64,000 nucleotides of DNA. It comes from Lonicera japonica (taxonomy: Eukaryota; Streptophyta; Magnoliopsida; Dipsacales; Caprifoliaceae). Each line of letters begins with the position of its first letter. Within the stretch, counting starts at the first letter, position 1. This document shows positions 1 to 64,000 of the stretch, piece by piece. The stretch is taken from NCBI GenBank assembly GCA_021464415.1, contig CM038470.1:35396099-35460098 (forward strand), in the 5' to 3' direction. The notes beneath the pieces were generated by a model. The model saw nothing but the letters and a program-made list of their open reading frames with translations, did no database searches and was not told the DNA's origin. The translations under genes and the position numbers were made by a program.

Positions 1-170
1 GAAATTAGTCCCTTACCTAGCCCGACTGGAGGATGTCGCAGGAAGGTTTGAGCATGCGGAGTTTTACTATGTCCCCAGGTCACAGAACAGTTTTGCTGAC
101 GCAGTGGCAACCCTGGCATATATGATCGATATCCCAGAGGGGATGGAAGAAATAACTCTTACAGTGTAAA
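1..170 (+). pseudogene. Element A: end of the RNase H domain of a Tat-lineage Ty3/gypsy pol
   Basis: The frame opening at base 2 reads the last third of an RNase H domain and ends in the motif NSFADAVATLA, which holds the final catalytic Asp. RNase H removes the RNA strand during reverse transcription in the virus-like particle. The same residues occur at 28456-28580 in element B, where the upstream domain is also present. The frame stops at a TAA near 168, where B has a sense codon, so this copy is dead. The start lies outside the window. Confidence 0.85.
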
Positions 171-1483
171 AAAAATCAGGACCAGCACACTGCATGGCCC
201 TTGAGGTAGAGAATGAAGAGGAAGGGGACTCAACCACCTGGTTTTATGATATCTGGAACCTGTTGAAAAATCACCAGTATCTCGAGCAAACAGACAAGAG
301 AACACGGGTCACACTCAGGAGATTAGCATCAGGGTTCATACTTTGTGCCGGCAGGCTATATAAGAGGAACTACGACGGGACCCATCTCTAATGTCTCACT
401 GAAGAAGAGTCTGTCAAAGTGATGGATTAGATACATGGGGGCGATTGTGGAACTCACATGAGCGGCCATACACCTGCCCGCAAAATCATCAGACAAGGTT
501 ATTACAGGTCTACCCTGCAGAACGACTGCGTTAATCACGTACGCCGTTGCCACAAGTGCCAAATCTATGCTAAATCTCAGAAACTTCCACCAAAAGAGCT
601 GTACAACATGACTGCTCCTTGGCCTTTCGTGACTTGGGAAATTAACATCATCGGGAAGATTTCACCAAAGCCAGCAACGGCCATGAATTCATACTAGTGG
701 CCATTGACTACTTCACCAAATGGGTGGAAGCCGAGTCTTTCCAAACCCTTGACGCTAGAAAAGTTGCCCGATTCATCAGACGAAATATCATCTGTCGGTA
801 TGGGGTCCCACACGAGATCATCTCGGACAACGGCACTCACTTCGAAGGAGAGGCTAATTCTGTCATGGAGGAGTACGGTATTACCCGGCACAGATCGTCG
901 CCATATAGACCGCAAACCAATAGGGCAGTTGAGGCCGCCAACAAGAATCTGAAAAATATTCTAAGCAAAATGACTGACACCTGCCGGGACTGGCCAGAGA
1001 ATTTACCATATGCATTGTGGAGATACCGCACCACCGAGAGGGTCTCCACCGGGGCAACCCCGTTTTCTCTTACGTACGGGATGTAAGCAGTCCTCCCTGT
1101 TGAGTTAGAGGTCCCCTCTCTCAGAGTAATGCTAGAAAAACAAGTCAATGAACTGGAGTGGGTCCTAGGCACGTTATAATGAGCTAGCCCTATTAGATGA
1201 GAAGAGATTGAAAGCCGCATACCACCACCAAGGGTATCAAAAGAGAATCGCTCGAGCATTTAACAAGAAAGTGAAGACTCGGGGTATCAATGAGAACGAC
1301 ATCGTATTAAAAGAAATTCGAGAGCCAGCCAGAAACCCAAGGGGTAAGTTTGGACAGAAGTGGACAGGGCCGTACATCGTCAAAGAAATCAATACGGGGG
1401 GTGCCGCTATACTCGCTGATTTAGATGGACAGTTACTGCATTCACTACTCAACATAGACCGACTGAAGAAATATTATCAATAG
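171..1483 (+). pseudogene. Element A: integrase (zinc-binding, DDE core, GPY/F C-terminus), broken
   Basis: Integrase joins element DNA to the chromosome. Three parts are visible: an HHCC zinc-binding region ending in HVRRCHKCQIYAKSQ (about 540-590); a DDE core at 697-1086 with the Asp in AIDYFTKW, the Asp in ISDNGTHF and the Glu in NRAVEAANK; and a C-terminal GPY/F-like module with KWTGPYIVKEI at 1360-1395, ending at 1483. The reading frame is broken by stops near 389, 428, 695 and 1084 and by a frame change near 1166. All catalytic residues survive in the 697-1086 frame, but the protein cannot be made whole. Element B carries a homologous copy with other lesions. Confidence 0.9.
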
Positions 1484-1703
1484 GCATAACATGTTTAGAT
1501 AAGAACTACGTAAACCTGAGCCCCAACTCAAAATTTGTGTTTTTGGAAGTCAAAAATGGGAACGTAGGCAACCTGAGAAGTGACTTCAGGCCCAGTTTAA
1601 ACATTGTAAAGAAATTTATTTCCCACAAACAGTCCCTCGTATATTATTAAGGTGGTTCAGAACACCAAAAGTTACAAAGGAGATACAACATACAAAGAAG
1701 AAA
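1484..1703. other. Element A: conserved non-coding spacer between convergent pol and antisense gene
   Basis: No gene is seen. The stretch with GAACGTAGGCAACCTGAGAA (near 1560) is nearly identical to B at about 32720-32870. It separates the end of integrase (+) from the end of the DUF7745-like gene (-), so it should hold both 3' ends. No clear polyadenylation signal could be assigned. Confidence 0.6.
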
Positions 1704-2960
1704 CTAATCCCTAGGGGTTGGCCACACTGGGTCCTCAGTAGCCAAATCAATGCGAGCCTCGTCCAGAATCTGATACGCAAAGACAATGCTATTGTCAGTG
1801 GCCCCAGTATCCATGAATCGGAACCACTCCATTTGAAAGGGGTCATCAATCAGTCCTTATTCCAGGGATTGCCAACAAGAGCAGATAATGTTAGCCCGGA
1901 GGGGCCGGGTAATACCAAAACAAGCATAGTTGAACTGACGAGTTAGTCGGGCACGCCACATCCTCTCTACCGATAAAGAAATATGCGGGGTCACAAATTT
2001 GGACTCAGAGGAGAAGTTGTTTAGACCAAGGGGAATCTCTTGAGGAACGTTAAACTGTCGAAGAAGACGTCCTGGGAGATAAAAGGAGGTAAACCAGAAC
2101 CCGCGGAGCCGAACGTAGTTCTGACCCCCTGTACTAAGCACCATCGCCCTCAGCTTCCACCAAGGAATGTTCCACCAGATAGCCTGAAAGTTCTCCGAAA
2201 ACCACACCGTTCAATTAGAGGAAGACATGGTCAAAGCACCGAAGAGAGGACGATGGAAGAAATGCGTCGGATTATTGAGCCGAACCCCGTTGAAACCCAC
2301 CGATCGGAAATGCTCCAACAGCCACATGTATAGCAAACGCGGACTCCCCCTGAAGAAGGGTGAAGCCCCCCTTTGAATATCGTCAAGACCATTCAGAGTC
2401 TCGGTAAGAACAATGGGCACTATGGACTTCCCATTTCTAGCATGGTAGATCAAACTCAGAATAGTCGGATCAACACGGGAAGAACCCGTCACCAGTAACA
2501 TATCAGAAATAAGACAGATCAAGGCCGCCGCAGTACGCCCCACACTATAAGAGGATCTCTCTTCGTAACGATGAAAGAACCTCACCATTTTATGGAGATC
2601 AAAGAGTCCGTCGGTAATAAAACCATCACAGGCCGCCTGGGGAATAGCTAACAGAGCAATCAGCATGTCTCGGGGATTGATTTCTTCTATGGGAACTGCC
2701 ATCAGGAGACGAACTTCAGAACGTAACAGCCAGGAAAACTCCTCATAGGATGGACAAAGCTCATCAAGCCCAAAACGGAAGAGATGATCCACAGGGCTCC
2801 AGAAATACAAAGCGCCTAACAAAAAAGAAAAATCTACAGGACGATGGCACCAACCCGCTAAAGGACTAAATGCACCAAAATTCAAGCCGTTTTCAGAAGA
2901 TATCAGAGCATCTCGGGCTTTAACATAAGAGAAATCAGAATTTGTGCGATAAGAAGACAT
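1704..2960 (-). pseudogene. Element A antisense gene 1: DUF7745-like accessory protein, two nonsense codons
   Basis: This single-exon frame of about 418 codons runs opposite to pol. Its layout matches plant DUF7745-type proteins: an N-terminal DHLFRFGLDELCPSYEEF block, a helical middle with TILSLIYHARNGKSIVP, and a block with SPRLLYMWLLEHF. The function of the family is unknown. ATG 2960 is chosen because it follows a TATA box by about 45 bases and matches the B copy (34174). Two stops lie in the same frame, TGA at 2211-2213 and TAA at 1857-1859. B reads through both positions, so they arose in this copy. A longer frame starting at 3053 crosses the promoter and is unlikely. The family name comes from motif memory only. 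Confidence 0.7.
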
Positions 2961-2999
2961 TTTTTTTGAAGGTGTGGGGATGAAGGAAGGAAGATGGGT

Positions 3000-3080
3000 G
3001 TATTTATAGCAAAAAAAAGGGTCCTGTGCCTGTTTGTCGCGCGACAAACCCATGCCCAGGAGGGATTGTCGCGCGACAAT
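3000..3080 (-). promoter_or_regulatory. Promoter of A antisense gene 1: TATA box plus two TGTCGCGCGACA palindromes
   Basis: On the minus strand TATAAATA occupies 3008-3001, 41-48 bases before ATG 2960. Upstream lie two perfect 12-bp palindromes at 3035-3046 and 3067-3078, exactly 32 bp apart (about three helical turns). Element B keeps both palindromes with the same 32-bp spacing at 34248 and 34280. The same palindrome is repeated upstream of the LTR TATA boxes. The role as an operator is inferred. Confidence 0.65.
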
Positions 3081-3422
3081 CCCATTTAGGGTTACCCTAT
3101 TTTGTTTTCCTTACACATAAGAGTCATTCTTGCCAAAAGAATCACTTCTGGATGCATTCTTGTTCTCACTTTGTTCTTTTGCAGGAATCCTATGTGTCAC
3201 TACGCTACAAGGTATGGCTCCTAAAAACACTGACTCATATATATGTATATATATATCTTCCACAAACAGAGAATAATAGTATATCATCAGACACAAATAA
3301 AGATTTTTCATAAATCCAATGAAAAAACAGTTTTCAAAACTAAATTTTTGTCTAAAAACAAGTCTATAAAAATAAAAACTACATATCTGTTCCAAACTAA
3401 CAAAAGTGTAGAAAAGAAAAAG
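3081..3422. other. Element A: spacer between antisense genes 1 and 2
   Basis: This is AT-rich and holds no gene. A pyrimidine-rich tract ending TTTTGCAG (about 3175-3183, + strand) looks like a 3' splice site and recurs in B near 34390-34397. A short TA-rich run (ATATATGTATATATATAT) lies near 3238-3256. Confidence 0.5.
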
Positions 3423-5535
3423 CTAATCTACTCGAGCGCGTTTTGACACGCTCCCACTATCACCCGAGCCCTCCTCGGGAGTAAGGTCAACCACTGGGAC
3501 GCCTTGAGTTGGAGGAACTACCGCCTGGGAGGGCCCCGTCGGCTGGACAGGAGCCGTAGGACGGATCACCGAGGACCGAGAACGCCTGGAGGTTCGACTA
3601 CTACTCCTCCGAGACTCCGTCCGGGCATGAGAAGAAGTCAGGGGGTCGTCCGGCCGTAAAGAAACGTTAATAGCCCTCTGATAGTCACGCATGTATGCTG
3701 GAGGGTCTCGACCGATGTACTGGAGCGGGTTCCAGCTGTAGAGATACTGAGCGTGCCAAGCCCGCAGATCTGCCACCCGTACACTCACCCGTTGTAAAAG
3801 ACATAAGAGAATCAGCACAGTCAAGATAAATAAATATGGATATAAAAGTATCAAGAGAAGTTGAAGTAAGTACCTCATCACCAGGGCGACCACCCAAGTA
3901 CTCAAAAGCATCCTCAAAAAGAGGATACTCAGGGACAGTGTATCGACGTAAACCGGCGCCGACATAAGAGATATCTCTGGAAAGTGGGGGTAGATCGACG
4001 ACCCCACCGGAACATCAGCAGAAGTGGACCCCCTCCTCGTGAATAGGGAACAAAAGAGGGTGAGAAGATGAGCCGCCGAGACCTGGTGATCGGGCTAGAG
4101 GGCCCATAGCAATCGACGAAAGAGGGGTCAGTGTAGCGTAGGTACGGACACCTGGAGGATCCACCATAGCCGTCGCTCTCAAAGGCAGGACCCCACTAGA
4201 AGGAATAGTCGCCGCAGCAGGAGGGGTCCGCCCAAACTGCTCATAATTCTGCCCCAAGGTCCGTAGGCTCCCATGACCGCTCGAAAAATCCTGCTCTCCC
4301 CTCAGCAGCCTCGGCAGCATCGAAAAGGACCTCCAGAGACACAGAAGGGCCGATAGGAAACTCAAAGCCCTCAGCGCGCTGCTCCTCCATGGGTGTCGTC
4401 TGAGGCGGCTGCTCCGGAGCTGTCGTCGTATCACCTCCCTCACCCCCTGATCTATCACCACCCTTGGCAGTAGCAGGAATGTCCCTCTCCCCCTCAGGGT
4501 CCTCATCCTCGGAATCCAAAATATTGTCCCTCTGATTGGGGACAGGTGGCAGGTGACCCGGAACCATCCTAGCTAGGTGGGTCTGTCCTCGTATATAATG
4601 AGGATCGCCTCCCAACGCCCGATATCTCTCATAAAAGACCCGTCCCCGAGTCCCCTTCAGCTCCCTCATCACGTAACGGGCAGCGAAAGCAGCGTAGTCT
4701 CCTTCCTCAGTGAACATCTGAAAGTCAAGCCCGTCAACCAAGGCCTGCACCGTCACCGGGTCGATCTCACCCGTCCGCCTCATCAGAACCGGTGGAAATA
4801 GTGGAACTCGGGGCCACTGGGCCGGTGTATGCTGGCGAATAACTCTCTCGCCCAAGTAGAAAAGAAGGCCGTACTCATCCCTAATCAGCTGCTTAGTCCT
4901 CGAGGCAGTCAGAGCACGGCCATATCCGAAATGGAGACCCAGATCACCCCAGGGGGCCCACTCAATCTACAAAAGAGAACAAAATTTTATTTCAGTTATT
5001 TATATTCTATTTTTACGAGTTAATTAAAAGAAAGAATACTAAGATATTTACCTGCTCCTCCAACAGGTCATGGACGGCAGCAGCTCTGGTCTCCCGAGTC
5101 CGGTATAGATAGGGAGCCCTGTAGTTCCCCGCAATGAATCGGTGGAGAAAAGAAAACTGATCCTCGTTCTCGACGAGGAGATCCACCTGGGCACGACCCA
5201 GGCGGGTATATGCCACGAACCAACTTTGAAGAGGAGATATAAAGAATATCAGCAACAGACATATAATAAATATAAGGGACTGAAGCAAAGATAAGGGAAC
5301 AAAAGTATATACCTCCCATAGCAAAGAAAAGCCCTTAAGGTTCAGGGCTAAGTGGCGAGAAACCTGGTCCATAGCATCATAAAGGACGGCAAGAATAAAA
5401 CCGCCCCAATCGTAATTGAACATGAGGCTGAAATCCCGGAGATAGGGCAGCCACCAGAGATGGGTCGTGTCCCCCCCACGGGCCTCAAACAGATCATGGA
5501 GCGTCAGTAAAAGAAGGACGTGGGCATACTGGCAC

Positions 5536-8500
5536 TGTAATACCGCATGTTCTAATTTTTCGCTTAAAACTTCTCTTAAGCTGGTTGAGGCTTAATCTCT
5601 GTTGGAGTACGAGTAATGGGTTCTGAGCCCTCCGAACATGAACCGATGCTTCTAACATGTCACGTTATACATAATAAGTTTGTGGAATCAATCGCTTCAT
5701 AATTTGGGTGGTCCGGATTGAAATCGAGGTGTCGATCGCGTGTTTTCGCTTTACGCGATTTCTTTATTTTTGGCTAACTTTGAAGCCTTGTAACTTCTTC
5801 ATAGTGTATCCGATTTGGACGCCGTTAGTTCCACCTTCTAGTTTTCATATCATTCTACAACTTTCGTGTTTTGACTGAAGTCCAATTCACAATTCTCATT
5901 GGTCAAAATAGCTTCCGAAGTGGGCCAATTAGTAAAATCTGTTCATTCTGTAGCGCTTCGGCAGAGTGCTGTCTTCGATGAATTTCTGGGAATTATACAT
6001 CCAGAATTCTAGAAAACTTCCTCTTAGAAAGTTGTAGATCTTTGAATTATCTTTCCTTGGACATAAAGATCACCTCAATCGAAGTTCCGAGCAAGAAGTT
6101 ATGGCAAAATTACGAACAGTGCTCCGGATCCGAAATACCTGTGCTGGCAGTGGACTCCATGATCGATCATGGGGGAGACCATGATCGATCATGGTACACC
6201 AGAAAGTCGGTTTTGAGCATTTATACGCCATTTTAAGCCTCATCCTCCCTCATTTTCAAGCCACAACTTTAGATAGAGTTAGAGAGAGGTGAGAGCTCGT
6301 TGGAGAGAGTTCTTTGGGAGATTCCTACTCATCTTTCATCACCTACCAAAGATTTAAGCTTTAATCACACCAATCCTCACCCAAAACACTATTCATCATC
6401 CCCAACCTTGGTTCTTACCATTGAAGCTTGAGCATGGAGCTAGGGTTTCGCAATTGGACTTCCACGCTTCATCAACTACGTGGTCCGACTTCTCTCAGGT
6501 GGGAACACTATTACTAAATCTTGTTTTTCAAAGATTTACGTGCTGTATTAGAAATTTCTATGCAAAGTGGGAATTTTTCTATAAACCCTAGGTTTTTTGT
6601 ACATCACATGGGTTGGGCTAGGCAAACCTTAAATTGATGGTTAATATGGATACATTATCACTATAATCGCATGATTTAAACATCAAATCCTTTTTGTAGC
6701 TCATACGCACAATGATTCTCATGAAACCCATCATATCATTACATGTTTAACTTAGGAATTTGGGGATTTTGGGATTTGTGCCTTGAGAAGGCTTGGTTGT
6801 GGATTATAAAGGGTGAATATGCATAGATATAACATTAGTTATACGTATGGGACGTGATTCACAAGAATCGTACCAAGAATCCCTTTAGGTTGAAACCATG
6901 CATAGCCAATCTTGAGCCTAGTACCTTATCTGGATTATTGTTGGAACTCGTAATGAAGTACAATCTAGATATACTCTAAGAATGCAATAAGAAAAATATG
7001 GTGGGATGTAGGCTGCTAGGGCTCCGATTAAAAGAAGCTGGTATGCAGTAAGAGTGCCGGTGAGGCTAGAAACGTAGACATTAATACTTAGCTTGATGAA
7101 ATGGTATGAGAACTTCGATAAGGCTCATATGGCTTTGATCATACACGTATAAAATATCATAAGACATAATGATGATAACAAACCAGTTTGTAATTTCATA
7201 CGAATAGTCTAACGATATTTTGATGATATGCGAACGGTGTACAATTATATAATTGTACGATATATATATATATACATCTCGATTTCTATATGTTTGGGCT
7301 TGTTCCAAATATATGTATGAATATGAATGATGATAAGGCCCATGATAATTGTTACTTTCTCAGAGCTACGTAAATGAGTTTTACATCTTATTACTTATTG
7401 TTATTCGGTTATGGGATGGATTGTGCGAACGTTATGAATTGTATATTTTATCGCTGGATAGTATGTTGATATAATATGATGATGAGGTGGTATTAGTCTA
7501 CGAATGGTCCCAGGTATGGTCATGGACCTTAAGTTGGGACAGAGAGCCCCTGGGTGAAAGACCCGAAACCGTGCACGAAAACTATCGGGAGGCCCTGCTG
7601 CCGCTTGGGTGAAAGGCCACGAAATGCAGACCTGGTGACGCTTGGACGACTTTTGGTATGATGATTGAATATTGAGAATACGAAAACTAACGGGAGGCTC
7701 TGCTGCCGCGTGGGTGAAAGGCCACGAAACGCAGACGAAAACTAACGGGAGGCTCTGCTGCCGCGTGGGTGAAAGGCCACGAAAAGCGGACGAAAACTAA
7801 CGGGAGGTCCTGCTGTCGCGTGGGTGAAAGGCCACGAAATGCAGACCGAAGTGGAAGATTATCTGTATTATCTTGCTAGACTTGACGAATGTTACTGTGT
7901 TATATCTTATAACTATCTTATATATGCTTTGTCTTGGATATACCTCGGATAATATAAGATTGAATGCATATTTCATTGAATAGTACATAATACATATAGA
8001 GAACCATTGACCTTTCATCATAAACATAGCATACTAATAATTGAAGTGGCAACCATAGCTAATGAAATGGTTAGATGGGAAACATCGTACCATGATGATT
8101 GGGACGAGGGATCAAGTAGCAAAGCTTGTTAGTCGGTCAAGTAAGAATGTCATAATAAATTAATAACAAAGATGAAATAATGAATACTTGGCCGATAATT
8201 ACCGACTTCTGAGATAGGTACGGGATGATTTGGGTACAGGGTTGATTTACACATTATTAAGAATTTGCCTTAACATGGAAAATCGTTGGAGGCTAATAAT
8301 TTATCGAGGTAGTCCTAGAACCCACCCCTTTAGGAGAACGTACGATTATTAAAATGACGTATATGGGAATTTGTGAGCAATAATCCGGATAGTTAGCTTC
8401 TGACTATAGGAGTAGAATTCCTAGGGAGGTTCGGTATGCAAATGGGTGTGGGTTGCATTGCATTTTATTGTCTTTAACTATTATACTAAAGTAAAGTAAT

Positions 8501-9026
8501 TACTTTATGTAAAAGCTACACATGCTTTCATACCACACTTATATAGTTCCCACTGAGCCCGGATTTGGCTCATCCCATTTTCTAAACAGTTTTGCAGGTT
8601 TAACATTTCGGGTGGCGCGTGGTTCACGAATTTAGAGGCCTCTGATGTCCTTAAACCTTTAAGTCCTCCTCAAGAATGATTATGTTATATAATTGATTTT
8701 TATTATGTTGTAATATATATAAACACTCTTATAAGAATTGGATTTTGGTATTAATGTATCAAGGACGTGTAATAAGGTTTATGTAAATGGTTTTCATATG
8801 TGGAGTTGATTTAAATATGGTTTAAATGTTGCATGACAGTTTATTGATGAAATGAACTCCACATGCCGAAGTTTTCTAAATTGGGATTTCTAAAAATCAT
8901 ATTTTATTAAAGTAAAGTTTTTTTTTAAATTATGATTTTATATCTTGAACCCGCCGTCACGCACGGCATCCATGATTAACCGGGTCTCGGAGGTGAAAAT
9001 CTCAAAACGAGATTCGGGGCGTCACA
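5536..9026 (+). mobile_element. Solo LTR, Del/Tekay chromovirus-like, in exon 2 of the A PMD gene
   Basis: The element starts TGTAATACCGC and ends GGGGCGTCACA. It is flanked by GGCAC (5531-5535) and GGCGC (9027-9031), a 5-bp target duplication with one mismatch. The uninterrupted B copy near 36765 shows the empty site. There is no coding capacity, primer site or polypurine tract, and only one terminal unit, so a solo LTR is the simplest reading. The stretch CCCACTGAGCCCGGATTTGG near 8550 and the downstream GCAGGTT resemble the 3' part of Del/Tekay LTRs. At 3491 bp it is long, which fits that group. A non-autonomous element of another type is possible. Confidence 0.75.
7575..7852 (+). repeat. 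55-bp tandem repeat inside the solo LTR
   Basis: CGAAAACTAACGGGAGG recurs at 7681, 7736 and 7791, a 55-bp period. Each unit includes TGGGTGAAAGGCCACGAAA. A more diverged copy lies at about 7577-7640. Such subrepeats are common in long chromovirus LTRs. No coding role is seen. Confidence 0.85.
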
Positions 9027-9504
9027 GGCGCGCCTCCTGACGGGTCATCGGCACCCCCGAAGCAATTAATCAAGCTCTCTCTGTGGCTAGCCGCGTAACC
9101 AAGACAGCCCGAGGAATCGTATCATCGAAACTCCATCGCTTCGGGAACCATCCTAATGCACCAACAATGCCCTCTGCTGTCAGACGCAAGGGGACATCGA
9201 TCTGTATAGGGACCCCCCTTGAAGGAATCCCGGTCAAAGCAAATAAGTCGAGAGGGGTCATCGTCATCTCCCCCCAGCTCTAGTGAAAGGTATGAGTGGT
9301 GTCCCACCAGTGACAGGCTAGAGCTGACACCAACATAGCTGCTCTAGACACCCGCTCCGGGAGGGCATCGAAGAAAGAACCAAAAGGAGTCGCAAGGAGC
9401 AACTCTTGGACAAGAGCCGGTGCCTGTCGCCACTCTAAGGAAGTGGTGTTGGGGGAACCCCAACCACGGCCAACCCAGTACAGACAAAAAGAACGAGTAC
9501 AAGA

Positions 9505-10395
9505 TTATGAGGGTACTTTGGTGTAATTATGAGAGATATTGGGTTATAAGGGTAAATTATGTAATTTTCCAAACCTGAGGGTACTTTAGTGTAATTATGA
9601 GAGATATGGGGTTATAGGGTAAAATTATGTACTTTTCCAAACCTGAGGGGACTTTGGTGTAATTATGAGAGATATTGGGTTATAAGGGTAAATTATGTAA
9701 TTTTCCAAACCTGAGGGTACTTTGGTGTAATTATGAGAGATATAGGATTATAAGGGTAAACTATGTAATTTTCCAAACCTGAGGGGACTTTGGTGTAATT
9801 ATGGGAGATATAGGATTATAGGGGTAAATTATGTAATTTTCCAAACTTGAGGGTACTTTGGTGTAATTATGAGAGATATAGGGTTATAAGGGTAAACTAT
9901 GTAATTTTCCAAACCTGAGGGGACTTTGGTGTAATTATGAGAGATATAGGGTTATAGGGGTAAACTATGTAATTTTCCAAACCTGAGGGTACTTTGGTGT
10001 AATTATGAGAGATATAGGGTTATAAGGGTAAACTATGTAATTTTCCAAACCTGAGGGTACTTTGGTGTAAATGTCAGAGATATATGGTTATAGGGGTAAA
10101 TTATGTAATTTTCCAAAACCTGAGGGTACTTTGGTGTAATTATGAGAGATATAGGGTTATAAGGGTAAATTATGTAATTTTCCAAACCTGAGGGTACTTT
10201 GGTGTAATTATGAGAGATATGGGGTTATAGGGGTAAATTATGTAATTTTCCAAAACCTGAGGGTACTTTAGTGTAATTATGAGAGATATAGGGTTATAGG
10301 GGTAAATTATGTAACTTTCCAAACCTGAGGGTACTTTGGTGTAATTATGAGAAATATAGGGTTATAGGGGTAAATTATTTAATTTTTTAAAGCAT
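9505..10395 (-). repeat. 68-bp minisatellite filling intron 1 of the A PMD gene (about 13 copies)
   Basis: The phrase ACTTTGGTGTAATTATGAGA repeats every 68 bp (9515, 9583, 9651 and on). Copies 3 to 8 alternate GGGGACTTT and GGGTACTTT, so part of the array grew as a 136-bp dimer. The array fills nearly the whole intron between the GTATGTCTTC donor (10529) and exon 2. Element B has a homologous but differently structured array at 37245-38285. Element C has only a 200-bp intron here. Confidence 0.9.
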
Positions 10396-10909
10396 AAAGG
10401 GTATCATAAGTAAAAGTATGTGTTCACTAAAATCGGATGTTATTTCTAGGCAGACATGCATATTAACATTTGTTTAAATAACATGCAGGAAACGACAGAA
10501 ATAAACGAATGAATAAAAAGAAGACATACTAGAGATCGACGACGGATTTCGTGAAAAACAGGCTCCATCAAAAGCCATGGAACGTCCGGGACCGGAGCAG
10601 CCCGGGTAACGTCTCGGTAGACCACCTCCCGACCGCGGTCTACCCCATCCTCACCGTACCAATCGAGGTCCGCCCAGTCGTCGTGGTGAGGGCTGCAGCG
10701 AAGAATGCCCTGAGCGTCAGTAAAAGTGACCTCCTCCTGGTCACCCTCCAGTCTATCAGGATGTGCAGGGTCCATCCGTGTATATGGAATATGTGAGAAA
10801 AATCGAAAAAGTCAGAAAAGCGGCAGGGCTTCCGCGCTTGGGAGAAGAGAGAAGGAGGGCTAGAGAGAGAAAGAGAAAGGAGAGAATGAGGTGGAATGAG
10901 CTCAGCAAG

Positions 10910-10945
10910 GGACTTATATAGTGAAGAGGATTGTCGCGCGACAAT
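10910..10945 (-). promoter_or_regulatory. Promoter of A antisense gene 2: TATATAA and one TGTCGCGCGACA palindrome
   Basis: On the minus strand TATATAA lies at 10920-10914. A perfect palindrome TGTCGCGCGACA (10932-10943), extended to ATTGTCGCGCGACAAT, sits 11 bp upstream of it. ATG 10775 follows by about 140 bases. The B copy has the same layout with three palindromic sites (38819-38883). Confidence 0.6.
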
Positions 10946-11169
10946 CCCCCCCCTCCCCTGATTTTTTGACCTTTGTCTCATTTTATCTCTTGCAGGGGTA
11001 CTCTAGAGAAGCAGTTTTCGAAAAAATTGCTAAAAACCGCACACCCATGATGAAAATTCAAGGAGGACTTCCAAAATCATCTCTCCGAAAAAGCGAGAAC
11101 AAAATACAAACGGTTAAAGTAGTCTCTGATCTCACAGAAGGACCGAGACCATCAAGGAGAAAAAGCAGA

Positions 11170-11345
11170 ATATCAAAATAAGACAGGAATAGAAAAAAAT
11201 TGAAAGAGTAGAAAAGAGAAAGAACCCGCATGAACGCCCAAAGCGAACGAGAGAAATAGAAATGCAGAGTGACAGGGAGAGCCACACCAAAAGTGACAGC
11301 TAGGCCAAAACCGGCTCAGGGCTTCGTTTTGGGTGAGTAAGGCTC
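11170..11345. other. Conserved non-coding block upstream of the antisense PMD gene (copy A)
   Basis: The block contains ATTGAAAGAGTAGAAAAG, GAGAGCCACACCAAAAGTGA and CAGCTAGGCCAAAA, then TTTTGGGTGAGTAAGGC. Related blocks occur in B (39130-39290), C (45825-45975) and, on the other strand, F (54490-54690). A-run lengths differ between copies and shift every frame, so it is unlikely to code. It lies about 400 bp upstream of the PMD start and before the hairpin array. Confidence 0.6.
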
Positions 11346-11765
11346 CTGATCGCAAGAAAGGGATAAAAAGACTCCTGGTCAAAAACAGAGAAGGCCAAGG
11401 AAAGTCTTTCCCAAAAGAGGGAGAAATAAGGGTATCGAAAAATAGAATACGATGTAGGACCACCAAAAGAGATAAGAACAGAGATCAGAGATTGAACTTT
11501 CAAACAAATTTTCTTTTCAGCACGATACAGAAGAGATGGTTTGGAAATCCTCGAAACACCACTCTGCGGAGATCAAGAGAAATCCGAAAACTGCCTTTTG
11601 AGAGAAATATCTTCCCTCGGAGAAAACATGAGAGTAAAGTTCCGAAAGATACAGGAAAACGGACGTCAGACCTCGAGAAGCTCTTTTCACCTTCACGAAA
11701 ATCTCTCTCTCTCACTCTAGCAATTTAAGAGAGACAACGATTAAAATTACCAGAGAGTACAACAC
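11346..11765. other. Element A: non-coding region before the hairpin array
   Basis: No gene is seen. The piece CCCAAAAGAGGGAGAAATAA at 11411 is the uninterrupted version of the site where element C inserted in B (39360/49290). Open frames across it differ between A and B and look incidental. Confidence 0.6.
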
Positions 11766-12265
11766 AAAGCCCTCTCCGGAGGCAAAATCACAAATACAAG
11801 CCCTCGCCAGAGGCAAAATTACTCATGAAAGCCCTCCCAGAGGCAATTTTCTTTCTTCTTACAGATTAAAGCCCTCCCAGAGAGGCACAATGTAGCAATG
11901 GTAGTCCTCCCACCTAAGGCGAAGCCCTCCCAGAGAGGCACAGTGTAGCAATGGTAGTCCTCCCACCTGAGGCGAAGCCCTCCCAGAGAGGCACAATGTA
12001 GCAATGGTAGTCCTCCCACCTGAGGCGAAGCCCTACCAGAGAGGCACAGTGGAGCAATGGTAGTCCTCCCACCAGAGGCGCAAAGTGGAACAAGAGGTAG
12101 TCCTCCCATTTGAGGCTAATGAAGCAATGGTAGTCCTTCCATCTGAGGCGAGTGGAGCAAATAAAAGTCCTCGAAAGAGACAATGAGGTAACAAAAGCCC
12201 TCTCCGGAGGCAAATCACCAACACAAAGCCCTCTCCGGAGGCATTCACGAGCACTTTTTGCATAC
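11766..12265. repeat. Array of short CCTC...GAGG hairpin repeats (copy A)
   Basis: Units such as GCCCTCTCCGGAGGCAAA, GCCCTCGCCAGAGGCAAA and AGTCCTCCCACCTGAGGCGA alternate, separated by phrases like AATGTAGCAATGGT. Nearly every unit can pair CCTC with GAGG around a 3-6 base loop. The array sits between the antisense genes and the polypurine tract. The same array is found in B (49655-50138). It is not coding: long frames across it just follow the repeat. Confidence 0.75.
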
Positions 12266-12346
12266 GCACACTTCCTTAGAGTTCTTACGGGAGCCATGGA
12301 TCATGATCTCTTCCAGTCGCCTCAATTCCTTACAAGCAAGGAGCTT

Positions 12347-12360
12347 GAGTCGAGAGGGTC
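12347..12360 (+). promoter_or_regulatory. Polypurine tract of element A
   Basis: GAGTCGAGAGGGTC directly abuts the TGTAGACACC start of the 3' LTR. The polypurine tract is the primer for plus-strand DNA synthesis in LTR retrotransposons. Element C has CGAGAGGGTC at the same place before its 3' LTR (48067-48076), although its LTR family differs. Confidence 0.6.
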
Positions 12361-13921
12361 TGTAGACACCCCGATCCGTGACCCCCGCAAGAACCCTAAC
12401 GACCTTCGAGAACTACTGTTTTTGGTCCGGGACCCACCCGAGCACTCGAAACTACACCGAAAGGGTTTGTTGGCCAACAAACCTATTTTTAAGAGAGATT
12501 GTCGCACGACAAATGGGTATGTCGCGTGACAATCCCCCTTATGTCGTGCGACAATCACTCCTATGTCACGCGACAATCACTTCTGACACCAGACCATCCA
12601 CTCTCTGACACATCAGTCTATCAGAAACATCACTTCAGCCGTTTGTCGCGCGACATTGGACACATTGTCGCGCGACATATGCCCCATTTGGAGAAGTGTC
12701 GCGCGACAATCTTCCCCGAGCAGTATAAATAAGCCAACACCCCCCAAGGGTTCAAGGGCAGCAATTTGGGGATTGAACAATTATTGGCTTTTATCTGATT
12801 TTCTAGTCTTTCATCAAGCATTCTCGATTCTCGTCTTATTTCTGAAGAATTATCGAATCTATTCTCGACACTCGACGTGTCCCGTCTCTGGAAACGAATT
12901 CTCAGAAATATCTGAAGAAGGAAAAGATCATTATCGCCAGAGATCTCTCTGCCATATTATATTTTCTTTCTTATTATTATTCTCGTCGGGAAGGTAAAGA
13001 AAGTCTCTTCTAGTATTTGACATTAAACATCTGTGTACTTGTTTTATTTCTGTTGTTTTGTCCACGTTTTATTTGAATAAACTTATTGCCAAGTTACAAA
13101 TAGTCTACTGTTTTCAAAACAAAAGACCCTGATAAAATCATTTGCAAAACCAGAAGAGTAATTATATTATCATCCGGATAAAATTCTGTTTTCAAAACCC
13201 GGACCGATAAAACTTACTCAGGAATTAAAAAGTCAGTATACCCTATCTGTTTCATAGATTGTGATGCATCTGGTAAAACTCCCCTCAAGAGTTCTAATTC
13301 TATATTGAATTAGTTTCGATATAAGATCCAAACTTTTTCCAAAACAAGTTAAAACCTGAGAAAAACCGTCATTATCTGAGAAATAATACGGGAAACTCCC
13401 TCTCTAAAGAAAAAACCCACTTTTGTCATTTGTTCTTGCATATCTCAAAACTAAACATTGGATCCTGGAACACAAAGGTTTTTATCCCTTTCCCCGTTGT
13501 CCCAAAAATTAGGGTTTTCACTTAGAAAGTAATAGACTGTCAGTAAAAGCATCCAAGTGTTTCAACATAGAATAAACATATAAAAGACCACTAGAGACCG
13601 AAAGGGCGGAATGGGTGCTTAACACCTTCCCAAACCATAATATAGTTTTCGAACTCTATAGAATCATGGTTTCGTAGACAAACGTGTAAAGAAAGGCTTA
13701 TCTATAGCCTTTCCTCTTACACGACCCTTTTTGTCCGTTTTCTCGTAAAACGTACTGGCGACTCTGAATGAACTCCTTTGCATCTAGAAATAGAACATAG
13801 GGACATGTGATATGAATTATCAAAATACTCCAGCAAATGGAACGACGGAATCCGTTTCGACGTTTCAGACGCCCAACCGAACAGGGACGAGACCCGGGGG
13901 TCGCATTTGCGGATTCTCACA
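12361..13921 (+). mobile_element. Element A 3' LTR (family 1)
   Basis: The LTR begins TGTAGACACCCCG and ends GCGGATTCTCACA, 1561 bp. It matches the B 5' LTR (22605-24168) and the solo LTR at 29421. U3 holds an array of 12-bp palindromes. A TATAAATA at 12724 should start R, and AATAAA at 13076 is a candidate polyadenylation signal. The U5 part has GAGACCGAAAGGGCGGAATG (13594), shared with family 2 LTRs. The 5' LTR is outside the window, so the target duplication cannot be tested. Confidence 0.85.
12500..12731 (+). promoter_or_regulatory. LTR promoter of A: seven 12-bp palindromes then TATAAATA
   Basis: Sites start at 12500, 12520, 12542, 12564, 12644, 12666 and 12697. The last three are perfect TGTCGCGCGACA. 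The first four each carry one transition at a CpG (TGTCGCACGACA, TGTCGCGTGACA, TGTCGTGCGACA, TGTCACGCGACA). Spacing within each cluster is mostly 20-22 bp, two helical turns. TATAAATA follows at 12724-12731, 16 bp after the last site. Confidence 0.75.
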
Positions 13922-14754
13922 TCACCACATTTTAAAAACTCAACTCAAAATATCAACCAAACATCACCTAACTTTGGAGCTTTGGCAGTGTGCAGCTTCC
14001 GATGGCAGTGGGGGGTTGATGGTGGGGTAATTGGTGGAGCCTAGCTACCATCTATTGGAGTAAAGAAATAAAAAATATTGTTTAGTACATATTGACAATA
14101 CAAATAAAGGGTTTTATCTTTTTAATGGAATTGTCCTTTTAACTAAAACAAATTTTGGAATTAATTCATGTGTTACGGAAAAGTGGTTGTGATCTCCTTA
14201 AATATAATTGTGGAAGGAGATCTTACGACTCATCTTCTCTTAATGGAAATTTTTTTCATGATCAAAATTTTAAAATAATAAGTTCGTTTAATATTGGATT
14301 AATAGGACTTGCACCCTCTTCATTATTCATTTCATCTAACATCGTCCAATGGGGTTTAGTTCAAGGCCCGAATGGATGAACTTTTAAGTGAAACTTGGTG
14401 GAAATGATCTACTCATTATAGATATCAACTCCACAAACTTTTATCAAAATTTTCAATCTAGAAATAGGTGTAATAAAAACTTGATATACATGTTCACTTT
14501 AGGTATCGAACTAGACCCCACTGGATAAAATTGGATGGAAAGATAATGGAGAAGAGCCAAATAGGGGGATATATTCTTCCATTGGGAAATATTTTTAAAA
14601 GGTTGACTAGTTATTTTCACTTATCAAGGTGGTTTTGTTAATCTATACAATTATATGATGGACCCATGTTTTAGTGTCACCGAGTGGGAATGGAGTGAGA
14701 TTTTAGCAGTTTGTAGTTAAAATGGAGAGATTTAGACTTACCTTTAAAAAAAAA
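13922..14754. other. Flank right of element A, no gene recognised
   Basis: The sequence is AT-rich with only short, unrelated open frames. No primer site follows the LTR, which supports reading the LTR as a 3' LTR and this as the insertion flank. Confidence 0.4.
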
Positions 14755-15345
14755 GGAGTTAATGAAAGCAATTATGACACTGATTTTTGCCATTTCATGT
14801 TTTACCCGGCTTTATCGCATACTTTTATTTTGAATAAAATGTATAATTAACTATGCTCGAACCCAAAATATGTGCTAAAACTAAAGAAAAACTAAAGAAA
14901 GGGAGATAGAGAATTTTAGTTGAGAGAATTCTTATATTTGATGAATTTAATTATACAAAGAGACCCCTATATATAGGATTATGAACATTAGTGCATAAGG
15001 AAAGTATACAAATTCCGCCCTATGACAACCTAGAATATATATAACATATATGGCAAATACAGCCTAGTATTGTTGAAAATATTATTCTAATCACTAAACC
15101 AACAATAATTTTATGTTAAATTCTATATGTACATGAGAAACACTATTATTAAATGGAACAAATGGAAGCGGTTATGACACCAATTTTTGTAATGTTCCTA
15201 TTTTATCTTCGTCACTTTTATTTTAAGCAAAATGTTTAGTTAACTGGGCTTGAACCCATGCCCTTGAGGCTGAAAACATTATTTTCTAACCATTAAACTA
15301 ACAATTTATCCTAAATTTTACACGTACATGAGAATAAGAGATGCA
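14755..15345 (-). repeat. Two diverged copies of a tRNA-like (SINE-like) repeat
   Basis: The right copy (about 15165-15345) reads on the minus strand TTAGTTTAATGGTTAGAA, like a pol III A box, then GGGTTCAAGCCC, like a B box. The left copy (about 14755-15115) has the same outer parts, including GGTTTAGTGATTAGAAT and GGTTCGAGC, but about 190 bp of unrelated AT-rich DNA separates the two halves (about 14872-15062). The tRNA resemblance is by eye. These may be old SINE heads or a small duplicated segment. Confidence 0.4.
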
Positions 15346-15795
15346 CATGCAATCCCATATCTAGTATTATTAAATTACAAGAGAAATCTCTAGCCCCATT
15401 TTAGACGCGAAGTATTTTTTTATTTTTTTTATTTTGATTTTAAACAAAGCGATGATTTACATATTAGTTTTTTTAACCCATGGCCATAACAATAAATGAT
15501 GGTGGACATACAATCACCATAATAATAGTGAACACAACAAAATAATCGAACCTGTGATTCGAAAAGTAATGATCATGGAAAGAACAAACATCTCCCATGG
15601 TATCAAATTAAAAGATATAATCAAAAGGGGTGGCGCAAGTGAGAATTTTCATTTTAAGTGGGCGAACTATTCCTTCATTGTAGGAGCTCAATTCTTGTTA
15701 GAAGCACTTGTGAACAGGGACAACTAATTTCTCGAGCGGGATTTAATTCTATCCCAATACAGGACAGCCAGTGTAGGGATATTTTTTGGCAAAAT
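15346..15795. other. AT-rich spacer, nothing recognised
   Basis: No reading frame, repeat end or promoter can be supported. It ends where homology to element D begins. Confidence 0.4.
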
Positions 15796-15799
15796 ACCA

Positions 15800-17980
15800 A
15801 AAATAAGAAGAAACCAAGAGGCCCCAAATGGTGTTAGTTTTCTTTAACTGCTCTAACACTCCATCGTCTTTTCTTTCAACACTGTCTTAACTGGTGGTGG
15901 CCAATATATCCTCATGGATCTGGTGATTTGCTAAATCCACAAAGATGTTGGATCTGTTTCAGTAGATGTAGAGGCTTGATCTGTTACTGCTGGTTTGTCT
16001 GCTGCTTAGGACCAGCTGAAGGTGGTGGGGGAGGTCCCTGAAATATAGATTGTCTACCCCTCTGGCTGCTTCCTCGGAGAAGGCTTTGAGCCTTACTTGT
16101 TTTGTTGATTAGAGTTTCGGAGTCTCCACTGTTTCTTGCCTTCCCCTTTTTGGGGTGGTCCTAGGGCCATCCCAACCTAGATCTTCCAGTGTTGGTTGTG
16201 AGCAAAAGAGGTTTGGGATCCCCTGATTTGATTTTCCAAGGCCCTGCAGGGGCATGAACTTCATTTGGCCATCCATTAGCTCACTAATGGATTGTAGACT
16301 AGTGCAATTTGGGTTGTTTCTCTGGACGACCCGAGTGATAAATTTTTTGCTACTCCCTCTAAGGTTTTTTTTTTCTGACTGCTACAGCCTGTCTCGTGCA
16401 TCCCAATTCTGATTCGGCCCCTTCAACTTTTGAGGTGGGGGTGACTAACTGATTGGAGCATCCCTTATGAGGAAAAAAAGGATCAAACCCTTCCTCCTCG
16501 GTGATTAAGGCATTTATGCCAACTATCGGGGCATGATTAGGGAGTGGATTGTTGATTACGCGTGGCTTGCCTGGTGCGGGGATGGTTCTGACTTCAATTA
16601 GATCCTGAATGTGATGTCTGAGAGCCAGACATATATTCGTGCTACGGCTCGGGGCTTGGTGGTATAAACAGTTTTCATTCATCCTCTATGAGGAAATGAT
16701 GGGATTTGGTGGAGGATGAGGATTAAGTGGGGCAATCAGCTCCGCATTTCCGTAGTAGTTCTAGACTTTTGATTATTATTAGGGGGAGTGGGCTGTAGTA
16801 TCTCTTTTTCTTGATCTGACCTTCGGCATTCGAGGATTCTAGTTGAGTGGGCAAACTTATATAAGGTTTATTTTGTTGTTATTGTTGAAAGGGTTTTTGT
16901 TAGTATGGGTATGCACTCAACTAATTTACTACTGGAGTTGTTGTCTTCTTCCTAGCATACGAGGCTTTATTTGTCTTGGTCTCTGCTTTCTTTGCCAGTT
17001 CTTGTTCAACTTGGGACCCTATGCCCAATAGGGCTGGAAAGTATGGGAACACATGTTTTTTCATGCAATTTATAACACATGGAGTGAAGTTTTTTCTGAA
17101 TTATTTTCAATTATTCTTCTTCATATGGTCGCTTAGACATTTGGGAGGCCATTTCTATCAGACAAGTGACGGAGTCACTGAAGCTTTATTTTTTTCCCCT
17201 GTTTGGCCATTTATAGGTGCTTGCAGATGATTTTCAGATCTTCGTTAGACCTGTACTTAATCATAAATTCTTTTAATATGTCACCAAATCTTGGTGCGAT
17301 GTCTCTCTAAGTCAAAAAACCATCTTACGGCTACCCCCGTGAGAGTTAAATGGAAAGTTTGTGGCAGTTCTGGTTCCCTACAACCGGATACTTGCATAGA
17401 CTGGACATAGGATTTTAAATGTATTTTCAAAGGGTGATGCTGGTGAACTTAGTAATAGGAGGGAGCTTTAATCCTTGTGGTAATCTTGCCTCAAGGTAGA
17501 GGGAGAATGCATTCATATCCATGATTTTGTTCTGCCCTTTTCATTTGTGAAATCCTTTTTTTTAGGATCTATCTATTCCTTTAGCCTTTTTAGCTCTTCG
17601 TTCTCTCTTGCTGGCTCTTCCTGAGGTTTTTCGGCTACCACTGACTCTGCGTATGTTGCTCGAAGTTGGTTCAAATCAAGGAATATTTTTAAGGGGGCCA
17701 AAGGCGCTGATGGTGGGATGGGTCCCAAAGGGTATTGTGGCCAATGTTGTTGTCGAGGCTTTGGGTAAACTGGACCTGGTGGGCCTTGAGATTTGTAGGC
17801 ATATGACGAGCTGCTCCTATTATTGATAGTTGGGGCCAGAATCAAGGGCCCACTGGAATTGGTTATTGGGGTCAGACTGGATGGGGGCCGTGTGTTGTGG
17901 AAAGGTTCCCGATTGGGAGGTGGTGCTTGTCGAACCACTTCCACTTCTTGGCTTAGAAAGTTATTCTGTAAGTTCAAAAC
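15800..17980 (-). pseudogene. Element D: Tat-type gag and start of pro, heavily decayed
   Basis: From high to low coordinates the minus strand gives: a Pro-rich N-terminal part (17977-17573); a capsid-like stretch near 17440-17310 recalling the LKSYVRSM and FHLTL blocks of the C gag; a nucleocapsid-like CLYHQ...ALRHHIQDLIEV motif (16680-16580); the segment PLPNHAP...GINALITEEEGFDP (16550-16480); and, near 15830-15870, a match to LEQLKKT and TIWGLLV at the start of the B protease region. Gag forms the virus-like particle. Many frame changes and stops make it non-functional. Homology stops abruptly near 15800. Confidence 0.7.
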
Positions 17981-18539
17981 TTGTGGGTGTGAAGTCTGCC
18001 CCTGATTCGTATATCGATTCGACGGCGATCGTTCGAAACCCGGAGGTGCAATCAGCTCGGCTAATAATTCCTCAGTTTGAACTCGTGTATTATGGTGTTC
18101 AATAATGATGCTCGCTAGGCTCTAACTCATAGTCATTAATAGTCGATGCATTTCTTTTAAGGTGGGCTGAGCCCTCGGTGCCTATGTAGGATTTTGTTCA
18201 ACTGCTTAGATCTCTTAGTCATTTGGATTTGAATTCGACATTATCGGAGTGCTTGGTCAGACTAATCTGCCAGTGTAATCTCTTTCGCCCTACATTCTAG
18301 ACTATAGTCTTAGGCCTACAGATAAATTACGTAGCGAAGATGAAGAAAGACTAAGGTGTAACTCATTTTTGCCAAAAGAACCACAAAGGAAAAACAACGA
18401 AAAAAAACGTGTTTTAGGTGTTTGTAAAAATATGTCAAAAACAACTTGAGATAATTCCTGGTAGGAGTTTGGGGTAGGCAGCAAAAGCTCCTTGGGTTAC
18501 CCTACCTGTCCCGAGTTAAAAGACTCAATTTTGTCATTT

Positions 18540-18915
18540 TGTAAAAGTTGAAAAATCTCTCATCTCGAGTTTCTTTTCGTGGGAGATGCACGTGGGAAGA
18601 TCATAATTAGTTAATCTTTCTACGACGGAGGGTGGTCAACCTCTGGCCGCACTTGCTGCCCTCATGGGGGTACATTCCTCACGGTTAACAAAAATAACGA
18701 TAAACGTGTTCTATATTGACTTGATTTTACATGCAACTTAGGTATAACGTAAGGTGAAGGCTTCAGGCTCCCTCTTATTTGGCAAAACCTTGTGATATAC
18801 CCCACGGGCAGGTATGTGCAAGAATCTTTTGATATACTTTCAGGGTATGAGTATTCTTGTCACCCGATGTACCTAAAGGGCGTACTTGGCCAATGAGAGT
18901 GAAAGTAAATGCTTT
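18540..18915 (-). other. Element D leader with the conserved GTATATC repeats
   Basis: Read on the minus strand, this matches the B leader (24440-24640) closely: TTGGCCAAGTACGCCC, then three diverged units with GTACATCGGGTG, GTATATCAAAAG and GTATATCACAAGG. It lies between LTR and gag, as in B and C. The role is unknown; packaging or translation control is possible. Confidence 0.65.
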
Positions 18916-19269
18916 CGGTTTATATTGACCCAAACAAAACTCCCTACTTATTTATAACATTTCCATGGGGTCAAGGTAAAAATTACACTCATAGGAACCA
19001 TGAATGAATATTGATGTGCGTGAAAACAAATTTTTTTAAAAGGTTTAATTGCAAATATCTTATTTTTTAAATGTTGTTTTTTAAATCTCATTTTTATTAT
19101 CAAAAATATATTTCTTTACAATCAAATTAACAACAAGGGAAATCCTAAACATATGTCTATGTAAATGAATGAACTCTATTGAGCCTCTAGGTCAGGTCAA
19201 CAAATTAAATCCAGGCACCACGTCAGGGGGCTTTAAGGCTAGTAGGGAAAGTAGTAAATTGCATACATT

Positions 19270-20672
19270 TCAACATATTTATAAACAAAGGATTCTATAG
19301 GGTTCGGAAAACCTTTTCCTTACACATTTGTCTATGATATCAGGATTCTATATGGTTCGAGAACTATGTTACAAATTGGAAACGTGATAAACAACCGTTC
19401 CACTTTTTCGGTCTCTAGTGTATTTATATATTTATTTTATGTTGAAAAACTTGGATGCTTTTACCGATGTTCTACTGCTTTTTGGAAATGTTTTATGAAA
19501 ACCTAATTTTTAGGAAAAACGGGAAAATGGATAAAAACCTTTGTATTCTGTGATCTGATATTTGGTTTTGTCAAAGTCTGATTACTAGTGACAAAAGTTT
19601 ATCTTATCTGTTTGAAATCATAAGATTGATTCGGTATTGTTTCCTTAAATAACAATATCAACTATCTCGTTTGGTTAATTTAGAAAATATTGGATCTTAT
19701 CAAAATTGATTTGATATGGAATTGAACTCTAGAGGAGAGTTTATCAGATACATTACAATCTATATGAAAGACAAAATATATCTGAGTTTAATTCCTAAGT
19801 AAGCTTTATCAGTTTGGGTTTTAAAAACTTGGTTTTGTCTGGACGGTAATGGCATTACTTTTTCTGGTTTTACAAATGATTTTATCAAGATTTTGAAAAG
19901 AAGTTTTGTTTAAAAATGAATGAATATCTGTGACTTGACAATAAGTTTATCCAACAAGAAAGTGGACAGAGCAAAAAAATAAAAATTGTACATTATGAAT
20001 AACTTAATTTAAACAATTAAGATAAAACAGGTATACATATATATAATTTAATTTCTGTAAGAGACTTTGATTACCTTCCTGACGATATATACAAGAATAA
20101 AATAGAGAAAATATAATACGATAAATAAAACTTATGGCAGATATCAGCTTTTTTCTTCAGATATTTTTGGTGATTCAATTCCAAAATATGACATTTTGAG
20201 TGTCGAGAATGGACTTGATAATTCTATAGAAATTAGATGAATATATGAAATGAACTTGAGATAGCTTGAAAATCAAAAAATAAGTGAGAATAATAGAATT
20301 TTTAAGGCAAAAATCCTCCCTTTAAACCCATGGGGGGCAGGCCTATATATAGAGTTAGGGAGGAATTGTCGCACGACAAACCACAATAGTGAATAGTTTG
20401 TCATGCGACAAAAACCCATTTGTCTTGTGACAAACGGCTGAAGTGATGGGTTCTGACATTTGATGTTTTATAAAGTGGTTGATTTGTGTTTAGAGGTGTT
20501 TGTCTTGCAAAAAATTGGGTTTATCGTGCGAAAAACCCATATAGTGGACCTGTTTGTTGTGCAACAAATTCCTATGAAGCAATCTTTAATGTGTGGGTGA
20601 GTTTTGGACTCAAAAAGTACTTTCTGAGAACTTTTACGGTTCTTGCGAGGGTCAAGAATTAGGGTGTCTATA
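19270..20672 (-). mobile_element. Element D 5' LTR (family 1), truncated and decayed
   Basis: On the minus strand it starts TATAGACACCCT at 20672, the TG end changed to TA, followed by TTGACCCTCGCAAGAACC. It continues to the AGTTCTCGAACC region at 19370, where homology to the last part of the LTR is lost. The palindromes at 20366-20580 are decayed (TGTCGCACGACA, TGTCATGCGACA, TGTCTTGTGACA). It is clearly older than the A and B LTRs. Confidence 0.7.
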
Positions 20673-20679
20673 GTGTGTC

Positions 20680-20930
20680 ACACTCGTATGAGTCATACAA
20701 GTATGGCTCAATCGTATGACCTAGCACACTCGTATGGAACTACATATATATTTTATCTTCCATTCTATCTTATAAAGAGTTAATAAAAAAAAGAAAAAAG
20801 AAAAAAAGAAATGCCCATACGAGTGTGCCTTACTCGTATGAAGCATTTATTTTTATTTTTTTATTTTTTAAAACTCAAAATTAATACGGCATTTCCACAC
20901 TCATATGGCTATTTTTATACTATATATAAT
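20680..20930. repeat. Cluster of CACTCGTATGA / CATACGAGTG motifs
   Basis: ACTCGTATGAGT, CACTCGTATGG, CATACGAGTGTG, TTACTCGTATGA and CACTCATATGG occur within 250 bp on both strands. If ACTCGTATGAGT arose from ACTCGTACGAGT by one CpG change, this would be a third palindrome type like those in the two LTR families. No LTR ends were found here, so its nature is open. Confidence 0.45.
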
Positions 20931-21464
20931 GTATCATCTCTCAAAACTTAGTTGAATAATTGCAAATTGGGCTCTAAATTTTAGTAAGATGCGGTGGATG
21001 CTCTAATTATAAAAGATCGGCTAGTCCACCACCACCTATAAATTAGTGTTGCCCGAAGAGAAGTACTGTTCTCCACAACTTTACATAGCCTTTGCATGAG
21101 TTATGTAGCTAGGTATTTTTATTATTTTAATTTGGTGCATCAAAATTGTAATGTGTATCATTTAAATTTAGACATATATCAAGTTATTTCTTTACGTACT
21201 CTTTAAGTATAAGTTATATATGCGTGTGTAAAACAGCCATTAATTGAGCATGAATAAACATTTTAATAAAATAAATAATTGACAAAAAAATTTAAATAAA
21301 ATATGGGAATGACTTGTTAATTTTGCCACAATATATAATTTCATCTGGTAGCTACATATATGCTACGAAAAATTCTAAAATTTAAGATAAAAGTAGAAGA
21401 CATGAAAATTATGATTTCTTAATAATGTTGATACAAGAGAGGCCCTATATTTATAAGGGGATTA
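20931..21464. other. AT-rich spacer between elements D and E
   Basis: No gene or repeat end is recognised. Homology to the pol fragment begins at about 21465. Confidence 0.4.
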
Positions 21465-22604
21465 TAACCATTTTGCCATACGGTTCGAAAGAGCCGGTTT
21501 CTCAAAGAGGTATTTTAGCGGATCAATTCGTGATGCCAGTATGACCGGAAAAACTAGCATGTAATGGCGTAATTTATGTGTTACCCAGACAAGAGCGGTG
21601 CATGATTTCTCCAGTGACGAGTAGTTTATTCTCAAATGGAGGCAGTTTCTTGCTAATGTAGTAGATGGCCTGCTCCTTTCGCGTATCGGTCAGATGTTGG
21701 GCTAGCATGGCTCCTGCAGCCGAATCGATGACTGTTAGGTATAGGATTAATGGCAGCCCGGCTTGTGGTGGCGCTAATATTGAGGGGTTGGAGAGGTAGT
21801 CTTTGATTCTATCAAAAGCCTCTTGGCATTGATCATCCCATTCTCCTGGTGAAGACTTCCTCAGGAGTTTGAAGATGGGTTCGCAAGTCTGAGTAAGTTG
21901 AGAGATGAACCTGCTGATGTACTGTAAATTACCCAAAAATCCCCGGACTTCTTTCTTGGTACGACGTTCGGGCATTTCTCGGATAGCTCGAACCTTGGAA
22001 AGGTCTACCTCAATTCCTTTTTTACTGATGACATAGCCCAGGAGTTTTTCTTTGGTTACCCCGAACACACACTTCTGCGGATTGAGTCTCATCTGATACT
22101 GGCGGAGTCGATCAAAAAAGGCCCGTAAGGCTGGTACATGGCCTTCCCTCTCCTTTGAGTTGATTATCATATCGTCCACATATACTTCTACTTCTTTGTG
22201 GATCATGTCGTGAAAGATAGCTGTAGCTGTCCTCTGATATGTTGCCTCGGCATTCTTCAGCCCGAATGGCATAACGGTGTAACAATATGTTCCCCATGGC
22301 GTGATAAATGTTGTTTTCTCTTGGTGATCTGGGTGCATCTTGATCTGATTATACTCGGCGAAACCATCTACGAACGGACTTTAAGGCATGGTTGGCAGTA
22401 TTATCTACTATCAAATCAATGTTGGGTAATGGGAAATCATCTTTTGGGCAAGCTTTATTGAGATCTCGGTAATCTACACACATGCGGACCTTCCCATTTG
22501 CCTTTAGAACGGGCACAATGTTGGCTAACCATGAAGGGTACTCGATCACTCGCAAGACCCCCACACTCAGTTGTTTCACCACTTCTTCTTTTACTTTCAG
22601 GGAC
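21465..22604 (-). pseudogene. Element E: reverse transcriptase and first RNase H fragment, cut by element B
   Basis: The minus strand encodes the fingers to palm of reverse transcriptase: VRMCVDYRDLNKACPKDDFP (22500-22440), VMPFGLKNAEATYQR (near 22270), and the catalytic VEVYVDDMI (near 22180). It continues into the classical RNase H start with LILYLTVIDSAAGAMLA (near 21740). Frame changes lie near 22380 (MKS..VRRWF) and 21600. The upstream end stops at 22604, where the 5' LTR of B begins. The rest of E should lie beyond B but is not seen past the gap. It is closely related to the B pol. Confidence 0.85.
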
Positions 22605-24168
22605 TGTAGACACCCCGATTCGTGACCCCCGCAAGAACCCTAACGACCTTTGAGAATTACTGTTTTTGGAGTACGGGACCCACTCGAGCACCCGAAACTA
22701 CCCCGAAAGGGTTTGTTGGCCAACAAACCTGTTTTTAAGTGGGATTGTCGCACGACATATCAGTATGTCGCGCGACAATCACTGATATGTCGAGCGACAA
22801 TCACTTCTATGTCGCACGACAAACCCCTCTGACCCCGACCATCCACTCTCTGACAAATCAGTCTGTCAGAGACATCACTTCAGCCGCTTGTCGCGCGACA
22901 TTGGAAACATTGTCGCGCGACATATGCCCCTTTTGGGGAAGTGTCGCGCGACATATTACTCCCACCACTATAAATAGGCCAACACCCCCAAGGGTTTAAG
23001 GACAGCAACTTGGGATCGAAGAATTATTGGCTTATATCTGATTTTCTAGTCTTTCGTCAAGTATTCTCGATTATCATCTTATTTCTGAAGAATTATCGAA
23101 TCTATTCTCGACACTCGACGTTTCCCGTCTCTGGAATCGAATTCTCGAAAATATCTGGAAAAGGAAAAGATCATTATCACCGGAGATCTCTCTGTCGTAT
23201 TATATTTTGTTTCTTATTATTATTATTCTCGTCGGGAAGGTAAAGAAAGTCTCTTCTAGTATTTAACATTAAATATATGTGTACTTGTGTTTATTTCTGT
23301 TGTTTTGTCCACGTTTTATTTGAGTAAACTTATTGCCAAGTTATAAATAGTCTACCATTTTCAAAACAAAAGACCCTGATAAAATTATTTGCAAAACCAG
23401 AAGAGTAAGTACATTATCATCCGGATAAAATCCTGTTTTCAAAACCCGGACCGGTAAAACTTACTTAGGAATTTAAAACCCGGTATATCCTATCTCTTTC
23501 ATAGATTGTGATATGTCTGGTAAAACTCCTCTCGAGAGTTCTAATTCCACATTAAATTAGTCCCGATATAAAGATCCGAAAATTTTCTAAAAGAAGTCAA
23601 AACCCGAGAAAAATCGTCGTTATCTAAGAAATAACACGGTAAAACTCCCTCTAAAGTAAGAACAACTCTTGACACTTGTATTTGCATCTCTCAAAACTAA
23701 ACATTGGATCTCGGAACACAAAGGTTTTTCGTGCCCTTTCCCGTTTTTCCCAAAAATTAGGGTTTTCACTTAGAAAGTAGTAGACTGTCAGTAAAAGCAT
23801 CCAAGTTTTTCAACATAGAATAAACATATAAAAGACCACTAGAGACCGAAAGGGCGGAATGGGTGCTTAACACCTCCTAAACCGTAATATAGTTTTCGAA
23901 CCCTATAAAATCCTGGTTTAGTAGACAAACGTGTAAAAAAAGGCTTATCAGTAGCCTTTTCTCTTACACAACTATTTTTGTCCGTTTTCTCGTAAAACGT
24001 ACTGGCCACTCTGAACGAACCCCCTTGTATCTAGAAATAGGATAGAAAGACACCCGATATGAACTATCAACACCCATAGAAGCAAATGAAACGATGAAAT
24101 CCGTTCCGACGTTCCAGACGCCCAACGACGGGAACGAGACCCGGGGGTCGCATTTGCGGATTCTCACA
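22605..24168 (+). mobile_element. Element B 5' LTR (family 1)
   Basis: It begins TGTAGACACCCCG and ends GCGGATTCTCACA, 1564 bp, and is followed by a primer site, so it is a 5' LTR. It is inserted in the E reverse transcriptase (preceding bases GGGAC). The partner 3' LTR would lie in or beyond the assembly gap at 50139. Confidence 0.9.
22746..22976 (+). promoter_or_regulatory. LTR promoter of B: seven palindromes then TATAAATA
   Basis: Sites begin at 22746, 22766, 22788, 22810, 22889, 22911 and 22942. The sites at 22766, 22889, 22911 and 22942 are perfect TGTCGCGCGACA. The others differ by one base (TGTCGCACGACA twice, TGTCGAGCGACA once). TATAAATA is at 22969-22976, 16 bp after the last site. 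The layout equals that of the A LTR. Confidence 0.75.
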
Positions 24169-24169
24169 G

Positions 24170-24187
24170 TGGCAACTCTGTTGGGGA
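24170..24187 (+). promoter_or_regulatory. Primer binding site of element B (tRNA-Arg type)
   Basis: TGGCAACTCTGTTGGGGA begins two bases after the LTR end. It resembles the TGGCGACTCYGCTGGGGA primer site known for Tat-lineage elements, complementary to the 3' end of a tRNA-Arg. Two positions differ from that form. Confidence 0.65.
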
Positions 24188-24645
24188 GTTTAAAAAACTA
24201 GACTCTTATATGTGGACTTTTGTTTATCTGTTGAATGCTTGTTTTACTGCTTTCCCTACTTATGTTAATTGATTGAGAAGAAACCTTTTTCTAAGAATCG
24301 AAGTTTTCAAAAATACGTAATAAAGATAATGATATTTGTAAAACCAGCCTTTCAAACTTTGCACGCACTTTCACAAATCATACATTGGTTCTATGAGTGT
24401 GAATTTACCCCAAACCCTCGGAAGTATTATAAGTGAGTAGGGAGTTGGCTTGCTTGGGCCAACATAAATCGAAAGCATTTACTTCCACTCTCCTTGGCCA
24501 AGTACGCCCCCGAGGTATATCGAGTGACGAGAACACTCACGTACCCGGGAAGTATATCAAAAGGCTCTTGCACGTACCCGCCCATGGGGTATATCACAAG
24601 GTCTTGCTAAATAGGAGGGAGCCTGAAGCCTTAACCGTTCGTACA
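24188..24645 (+). other. Element B leader, with three 37-bp units each containing GTATATC
   Basis: GGTATATCGAGTGAC (24514), AGTATATCAAAAGG (24551) and GGTATATCACAAGG (24589) recur every 37-38 bp, the first two followed by CACGTACCCG. The block is shared with C (40885-41010) and D (18540-18915) while much else differs. Open frames crossing it join gag only because of a deletion. A role in packaging or translation is possible but not shown. Confidence 0.65.
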
Positions 24646-24966
24646 CCTTCCCAATGTTACCAACACCCCCTTCCCAACCATGCTCCACCTGCAGGGATTA
24701 ACGCCTTGACCACTAATGAAGAAGGCTTTGATCCCGTAGAACTCATTCGAGATAACCCAGCCTATAAGTCACCAGTTGTGCTGCTAGCAAAGGCTCAAGT
24801 GGCCCCAGGCCTCAATCCGATAATCGACCAATGGATGGCTAAAATGAGCTTCCTACCCGGGCAAGGTTTAGGAAAGGCAAATCAGGGGATCTCACAACCA
24901 CTTACAATCAAAACCAATCCCAAAAAATCTGGGATAGGATGGACCCAGGATAAGAAACAGCCGTAG
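24646..24966 (+). pseudogene. Element B: C-terminal remnant of gag, most of gag deleted
   Basis: Right after the leader the frame encodes HPLPNHAPPAGINALTTNEE, matching the region downstream of the gag zinc motif in D. The N-terminal, capsid and zinc-knuckle parts are missing. The frame continues through MAKMSFLPGQGLGKANQG and ends in TAG at 24964-24966. Without capsid, B could not make particles by itself. Confidence 0.75.
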
Positions 24967-24998
24967 AAGCCCGGGACCCCCCCAAGGATACAATCTGT

Positions 24999-26666
24999 AT
25001 GACAGAAACCTCCCCCGAGACTTTTAGTTGGTCGGCAGAGCCAGAGTCATCAAAAATCTCAGAGGAATCAGACTCAGCATCCCTTTGGATACAACAAATT
25101 ACCCGTTCAGGGAGGGTATACCAGCCACCACCAACGGATACCGAGAAATCACCACCTCCTAAGGAAATAGGAGAAGATCGAGTGCTGGAACAGTTAAAGA
25201 AAACTCAGGCACACATCACCATTTGGGGCCTTTTGGTTGCCTCCAAACGTCATAAGACCGCCTTCATCAAACTCTTAGACGAGGCCGTCATATCACCAGA
25301 TTCCACACCAGAACAACTACCAAACATGATCGGGTCCCTTACAGTCCAAAGAAGTCTGTCATTTTCAGATGAAGACTTATCTCCATTGGGGAAGAAACAC
25401 AGTCTGGCCCTCCATATTACTGTCCGGACCCGAGAAAAAATCCTGCCGCAGGTCCTCATCGACAACGGGTCAACCATAAATGTCTGTCCTTTGAAGACCG
25501 TCAAACGTCTGGGTATCTTGGACTCAGAACTTTCTCCGTCTGCTGTGACCGTTAGAGCTTATGACAACACCAGAAGGGCCGTTCTGGGTTCCCTAAAGCT
25601 GGATCTCATGGTCGGTCCCGGAAACTTTCCAGCCGACATCCAAATCATAGACATTCCCTCCAGTTTTAATCTCCTGTTGGGAAGAGCATGGCTACATGAC
25701 ATAGGAGCACTCCCCTCCTCCTTACACCAGAAAATCAAGATACCGTTCGAAGGGAATATAATCACCTTCCAAAGAGATCCTGAAAGGATCTTGGCGGATA
25801 TGGAATTACCTGTTTTGGGCATCGGGAGCCAGAGCATACAGCTGGGAGGCTTTTCTTACGAGCCTCAATTACAAGCTCTCACCACCCAGAGAATCGAGTA
25901 TCTACCCTCTGATAATATCCCCGGTCTCAGCGCCAAGATCACAAATATGCTGAGAATGATGAAATACTTGCCTGGAGCCAGTCTGGGAATAGGACAGCCA
26001 GGATTACTTCAGGCCTTAGAACCGGTAACGAGGAGTGAAAGAGAAGGGTTGGGGTACCGACACACCAGAGAAGACAACCAAGAGAAAATGGGCCGAGGAC
26101 ATCAATATCCGAGTTTTAGCTCTCTGAATGGATTTTTTGTCAAAGAAGGAGAGGACTTCCCCTTTTGCGGCTTTCAGGAGCCTTGGAGAAACAGCGACGG
26201 AGATAACCTTCCAAGATGGAAAATCTTCTATGAAGAGGACCTTTATCTCAAGGAAAACACTATACACAGCTTCTCCATGAAGTTAAAGATCGGGCCAAGA
26301 AAAGAAAATGAAGACGAGGAAAATGAAGAGGGAGAATTGATCGGAGACCTCTTCGACATCATGGCTCTAGGGGATGACGAGCCAAGAGATGACCCTGTAC
26401 ACTTGATACACGCCGATCCGGATTACCAAGAAAAGGGGAAAAAGAGTGAAATTGTAAGGGTAAGAGATAAGAGTGAGGGTAAGACTAGGGATGAGTCGCT
26501 CCTAGATGTACTTTTTAAACTTGTACCTATAAACACTATTATCAATGAAAAAGACTCTGTTTTGCGTTATCCTGTTAATTTTAATTCTGTAATTGCTTAT
26601 ATGGAGTTGGAAAGACTAAAGGAACACCCTGAACGGGACAAGCAGGGTATACAGAGCGAGGAATGA
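24999..26666 (+). CDS. Element B: aspartic protease region of pol, intact 555-codon frame
   Basis: This is the longest uninterrupted frame in the window. Its centre holds the retropepsin-like active site LIDNGSTINV (residues about 151-160), with DNGS in place of the common DTGS, typical of Tat elements, then IQIIDIPSSFNLLLGRAWLH. The protease cuts the polyprotein. The N-terminal 140 residues link gag to protease. The C-terminal half is acidic (for example ENEDEENEEGELIGDLFD) and unassigned. A stop separates it from reverse transcriptase downstream. ATG 24999 is the first Met; translation as a gag-pro fusion is also possible. Confidence 0.75.
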   Translation: MTETSPETFSWSAEPESSKISEESDSASLWIQQITRSGRVYQPPPTDTEKSPPPKEIGEDRVLEQLKKTQAHITIWGLLVASKRHKTAFIKLLDEAVISPDSTPEQLPNMIGSLTVQRSLSFSDEDLSPLGKKHSLALHITVRTREKILPQVLIDNGSTINVCPLKTVKRLGILDSELSPSAVTVRAYDNTRRAVLGSLKLDLMVGPGNFPADIQIIDIPSSFNLLLGRAWLHDIGALPSSLHQKIKIPFEGNIITFQRDPERILADMELPVLGIGSQSIQLGGFSYEPQLQALTTQRIEYLPSDNIPGLSAKITNMLRMMKYLPGASLGIGQPGLLQALEPVTRSEREGLGYRHTREDNQEKMGRGHQYPSFSSLNGFFVKEGEDFPFCGFQEPWRNSDGDNLPRWKIFYEEDLYLKENTIHSFSMKLKIGPRKENEDEENEEGELIGDLFDIMALGDDEPRDDPVHLIHADPDYQEKGKKSEIVRVRDKSEGKTRDESLLDVLFKLVPINTIINEKDSVLRYPVNFNSVIAYMELERLKEHPERDKQGIQSEE

Positions 26667-28371
26667 GACACTCTTGTAATTAACCTCGGAACAGAAGAAA
26701 AAAGAAAAGAGGTCCGTATGGGGCAAGTCTAAGTGAGACAGAAAGAGAAGAATTCACACAAACTCTGAATGAATACGTGGATGTCTTCGCCTGGTCCTAT
26801 GCAGATATGCCAGGTTTGAACAGCCAGATAGTCATGCACGAGATACACACCAAACCGGAATTTAGGCCCGTCAAGCAGAAGTTGAGAAAACTTACGCCAA
26901 AATGGTCCCTGAAAGTGAAAGAAAAGGTGATGAAACAACTAAGTGTGGGGTTCTTACGAGTGATCGAGTACCCTTCATGGTTAGCCAACATTGTGCCTGT
27001 TCCAAAAGAAAATGGTAAGGTCCGCATGTGTGTAGATTACCGAGATCTCAATAAAGCCTGTCCAAAAGACGATTTCCCATTACCCAACATTGATTTGATA
27101 GTGGATAATACCGCCAACCATGCCCTGAAGTCATTCGTAGATGGTTTTGCCGGGTATAATCAGATCAAGATGCACCCGGATCACCAAGAGAAAACGGCAT
27201 TCATCACACCGTGGGGGACATACTACTACACCGTTATGCCATTCGGGCTGAAGAACACCGGGGCAACGTATCAGAGGGCAGCTATCGCTATCTTCCACGA
27301 CATGATTCACAAAGAAGTAGAAGTGTATGTGGATGACATGATAATCAAGTCGAAAGAAAGAGAAGGCCATGTACCAGCCTTACGGGCCTTTTTTGACCGC
27401 CTCCGCCAGTATCAGATGAGACTCAATCCGCAGAAATGCGTGTTCGGGGTAACCAAAGAAAAACTCCTAGGCTATGTCGTCAGTAAGGAGGGAATCGAGG
27501 TAGACCTTGCCAAAGTTCGAGCTATCTAAGACATGCCCGAGCCTCGTACCGAGAAAGAAGTCTGGGGATTTTTGGGTAATTTACAATACATTAGCAGGTT
27601 CATCTCTCAGCTTACTCAGACCTGCGAACCTATCTTCAAACTCTTGAGGAAGTCTTCACCAGGAGAATGGGACGATCAGTGCCAGGAGGCTTTTGATAGA
27701 ATAAAAAACTATCTCTCCAAACCTCCAGTATTAGCCCCACCACAGACCAAACTGCCAATAATCCTATACCTGACCGTCATCGATTCGACTGCAGGAGCCA
27801 TGCTAGCCCAACATCTGACCGATACACGGAAAGAACAGGCCATCTACTACATGAGCAAGAAATTGTCCCCATTTGAGATAAACTACACGCCATTGGAGAA
27901 ATCATGCACCACTCTCGTCTGGGTAACACAGAAATTACGGCACTACATGCTGGTTTTTTCGATCATTCTGGCATCACGAATTAATTCGTTGAAATACCTC
28001 TTCGAGAAACCAGCTCTCTCGAACCGTATGCAAAATGGTTATTCTTGCTCTCCGAATTCGACATCACCTACATGACCCAGAAGGCAGTCAAAGGCAAGAT
28101 CATAGCTAATTACCTGGCCCACAATACGATATTGGGGGACATGCTAGAAGAAGCCGAATTCCCAGACGAAACTGTCATGAATGTTGAGATCGGTGAAGAC
28201 TGGAAATTATACTTCGACGGGGCCGCCAACCGAAATGGAAATGGGATAGGCATCCTATTAGTCTTTCTAGACCAAACTCACTCTCCGGTATCGTATCGTC
28301 TAGACTTCTTCTGCACCAACAACATGGCCGAGTATGAAGCCTGTATAATCAGATTAGAGATCGCGCTCTAA
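26667..28371 (+). pseudogene. Element B: reverse transcriptase, classical RNase H and start of a second RNase H
   Basis: Reverse transcriptase (from about 26777) shows VRMCVDYRDLNKACPKDDFP, VMPFGLKNTGATYQR and the catalytic VEVYVDDMI near 27325. After a TAA at 27527-27529 the frame goes on through the connection and a classical RNase H (IILYLTVIDSTAGAMLAQ). A one-base loss near 28028 shifts frame. A second, archaeal-like RNase H then begins with LYFDGAANRNGNG (Asp) and NNMAEYEA (Glu), and a TAA at 28369 cuts it. The double RNase H is a hallmark of the Tat lineage. Further stops lie upstream of 26777. Confidence 0.9.
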
Positions 28372-29420
28372 AGGGGTATAAGAAGAATACAAGTGTACGG
28401 AGATTCAGCATTAGTGGTCCATCAAATTCTGAAGGAATGGAAGATCAGAGATGAGAAATTAGTCCCTTACCTCGCCCGACTGGAGGATGTCGCAGGAAGG
28501 TTTGAGCATTCAGAGTTTTACTATGTCCTCAGGTCACAAAACAGTTTTGCTGATGCACTAGCAACCCTGGCGTCCATGATCGATATCTTGGAGGGAATGG
28601 AAGAAATAACTCTTACAGTGCAAAGAAGATCAGGACCAACACACTGCATGGCCCTTGAGGTAGAGAATGAAGAGAACGGGGACTCAACCACTTGGTTTTA
28701 CGACATCTGGAACATGTTGAAAAACCATCAATATCCTGAGCAAGCAGACAAGAGAACACGGGTTACGCTCAGAAGATTAGTATCAAGATTCGTACTTTGC
28801 GCCGGGAGGCTATATAAAAGGAACTATGACGGAGCTCATCTTCAATGCCTCACTGGAGAAGAATCTGTCAAAATAATAGATCAGATACATGGAGGCGATT
28901 GTGGACCTCATATGAGCAGCCATACACTTGCCTGCAAAATCATCAAACAAGGTTACTATTGGTCTACCTTGAAGAACGATTGCGTTAACCACGTACGCCG
29001 TTGTCACAAGTGCCAAATCTACGCTAAATCTCAGAAACCTCTTCCAAAAGAGTTGTACAACATGACTGCTCCATGGCCTTTCGCGACCTGGGGAATCGAC
29101 ATCATTTGGAAGATTTCGCCCAAAGCTAGCAACGGCCATGAATTCATACTAGTGGCCATCCTTCACCAAATGGGTAGAAGCCGAGTCTTTCCAAACCCTT
29201 GGCACCAGGAAAGTTGCCCGATTCATCAAACGAAACATCATCTGCCGGTATGGGGTCCCACATGAGATCATATCGGACAACGGCACCCACTTCGAAGGAG
29301 AAGCTAATACAGTCATGGAGGAATACGGAATTACCCGGTACAAATCTTCGCCATATAGACCGCAAACTAATGAGGCAGTCGAGGCCGCCAACAAGAATCT
29401 GAAGAATATCCTAAGCAAGA
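28372..29420 (+). pseudogene. Element B: end of second RNase H and first part of integrase
   Basis: The 28393-29265 frame continues the second RNase H with VYGDSALVV (Asp) and NSFADALATLAS (Asp), then the HHCC region of integrase with HVRRCHKCQIYAKSQ (about 28993-29035). Near 29158 a 5-base loss relative to A removes the first catalytic Asp (AIDYF becomes AILHQ) and shifts the frame. The core then continues out of frame up to 29420, where a solo LTR is inserted. Confidence 0.85.
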
Positions 29421-30781
29421 TGTAGACACCCCGATCCGTGACCCCCGCAAGAACCCTAAACGACCTACGAGACTACTGTTTTTGGAGCCCGGGACCCACC
29501 CGAGCATCCGAAACTACCCCGGGGGGGTTTGTTGCGCGACAAACCTTTTTTATGAAGGATTGTCGCACGACATATCACCTTGTCGCGCGACAATCATTGG
29601 AATGTCGCGCGACAATCCCACTATGTCGCGCGACAATCTCTCTCTGCACCCGACCAACCACTTTCTGACACATCACAGTGTCAGGACCCATCACTTCAGC
29701 CGCTTGTCGCGCGACAATCCCACTATGTCGCGCGACAATCCCTCTCTGCACCCGACCAACCACTTTCTGACACATCACAGTGTCAGGACCCATCACTTCA
29801 GCCGATTGTCGCGCGACAAACAGATATGTCGCGCGACACTTGCCCTTTCTGGGGAAATGTCGCGCGACAATCTCTCCCGAGCACTATAAATAGGCCAACA
29901 CCCCCAAGGGTTCAGGACGGCAACTTCTCGCCACAATTTCTATACTAAAATTCCTTATTCTCTCTCATATTTTCTAATCTTTAAGCCTTCTCTGAAAGCA
30001 TCTGCGATAACATTTATTTCCGCAAGAGTCTCGGATCTAATCTTGGCACCCGAAGTGCCACCTTCTAGAGTCAGACCGCTGGAAATATTTCTAAGAGGAA
30101 AAGCTAATATTCGCCGGAGGTCTTCTCTGCCGTATTATATTTTCTCTCTCTTATTCTTATATATATCGTCGGGAAGGTAACTAAAGTCTCTTCTAGTAAT
30201 TAAATAAGATATTTGTATATTAGTTTTATTGTAGACTTGTTTAGAACTCGATTTTTCTAACGGGGCGCTGCCCCGCACCCCGCGACCCGACCGGGCCGGT
30301 CGATCCCCGTCCTAGTAAGCGAAGTGGCGACATAGTTGTGGTAGATTCCTACTGCGCTCGAAAAACAGGTTTTCATTAGTTATTTCCAGAAAGTAGTAGA
30401 ATATCAGTAAAAGCATCCAAGTTTTTCAACATAGAATAAACATATAAGACCACTAGAGACCGAAAGGGCGGAATGGGTGCTTAACACCTTCCCAAACCGT
30501 AATATAGTTCCCGAACCCTATAGAATCCTGGTTTCGTAGACAAACGTGTAAAGAAAGGCTTATCTGTAGCCTTCCCTCTTACACAATCATTTTGTCCGTT
30601 TTCTCGTAAAACGTACTGGCGACTCTGAACGAACCCTCTTGCATCTAGAAATAGGATAGAGGGACTCCCGATATGAATTATCAACACATTGAAGCAAATG
30701 GAACAACGGAATCCTTTCCGATGTTTCAGACGCCCACCAACGGGAACGAGAACCCGGGGGTCGCATTTGCGGATTCTCACA
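29421..30781 (+). mobile_element. Family 1 solo LTR inside the B integrase, perfect CAAGA target duplication
   Basis: It starts TGTAGACACCCCG and ends GCGGATTCTCACA, 1361 bp. CAAGA flanks it at 29416-29420 and 30782-30786, and integrase homology resumes at once. U3 carries ten palindromic sites. A GC-rich segment at 30245-30345 is missing from the other family 1 LTRs. The intact target duplication and mostly perfect palindromes suggest it is younger than the A LTR. Confidence 0.92.
29530..29892 (+). promoter_or_regulatory. LTR promoter with ten palindromes and a 102-bp tandem duplication, then TATAAATA
   Basis: Sites begin at 29530, 29561, 29581, 29603, 29624, 29705, 29726, 29807, 29827 and 29858. 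Eight are perfect TGTCGCGCGACA. A 102-bp unit covering two sites and the hairpin CTGACACATCACAGTGTCAG is duplicated (29624 to 29726). TATAAATA lies at 29885-29892. A and B LTRs have seven sites and one copy of this unit. Confidence 0.8.
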
Positions 30782-31300
30782 CAAGATGACCTACACCTGC
30801 CGGAACTGGCCAAAGAAATTACCATATGCATTGTGGGGATACCGCACCACCGAGAGAGTTTCTACCAGGGCAACCCCATTTTCACTTACATACGGGATGG
30901 AAGCAGTCCTCCCTGTTGAACTAGAGGTCCCTTCCCTCAGAGTTATGCTAGAGAATCAAGTCAATAAACTGGAGTGGGTCCAGGCACGTTATAACAAGTT
31001 GGCCCTACTTGATGAAAAGAGATTGAAAGCCGCATATCACCGCCAAGGATATCATAAGAATATTGCTCGAGCATTTAACCAGAAAGTCAAGACTCGGGGT
31101 ATCAATGAGAACGACATCGTGTTGAAAGAAATTCGAGAGCCAGCTAGAGACCTGAGAGAAAAGTTTGGGCAGAAGTGGGCAGGGCCATACATCGTCAAAG
31201 AGATTGACACTGGGGGTGCCGCTACTGGGGTGCCGCTACTCGCTGACTTAGATGGACTTAGTTACTGCATTCACCAGCATTCACCAGTCGACTGAGATCG
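30782..31300 (+). pseudogene. Element B: rest of integrase after the solo LTR
   Basis: The frame 30786-31295 gives the core end (ALWGYRTTERVSTRATPFSL) and the C-terminal module with GQKWAGPYIVKEI. A small local duplication (GGGGTGCCGCTACT twice, near 31215-31240) disturbs the tail, which ends early at 31295. Confidence 0.85.
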
Positions 31301-31361
31301 TATTACCAATAGATGTAACTGTATTACCAATGAACACCCCAATGTACGACTCTCGTGCTGT

Positions 31362-32710
31362 TGTGAACACCCCAATTCACTGATTTTCTTTAAGCATCCT
31401 GCATTTAATCATGAATCTGATTTTCTTTACATGTAGAAAGACTGCATTTAATCATGAATCATCATACTCCAAGACGCGTTGGGATCTAGGAAAGACTCCA
31501 ACCCTTGTTGTCTCTTCGCTTACTAGGACGGGCAGCGCCCCGTTAGAAATTTGGTTTTTTCCGAGCGCTCCTGCGCATTTTTTATGAGCCAGCCGCACCC
31601 CCCTGTCGCACGCCCAACCGTACGGCTACCTGCCAACCGTACGGTTGGCACCTCCTAGCCGCACCCCCTTGTCGCACGCCCAACCGTACGGCTACCTGCC
31701 AACCATACGGTTGGCACCTTCTAACCGCACCCCCTAGCCGCACGCCCAACCGTACGGCTACCTGCCAGCCGTACGGCTGGCACACCCCTGTCGCACGCCC
31801 CAGCCGCACCCCATGCGGCTACCCCTGCGGTTGGCCTCTTTTGGAGCGTTTTTGGCGCAAATGTTGCTATAAATAGGACCCTTGGGATCCCATTTTGGGA
31901 TCATGAACATTGAATAGTATTTTGGGTAAGTAGGAGCTTTGTCAAAGTCTCTAGAAAGTCATTTTTAGAGAAATTCTGAGAGAAGGCTAGTGAGAGAGAA
32001 GGCTAGTGAGAGAAAGCTCTAGAGAGAGAAAGCTTTAGAGAGAGAAGGAAGTCAAGGCAAAGTCCTCCTATCTTCAAGCGCATCAGGTATATTTTCTAAG
32101 ACCCTCCTTAATTTCAATACTGCATTTAATTTCAATTTTAATATAGAAAATTAGATAACTTGCAAAGAAGTTCACTGCTTTCAAATAAATCATTTCTAAG
32201 TTTTACAAGAAAACTAAAATCCGTTTTGACACGTTTTCAAAACAAACAAAAATACAAAAACGGTTTCCAAAAGAAAGGAACTACGAGACTCTGATTTCAT
32301 TCTACGAATGAATACGTAGGCGCTTGCAAAGCTCGAGTCTGATTTCAAAATATTATTTTAAACTGAATTTATCCGGAAAGGACTATTTTGAAAACCATTC
32401 GAACTACTTGCAAGATATCTAAAATAGGAATTAGATACATGATCCATTAAGAGACCGAAAGGGCGAATTGGGTGCCTAACACCTTCCCAATTCGTAACGT
32501 AGTTCCCGAACCCTAGCAAAGTCAATTTTCAAAATGAATCTCTGGTTTCAAACGTATGAGAGATAGTTCGTTTTCGAATTATCCTTCGTACGATCTTTTG
32601 TTTGTTTTCTCGTAAAACAAACTGGCGACTCTACAAAACACGTTTTCAAATAAAACCGAGAACGGAGGACTCTTTTCTCTCCTCTCGGGGTATGGGTCCG
32701 GATTCTCACA
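31362..32710 (+). mobile_element. Family 2 solo LTR between B integrase and antisense gene 1
   Basis: It starts TGTGAACACCCC and ends GGGTCCGGATTCTCACA. The flanks are GCTGT (31357-31361) and CCTGT (32711-32715), four of five matching. A second partial copy of the LTR start (TGAACACCCCAATGTACGAC) lies at 31331, so the left edge is rearranged. U3 has three roughly 65-bp units with paired CCGTACGG palindromes (31616-31776), then TATAAATA at 31868-31875. It shares its R/U5 layout with the LTRs of element C. Confidence 0.8.
31616..31875 (+). promoter_or_regulatory. Family 2 LTR promoter: six CCGTACGG palindromes then TATAAATA
   Basis: Sites begin at 31616 (AACCGTACGGCT), 31635 (AACCGTACGGTT, perfect), 31682, 31701 (AACCATACGGTT), 31746 and 31765 (AGCCGTACGGCT, perfect). 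Pairs are 19 bp apart and recur every 64-66 bp. TATAAATA is at 31868-31875. Confidence 0.75.
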
Positions 32711-32919
32711 CCTGTATAGATAAGAACTACGTAAACCTGAGCCCCAACTCGAAATGGTGTTTTTGAAAAATCAAAAAGGGGAACGTAGGCAACCTGAGAA
32801 GTGACTTCAGGCCCGGTTTAAACTTTGTAAAGAAATTTTCCATAAAACAGTTCCTCGTATATTATTAAGGTGGTTCAGAACACCGAAAGTTACAAAGGAG
32901 ATACAACATACAGAAAAAC

Positions 32920-34174
32920 CTAATCCCTAATGGTTGGCCAAGCAGGGTCCTCAGTAGCCAAATCAGTTCGAGCCTTATCCAGGATCTGGTACGCAAAGAC
33001 AATGTTCTCCTCTGTGGGCTCAAAATCCATGAACCGGAACCACTCCATTTGGAAGGGATCATCAATTAGCTCCCCCTCCAAAGACCCCCAACGAGAACAG
33101 ATGATGTTAGCCTGAAGGGGCTTGGTAATACTAAAACGGGCATAGTTGAATTGACAAGTCAGTCGAGCACGCCACATCCTCTCTACCGATAAAGAAACAT
33201 GTAAGGTCACAAATTTAGACTCAGAGGAGAAGTTGTTCATACCAAGGGGAATGTCCTGAGGAACGTTGAACTGACGAAGGAGACGTCCTAGGAAATAAAA
33301 GGAGGTAAACCAGAGCCCGCGAAGCCGAACATAGTTCTGACCCCTTGTACTAAGCACCATCGCCCTCAGCTTCTACCAAGGAATGTTCCACCGGATAGCC
33401 CGAAAGTTCTTCGAAAATCACACCGTCCAATTAGAGGAAGACATGGTCAAAGCACCAAAAAAGGACGACGGAAAAAGTGCGTAGGGTTGTCAAGCCGAAC
33501 CCCGTTGAAACCCACCGACCGGAAACGCTCTAACAGCCACATGTATAGCAAACGGGGGCTTTCCTTGAAAAAGGATAAGGCTCCCCTTTGAAGATCATCT
33601 AGGCCGTTCAGAGTCTCTACAAGAACAATTGGCACTATAGACTCCCCGTTCCTAGCATGGTAAATCAAACTCAAAATAGTCAGATCGACATGGGAAGAGC
33701 CTGTCACCAGTAACATATCAGAAACAAGACAGATCAAGGCCACCGCAGTACGCCCCACACTATACGAAGCTCTCTCTTCGTAGCGATGAAAGAACCTCAC
33801 CATTTTATGGAGGTCAAGAAGCCCGTCGACAATAAAACCATCACAGGCCGCTTGGGGAATAGCTAACAGAGCAATCAGCATATCTCGAGGACCGATTTCT
33901 TCTATGGGAACAGCCATCGAAAGACGAACATCAGAACGCAACAGCCAGGAGAACTCTTCATAAGTCGGACATAGCTCATCTAGCCCGAAACGGAAAAGAT
34001 GATCCACAGGGCTCCAGAAATACAAAGCACCTAGCAGGAAGGAAAAATCTATAGGACGATGGCACCAGCCTGCTAAAGGGCTAAAAACACCAAAGTTCAA
34101 ACCATTCTCAGAAGATATTAGAGCATCTCGGGTTTTAACATAAAAAAATCAGAATTTGTGCGATAAGAAGACAT
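32920..34174 (-). pseudogene. Element B antisense gene 1: DUF7745-like protein, broken
   Basis: This is the counterpart of the A gene at 1704-2960, with the same blocks: DHLFRFGLDELCPTYEEF, TILSLIYHARNGESIVP, SPRLLYMWLLERF, and a C-terminus ending PTIRD at 32920. ATG 34174 matches A. Lesions differ from those of A: a base loss near 34146, a deletion near 33450, and a Trp-to-stop change near 33415. The two stops of A are absent. A working ancestor can therefore be inferred, which implies the gene was once under selection. Function unknown. Confidence 0.7.
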
Positions 34175-34207
34175 TTTGGAAAAGGAGTGGGGATGAAGGA
34201 AGGAACA

Positions 34208-34291
34208 TGGGTGTATTTATAGCAAAAAGGAGGGCCCTGTACCTATTTGTCGCGCGACAAACCCATATCCAGGAGGGATTGTCGCGCGACA
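34208..34291 (-). promoter_or_regulatory. Promoter of B antisense gene 1: TATA box and two palindromes
   Basis: TATAAATA reads on the minus strand within 34214-34222. Perfect TGTCGCGCGACA sites lie at 34248-34259 and 34280-34291, 32 bp apart as in A. Confidence 0.65.
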
Positions 34292-34656
34292 ATCCTATTT
34301 TCTATACCTTGTTTTTTTTCCTGTCTTACACGTAAGAGTCATTCTTGCTAAAAGAACCACTTTTGTATGCACTGTACTTACTTTGTTCTTTTGCAGGAGG
34401 CCTAAAAAACTTCCGTATCACACGGTATGATTCCTAGCCCCCCTAATTTTGTGTATAGATGTATATAAGTTATAAATAAACTATTGTCACAAATGCAAGC
34501 AGAAAATAAAAAAATCATCATCACTACAAATAAGAGTTTTATAAATCCAACAAAAACAGTTTCCAAAAAACTAGAAAAATACTAAAACAAATGTTTGTCT
34601 ACCCTTTATAAAACTACATATCTATTTCAAACTAACAAAAGTGCAGGAAAGAAAAG
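34292..34656. other. Element B: spacer between antisense genes
   Basis: AT-rich and homologous to 3081-3422 of A, including a TTTTGCAG tract near 34390-34397. No gene is seen. Confidence 0.5.
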
Positions 34657-37600
34657 CTAATATACTCGAGCGCGCTTTGACACGCTCCCACTATCACCTG
34701 AGCCCTCCTCAAGAGTAAGGTCAACCACTGGGACGCCCTGAGTAGGAGGGACTACCGCCTGGGAAAGCCCCATCGACTGGACAGGAGCCGTAGGACGAAT
34801 CATCGAGGACCGAGAGCACCTAGAAGTCCGACTACAACTCCTCCGAGACTCCGTCCGGGCATGAGAAGAAGTCATAGGGTTGCTCGGTCGTAAGGAAACG
34901 TCAATCGCCCTCTGATAGTCATGCATGTATGCTGGAGGGTCTCGACCGACGTACTGGAGAAGGTTCCAGTTATAGAGGTGCTGGGCATGCCAAGCCCTCA
35001 GATCCGCCACCCGTACACTCACCCGCTGTGAAAAACATAAGATAAAAGAATCAGCACAGTCAAAATAAATAAATATGAATATAAAAGTATCGAGAAAAGT
35101 TGAAGTAGGTACCTCATCGCCAGAGCGACCACCCAAGCAGTTAAAAGCATCCTCAGGAAGAGGATACTCAGGAACAGTGTATCGACGTAAACCGGTGCCA
35201 ACATAAGAGATATCTCTGGGAAGTGGAGGAAGATCTACCGAAGGAATGGACGAGCCCGCCAGAACATCAGCAGAACTGGACCCACCCTCCTCGCGAATTG
35301 GAAACAGGGAAGGCCGAGAAGATGAGCCACCGAGACCCAGAGATCGGGCCGGAGGGCCCATAGCAGTCGACGGAAGAGGGGTCAGTGTGGCATAAATACA
35401 AACACCTGGAGGATCCACCATAGCCGTCGCTCTCAAAGGTGGGACCCCGCTAGAAGGAGTGGTCGCAGCAGCAGGAGGGGTCCGCCCAACCTGTTCATAG
35501 TCGACCCCAAAGTTCGCAGTCTCCCAGGACCGCTCCAAAAAATCTGCTGCACCTCCCTCAGCAGCCTCAAAAATAGCCCCTAGAGATGCTGATGGACCGG
35601 TGGGAAACTCAAAACCCTCAGCAAGCTGCTCCTCTCTAGGTGTAGTCTGAGAAGGCTGCTCTGGAACAGCCGCTGTCCCACCTCCCTCACCGCCCTCGAT
35701 TCTATCATCACCTCCCTCGGGCCTATCATCGCCTCCCTCAGCACCAGCAGGAACGTCCCTCTCTCCCTAGGGTCATCATCGTCGGAGTCCAAAATGTTGT
35801 CCCTCTGATTGGGGACAGGCGGCAGCTGACCGGGAACTATCAAGGACAAATGAGTCTGTCCTCGTATGTAGTTGGGATCACCTCCCAACGCCCGGTACCT
35901 CTTATAGAAAACCCATCCCCGAGTCCCCTTCGGCTCCCTCCTCGGTGAACGTCTTAAAACCGAGCCAGTCAACCAACGCCTGCACCGTCACCGAATCGAT
36001 CTCGCCTGTCTGCCTCATCAGAACTGGTGGGAATTAAGGAACTCTAGGCCACTGGGCCGGTGTATGCTGGTGAATAACTCTCTCACCCAAGTAGAAGTGG
36101 AGGCCGTACTCATCCCTGATAAGCCACCTGGTCCTTGAGGCAGTCAGAGCACGGCAATATCCAAAATAGAGACCCAAATCACCCCAGGGGGCCCACCCAA
36201 TCTGAACAATTTTTTTTTTATTTCAGTTATTTATATTCTATTTTTACTAGTTAATTATTAAAAAGAAAGAATACTAAGATATTTACCTGCTCCTCCAACA
36301 GGTCATGGACGGCAGCAGCTCTGGTCTCCCGAGTCCTGTATACATAGGGAGCCCTGTAGTTCCCCGCAATGAATCGACGGAGAAAAGGAAACTGATCCTC
36401 GTTCTCGACGAGGAGATCCACCTAGGCACGACCCAGACGGGTATACGCCACGAACCAACTCTGAAGAGGAGACATAAAGAATATCAGCAACAACATATAA
36501 TAAATATAAGGGATTGAAGCAAAGATAAGGGAACAAAAGTGTATACCTCCCACAGCAAAGAAAAGCCTTTGAGGTTCAGGGCTAGATGGCGAGAAACCTG
36601 GTCCATAGCATCGTACAAGACAGCCAGAATAAAGCCCCCCCAGTCATAGTCAAACATAATGCTGAAGTCTCCGAGTTAAGGCAACCACCAGAGATGGGCT
36701 GTGTCCCCCCCTTTGGCCTCGAACAGATCATGGAGCGGCAGCAAAAAAAGAACACGAGCATACTGACGCGCCTCCTGATGGGTCATCGGCGCTCCAGAAG
36801 CAACTAACCGGGCTCTCTCTGTGGCTAGCCGCGTAACCAAAATCGCCCGAGGGATCGTGTTTCCCGAACTCCGTCGCTCAGGAAACCACCCGAGTGCACC
36901 CATAATGCCCTCTGCCGTCAGACGCAAAGGGAAATCAATATGGATAGGGACCCCCTGAAGGAATCTCGGTCAGAGCAAATAGGTCCAGGGGGGGTCATCG
37001 TCATCTCTCCCCAGCTCCAATGGAAGGTATGAGTGGTGTCCCACCACTGGCAGGCCAGAGCCGACACCAACACAGCTGCCCTAGATACCCACTCCGGGAG
37101 GGCATCGAAGAGGGAACCAAAAGGAGTCGCAAGAAGCAACTCCTGGACAAGGGCCAGTGCCTATCGCCACTCTAAGAAAATAGTATTGGGAGAACCCCTA
37201 CCTCGGTCGACCCACTACAGACAAAGAGAAATATAAGAATATGAGAAACCTGAGGGTACTTTTGTGTAAATATGAGAGTTATAGGGTTATAAGGGTAAAT
37301 TATGTAATTTTCCAAACTTGTGGGTACTTTTGTGTAAATATGAGAGATATAGGGTTATAAGGGTAAATTATGTAATTTTCCAAAACCTGAGGTTACTTTG
37401 GTGTAATTATGAGAGTTATAGGGTTATAAGGGTAAATTATGTAATTTTCCAAACCTGAGGGTACTTTTGTGTAAATATGAGAGTTATAGGGTTATAAAGG
37501 TAAACTATGTAATTTTCCAAACCTGAGGGTACTTTGGTGTAATTATGAGAGATATAGGGTTATAAGGGTAAATTATGTAATTTTCCAAACCTGAGGGTAC

Positions 37601-38663
37601 TTTTGTGTAAATATGAGAGATATAGGGTTATAAGGGTAAATTATGTAATTTTCCAAACCTGAGGGTACTTTGGTGTAATTATGAGAGATATAGGGTTATA
37701 AGGGTAAATTATGTAATTTTCCAAACCTGAGGGTACTTTTGTGTAAATATGAGAGTTATAGGGTTATAGGGGTAAATTATGTAAATTTCCAAACCTGAGG
37801 GTACTTTGGTGTAATTATGAGAGTTATAGGGTTATAGGGGTAAATTATGTAAATTTCCAAACCTGAGTGTACTTTTGTGTAAATATGAGAAATATAGGGT
37901 TATAAGAGTAAATTATGTAATTTTCCAAACCTAAGGGTACTTTGGTGTAATTATGAGAGATATAGGGTTATAAGGGTAAATTATGTAAGTTTCCAAACCT
38001 GAGGCTACTTTTGTGTAAATATGAGAGTTATAGGGTTAGAGGGGTATATTATGTAATTTTCCAAACCTGAGGGTACTTTGGTGTAATTATGAGAGGTATA
38101 GGGTTATAGGGGTAAATTATGTAAATTTCCAAACTTGAGGGTACTTTGGTGTAATTACGAGAGTTATGGGGTTATAAGGGTAAATTATGTAATTTTCCAA
38201 ACCTGAGGGTACTTTGGTGTAATTATGTGATTTATGGAGTTATAAGGGTACATTATGTAGTTTTCTAAAAAACCTAAAAGGGTATCACAGGTAAAAGTAT
38301 GTGTTCACTAAATCGGACGTTATTTCTAGGCAGACATGCATACTAACATTGTTTAAAATACATGCAGGAAACGACATAAATAAATCGAACAAATAAATAC
38401 ACGAAAAGAAGACATACCAAAGACCGTTGGCGGATCTCATGAGAAACAGGCTCCATCAAGAGCCACAGAACATCCGGGACTAGAGCAGCCTGAGTGACGT
38501 CTCGGTAGACCACCGCCCGACCGCGGTCCACCCCATCCTCGCCATACCAATCAAGGTCCTCCCAGTCATCATGGTGAGGGTTGCATCGGAGAACGCCCTG
38601 AGCGTCTGTAAAAGTGACCTCCTCCTGGTCACCCTTCAATCTATCAGGCTGAGCAGGGTCCAT
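34657..38663 (-). pseudogene. Element B antisense gene 2: five-exon PMD protein, mostly preserved splice sites
   Basis: Inferred exons: 1, 38663-38418; 2, 37214-36547; 3, 36460-36287; 4, 36201-35113; 5, 35025-34657. Donors (GTATGTC, GTATACA, GTAAAT, GTACCT) and acceptors (CTGTAG, CTTCAG, GTTCAG, TCACAG) are all canonical here. Exon 1 has HHDDWEDLDWYGEDGVDRG. Exon 2 has MTHQEARQYARVLFLLPLHD and GGDTAHLWWLP. Exon 5 is Arg/Ser-rich and ends KRARVY, a possible nuclear signal. Breaks: frame change near 36950, stop near 36677, and lesions in exon 4 near 35770 and 35940. Homologous to PMD (PF10536) proteins; a role in silencing or its suppression is inference. Confidence 0.78.
37235..38285 (-). repeat. 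68-bp minisatellite filling intron 1 of the B PMD gene, with 136-bp dimers
   Basis: About 15 units of 68 bp alternate ACTTTGGTGTAATTATGAGA and ACTTTTGTGTAAATATGAGA, giving a higher-order 136-bp unit over most of the array. A uses almost only the first type. The arrays share an origin but were amplified separately. Confidence 0.9.
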
Positions 38664-38799
38664 CTGTGTATATAGAAAGTAGTGAGAAAGTCAGAAAATC
38701 AGAAAAGCGGCAGGGCTTCCGCGCTTGAGAGACGAGAGAAAAAGAGCTAGAGAGAGAAAGAGAAAGGAGAGAATGAGGTGGAATAAGCTCAGCAAGGGA

Positions 38800-38885
38800 C
38801 TTATATAATGAACCAGTTTGTCGCGCGACAAATGGGCTCCTTGTTGTTCGACAAAAAGCCCTGCACCGAAATGTCGCGCGACATA
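38800..38885 (-). promoter_or_regulatory. Promoter of B antisense gene 2: TATATAA and three palindromic sites
   Basis: TATATAA (minus strand, about 38807-38801) is followed upstream by TGTCGCGCGACA at 38819-38830, a decayed TGTTGTTCGACA at 38842-38853, and a perfect site at 38872-38883. Confidence 0.65.
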
Positions 38886-39129
38886 TTGGTCCCCTCCCCT
38901 AATTTTTTGATCTTTGTCTCATTTTATCTCCTGTAGGGGTGCTTCAGAGAGACAGTTTTCGAAAAACTTGCTAAATACGGCACACCCAGGATGAAAATTC
39001 GAGGAAAGGACTTCCAAATCATCTCTCCGAAAATGCGAGAACAAATACAAACGGTTAAAGTAGTCTCTGATCTCCCAGAAAGGACCGAGACCATCAATGA
39101 GAAAAAGCAAATATCAGGATAAGACGGGA

Positions 39130-39290
39130 ATAGAAAAAATTGAAAGAGTAGAAAAGAGAAAGAACCCGCATGAGCGCCCAAAGCGAGCGAGAGAAACAGA
39201 AACGCAGAGTGACAGGGAGAGCCACACCAAAAGTGACAGCTAGGCCAAAATTGGCTCAGGGCTTCGTTTTGGGTGAGTAAGGCTCCTGAT
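39130..39290. other. Conserved non-coding block upstream of the antisense PMD gene (copy B)
   Basis: Nearly identical to 11170-11345. One A fewer in the run before TTGAAAGAGTAGAAAAG changes the frame downstream, which argues against coding. It ends near the element C insertion site. Confidence 0.6.
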
Positions 39291-39364
39291 CACAACAAAG
39301 GAACAAAAAAGACTCCTGGTCAAAAACAGAGAAGGCCAGGAAAAGTCTTTCCCAAAAGAGGGAG

Positions 39365-40616
39365 TGTGAACACCCCAATCCACGACTCTCGTGCGAACAC
39401 TGGTTTTCTTAAAACAAAGCATCTTGCATTAAGTGTTGAGTCATCATGCATATAGAATACCGTTAGGAAAAACTCCATTTTCGGCCACGTTGGGAGTTTG
39501 ATATAACCTTTGATGCTTCTTCGCTTACTAGGACGGGGATCGACCTGTTAGAAAAACGAGTTATTTCCGAGTGTTCCCGTGCTTTATTTTGTGAGCCAGC
39601 CGCACGCTCCCAGCCGTACGGCTACCTGCCAGCCGTACGGTTGGCACCCTAGCCGCACGCCCCAACCGCACGCCCCAACCGCACGCCCTAGCCGCATGCC
39701 CTGCGGCTACCCCCAACCGCACGCTCCTAGCCGCACGCCCTGCGGCTACCCCCTGCGGTTGGCCTGTTTTGGAGCGTTTTTGGCGGGATTTTTGCTATAA
39801 ATAGGACCCTTGGGCTCTCATTTAAGGACATCAACACTCAATAGTGTTTTTAGCAAGTAGAAACTCTGTCAAAATTATTAGAGAGTCATTTTAGAGGAAT
39901 TCTAAGAGAGAGTTCTAGAGAGAGAAAATTTAGAGAGAGAACTTCTAGAGAGAGAAAATCTAGAGAGAGAAAGGAGGAATCAAGGCAAGGTTCTTATTTC
40001 TTCTTCAAGCGCATCAAGTACGTCTTTCTACGACCCTACTTAATTTCAGTATTGCATTTAATTTCACTTTTAATACAGAAAATTAGATAACTTGCAAAGA
40101 AGTTCATTGCTTTCAAATAAAGTCCTTTCAAAGTTTTACAAGAAATCTAAAATCCGTTTTGACACATTTTCAAAACAAACAAAAATACAAAAACAGTTTC
40201 AAAAAGAATAGAACTATGAGACTCTGATTTTATTCTACGAATGAATACGTAGGCGCTCGCAAAGCTCGAGTCCGATTTCAAAATACCGTTTTAAATCAAA
40301 TTTATCTGGAAAGGACTATTCTGAAAACTATTCAAACTACTTGCAAGATATCTAAAATAGGAATTAGATACATGATCCATTAAGAGACCAAAAGGGCGAA
40401 TTGGGTGCCTAACACCTTCCCAATTCGTAACGTAGTTCCCGAACCCTAGCAAAGTATATTTTAAAACTCTGGTTTCATACGTATGAAAGATAATTCGTTT
40501 TCGAATTGTCCTTCGTATGATCTTTTGTTTGTTTTCTTGAAAAACAAACTGGCGACTCTATAAAGTACGTTTTCATATAAAACAGAGAAGGAGGACCCTT
40601 TTCTTTTCTTTCTTCG
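39365..40616 (+). mobile_element. Element C 5' LTR (family 2), 3' end deleted
   Basis: It starts TGTGAACACCCC. U3 has palindromes AGCCGTACGGCT (39612-39623) and AGCCGTACGGTT (39631-39642), a run of diverged GCCGCACGCCC units, and TATAAATA at 39796-39803. R/U5 matches the 3' LTR up to TTTCTTTCTTCG at 40616. The last about 40 bases and the primer site are missing, replaced by AT-rich sequence with a duplicated TCTTTTTCGTAATTAAAA (40622, 40669). Loss of the primer site makes this copy unable to replicate. Confidence 0.85.
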
Positions 40617-41524
40617 TAATTCTTTTTCGTAATTAAAATTTTATTTGCTAATTATGTGAGGGAAATCTTTTTCGTAATTAAAATTTTGTAAATTATCATA
40701 ACAAATCCTAAAGCATTGATCAATAATGAACCGCCAGATGATTATTTCGCACGCACCCACGTCTTATCATGCATTTTCGCGAGTGTGAATTTACCCTATT
40801 AACCTCGAGACCAAAGTCGTGACTAGGCCGTGGACTTGCGGGTCTACACTAGCCAAAAGCGCCTGGGACCACTCTCCTTGGCCAAGTACTTACTGAGGTA
40901 TATCGAGTGACAAGAACACTCACGTACCCGGGATGTATATCAAAAGGTCCTTGCACGTACCTGCGCTCTTAAGGTATATCGTAAGACCTGCCAAATAGAA
41001 GGGAGCCTCAAACCTTACCCTCTTAAACCACGCTTGCATATAGGGGAGTCAGCTTAGAACACAAGATTTTGTGCATTGTTTTTATGATCGACAGTCGTGA
41101 GAATCTAGTGAGCGAAAGCCCTGATTCCATGAACAAAGCAACTCATGAGGAGAGAACTACCCGTATTTTCGAATGATTTTTCAGAAAACTCTTTTCAAAA
41201 TGATTTTCCAAAACTGTAGATGGTCAGGGAACCCAGGGAATTCTATTCCTACCCTACCGCTACACGGGGCTCTTAAGTTGTCGCCGTTGGTCTGCTTTTG
41301 ATCTCACCTAAAGAAAACCTTTTGTGTTTATTTTTGTCCCGATCGATGTATTTCTGGATAAAGTCCAGCGAGTTCTAAATGATATATTGTTGTTATTTTC
41401 CGGGGAATGCACGCGATTGAATTTGTCCTTTTGTACGGCATCAGATATTCATTCCATCCTGGCCTCTGCGTGGGCAGGAAGAGACAGTACCGGACGACTC
41501 GTTAGACCGGATTCTTTTGAAAAT
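40617..41524 (+). other. Element C leader with conserved GTATATC units
   Basis: At 40885-41010 it shares CTCTCCTTGGCCAAGTACTT, GAGGTATATCGAGTGACA, the unit with ATGTATATCAAAAGG and AAGGTATATCGTAAG with B and D. A frame open from 41324 runs into gag, but the Met at 41525 is a better start. Confidence 0.6.
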
Positions 41525-43320
41525 ATGGATCAGAATACTCCTAACCGAAATGTGAACAACCAGTTCAACAATGCAGCGGATCCGCCGCCCGGTCCGTTTT
41601 ACCCAAACCCGGGAATGCCTCAGAACAATACCGTTGGAGGTCAACCACTGCATCATACTCCATCTCTCAATGCCGATCCAAACTTGGCTAGCACAAGCGG
41701 AAACATGAATGCTCCATTACCAAACCCTAAAGACATGTATCGGATGTTAATGAACCTGAACCAAAGCATGGCCATGTTACTAAGTGACAATCAGAACACT
41801 CGTGCCAAGTTGGACGAGTTGGCTAAAGGTCGCTTGGCAGAACCACCGAGGGAAACTCCGGTTATTCCTCCACCACCACCGCCACTCTCAGTTCATATGG
41901 AAGCACCACTGCCGTTCGAACAGTTGAACAAACCCAAACACATGCATGATCTAGTTGGCAATTGGTTACACCAAGATCCTATCAATCAAGCCCCTCCACA
42001 AATGCCATCGATGCACGAACCTTATCACGATCCATATTATGAACCGATAAGGAGGCCCATGAGTGTCCAAGGGAGGGCCCCTCACCAATGGAAGGTTACC
42101 GGGGGGATAAAGACTTATCTGAACTTAAAGAACAACTGAAGGCACTTACCCAAAAGGTCGCCGAAAGTTCAAATGATTTGACCCAGTTGCAGAGTTATAA
42201 TTTGTACCCAGAGGCTCATTATCCAGTGGGTTTTAAGATGCCCTCAATACCAAAGTTTACGGGAACCACACCGTCGGAACTCCACCTAAAATCATACGTC
42301 CGTTCAATGAGAATTTATGATGTCGGGGAAGCTGAATTGGCTAATTCGTTTCATCTTACGCTAGCTGGACCAGCCCAAAGTTGGTTTTTGAACCTTGAGA
42401 AGCACCGGGTTAGGTCATGGTCAGCCATCGTCCAAGAGTTTGTGTCTCAGTACAAACTACTAATGAGGAGCTTAATTAGTTACAGGAAAGGAAACATTTG
42501 GAGAGGCTAGCAGAAAGAAAATGAAAGCATCATATTACGAATTTGTTACGAGATGGAGAGAATTGGCAGCCCAAATTGTGAGCGCCTAGATGAAGAGGAA
42601 CAATTGGGGGTTAATCGTAAAGAATTAAAACCCCGAGATTCGGACTCAAATGGGTCATCAGTTCTTAGGGATAGCAGATTCAAGGCTCTACTCCACGTGG
42701 GCAACGAAATTGAGGAGGACCTGGCCAAACAGGCTGAAATCAAGAAGTCTGCCTCTCAATACAAGAAGACTTCTACGTCCGCTGTCAATCAAGTAACATC
42801 TTATGGGTCCTATGGCAGAGGATACTCCAACAACCCCTATGGTCAGAACTCTGTGAAAAACATTGGGGATTATCCTACACCGGGGTATCGCAACAACAAC
42901 AACAACAACCCCAGGACATTTGATCAGAACCGCTCACGTGATCGACATTTTTCACAATTGCCAGGACCATTGGGGAAGGTTTTCAAACAACTGAAAGAAG
43001 CTGGGATTATGTATCCCATGAATCCGAAGCCATTACCACCACAAATACCGCCTCATTGGAACATGAATGAGCGGTGCGAATACGACCAAGGGTTTGGGCA
43101 CACTACCGATAGTTGTATGGCTCTACGGCATGCCATCCAAAACCTGATCGATAGCAAGAGAATCCCAGATCCGTCAGCCCCGAATGTTGCCAGGAATCCC
43201 TTTCCTAATCACCGAATCAACGCTATCAAGGAGGATTTAGATTTACCAGATCCTGTATTCTTAATCAAACCTGCTTTGAATACAGAAAATGTTGAAGTAT
43301 TGAAAGTTGGCTGTTTAAAG
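41525..43320 (+). pseudogene. Element C: gag (capsid and zinc-knuckle region), two frame changes
   Basis: ATG 41525 opens MDQNTPNRNVNN, a Pro/Asn-rich N-terminus. After a frame change near 42100 a Retrotrans_gag-type capsid follows, with MPSIPKFTGTTPSELHLKSY and FHLTLAGPAQSWFLNLEKH. A further break near 42510 leads to 42553-43428. That part has Tyr/Asn-rich repeats and a CEYDQGFGHTTDSC motif, a zinc knuckle in which one metal His seems changed to Asp, followed by ALRHAIQNLID. Gag builds the particle. Near 43320 the frame runs into DNA derived from the antisense PMD gene, marking the pol deletion. Confidence 0.85.
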
Positions 43321-45370
43321 CCTTCACCTGCTGTGGCTCCTCGTCCTCCACCTGCTGTGGCTCCTCGTCCCTCTCTCCATGCGGATCCTCGTCGTCTGAA
43401 TCCGCAATCCCTTTCGCCCTCCGGTTAGGCGCAGGAGCAGGCTGATGTGGGACCCTCTGCGAGATGTACAACTGCCCCGGATGAACATCGGATCTCCCCC
43501 GAGTGCAGCATACCTCACGTATATCGCCCTGCCTCGCACCCCCCTCATCTCTCTCATCAGATAGCGATGCACGAAGGTCCCATACTCTCCCTCCACCAGC
43601 AAGCCCTCCATCGGGACGCCTCCCAAGAATGCAGCCCGATCCTCTGCAGCTACCATGCTCGATCGCCTCATCGCCGCTGGAGGCCAGGCCGGGACCCTAA
43701 AGCCTAACCCGGGAGTGTGCTGCCGCACCACGCGCTCCCCCAGGTAAAAAGCTGCCCCGTACTCGTGCAGAAAAAGCCTCCTCAAACGAGCAGCCGCCAG
43801 TGCATCAGCGTACCCCCACTGCTGCGTCACGTATGCAGGCCATGGACTCCACTGAACCTGCCACATTGAACATACGCTATAAATAACACAACTTTCTTTT
43901 TTAAAAATACTTTAAGTTTTATTCTAATTCATACCTGATCTAGCTGAAGGCCTGAGACGTCGCCTGCACTGACGTCAGGGGTCAGATATCGATACACCCC
44001 AACTATGTTCCCTCTGTAATACCGTCTGAAAAGCGGGAACTCATCGGCGAAGGTAGGGTGCAGATGGATCTGACCGATACCCTGATGGGTATGTGCAATA
44101 AACCACATCTGTCGTAAATTATCACAATTTTTAAAACCATCAATTTTATTAAACAATCACATGATTTTCAAAAAGAAATATTGCAAAAAAAATAAAAAAA
44201 ATTACCTCCCAAAGCGTGACCAGTCCGCGGTGGTTCAGCTCCATGTGCCGGCACACCAAGTCCATCGACTCGTACAGCACCGCCAGCACATATCCTCCCA
44301 GGCGAATGTGTACAGCTGGTCGAAGAATCGCAGGTACGGCAGCCACCATAATCGCAGGTTGTCACCCCCCCGTGCGTAGAAGAAGTCATGTATCAGCAGC
44401 AGAAAACACCGTGATAACTGCCGGACCTCCTGCCGTGTCATCAGTCCATCTCCAAATCTCTCACTCTCCGCCTCGATGTGCTGTACCATCGTCGTGTGGG
44501 GTATCCCGTCCGCCACTATCCGGCACTGCCTCCAACCACAAGGTGCCGCCCATCCCATCTAGCGTGACTCGTAATCGGGGTTTGAGTACCAGTGGCTCCC
44601 CTCCAAATGGCAGCCCCGTCAGCACGAACACGTCCTCTGGGGTCAACGTCATCTTCGCCCCAACTCCAATGAAGGTGTGCGTTGTCCCACCATCTCTCTC
44701 CCAATACCGTCGGCAGACTCACCGATCGCGCTGGACCTCTCTCCGCCGGGCAGCACCTCGATGAATTGTCCGAACGGGGTCACGCTCAAGTAAGCCCTCA
44801 CCAATGGGGGTAACTGATCTCGAAGCTCGGGAGCGGCACGTGTGATACCGCGACAACATCCAATCCTCTGTCACATCACATGTTTAATAAAACTTAGAGC
44901 CTGCTATTAAATTAATACTGGATAATACATGTTTTGACAACAAAACGCTATGTTAAGTATGTTTATTATGGCAAGTAATTATTAAATTTATCACATTTTC
45001 ATGCATATCAATTCATTGCATTTTTTCAAAAATCACATAATATAAAATACTAGAAATTAGAGCATACCCGAGTACGGCGCGAATCTCGTGTGCCGCAGGC
45101 TCCATCAGTAGCCACACTCGTCCCCTCTCCTGGTGAGATCAGTGGCACGTCGCGATACATCACCCGCTGTAGTGATCCGTCTGCCCCCAGTGGCCCCTCC
45201 CAGGCCACACCCTCCCAGTCGTCGTGACGAGAGCGCAGAGTAGTCGCCGCCACCATCATCGCGGTAATAGAGTCCACCTCATCTCCTGGGAGTAGCTCCG
45301 GCGCCTCCCCTCCTTTCGGTGGGCCCCCCATCATCATGTACACACAGACAGATCGCAAAAAGTCTAGCAA
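43321..45370 (-). pseudogene. Element C antisense PMD gene, diverged family, last exon truncated
   Basis: Exons inferred: 1, 45370-45068; 2, 44867-44206; 3, 44108-43935; 4, from 43857 to a truncation near 43321. All three introns keep canonical ends (GTATGCTC, GTAATT, GTATGAAT donors; GACAG, GACAG, GGCAG acceptors) at positions equivalent to B, with no minisatellite. Shared marks: MTLTPEDVFVLTGLPFGGEP, QLSRCFLLLIHDFFYARGGD, NLRLWWLPYLRFFDQLYTFAW, FYLGERVVRQHTPG. Exon 2 has frame changes (near 44510 and 44300). Protein similarity to A/B is moderate, so the two families parted long ago. The Arg/Ser C-terminus is lost with the pol deletion. Confidence 0.75.
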
Positions 45371-45482
45371 AAGCCATCACCACACTCTTCAGAACACTTG
45401 CTAAATGTTTTTTGAAACGTCAGAAATTTATAGACTAGATAGAAGATTGCAAGAAGAAGTGCTGAGAATGAACCAACAAGCC

Positions 45483-45580
45483 ACTATTTATAGGCAATAG
45501 GAGCCAGCCGCAGGCTAGCCAACCGTACGGCTAGCCCCCAATCGTACGGCTGGGGGGTCAAACCCTGCGGCTACCCTCAT
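45483..45580 (-). promoter_or_regulatory. Promoter of C antisense PMD gene: TATA box and CCGTACGG palindromes
   Basis: TATAAATA (minus strand 45492-45485) lies about 115 bases before ATG 45370. Upstream are AACCGTACGGCT (45521-45532) and a decayed AATCGTACGGCT (about 45540-45551), with GCCGCAGGCTAGCC and CCTGCGGCTACC beside them. These are the palindrome types of the family 2 LTRs, not the TGTCGCGCGACA type seen at A and B antisense genes. Confidence 0.65.
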
Positions 45581-45824
45581 TTTTGACCAGTTTGACCCAA
45601 AAAAAAAAAAAAAAAAGTCTTAGGGACTAAAGGTCATGAATCAACTTTTCCCGGAGTATAAGAGGACCAAGACTTACACACACGCATGAGATGACTGATC
45701 AATGCCCAAAGTTTGACACTCTAAAGTCTGTGGAGGAACCAAAATTCAATAGGATGGATCCATTGTCCGGAAGGCTCGAATCTGATTAATAAACAGGGAA
45801 GGTGTAAAAGAGGAATCGGGTACC

Positions 45825-45975
45825 AGAAAAAATTGAAAGAGTAGAAAAGGGTAAAATCCCGTTGGTCCAAGAGAGAACAGTAAAAAAAAATGAGAAAATC
45901 GACAGGGAGAGCCACACTAAGAGTGACAGTTGGGCCAAAAGGCGGAGGGCTACATCATAGGTGAGTAAGGCTCCT
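45825..45975. other. Conserved non-coding block upstream of the antisense PMD gene (copy C)
   Basis: AAAATTGAAAGAGTAGAAAAG, GGGAGAGCCACACTAAGAGTG and GGGTGAG-like GGTGAGTAAGGCTCCTG recur as in A and B, though the rest of the region has diverged. Confidence 0.55.
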
Positions 45976-46429
45976 GTTTTGGAAAAAGCCAAGAAAGAAA
46001 AAGGCACAGTAAATTCGAAAACCCCAAAAAAATAGGGCCGATAATCAAAAGAGGAGCAATAAGGGTATCGAAAAACAGAAAACGATACAGGACCAGCATC
46101 TTCCCCGTGAAAAAATCAGAGGGTAACTTGAAGACGATGAGAACACTCCGAGCGAAATTCTATCCCCATGACCAAAGAGAGGAAAACTGAGGGTAAAGAG
46201 ATGTCAAATCCCAAAAATCCATGCACAACGGTTCAAAAGTTTTTGGGAAAAGTTGATTCAAAAATTTGACTCCTAATAACGCCAAAGGTCAAGATTGCGG
46301 GTAGAAAGGAATGGAAAAGAAAAAGCACTTCTACTTGCAAAGTAGTTCTCCCTAGCACATCATTTATTTGAAAAACATTAAAGCAGTGTCTGAGCAACAG
46401 AACCATAAGACAGTGTTAGGGAATTTTCC

Positions 46430-47700
46430 GAATTCCTCAGAGATAGGAATCTTCGCATTCCCCCACGAAGGGAATTTCTTTGAAATCACTTTTCCCATGA
46501 AGGGAAATAACGACTCCACGTGTTCCCCACGAAGGGAATTTTCCGAATCCTGAGGTTAGGAATTCTTCGCGTTCCCCACGAAGGAATTTCTCTCGAAACC
46601 CCTTCCCCACGAAGGGAAATAACGACTCCACGTGTTCCCCACGAAGGGAATTTCTGAATTCCTCAGAGTTATAATTCTTCGCGTTCCCCACGAAGGGAAT
46701 TTCTCCGAAACCCTTACTCCCCACGAAGGGAAATAACGGCTCCCACGTGTTCCCCACGAAGGGAATTTTCCGAAGTCCTCAGAGTTAGGAATTCTCGCGT
46801 TCCCCACGAAGGAATTTCTCCCAAACCCCTTTCCCCACGAAGGGAAATAACGACTCCGCGTGTTCCCCACGAAGGGAATTTTCCGAATTCCTCAGAGTTA
46901 GGAATTCTTCGCATTCCCCACGAAGGGATTTCTCCGAAACCCCTTTCCCCACGAAGGGAAATAACGACTCCCCACGTGTTTCCCCACAAAGGGAATTTTT
47001 CCGAATTCCTCAGAGTTAGAATTCTCGCGTTCCCCACGAAGGGAATTTCTCTGAAACCCCTTTCCCCACGAAGGGAAATAACGACTCCACGTGTTCCCCA
47101 CGAAGGGAATTTTCCGAATTCCTCAGAGTTAGGAATTCTTCGCGTTCCCCACGAAGGGAATTTCTCTGAAACCCCTTTCCCCCCAAGGGAAATAACGACT
47201 CCACGTTTCCCCACGAAGGGAATTTTCCGAATTCCTCAGAGTTAGGAATTCTTCGCGTTCCCCACGAAGGGAATTTCTCCGAAACGCCTTTCCCCACGAA
47301 GGGAAATAACGACTCCACGTGTTCCCCACGAAGGGAAATAACGACACCACGTGTTCCCCACGAAGGGGATTTTTCGAATTCCTCAGAGATAGGAATTCTT
47401 CGCGTTCCCCACGAAGGGAATTTCTCCGAAATCACTTTCCCCACGAAGGGAAATAACGACACCACGTGTTCTCCACGAAGGGAATTTTCCGAATTCCTCA
47501 GAGTTTGGAATTCTTCGCATTTCCCACGATGGGAATTTCTTCCGATCCCCTTTCCCCACGAAGGGAAATAACCTTTACCGTACATCCCCCCACGAAGGGA
47601 ATAACTTTATCCCCATACTCCTCATGATGGGAGTTTTCAAAATTTTTTCAAAGATATTGACTTCTTCTTCTTACTCCGGATCCCCACGAAGGGATACATC
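46430..47700. repeat. Array of about 30 TTCCCCACGAAGGGAA hairpin units (period about 116 bp, three units each)
   Basis: CCCCACGAAGGGAA recurs about 30 times. Three spaced copies, set in ...TTTCTCCGAAACCCC..., ...AATAACGACTCCACGTG... and ...TTTTCCGAATTCCTCAGAG..., form a period near 115 bp. Each unit pairs TTCCC with GGGAA around CACGAA. Frames on the minus strand rich in FPSWG are an effect of the repeat. The array takes the place of the CCTC...GAGG array of A and B. Confidence 0.9.
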
Positions 47701-47814
47701 TGAAACCCAGAAACACTCTTTCACTTTTCCCTAAGAAATGGGAAACCTTTGCAGCACTTTTCCGTTACGATCATTTGGACTTAATGAATGCCAAAACTTC
47801 TCACATGAAGCCCT

Positions 47815-47866
47815 GTACACTGAGGGTGGTATGCCACTGAGGGTAGTATACCGCTGAGGGTAGACG
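47815..47866. repeat. Three short direct repeats CTGAGGGTRGTAT
   Basis: CACTGAGGGTGGTATGC, CACTGAGGGTAGTATAC and GCTGAGGGTAGACGG follow one another with a 17-bp period. GGTATGCC and GTATACC parts can pair. No function is suggested by position beyond lying between the hairpin array and the polypurine tract. Confidence 0.6.
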
Positions 47867-48076
47867 GAAGGAAAGATTGATGCATCATGTCGCCTGACCG
47901 AAAGGAAAGGGGCAGTCGTGGATGGCATTGCCTGGAACGCAACGAGATCCATATGCCAGAAAAGGGTACACTCTGATTCAATTAGCATTTCATTGAGATT
48001 CACCGGAGAGTCGTGAATCATTGTCTTCTTTTCGTCCTTGAATTCTTGCGTACAAGAATCCCGGGACGAGAGGGTC

Positions 48077-49289
48077 TGTGAACACCCCAATCCACGACTC
48101 TCATGCGAACACTGGTTTTCTTAAAATAAAGCATCTTGCATTAAGTGTTGAGTCATCATGCATATAGAAGACCGTTATGAAAAACTCCATTTTCGGCCGC
48201 GTTGGGAGTTTGATATAACCTTGCATTAAGTGTTCATGTGCTTTATTTTGTGAGCCAGCCGCACGCTCCCAGCCCTACGGCTACCTGCCAGCCGTACGGT
48301 TGGCACCCTAGCCGCACGCCCCAACCGCAGGCGCCAACCGCACGCCCCAGCCGCACGCCCCAACCACACGCCCCAGCCGCATGCCCTGCGGCTACCCCCT
48401 GTGGTTTGCTTGTTTTGGAGCGTTTTTGGCAGAATTTTGGCGAGATTTTTGCTATAAATAGGACCCTTGGGCTCTCATTTAAGGACATCAACACTCAATA
48501 GTGTTTTTAGCAAGTAGAAACTCTGTCAAAATTATTAGAGAGTTATTTTAGAGGAATTCTAAGAGAGAGTTCTAGAGAGAGAAAATCTAGAGAGAGAAAG
48601 TTCTAGAGAGAGAAAGGAGCAATCAAGGCAAGGTTCTTATTTCTTCTTCAAGCGCATCAGGTACGTCTTTCTACGACCCTACTTAATTTCAGTACTGCAT
48701 TTAATTTCACTTTTAATACAGAAAATTAGATAACTTGCAAAGAAGTTCATTGCTTTCAAATCAAGTCTTTCAAAGTTTTACAAGAATCTAAAATCCGTTT
48801 TGACACATTTTCAAAACAAACAAAAATACAAAAACAGTTTCCAAAAGAATAGAACTACGGGACTCTGATTTCATTCTAGGAATGAATACGTAGGCGCTCG
48901 CAAAGCTCGAGTTCGATTTCAAAATACCGTTTTAAATCAAATTTATCCGGAAAGGACTATTCTGAAAACTATTCAAACTACTTGCAAGATATCTAAAATA
49001 GGAATTAGATACATGATCCATTAAGAGACTGAAAGGGCGAATTGGGTTCCTAACACCTTCCCAATTCGTAACGTAGTTCCCGAACCCTAGCAAAGTATAT
49101 TTTAAAACTCTGGTTTCATACGTATGAAAGATAATTCGTTTTCAAATTGTCCTTCGTACGATCTTTTGTTTGTTTTCTTGAAAAACAAACTGGCGACTCT
49201 ATAAAGCACGTTTTCAAATAAAACAGAGAAGGAGGACCCTTTTCTTTTCTTTCTTCGCCTCTCGGGTCGCGCGGGTCCGGATTCTCACA
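48077..49289 (+). mobile_element. Element C 3' LTR (family 2), complete
   Basis: It begins TGTGAACACCCC after the purine tract CGAGAGGGTC and ends GGGTCCGGATTCTCACA. It differs from the 5' LTR by scattered substitutions and a loss of about 60 bases near 48225. Palindromes are AGCCCTACGGCT (one change) at 48271 and AGCCGTACGGTT at 48290. TATAAATA is at 48453-48460. The low but clear divergence between the two LTRs suggests a moderately recent insertion. Confidence 0.88.
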
Positions 49290-49650
49290 GGGAGAAATAA
49301 GGGCATCGAAAAATAGAATACGATGTGGGCTCACCAAAAGAGAAAACTAAGAAGAGAACAGAGATCAGATATTGAACTTTCGAACAAATTTTCTTTTCAG
49401 CACGATACAGAAGAGATGGTTTGAAAAAACCTCGAATCATCACTCTGCGGAGAGCAAAAGAAATCCAAAAACTGCCTTCTGAGAGAAGTATCTTCACTTG
49501 AGGAAAACATGACAGTAAAATTCAGAAAGATACAGGAAAACGAACATCCAGATAAAGATTAGACCCCGAGAAGCTCTTTTCACCCTCGCAAAAATTTCTC
49601 TCTCTCACTCTAGCAGTCTAAGAGAGACAACAAACAAATTTACCAAAGTA
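49290..49650 (+). other. Element B: 3' non-coding region continuing after element C
   Basis: GGGAGAAATAAGGGCATCGA onwards matches A from 11419 and confirms that C sits inside B. No gene is seen. Confidence 0.7.
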
Positions 49651-50138
49651 TAGCACAAGCCCTCGCCAGAGGCAAATCACAAACACAAGCCCTCGCCAGA
49701 GGCAAAAATACTCACGAAAGCCCTCCCAGAGGCAATTTTCTCTCTTCTTACAGATCAAAAGCCCTCCCGAGAGGCACTCAGTGTAGAAATTGTAGTCCTC
49801 ACCCACCCTGAGGCGAGCAAGATCCTAGAAAAAGCCCTCCCAGAGAGGCACAGTGCAGAATTGGGTAGTAGTCCTCCACCAGAGGCGAAAGCCCTCCCAG
49901 AGAGGCCACAGTGTAGCAATGGTAGTCCTCCCACCTGAGGCGAGAAGATCAAAGCCCTCCAGTAGTGGTAGTCTTCCCACCACAGTGAGAGCAAAGGTAG
50001 TCCTCCACCTGAGGCGAGAAGAACAAAAGCCTCCATGAGAGGCACAGTGTAGCAATGGTAGTCCTCCAACCAGAGGCGAAGCCCTCCCAGAGAGGCAGCA
50101 ATGTAGCAATGGTAGGTCCTGAGGCCCATCCCTGAAGG
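49651..50138. repeat. CCTC...GAGG hairpin array (copy B), cut by the assembly gap
   Basis: Units GCCCTCGCCAGAGGCAAA, GCCCTCCCAGAGAGGC and AGTCCTCCACCAGAGGCG continue to the gap. The order of units differs from A. The expected polypurine tract and 3' LTR of B are not seen. Confidence 0.75.
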
Positions 50139-50238
50139 NNNNNNNNNNNNNNNNNNNNNNNNNNNNNNNNNNNNNNNNNNNNNNNNNNNNNNNNNNNNNN
50201 NNNNNNNNNNNNNNNNNNNNNNNNNNNNNNNNNNNNNN
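50139..50238. other. Assembly gap of exactly 100 N
   Basis: One hundred N bases. A round number usually marks a gap of unknown size, so distances across it are not reliable. The end of B and the other half of E should lie here. Confidence 0.95.
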
Positions 50239-50429
50239 TAGAGAGGAGAAAGAATAGATAGTGCTGAGGGTAGGGAAATAATTAAGAAGAAAAAATGAAA
50301 AACATGAGGGCAGTGTGGAGTCTTCCACGGCTTAGAGGAGATGAAGACCAAAAATAAATAAAAAATTAAGCAGGCACAATTTATTTTTAATGGTAATTTG
50401 GGGTAGAGGAGAAATACCTATTGAGCTTC
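50239..50429. other. Right side of the gap, nothing recognised
   Basis: AG-rich then AT-rich sequence without support for a gene. It is not homologous to the end of A. Confidence 0.4.
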
Positions 50430-50950
50430 TATCCGATTTCATTATTATCACACATGTTAGTTTGTTTGCGTGAATTAATTACTATTTGTTCAATGGTTTG
50501 TAATGAGATTTGATATAATGCTTTGTTTGTTATTTGGTATACATTGATATCTATTTACTTCTTATTTGTTATTAATGATTCGGGTAAAACTCAACTATTC
50601 TTGATGAACCTACTGGTCTGTGTGCTCATCCCCAACTAGACTTGTTTTGTAGGTTCGATAACTATTGAGATCCGCCAATAAAATAAAAGGTTTATAGTGG
50701 CTTGATTTAGATTTTATTATTTTGTTGTACTAGGGTATTGAAACGTTAGACCCTTTGGTCGTAAGTTTTAGTTTGAATTAATATATATTTTTTTATTATT
50801 GTAAATCGAATTTCGATAATAAGAATGGAAATTATAGTTTTGTAAAAGTATTCATTACAAATTTGATCCAATGTTATTTTATTTTTTATCTAAAATTCCT
50901 TTATTTTTATAAAATTTTATTATTCGCGACCCAAAATTCGGGTCGTGACA
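50430..50950 (+). mobile_element. 3' end of a Del/Tekay-like LTR, degraded
   Basis: It holds TGTGTGCTCATCCCCAACTA, then TTTTGTAGGTTCG, and ends CCAAAATTCGGGTCGTGACA at 50950. This order recalls the last part of the 5536-9026 LTR (GGCTCATCCC, GCAGGTT, GGGGCGTCACA). The left part is not recognisable and no primer site follows. Confidence 0.45.
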
Positions 50951-50984
50951 AATTTACAATCTTTCCCCGTTAAATCCATGACGT

Positions 50985-51675
50985 TCTCGTCAGATCGAGG
51001 TCACACATAATCAATCTCGGCTTTACCTAGCCGCATCTAGCAATTCCGACTCGCCGTCAGCAGTATAAACCTAACCCACAAAATTGCTAACCCAAGTTGT
51101 AACTTAAGGTCATTGCACCCAGATATATACAAAGGAACTTCCCATTACACTACTGATGTAGGATATTTTAGGTCGTTACAATCTCACCTCATTAAATCCA
51201 TGCCGTCCTTGTTAGGCCAAGCTAACACATAATCAATCTCAGCTTTAGCTAACCGCATCTAGCGATTCCGGCTAGCTGTCGGCCACACAAACCTGACCCA
51301 TAATATCCACACGTCACGTGGTAGTAGTCCTAGGTCTGTTCTGATACCATTTGTAACCACCCGGGTTCTCCCCTAAAATGGCTAGCCCCGTTAAATTCCT
51401 GACATCCTCGTCAGGCTATGGTCATACACAAATAATCTCGGCTCTTGTTAGCCTCATCCAGCGATTTTGGCTCGCTGTCAGCTGCACAGACTTAACCCAC
51501 AATATTCACAACTCATGTGGTAGTGGTCCTAGGTCCGCTCCAATACCATATGTAACCACCCGCGTTCTCCCCCAAAATGGCCAACCCAAGTTGTAAATTA
51601 GGGTCATTGTTCCCACATATATACCAAGAAACTTCCCATTACATTACCGATATGGGATATTTGGGTCGTTACAAT
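50985..51675. repeat. Three degenerate copies of a roughly 205-bp repeat with ends like GGGTCGTTACA
   Basis: The phrase TCTCGGCTTTACCTAGCCGC and its variants recur near 51020, 51237 and 51440, followed by GCGATTCCGGCT-like sequence. Two copies close with GGATATTT..GGTCGTTACA (51180, 51673). TGTAACCACCCG starts occur at about 51352 and 51551. The complementary ends (TGTAACSACCC and GGGTCGTTACA) resemble a small dispersed terminal-repeat element. The family is not identified. Confidence 0.5.
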
Positions 51676-52999
51676 TCCAATATCACATATATTGTATTCC
51701 AATGTTAATTATTAATTTTGTATGTAACCAAATTAATGAACTCATACTCAAATAATAAGGATAACAATTATCAGAGATAATAACTCATATAACTCAGATA
51801 GCCTATATTATAGGCACGCTATATTCTGTCATCAAATATTACTCAAATAACCCTAAATTAGATGTATTGTATTCCATGATAAATATTATTACTTAAATAG
51901 CTGGGAATCAAAACCTAATTTAAACGTATTGCATTTCAATATTACTCAAATAATTGTTAGATAAATAATGTTACTCAAATAACTTAAAATTTAGATAGTT
52001 GGTAATTTAAAATCCAAATTAGCTGTAATGTATTTCATCGTCAAATCTTACTCAAATAACTGGGAATCTAAATAGCAAGTATAATGATATTTGCTTCATT
52101 AATAACAAATACTTAGGGTTCAATGATTACTTATTTATTGTCCTCAATTATAACTCGTGTGAATTTGATTCCGAAAGCACCTGAAATCACTGTCGTCAAA
52201 CGGAACAGTACAACACACCAAATAAAAGCAACCTCGCGCACTAGAATTGGGTTGTCGTTACAATACCTTCATCGCAGGAACTGGTTAGTGGTCTCTTGTA
52301 AGATGAGAGTGGGAGGGAGTACGCGAAATTTCAAATTTTGTGACTTCTTTCGACGTACGTACGCAAGACTAAGGTATTAACTAATTAGTTTCCTTTTACT
52401 TTAACCAATTATTAACTAATTAGCCTTAATCTTATCTTTTTGATAAATTAAAAAACTTGTTTAAATAGGAAAAAATTAAATTAAAAACCTTATTTAACTA
52501 TAAAAAAGAGAAAAGTTAAAGTAGGTTAGTTTTAATTAATATTTCTTCCTTTTGATTTTATAACTAGTTAAAATATATTTATTTTCGCTTAAAAAAGTTA
52601 TTTATCTTTTTTATCAACATAATTTTTTATTATCTAATTAAAAAAAGGCAAAAAAATAATTTATTATTGAAGTAGAAAAAGGGAATTCTTACCATTGATT
52701 CAATTAAATCTTCCTTTTTATTTTTTAACACCAATAAAAGCTTGCTTATCTTTATACCTAAAAAACCCATATTCAATTTTATTTTATTTTTTTGGAAAAA
52801 AACTTATTTAACTAAGAGTAAGGAAAAAAAATAAGTTATTTATTAATTGGGAAACTATGACTCATGTTAGTGTTAATTAAACAACCATCTTAATATAATT
52901 TTCAAACAACGGTCATATATGAACCCTTGAATATAATCTTCAAATAACTATCATATCTAAACTCACGTCTTTATGACGCATCATTAGAATCGCATCATA
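51676..52999. other. AT-rich spacer, nothing recognised
   Basis: Long A/T runs and short frames only; ACTCAAATAA recurs several times near 51770-52060. Confidence 0.4.
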
Positions 53000-53121
53000 A
53001 ATAGTCGTACACTTATAAACCGTCTTACATAATACCATAAAAAACTCTTATGACATGTCACACTTGACTGACATAAAATTAAAAAAGAAACGTATCATAA
53101 AGGCCTTTTTTATTGTAGTGA
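53000..53121 (-). mobile_element. Possible CACTA transposon end
   Basis: Read on the minus strand from 53121 the sequence starts CACTACAATAAAAAAGGCC, like CACTA terminal inverted repeats (CACTACAAGAAA). AAT follows at 53122-53124 as a possible 3-bp duplication. No matching left end was found, so only one end is claimed. Confidence 0.4.
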
Positions 53122-53640
53122 ATCTACTCTCCTTATAAAAATTTCGTCTCAAAATTTAAAATCACACATCCTACCCACAATCGAAGGGGTACCACAGCCT
53201 AACCTTTAATACCAAAAATGTAATGACTCGACTCCACCCGGCTGGGTCCGAAACGTGATAAAAATAAAATCTAACTTTATTTATATATCAAAGTAATTTG
53301 TAAAAATACAATCTTTACAATATATCTACATATCTCTTTTCTAATCAGTAAAATAATAAATTACACTGTGCTCGACTAGCTGGTCAAAAACCGACTCCGC
53401 CTCGAGACACCCGCGGCATAAAAAAGAAGAAAGAAATGGGGTAGTACATAACACACATGCAGGACTAAAAAGCATCTTAACAGAATATTTTATAAATAAT
53501 AAAATATTCAAAAACAACATCCATCCACTCAACCAATTCAACGGACCATCACCCGACCTCATACTCCGGTCCTTCTCGGTAACATGTTACAAACTACCCA
53601 CCTCACCACGTCGAAGCTTTTCTCTAAGCTTTACACGACT
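53122..53640 (-). mobile_element. Del/Tekay-like LTR end with primer site and leader, minus strand, degraded
   Basis: On the minus strand an LTR end ...GAGTCGAGTCATTACA closes at 53219. It is followed by TTTTTGGTATTAAAGGTT, close to the TGGTATCAGAGC primer site for initiator tRNA-Met, and then AAATTTTGAGACGAAATTTTT and TATAAGGAGAG, a phrase typical of such elements. The LTR extends right to at least the ACCCAGCCGGG and CCGCGGGTGTC parts; its start is not found. Confidence 0.5.
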
Positions 53641-54479
53641 GTGGTTCATTAGGACTGATTAGCGAGTAATCTTAACCATGCACCAATTGCTTCCACTGTA
53701 ATTAAGCCAACAACAATAACTAACATCAACTAATGAAGCCAAATAAATACACCGGATTCAATCAACGTAATAAATTCAAGAAGAAACAACGCACGAGATA
53801 ACAAATGAATACTTTAGAGATTTAGATGCATGTTAAGTATAACACATTACCTCAAAAATAGTACCATAATTTCCTTTAGAAGTCCATCGCCTCTATAAAA
53901 CAACCCTTCTACCACCTCTCAGTTTTATTTCTCTCGTGCTAAACTCATTCTCTTAATTTATATTATAAGAAAATAAAGATCAAAGACTTAGTAAAAGTAA
54001 TGGGCCCCACCAAGTCATTGCTTTCCACGTTAGCTCCTAGAAATGGTGACTAATTTAAAAGTAAATGCACACCAACTACAACCCACTGGCTTCCAGTTGT
54101 ACAACCCTCCACATATATATACATCATATATATATATTATATATATTAATACACCCACAAATATATATAAATAATATTATAATTATACATTTTTATCAAT
54201 ATAAAAATATGGGATTTCACACGTTTTACCTAGCAAAGTTATTCATTTTTGATGAATTTTCTATCTAGAACATATTTAGGGTTACTTTTCCTTGATTTGT
54301 AAAACTCGTGCATATTTTCTTGGGTTTCTTACCTTGCGCTTTGAATTCTTGCCAATTCCTTCATAGCCACAATATTTTTTTATTCTTGCAATGTCTCACT
54401 GGCTTTTGAAGATCATTATTTGCCCTTGCATCTTTTTTTGTTTTTGATGTCCTTATATCTCCTATTTATTTATTAAGGC
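53641..54479. other. AT-rich spacer with a short TA microsatellite
   Basis: ATATATAT-rich tracts at about 54113-54185. No gene is supported. Confidence 0.4.
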
Positions 54480-54489
54480 CTTTTTTAAT

Positions 54490-54690
54490 ACTTGATTTTG
54501 TCTTTTTGCTTGGTCGGCAACCTTTCTCACCCAACACATAGCCCTGAGCCTTTTAGCCTAGCTGTCACCCTCGGTGTGGCTCTTGTTACCATTTATTTCC
54601 TTTCTATTTTTAGTTTTTGCATTTGGGGTGTGGATTTGTCCTCTTTTCTACTCTTTCAATTTTTTTCTCGTACCTACTTTGTTATCTTCT
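54490..54690 (-). other. Element F: conserved block (copy F), minus orientation
   Basis: The minus strand reads AAAAAATTGAAAGAGTAGAAAAGAGG, GAGCCACACCGAGGGTGACA, GCTAGGCTAAAAGGCTCAGG and GTTGGGTGAGAAAGG, matching the A, B and C blocks in order. It marks a fourth, older Tat element lying in the opposite direction. Confidence 0.65.
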
Positions 54691-55034
54691 GTTAATTCTC
54701 ACTGTTAAGAATTCATTTCATGTCCCCTATGGAGGTTTTGGTTCAAAATCTCTATGATTAGCGTTACTGTGTGTGTATTCATGTTTTTCGGTCTGAGTAT
54801 TACAAAAATTATAACCCAAAATTCTTCATGTTGAGAATAATCGATCAACAATGATATTTTGAGGATAAAGGTGGGATGAATAACGTTTCTCTTGCTGATA
54901 AATGGTGGTGAATAGGGTTTATCCTGTGGACAGACAGTTTGGCCCTTTATATATCATCCTTTTTATTGCATTTCTCACACCTTCTCCATTGCTTTCTCTC
55001 TTTAGCTTATATTCCTCTCATATGCTTTTACTAT

Positions 55035-56310
55035 TGGGGAATATGGTTCCCGTTTTGTGGTTCCTCGCCATGATGATTAGGAAGGAGTTTCCTGGAAAGA
55101 TGCTGATGGCGCAGTTTATTGCCGTGCCATTTACCATGATGTTATTGTTCTGGTTATCGATCCTTCTTGTCTTTTTATAAAGCTTGCCCACCACTTGTTT
55201 TTTAACCGTAAAGGGGTATGTTTTAAAATGTTATCTATGTTATGCATGCCACGAAATTCTTATTTATATATGCTATATTAAATGATTATGCTCTGAATAA
55301 GTATGCCATAAGGTTCTTAGTTCTACATGCTAGATATTTGTATGTTCCTCTAAATGCTTGTGCTCTAAAATGTATGCCTTGCATGCCCATCATTTTCGAG
55401 TCTTCATTTACTTTCCTTATTTTTGTGCATTTTCTTATAAAATAAGTAATAGGACAACCGTTGCCATGGTTCCTCGAATTCAGTTTCGGATGCTTGGGCT
55501 GTTACCTTCTAGTTGTGAAGGAGCTCCTTCTTGCGACCCCATTCGGTCCCCTCATGGATATGTTGCCTAAACGCGTTACATGCAGCTAGCACTTACTGAG
55601 TTCCATGGCAAAGCATTGGTTCGATACCACTCATACGTTTCACAGGAGCTGGGGGAGATAAGCATAATGCCCATGGTTTTGTATGCTTTGTCTGGCCTGT
55701 CTACTGGTGGCTAAGCGATTGATTCCTCTTCGTGTGTACGCATCTTCATAGTGGGGAAGAAGGCTGCTTTGGGATGGAATTTCGCTGATAGTGAAATTCC
55801 TCACGCCATATTGGTTCAGTGACTCCAATATGAGAGTGCGCGTATTGACACCGGTGGGGATCCACCTACTAAATGGGAGATTCATCAGTTTGCTAGAACC
55901 TTGATTCTCTTGTTGCTGCAGAAGTTGTTCGTGGCTCGTGGCAGTGACATACGGGCTTATATTAGCTAGTCCTTCTCCGGGATTTTAGTCTTATCCATGC
56001 TTGGGATTGGGGAGCTTAGTCTTGGTGGTCATATACGAGTCAATGGATTGTTTCTCTTGCCACACTTCTCTTACCCACCGGGGCATGTGCATGCTGTGGG
56101 AGGTATTATTCGTTTTACTCTAAACTTTACCTTGTCTAGTTCCTTTTACTTTTGTTTGTGTTTCCAAGCTTAGTACATCGCGTATATTGGTCATTGCCTC
56201 GCTCAGCTTAGTCCTTGTGATGGTGCCCACTTTCCTGCTTTACATCGGCTCCACTCAAGGCTTTATGCAAAGCCCTATGTTACATTACCACGCAGTACTA
56301 CTTGGAGGAA
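55035..56310 (+). pseudogene. Element F: degraded PMD gene of a third type (antisense within F)
   Basis: Fragments in the right order match the A/B/C genes. Exon 1-like RHDD*EGVSWKDADG with AIYHDV lies at 55055-55150. GEISIMPMVLYALSGLSTGG (55650-55710) parallels GEMTMTPLDLFALTGIPSRG. TKWEIHQFARTLILLLLQKL then FVARGSD (55870-55960) parallels the HQEARQYARVLFLLPLHDLF region. A last piece with AYIGHCLAQLSP (56180-56330) parallels exon 3. Multiple stops and frame changes are present. It lies downstream of the conserved block, as expected if F runs on the minus strand. Confidence 0.6.
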
Positions 56311-56360
56311 GTTTCTAGGGTTACTCCTAATTGGGTATAGGCTTTCTCTTTTGTCTTTAT

Positions 56361-57588
56361 TGTTAGGTTTATATTTCAGTTGGTTCGATTCAAACTATAG
56401 GTGGTGGATTGAGCGTTAAATTCGAAATTAAAAGCTTTTGAGTCAAATTTATTTTAAAATATTTTTTTCTGAGTTTTACCGAAATTTGAAAAACCCTGTC
56501 AACACAAATTATTGAGAAAAGTTTTTTTTTTCATGTTTAACATATTCCATAAAGTGGCCTCTAAAATTGAGTCGAATTGGAATCCAAACGGATTGAATAA
56601 TGGAGAAATAAAGTAAAAATAAAAATTAATTTAAAAGAAAGGATTTTAATTTAAAAAAAAAAGGAAAATGAAACTTTATAAAAGTCAAACCAAAATCCAT
56701 TTGATGTCTTGCCAACATTTTTAAGCCATCATTCTTGTCCCGTTATGCTTTTGCTCTTCCATTAATACTAAGCCATATGGAGATTCAAAAGGAAAGCAGT
56801 GCAAATTTTTTAAAGAGCAGACCGGTACAAGTTGTGAAATCTTGGACCGGTCAGCGCAAAAGTGACCCAAAGAATTGATTTCCAAATTTCGGATCGGTCC
56901 AAACTTTTTGATTCGTACTGGTCCAGCGTGTATTTTTCTGGGCCCAAATTTTTATCGCAAAAAATATTTTTTTATATTTTTAACCCATTCTAAAAGGATT
57001 TTGACTTTATATTTTTTTCTATAAATATAACCATTGGTTTGAGTGAAAAATACATGATTTTAAAGACTTTTTTTTGGCAAAAAATATCCAAACGCTAGAA
57101 TCAATTTTTAAAGGTTTTGAGACACCACCTAAATTTTTTGTTTACATACTATAGGAGATCCATTATTCTTCAAATTTAAGAACTAGGGTTCCAAACTATC
57201 ATGATCTTGCAAGAGTGTATTCGGTTGCGATTGAGACGAGGTTAGCGAAGTGGCTAACCTACGATAAAGGAGATCGCAGATAGTGAAGGATTGTGATCAA
57301 GTGCGTAAAAGGAGGCGACTGGTAAGTCGAAAAAGCGGGAAGTGCTACGCTAGGCCTGATGCGGTTGGATTATACGTTCAAAGGATTGACGGGACTGTTG
57401 CATAAATTGCGAGGAAGCAACTTTTGTATATCATCGAGTCTATAATTCCGTTTTGATCATAGTGAAGCACTATCAGTTTATCCCGAGGATTAGTCTTAGC
57501 AAGTACAGATACCTCATAAATTCTTTGTGTTGTGGATTGCTTTTATGTAATTGATTGCTTGATATAAATTTTCAGAAAACACAACACA
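56361..57588 (+). mobile_element. 5' LTR of a SIRE/Maximus-like Ty1-copia element
   Basis: TGTTAGGTTTATATTTCAGTT at 56361 matches the start of the 3' LTR (TGTTAAGTTTATATTTTTAG, 63330). The end is placed at ACAACACA (57588). Typical parts are the GCGAAGTGGCTAACCTACGA and GAGGAAGCAACTTTTGTATA stretches. The two LTR starts differ a good deal, so the element is old. No clear primer site follows. Confidence 0.6.
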
Positions 57589-57809
57589 GGATTTCGACAA
57601 TATTAAAATTTGATTACACCTAAGGGTTTTAAATTTCGCTTATCAAATTTCAAATTAGTTTTGATTAAAACCCTAAAATCAACTTATGCAATACAATCCC
57701 TAATTTTTTCTTCAATTTGTATTATATGAGGTTTCCTTAAATTGCTCGGTTTTGCATCTAGGTTGATTTGTGTCTATTTGTTTGCTTTGTTTTACTTAAT
57801 TTGTTTTCC

Positions 57810-60255
57810 ATGGCTACAAAAGTCGATTTGTCTAAGTTCAAGGTAGGAATTCTTAATGGGTATAATTATTAGGGGTGTGCAAAAACCGAACCAGACCAGA
57901 CCGCGGGCTTTTTTTTTGGTTTTCATATTTGTTGCGGTCGGTTAGGTCCTCGGTCTTATAGGTTAAAAAACCCTATAAAACCGAACCGACCGAGTATTTA
58001 CATATTTTTAAAAATATATATATATTTGCTAATATTATTAATATGTTATTGGTCTTTCACCCCTTTAAGATTGTATATTATTCTAGGCCCAATTTCATTT
58101 TACAGTAGGCCTAACTTCATTTTGCAATAGGCCCATATATCAGGCCCAGACTGATGGACCGATCGAAACTAACCCGATAAATACTACTTTGGTTCGGTCC
58201 GGTCTGATCTTACATGCATTTTCAGTCCAGTCTGGTCCAAAAAAATAAAGGGCCGAAATAGTCGGTCCGGTCCAAAAAGCAAGTCAACAGGTCGCTCAAT
58301 CGACCTGTGAACACCCCTAATAATTATAACTATTAGAAAATTCGCATGACTATTTATTTATAATTTTTAAATGAGCGAATTTGGCAAACTATTTTAGAAG
58401 GATATAGCAGACCCACTGTTACTGTAGATGGAAAAAATGGAAATAAATTAGTAGCCTTATAGACTGTTAAAGAATTATAAGTAGCCAAGTTTAATTATCA
58501 TGGTCTGAATGTAATCATGTCATGTTTTTAGAAGAATTTAAAAAAGATTTCAAACTATAGTACTTCCAAACAGTCCTGGGATATTTTGACTATAATTTTG
58601 AAAGAACCACAATTGTAAAAACTTTTAAAATTCAAAGGTTTATGACAGATTTTGAAACTATAACGATGAAAGAAGATGAGTCAATTGATACTTTTCATAG
58701 TAAGCTTAAATACATAGTGAATTCTCTCTAAAACCTTGGCGAAATAATTTATAAATCCCACGTTGTAAAGAAAATCCTTTGGTCTTTGCCTGATAGGTTC
58801 TTCCCAAAAAATTACTGCCATTGAAGAAAGTAAGGATTTGGATTCTTTAACGAAAAAGGAATTAATTGACTATCTTCAAACTTTTGAATCTAACTGGCTT
58901 TCAAAATATAAGATTCAAAAGAAAAAGGCAGATCAAACCATTGCATTTAGAGCTAAAGATGGAAACATGGCTGAATCTAATTAATGCTCTATGTCTGATT
59001 TTCAAGAGATGGCTAATTTTGCGCATAATTTTAATAAATTTATAAAGTTAAATAAAAAATTAGGCAATTGTCAAAATTTTGGGAATTTGAGGAAAGGGAA
59101 TGTTGAGAATAAACCCCAATCAAATGAGAATGCTTTGAGTGTCAAGGCATAGGTCATAAAGCTTTTGAATGCCCTACTAGGATTAGGAGATTAGAGAAAT
59201 AGCTTGGTAAAAAAGGGAATTCCATGCTAATGATGATGAGAAAAAATCCAGACACTTAAAAGTAATCTCATGATTATTTAGCATTTGCCGTAAAAGTTTT
59301 CTTAGAAGAAGTGAATTAAGAGATTTCCAAGAATTCACTTTTTGATGATGAGGAAGACTTTTTGGATCTTCAATCGGCCTATAACGCTCTTTTACTAGAA
59401 TGTAAAAAAACTTTTCGTGAAAAATTCAAAACTTGCGTGTAAAACAAAATTTTATGAAAATGAGATTATTGATTTAAAAAAAGACAAAGCAAGTTTTAAA
59501 CTTCAAAGACCGAGAAGACCGAATCTTTAAAGAAAATTAGACAACTTGAAAGAGAAAAAGAAAATTGTCTTGGTCTAATTAGTTCTTTAAAAAGGTAAAT
59601 TTAAAGTATGAGGATAAAATTAAACAAATAGAATGACGTGTTTGTGATCTAACTCAACAACTTGAAAATGTTTTAACTATCAAAGTTGTGTTAGAAACTA
59701 GTTCTAAAAAATTTGAATAAAGGTTTTCAAATAAAAAGAGTGGAAATAACAAAGAATAACTTGGATTCTCAAATTTTATGCTAAAAAGTAAACCAAGATC
59801 GTCTTTGTTAAGGCCGCTCCAAAAAATTCAAGTTTCAATGGTGCTAGTTTTTCAAAGTCTAGAACTTTCATTGATAGAATTCCTCAAACTCTAAAAAAAG
59901 CCAAGAACGTCCAAAAGGGAAAACAATTTTTTTCTCAAAAACCAATTTATCAAAAAGTTTTTCATTTAAATGTTCTTAAAGATCAAGTGATACCTTTTGA
60001 TGCGTACAAACACACACCCCCACAACCTTTTTGCGTGAATATTGCGAGAGGAGAGGTCACTTGAAAAAAAATGTCAACAAGCTTTGAATTGAACGCCGAA
60101 GAGTGTTACAATTCCTAGTAGACCAAAACCTAAGTTGAGAGGGAAAAAGAAGAAAAAAAAGAGAGTTAAAGTTTTGGAAAAAGAGGAACACAAGAAGGAT
60201 AGGACTCCACGAATTAGGAAGATTTGGGTCCCGAAAGCGATCATTGCAACAACTT
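57810..60255 (+). pseudogene. Ty1-copia gag, decayed and split by a MITE
   Basis: ATG 57810 opens MATKVDLSKF, the usual start of copia gag. It is split by the MITE at 57870. The capsid part (UBN2-like) follows at about 58560-58960 with KQSWDILT, KEDESIDTFHSKLKYIVNSL and ITAIEESKDLDSLT. A zinc knuckle CFECQGIGHKAFEC is at 59131-59172. A second knuckle-like YCERRGHLKK and the phrase RIWVPKAI occur at 60040-60240. Several stops and frame changes prevent translation. No copia protease, integrase or reverse transcriptase is seen downstream. Confidence 0.8.
57870..58319 (+). mobile_element. hAT-type MITE, 450 bp, 8-bp target duplication ATAATTAT
   Basis: Ends TAGGGGTGTGCA and TGAACACCCCTA form terminal inverted repeats of about 12 bp with one mismatch. 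ATAATTAT flanks it exactly at 57862-57869 and 58320-58327. An 8-bp duplication fits the hAT superfamily. It has no coding capacity and interrupts the copia gag after about 20 codons. Confidence 0.9.
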
Positions 60256-61272
60256 AGGTGATGTTTTTGAAATTTTTTATTGCGATATTGTTTGAAATCC
60301 TTGAAAAATTCATTACTTGCATGTATGTGATTGTAATTATTTTCTAATTTTCGGATATCTCTAGATTTTTTTATTTAAATGCTAAACTAGAGATATGTGT
60401 TCATAATGCTTTGACAATTCGATAACCGATAGTATGTTGTTTCAATCACATCAGAGTTTTTTTGTATATCTCACACACTACACTGCATGATCTACATTGA
60501 TGCATGTTGAGTAATTACATGTGCTTAACTATTGCTTTTAATTTAAAACTTCGTAAACTCCAATATACTATTTATTTAGGGACAGTGAGTCTAAGAAAAC
60601 CATTATGATTAATGCAATGAGATTTTTATGATGGAGTTTTAAGTAAAAAAGTAAAAGACAAACATGTGAGGAAAAAATGTATAAAGGATGGAAAAAGGGC
60701 TACCATAGTGGAAAGATAACCGAAAGCCAGCAAATGAAAATAGCTGGCCTCCACTAGAAGTGAAAGCCTCCATTAAAAAGAGAAGATGCCTGCAAAAAAA
60801 TATCACAAGTTTGAATGCAAAATTGCATGTTTTTTAGAGAAAAAAGATTGCTTATAAAGGAGAATTATTTGAATAATAATGGCTTAAAGACTTTCTAAAT
60901 TCACCTGTATACGGATGTGCGAGTGTTTTAAAACTCATATTATTCGATAGCATTTTGTATGATCCATATTCATAGCGCAATGGGATATATTCTAGTATTA
61001 TGTGTTGCTTGGCGTATATATGCTGAATTGTTGATGAATTGTTATATGCATAGTAAATGTATCATGTTAATGAAAATCACGTGTTTTTTAACCTTAATTA
61101 TTAAATTTCGGATTTGATACATGTTACATAGCAATGCATGTCGAGTATTTTTGCTAAATATTTTTTTTGGGCAATTTTGCTCTCGAAATTCCAAACCAAA
61201 TCCATGGAAAATTAGGAATTAATTAAGGGTTTTTTGAGGTCTTAGCTAAAAGGTTTTGAGATTAGTAAATAT
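60256..61272 (+). other. Copia element internal region without recognised coding sequence
   Basis: AT-rich. It lies where copia pol should be, but no integrase or reverse transcriptase motifs are seen in any frame. Confidence 0.5.
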
Positions 61273-62829
61273 TGTTGGTCGGAAAACAACCCTAGAGGGG
61301 GGTGAATAGAGTTTTAAAAACTTAATGCGGAATTAAAACGTTTTTAAAATATTTAAGCAAAGCAACTTAGCTAAGTAACAATATCAAGAAAATAATCAAT
61401 TTCAAGCAATCAATCCCAAGACAAGAAAATAAGCAATCTCAAGATACAAGCAATAATATAGCAATAAAAAGAGAGCTTGAGTTTAGAAAGATTAAACCAA
61501 TTTGAAACTCAAGACTTTTTGTCGTCACAGTTCGGTTTCTTAAACCATACGTCTGCGCTCGATTAGTTTTTCGAGAATTTTCACTATTCAATCTTCTTTG
61601 GGTGAAGATCAAACCTCAATACAAATGTTGCTATGCACACAACACTCACAATTTAGCTATACCCACTACACTTCTTACAAGATATGCTCTCTTGATTTAC
61701 AAAGAGACAAACTCTCTTTTAAAATGAAGAATGAATTGTTTGTGGTGATACACACCAATACAATAACTCTCAAGTGTATTTGAAGATTACAAATGAAGCT
61801 CACACTAGAGTTATCAAGATTGATCAAAATATATAACTCAAAAAATGAAAGATTGATCAAAATGTGTTCTTGAATCTTTGTTTATTTGAATATATGAATA
61901 ATAGAGTATTAGAATAATTCAAGGTGTGTTAAAACATGTCTAGGACCTCATATATATATAGCTTACAAAAGTATATGGCCGTTGAGGGTGATTAAGAAAG
62001 GTTTTGGGTCAAAGGTATACATTTTCAAATTTTTCAACAACTAGTTTTGACAAAAAATTCAAATTTGTTTTGATAATTTCTCCTAATATGAATGTTGGAT
62101 CATGCTCAAATTTTGATCAAAAGTGATAAGAGATGTTGTCTAATTACTATAAAAATTTTAAAATGATAAGAGTCTGGGAAGGCCTCCATCAGACCGTTAG
62201 ATCAAAGCTGTTCAAAAACTGAGCGAATTTTAAATGTAAAATAAAAACATTTTTGCAATTTAGCAATTTAATTCCAAATACAATTATAATGATTTTTGAA
62301 CCTCAAAGATATGTTTCTAAGATACCTATTTTTATCAGAGCTTTAAATATGATCATTTAAAATTAATATGAATTTATTTTAAAGCTCGGTCTTTGTAAAA
62401 TGATGTTTTTCAAATAAATTCAATTTCAAGCTTGTTTGACTCAATCTTTAAAAAATGCATGAATACGTTTGAGCTATAAGGATTTGATCAATTAAGTAAC
62501 TTTACATAAATCTTAAGCACTCACTCAATTACTGAATTAACGAGTTTTCGAATACTTTGATTTGTTTTTTTAGATTGATCTTCATTTGAAGCTTTTTCCT
62601 TGAAGCTTTTCATATAGTCTTTTGATCATTTGTGCTTCATGATTTGCATTGAGATATTTGATCTTCCTTGTCTTGTCCAATGATCGAATAGTGAAAGAGT
62701 GATCCTTGTCATGTTTTTTTTTGAATTTTCTAAGTAAATGAACTATACACTTATATCAAGAAACATGTTAAATTACACATGATTGATTTATTGTTATTAT
62801 CAAAATAAGATTAAGACCTTAGGTCAACA
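61273..62829 (-). mobile_element. Solo LTR, copia (SIRE-like), perfect AATAT target duplication
   Basis: TGTTGGTCGG at 61273 and GGTCAACA at 62829 are flanked by AATAT (61268-61272, 62830-62834). On the minus strand it starts TGTTGACCTAAGGTC and ends TTCACCCCCCTCTAGGG plus TTGTTTTCCGACCAACA. Those ends recall SIRE-type LTRs, so minus orientation is preferred. No coding region is seen. Length 1557 bp. Confidence 0.8.
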
Positions 62830-63317
62830 AATATATTTGCTAGCTAGAATCTCTTTGTTTGAACATGATATGTAATTTGTGTTAATTGATATTATTTGCT
62901 TTGCATGATCTTATTTTTTATACTTTACTGCTTTCCATTCTCATTACTTTGTTTATTCCTATGACAAAAATAGGGAGATATAAAGAGGAAGAATGCAAAT
63001 GTGAGGGGGAGAGTAGAGTATGAATATTTTGAGGGGGAGAGATATATAATTTTTTGCTTATTGTATCTCTTTACACCTGTACTTCACTGGGTGTTTGTTG
63101 AGTTTTGTTGTTTCAAGTTCATTAGCTCATACAATATACCAACTCGCTCTTTTACCATGTGAAGTGATACAACCAACATTAAGACTTAGAGTTAGGCATG
63201 TCTTTGAGTCTAATTGTTATACAGACTAATTCGACATAGAGTCTGCAATTGAAATGTTATAGATATCACGTCGAAAACGTTTGTATTAACTGTATGTGTT
63301 TTGTCATGGGAATAGCC
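62830..63317 (+). other. Copia element 3' internal region
   Basis: G-rich phrases GAGGGGGAGAGTAGAG (63002) and TTGAGGGGGAGAG (63029) are typical of the stretch before the polypurine tract in SIRE-like elements. No gene is recognised. Confidence 0.5.
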
Positions 63318-63329
63318 AAAAGGGGAGAT
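63318..63329 (+). promoter_or_regulatory. Polypurine tract of the copia element
   Basis: AAAAGGGGAGAT ends at the TGTTAAG start of the 3' LTR. Confidence 0.65.
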
Positions 63330-64000
63330 TGTTAAGTTTATATTTTTAGTTAGCTTGATTCCGATGCCAAAAACACTGTTTTAGTTCAAATTTGTTTTCA
63401 ATCATGTTTTAACCTATTTGAATTAAATTGTGGCTTTTATTTAATATTTCTAAACTCACTTTTAATAAAAGATTTTGTAGTGTCAAGCACTACTTCACTT
63501 TAATAAACAAGTGTTTTTGGTAAAATTAAGTAATGCCAATTGATTCCATAATTAATATTGGTACGTATAGTTCATGTCACGCATGAATTATTACGAAAAA
63601 TATGAGTTTATAAGATCAATTAGCTTGTGAAAAGTAGGTTAATTTTTAAAGGAAAATTAATTAGAAAATGATTCCCGGTCCACCGAATTGCCCGTTGTGT
63701 TGCCCGGAACTTATGGATACCCCTAACTCTTTTTATTCTTAATTTTAGTAAAAGTTTTTCACGCGTTTAATTAATTTAGTACGCTATTTTTATTAGCTAT
63801 TTTATTTAGCCCTTTTTGTATGTTCATTTTATATTAGTTTGGTTGCTTTTAGGATAGTAATGTTTCGCTACCTTTAGATTTAGTTTTATTTGCACATTTT
63901 ATTTAGTTATATAGCCCTTAGTTAGTTTAGTTATTGATTCTCATTCCATTCCCTCCATATTTCATCTTTTCATTTCTTTTCTCATCCTCCTCTTGAAAGA
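63330..64000 (+). mobile_element. 3' LTR of the copia element, cut by the window end
   Basis: It begins TGTTAAGTTTATATTTTTAG and runs off the window. The start matches the 56361 LTR. The target duplication (TTTAT before 56361) cannot be checked. Confidence 0.65.

Follow-up and report, generated by a model that had tools for sequence, protein, structure and literature searches.

Family-specific palindromes at the LTR and antisense promoters of two Tat-like retrotransposon families in Lonicera japonica: possible operators of antisense plant mobile domain proteins

The protein domain of VANC is DUF1985, carried on a Mutator-like DNA transposon. In the VANDAL elements of Arabidopsis, VANC proteins bind arrays of motifs that are specific to a family (PMC5735166); between related families the motifs differ and the proteins are related, and the arrays change by tandem repetition (PMC5735166, PMC10398659). 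The retrotransposon Grande has been reported to have its own antisense promoter and a nuclear protein, for which a regulatory role was proposed (PMC11963269, PMC7264820). The plant mobile domain (PMD) is the most frequent extra domain in the Gypsy consensuses of ten plant species (PMC9289625), and the host PMD proteins MAIN and MAIL1 are needed to express genes with a common promoter motif, direct recognition being unproven (PMC7156037, PMC9899485). Neither for the antisense genes found in Tat-type retrotransposons nor for the plant mobile domain has a function been settled (PMC7264820, PMC11963269, PMC7156037).

Here we investigate a window of 64,000 nucleotides of Lonicera japonica DNA that holds elements of two families, f1 and f2. 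Within each family the same motif is found at three kinds of promoter, those of the LTR, of an antisense PMD gene and of a second, PMD/DUF7745-like antisense gene (g2), one of which occurs in each family; for f2 this includes the g2 promoter in a further stretch, L022, with five sites 19 bp apart.

In f1 the motif is F1, TGTCGCGCGACA. The 3' LTR of f1 element A (12359..13921, + strand) has seven F1 or F1-like sites at 12500-12708, before a TATA at 12724. The 5' LTR of element B (22605..24168, +) has seven at 22746-22953, with TATA at 22969, and an apparently solo f1 LTR copy inside B (29421..30781, +) has ten at 29530-29869, with TATA at 29885. On the - strand, the antisense PMD promoter of A (10913..10943) has a site at 10932 and its gene an ATG at about 10775, and that of B (38801..38883) has a TATATAAG box, sites at 38819 and 38872 with a decayed one between them, and a gene ATG at about 38663. 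The g2 promoters, also on the - strand, are at 3001..3078 in A (TATA 3008, sites 3035 and 3067, ATG about 2960) and at 34214..34291 in B (TATA 34221, sites 34248 and 34280, the gene extending to about 32920). This further antisense gene of f1 was absent from the initial annotation. The f1-type ORFs contain RT, RNase H and integrase domains: RVT_3 and Integrase_H2C2 were found at 28372-29265, the pol domains of B lying upstream, and RT_RNaseH, in a different element, at 21574-22380, so that the two RNase H domains that mark a Tat-type pol were seen in separate elements.

The f2 motif, F2, has the consensus A[AG]CCGTACGG[CT]T, extends to the 16-bp palindrome CCARCCGTACGGYTGG, and is present in the f2 LTRs and in the antisense PMD promoter of f2 element C. 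The 5' LTR of C (39365..40616, +) has sites at 39612 and 39631 and a TATA at 39796; the 3' LTR (48077..49289, +) has sites at 48271 and 48290 and a TATA at 48453. The initial annotation had listed sites at 48271-48301, which are present, although that at 48271 reads AGCCCTACGGCT, a single-base departure from F2. It had also taken 31616-31776 as family 2 LTR. This is f2 LTR, but of a separate, apparently solo copy inside f1 element B (about 31275-32710, +) rather than of C, with an array in its U3 (31616..31778, TATA 31868) made up of 66-bp units with site pairs 19 bp apart. The antisense PMD promoter of C (45485..45551, -; TATA 45492) has F2-type sites at 45521-45532 and 45540-45551, the latter one base off, again 19 bp apart. 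The gene that follows (43300..45337, -; ATG about 45337) is a frameshifted copy of several exons, with a Pfam PMD match at 44461-44718 (E 5.7e-4, below the curated cut-off). It is present despite the fact that no pol ORF of at least 150 aa was seen in C, whose three scanned ORFs were without Pfam match. The ORFs of C at 41312..43428 (+), upstream of the antisense gene, are presumably gag, judging from a zinc-knuckle-like stretch; the two scanned had no Pfam match.

F2 sites are paired, and successive spacings of up to 90 bp were 19 bp in 55 of 86 cases. No helical phasing is claimed, as f1 spacings of 20-22, 31-32 and 53 bp would fit while those of 79-81 bp and the 19-bp f2 spacing do not. The sites had been placed 'before TATAAATA', which is true in that they are upstream of TATA, but loosely so: in f2 LTRs the distance from site to TATA is about 60-315 bp, the sites of the window LTRs starting at 101-252 bp, versus 40 and 59 bp in the antisense promoter of C. 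Because the sites sit upstream of TATA, antisense promoters included, a role as an RNA leader signal was ruled out.

Are the two motifs exclusive to their families? Exact matches to CCGTACGG number 9 in the window, against 0.20 expected from shuffles, and all fall in f2 LTRs or the antisense promoter of C, which bears out the earlier claim that these carry the same palindrome. TGTCGCGCGACA, with up to two mismatches, has 33 matches against 0.61 expected; by coordinate, each of the 33 lies upstream of a TATA that belongs to an f1 LTR, to the f1-like D LTR or to an antisense gene of f1. None is in element C, the antisense promoter of which had rightly been described as free of the f1 motif. In the 886-Mb host genome there are 29,561 copies of F1 (reversed control 1) and 1,049 of AGCCGTACGGCT (reversed control 4). 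Pattern and protein scans of viral contigs gave no relatives. Among bacterial genome contigs, eight loci with paired F1 sites occur in bacterial records, and the only match to TGTCGCGCGACA in the open-licence papers searched concerns chicken PRMT4.

Mixing of palindrome types was sought genome-wide at the TATA contexts of antisense PMD genes and none was found: the f1-type anchor gave 111 matches with F1 and 0 with F2, the f2-type anchor 171 with F2 and 0 with F1, and reversed controls gave 0. These counts cover the antisense promoter, not the LTR of the same element, and an adjacent exon was checked for at those matches that belong to the window or to a fetched stretch. The matches listed keep their position with respect to TATA. 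On the LTR side the evidence comes from the window (three f1 and three f2 LTRs) and from 22 TATA-anchored LTRs in fetched stretches, of which 21 are f2 with F2 only and one is f1 with F1 only; as stretches L013-L032 were picked by F2 sites, these LTRs test mixing, not presence. Seven of 39 f2 LTR matches there, partial matches counted, have no site, and promoter sites have been lost in two gene copies (the g2 of L021 and the PMD gene of L027). In a blind shared-word test of five antisense promoters against seven LTR U3s, with 200 shuffles each, within-family pairs had 15-19 bp in common (0/200 shuffles each), versus 7-9 bp for cross-family pairs (equalled in 45 to 199 of 200). For the diverged D LTR, with decayed sites, the words in common with antisense promoters of f1 were only 9-10 bp long (13 to 68 of 200). 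That each motif is exclusive to its family, at LTR as at antisense promoters, is well supported.

The f1 sites are also conserved. In f1 LTRs 7/96 site columns vary, against 78/260 other upstream columns (p 1.6e-6), and in f1 g2 promoters 0/24 against 76/251 (p 2.8e-4), the site columns having been chosen wherever any one sequence showed no more than one mismatch, a choice that favours conserved columns. For CpG columns alone the excess holds in the g2 promoters (0/12 versus 6/8, p 7e-4) and is not significant in the f1 LTRs (7/44 versus 8/26, p 0.12). For f2 LTR sites, conservation did not significantly exceed that of the surrounding columns (3/24 versus 48/213, p 0.19).

The Pfam gathering cut-offs are 34.9 bits for PF10536 (plant mobile domain) and 26 bits for DUF7745 (PF24924). 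PF10536 reached 26.3 and 19.6 bits on broken antisense exon pieces and 24.7 and 22.1 bits on the relatives P0007 and P0008, all below cut-off, with E values from 5e-6 to 6e-4; it is in the precomputed annotation of P0007. DUF7745 scored 27.8 bits in P0008, a g2 relative, and 12.3 bits in P0007, with no match at E 1 in the g2 pieces of the window itself. Between f1 and f2, the N-terminal parts of g2 share only about 40% identity. The antisense proteins yielded no DNA-binding domain, TRP28 (PF04195) had no match in the antisense pieces and five of eight database relatives scanned, and DUF1985 had none in the ORFs, antisense pieces and relatives scanned. A structure predicted for P0007 and P0008 together was unusable (mean pLDDT 32.9), and the best PDB match by sequence had an E of only 1.1.

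The presence of the sites, their placement upstream of TATA, their regular spacing, their exclusivity in the places checked and the conservation of the f1 sites are observed, and are consistent with a model in which each Ty3/gypsy (Tat-like) family carries its own palindromic operator, repeated in LTR and antisense-gene promoters. With moderate confidence, we suggest that this family-specific operator is most likely bound, in the manner of VANC, by a PMD-family protein that the element itself encodes in antisense. As a dimer, one such protein might then switch on or un-silence copies of its own family together with its own gene, and protein and site would therefore have to change together. Our guess of activation or anti-silencing, not repression, is made because the sites sit upstream. 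When the lineages split, the site would have changed between its F1 and F2 forms at the antisense promoters as well as the LTR, with the layout left as it was. The motif had been said to have 'changed completely', which is overstated, since F1 and F2 can be aligned and agree at 6 of 12 positions. P0006, the sole database relative found for the PMD protein of C, has an exon 1 nearer to f2 than to f1 and a promoter compatible with F1, not F2, in a comparison for which the peptide segment was chosen after compatible residues had been seen. The simplest reading is that F1 is ancestral and that a single switch followed, rather than each deep PMD clade having its own motif. Of the co-evolution proposed in the initial annotation, the family-exclusive motifs stand firmly; the joint change of protein and site is plausible rather than proven, because the binding is predicted and only one motif switch, between two motif types, was seen.

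The main rival, which we consider unlikely, is that the palindromes are host transcription factor sites captured by each family, F2 being a double SPL/SBP site and F1 the site of some other host factor (we know of none for F1), and that LTR and antisense genes share them since both need one expression programme. SBP-domain proteins bind CCGTAC(A/G) (PMC6508781), and F2 has CCGTAC[AG] on both strands; however, the 16-bp palindrome and the frequent 19-bp spacing exceed the short SBP core, and exclusivity of two co-resident families would require capture to have happened twice over, each time at several promoters. Less likely still is that the binder is g2 rather than the classic PMD protein. The f2 g2 promoter in L022 is the longest regular antisense array seen, and g2 is conserved in Lonicera (P0007 is 90% identical), but C has the motif and a PMD gene with no g2 ORF noticed, by inspection rather than by similarity search. 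Functionless copying, in which recombination brought LTR pieces to antisense promoters and tandem duplication spread them, is very improbable and plain duplication is rejected as the whole explanation: LTR sites do occur in tandem units, and the f2 LTR and C antisense site pairs look alike by eye over about 37 bp, but the words shared by f1 LTR and antisense promoters reach no more than a few bases past the palindrome, f1 site columns are conserved against their surroundings, and in the matches listed the position with respect to TATA is constant.

Binding by the element's own protein can be tested directly, as a matched, family-exclusive operator requires two proteins and two short probes. 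If it occurs, this would add a second instance, independent of the first, in which transposons of one family mark DNA as their own and the mark is changed between related families; it would also hint at the ancestral activity from which the host PMD proteins MAIN and MAIL1 were domesticated.

How do these elements compare with known systems? MAIN and MAIL1 are likewise PMD proteins tied to the transcription of motif-sharing genes (PMC7156037, PMC9899485), but those are host genes, and the DOWN motif at the MORC1 promoter, CATGCAGTTT, is unlike F1 and F2. The excerpted survey of plant Gypsy PMDs mentions no common promoter motif (PMC9289625), and searches of open-licence papers brought up no study that pairs a motif of the LTR with the promoter of an antisense gene. 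Retand, Grande and RIRE2 are similar in having tandem repeats near antisense ORFs (PMC11963269, PMC7264820); Retand-type antisense ORFs carry TRP28, whereas those of f1 and f2 are PMD/DUF7745-like, and the excerpts of these papers describe no motif common to LTR and antisense promoter. VANDALs belong to the DNA transposons and encode another protein, whereas the Lonicera japonica elements are retrotransposons with LTRs in which DUF1985 was not found, and their sites are near-palindromic, upstream of TATA and common to sense and antisense promoters. Nevertheless, as in VANDALs, a mobile-element family has short family-specific motifs arrayed in its non-coding regions. We would give an even chance to the wider proposal that the PMD-family proteins encoded in antisense by Tat-type retrotransposons are regulators that bind DNA sequence-specifically and read, at the LTR and antisense promoters of their own elements, a barcode of the family, and that in this lineage the barcode and the protein changed together once; this would provide a function for the antisense ORFs and for the plant mobile domain, in a system like VANC but of independent origin.

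Self-comparison shows the window to be plant DNA in which LTR retrotransposons are nested in one another. Family f1, apparently Tat-like Ty3/gypsy, is represented by element A, with a 3' LTR at 12359-13921 and a probable 5' LTR, 94.8% identical, beyond the window in fetched stretch L034, and by element B, with a 5' LTR at 22605-24168 and a body extending to a 100-N gap at 50139. Within B are an apparently solo f1 LTR copy (29421-30781), an apparently solo copy of the LTR of a second such family, f2 (about 31275-32710), and the inserted f2 element C (about 39365-49289). D, a diverged f1-like LTR with 67–69% identity, occupies 19307-20508 of the minus strand. The antisense plant mobile domain (PMD) gene of A is split by about 3.5 kb of other DNA (5531-9029), an insert that is absent from B. 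In the f1 antisense gene, a 68-bp tandem array separates exon 1 from the PMD core exons and thus has the position of an intron (9372-10420 and 37252-38367). A 113/228-bp tandem array with TTCCCCACGAAGGGAA units is located between the antisense promoter of C and the 3' LTR of that element (46418-47602).

The sense and antisense promoters of each family share regularly spaced, family-exclusive palindromic sites, motif F1 in f1 and motif F2 in f2. Both motifs are present where the initial annotation had placed them, far more than chance gives. Relative to the TATA box, sites start at -27, -58 and -78/-80, with others further up, in the f1 LTRs; at -38 and -70 in f1 promoters of g2, a second antisense gene (3008 and 34221); and, from slightly different reference points, at -22 in the PMD promoter of A and -24 and -77 in that of B. 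In f2 they start at -40 and -59 in the PMD promoter of C and at -101 to -252 in the LTRs of the window (-60 to -315 in fetched f2 LTRs), with a pair spacing of 19 bp in LTR and antisense promoter alike. A blind comparison of antisense promoters (120 bp) with LTR U3 regions (350 bp) found longest common words of 15–19 bp within a family, each reached in 0 of 200 shuffles, and 7–9 bp across families. Between D and the f1 antisense promoters the word was 9–10 bp, reached in 13 to 68 of 200 shuffles.

Upstream in the f1 LTRs, 7 of 96 columns are variable in the sites versus 78 of 260 elsewhere (p = 1.6e-6); the figures are 0/24 versus 76/251 for g2 promoters (p = 2.8e-4) and 3/24 versus 48/213 for f2 LTRs (p = 0.19). 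For CpG columns alone they are 7/44 versus 8/26 (p = 0.12), 0/12 versus 6/8 (p = 7e-4) and 1/8 versus 16/48 (p = 0.23), respectively.

Twenty 10-kb stretches, all from contig C1, were taken around genome-wide AGCCGTACGGCT sites, mostly the first listed, and this sample was thus chosen by F2; L033-L039 were added. Their 15 rows of gene starts represent 14 genes. All seven readable f2 PMD promoters (L014, L016, L020, L022, L031, L032, L033) have F2 and lack F1. Left out of this count are L026, which holds the L033 gene with its promoter beyond the stretch; L027 (5652), in which other DNA has replaced the promoter and no site lies within 350 bp; and L030, whose PMD sites are apparently part of an f2 LTR inserted next to the exon. 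An f2 element with its own g2 (L022, ATG 9197) has five F2 sites at 19-bp spacing upstream of TATAAAAG, and g2 is preceded by one-mismatch F2 sites in L026 and L030. Among f1-type g2 genes, that of L024 has F1 with one mismatch and that of L021 (3753) has no site, its promoter sites having been replaced by other DNA. With partial matches counted, the fetched f2 LTRs comprise 32 with F2 only, 7 without a site and 0 with F1, and the f1 LTRs 2 with F1 only, 1 without a site and 0 with F2; TATA-anchored LTRs have F2 only in 21/21 f2 cases and F1 only in the single f1 case. No element match, and no site at up to one mismatch, is present in L035-L039 (50 kb).

In the 886-Mb host genome there are 1,049 copies of AGCCGTACGGCT versus 4 of the reversed pattern. 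The CpG-rich 12-mer TGTCGCGCGACA is very abundant (29,561 copies versus 1 of the reversed word), which suggests a large f1-type load. The TATA context of the f1 PMD gene (TATATAAGTCCC) with F1 within 5–35 bp has 111 matches (71 + 40), in which some promoters appear twice, having two sites inside this interval, and the f2 PMD context (TATAAATAGTGG) with F2 within 20–45 bp has 171 (78 + 93; double counts possible). The first context with exact F2, and the second with exact F1 within 10–40 bp, have 0 matches; since these short anchors demand an exact match, they overlook decayed promoters, and the zeros hold for exact sites only. Reversed controls gave 0. The counts cover antisense promoter contexts alone, and the adjacent exon was checked for A and B, among the listed f1 matches, and for L014, L016, L020, L022, L031 and L032, among the listed f2 matches.

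The f1 PMD gene starts right of g2 (ATG about 10775 and 38663), under a separate F1 promoter. From exon 1 on, the PMD genes of B and C align in translated blocks, amid chance matches. The f1 PMD protein yielded five relatives, four of them from Lonicera macranthoides, and g2 yielded two, one of them from this species and 90% identical, so the host probably belongs to Lonicera or is closely allied to it. P0007, the Lonicera relative of g2, has a PMD match below cut-off (E 1.6e-5) and a weak DUF7745 match; the remoter P0008 exceeds the DUF7745 cut-off. The predicted P0007 protein starts within its own promoter, and its first residues allow two F1 sites 32 bp apart, the same spacing as in the window.

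The motif had been described as completely changed between the families, which overstates the difference: TGTCGCGCGACA and AGCCGTACGGCT have the same base at 6 of 12 positions, and four of the six differences are transitions. Three or more of six half-site matches between two palindromes have an estimated chance of about 0.17, which is not rare. F2 widens to a 16-bp palindrome, CCARCCGTACGGYTGG, whose four outer bases are conserved in 36, 31, 28 and 30 of 37 distinct 28-base contexts. In the 66-bp repeat of the f2 LTR copy, two units carry TGTCGCACGCCC at the place where a third carries AGCCGCACGCCC, possibly a trace of the motif change. The most distal site in the LTRs of A and B (12468 and 22714) is another perfect palindrome, TGTTGGCCAACA, which differs from TGTCGCGCGACA symmetrically across both arms; the solo-like f1 LTR has TGTTGCGCGACA there. 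Words like ACTCGTATG are repeated beside D (20680-20860) and are possibly a third motif type.

F1 is probably the older motif and F2 a later replacement, because P0006, with an f2-like exon 1, is compatible with F1 and falls between the f1 and f2 copies in an exon-1 tree (support 0.68). This open frame lies on a 1,582-base contig of other source; its PMD exon 1 has 52–61% identity to f2 copies, except the decayed one of L030 (39%), and 39–40% identity to f1. It crosses its own promoter, where residues 213-216 (CRAT) permit an exact F1 site that precedes a TATA-like stretch by 36 bp; shuffled peptides permit the 14-base form in 0/2000 cases and the 12-base form in 2/2000. The best F2 fit there has three mismatches.

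The sites would be bound by a protein, probably one that the elements encode, since exclusivity of family within one nucleus fits a family-specific factor, as does C, which has an antisense PMD gene and in which no pol ORF was seen. The chief alternative is binding by a host factor, and CCGTAC(A/G) is bound by SBP/SPL proteins, according to the accessible part of PMC6508781. The putative element-encoded binder would more likely activate or anti-silence than repress, because the sites lie upstream of TATA.

In the available portions of the sources, Retand-type antisense ORFs are proposed regulators for which DNA binding is possible (PMC11963269), the antisense gene of Grande is driven by a promoter of its own and encodes a nuclear protein (PMC7264820), and plant Gypsy elements with PMD domains are already known (PMC9289625); these portions contain no motif shared between LTR and antisense promoter. 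DOWN-motif genes need the host PMD proteins MAIN/MAIL1, direct recognition being unproven in the text available (PMC7156037, PMC9899485). The working scheme proposed here is like that of VANC/VANDAL as described in the accessible parts of PMC5735166 and PMC10398659; protein family and element class differ, and the f1/f2 system is therefore not a member of that group.
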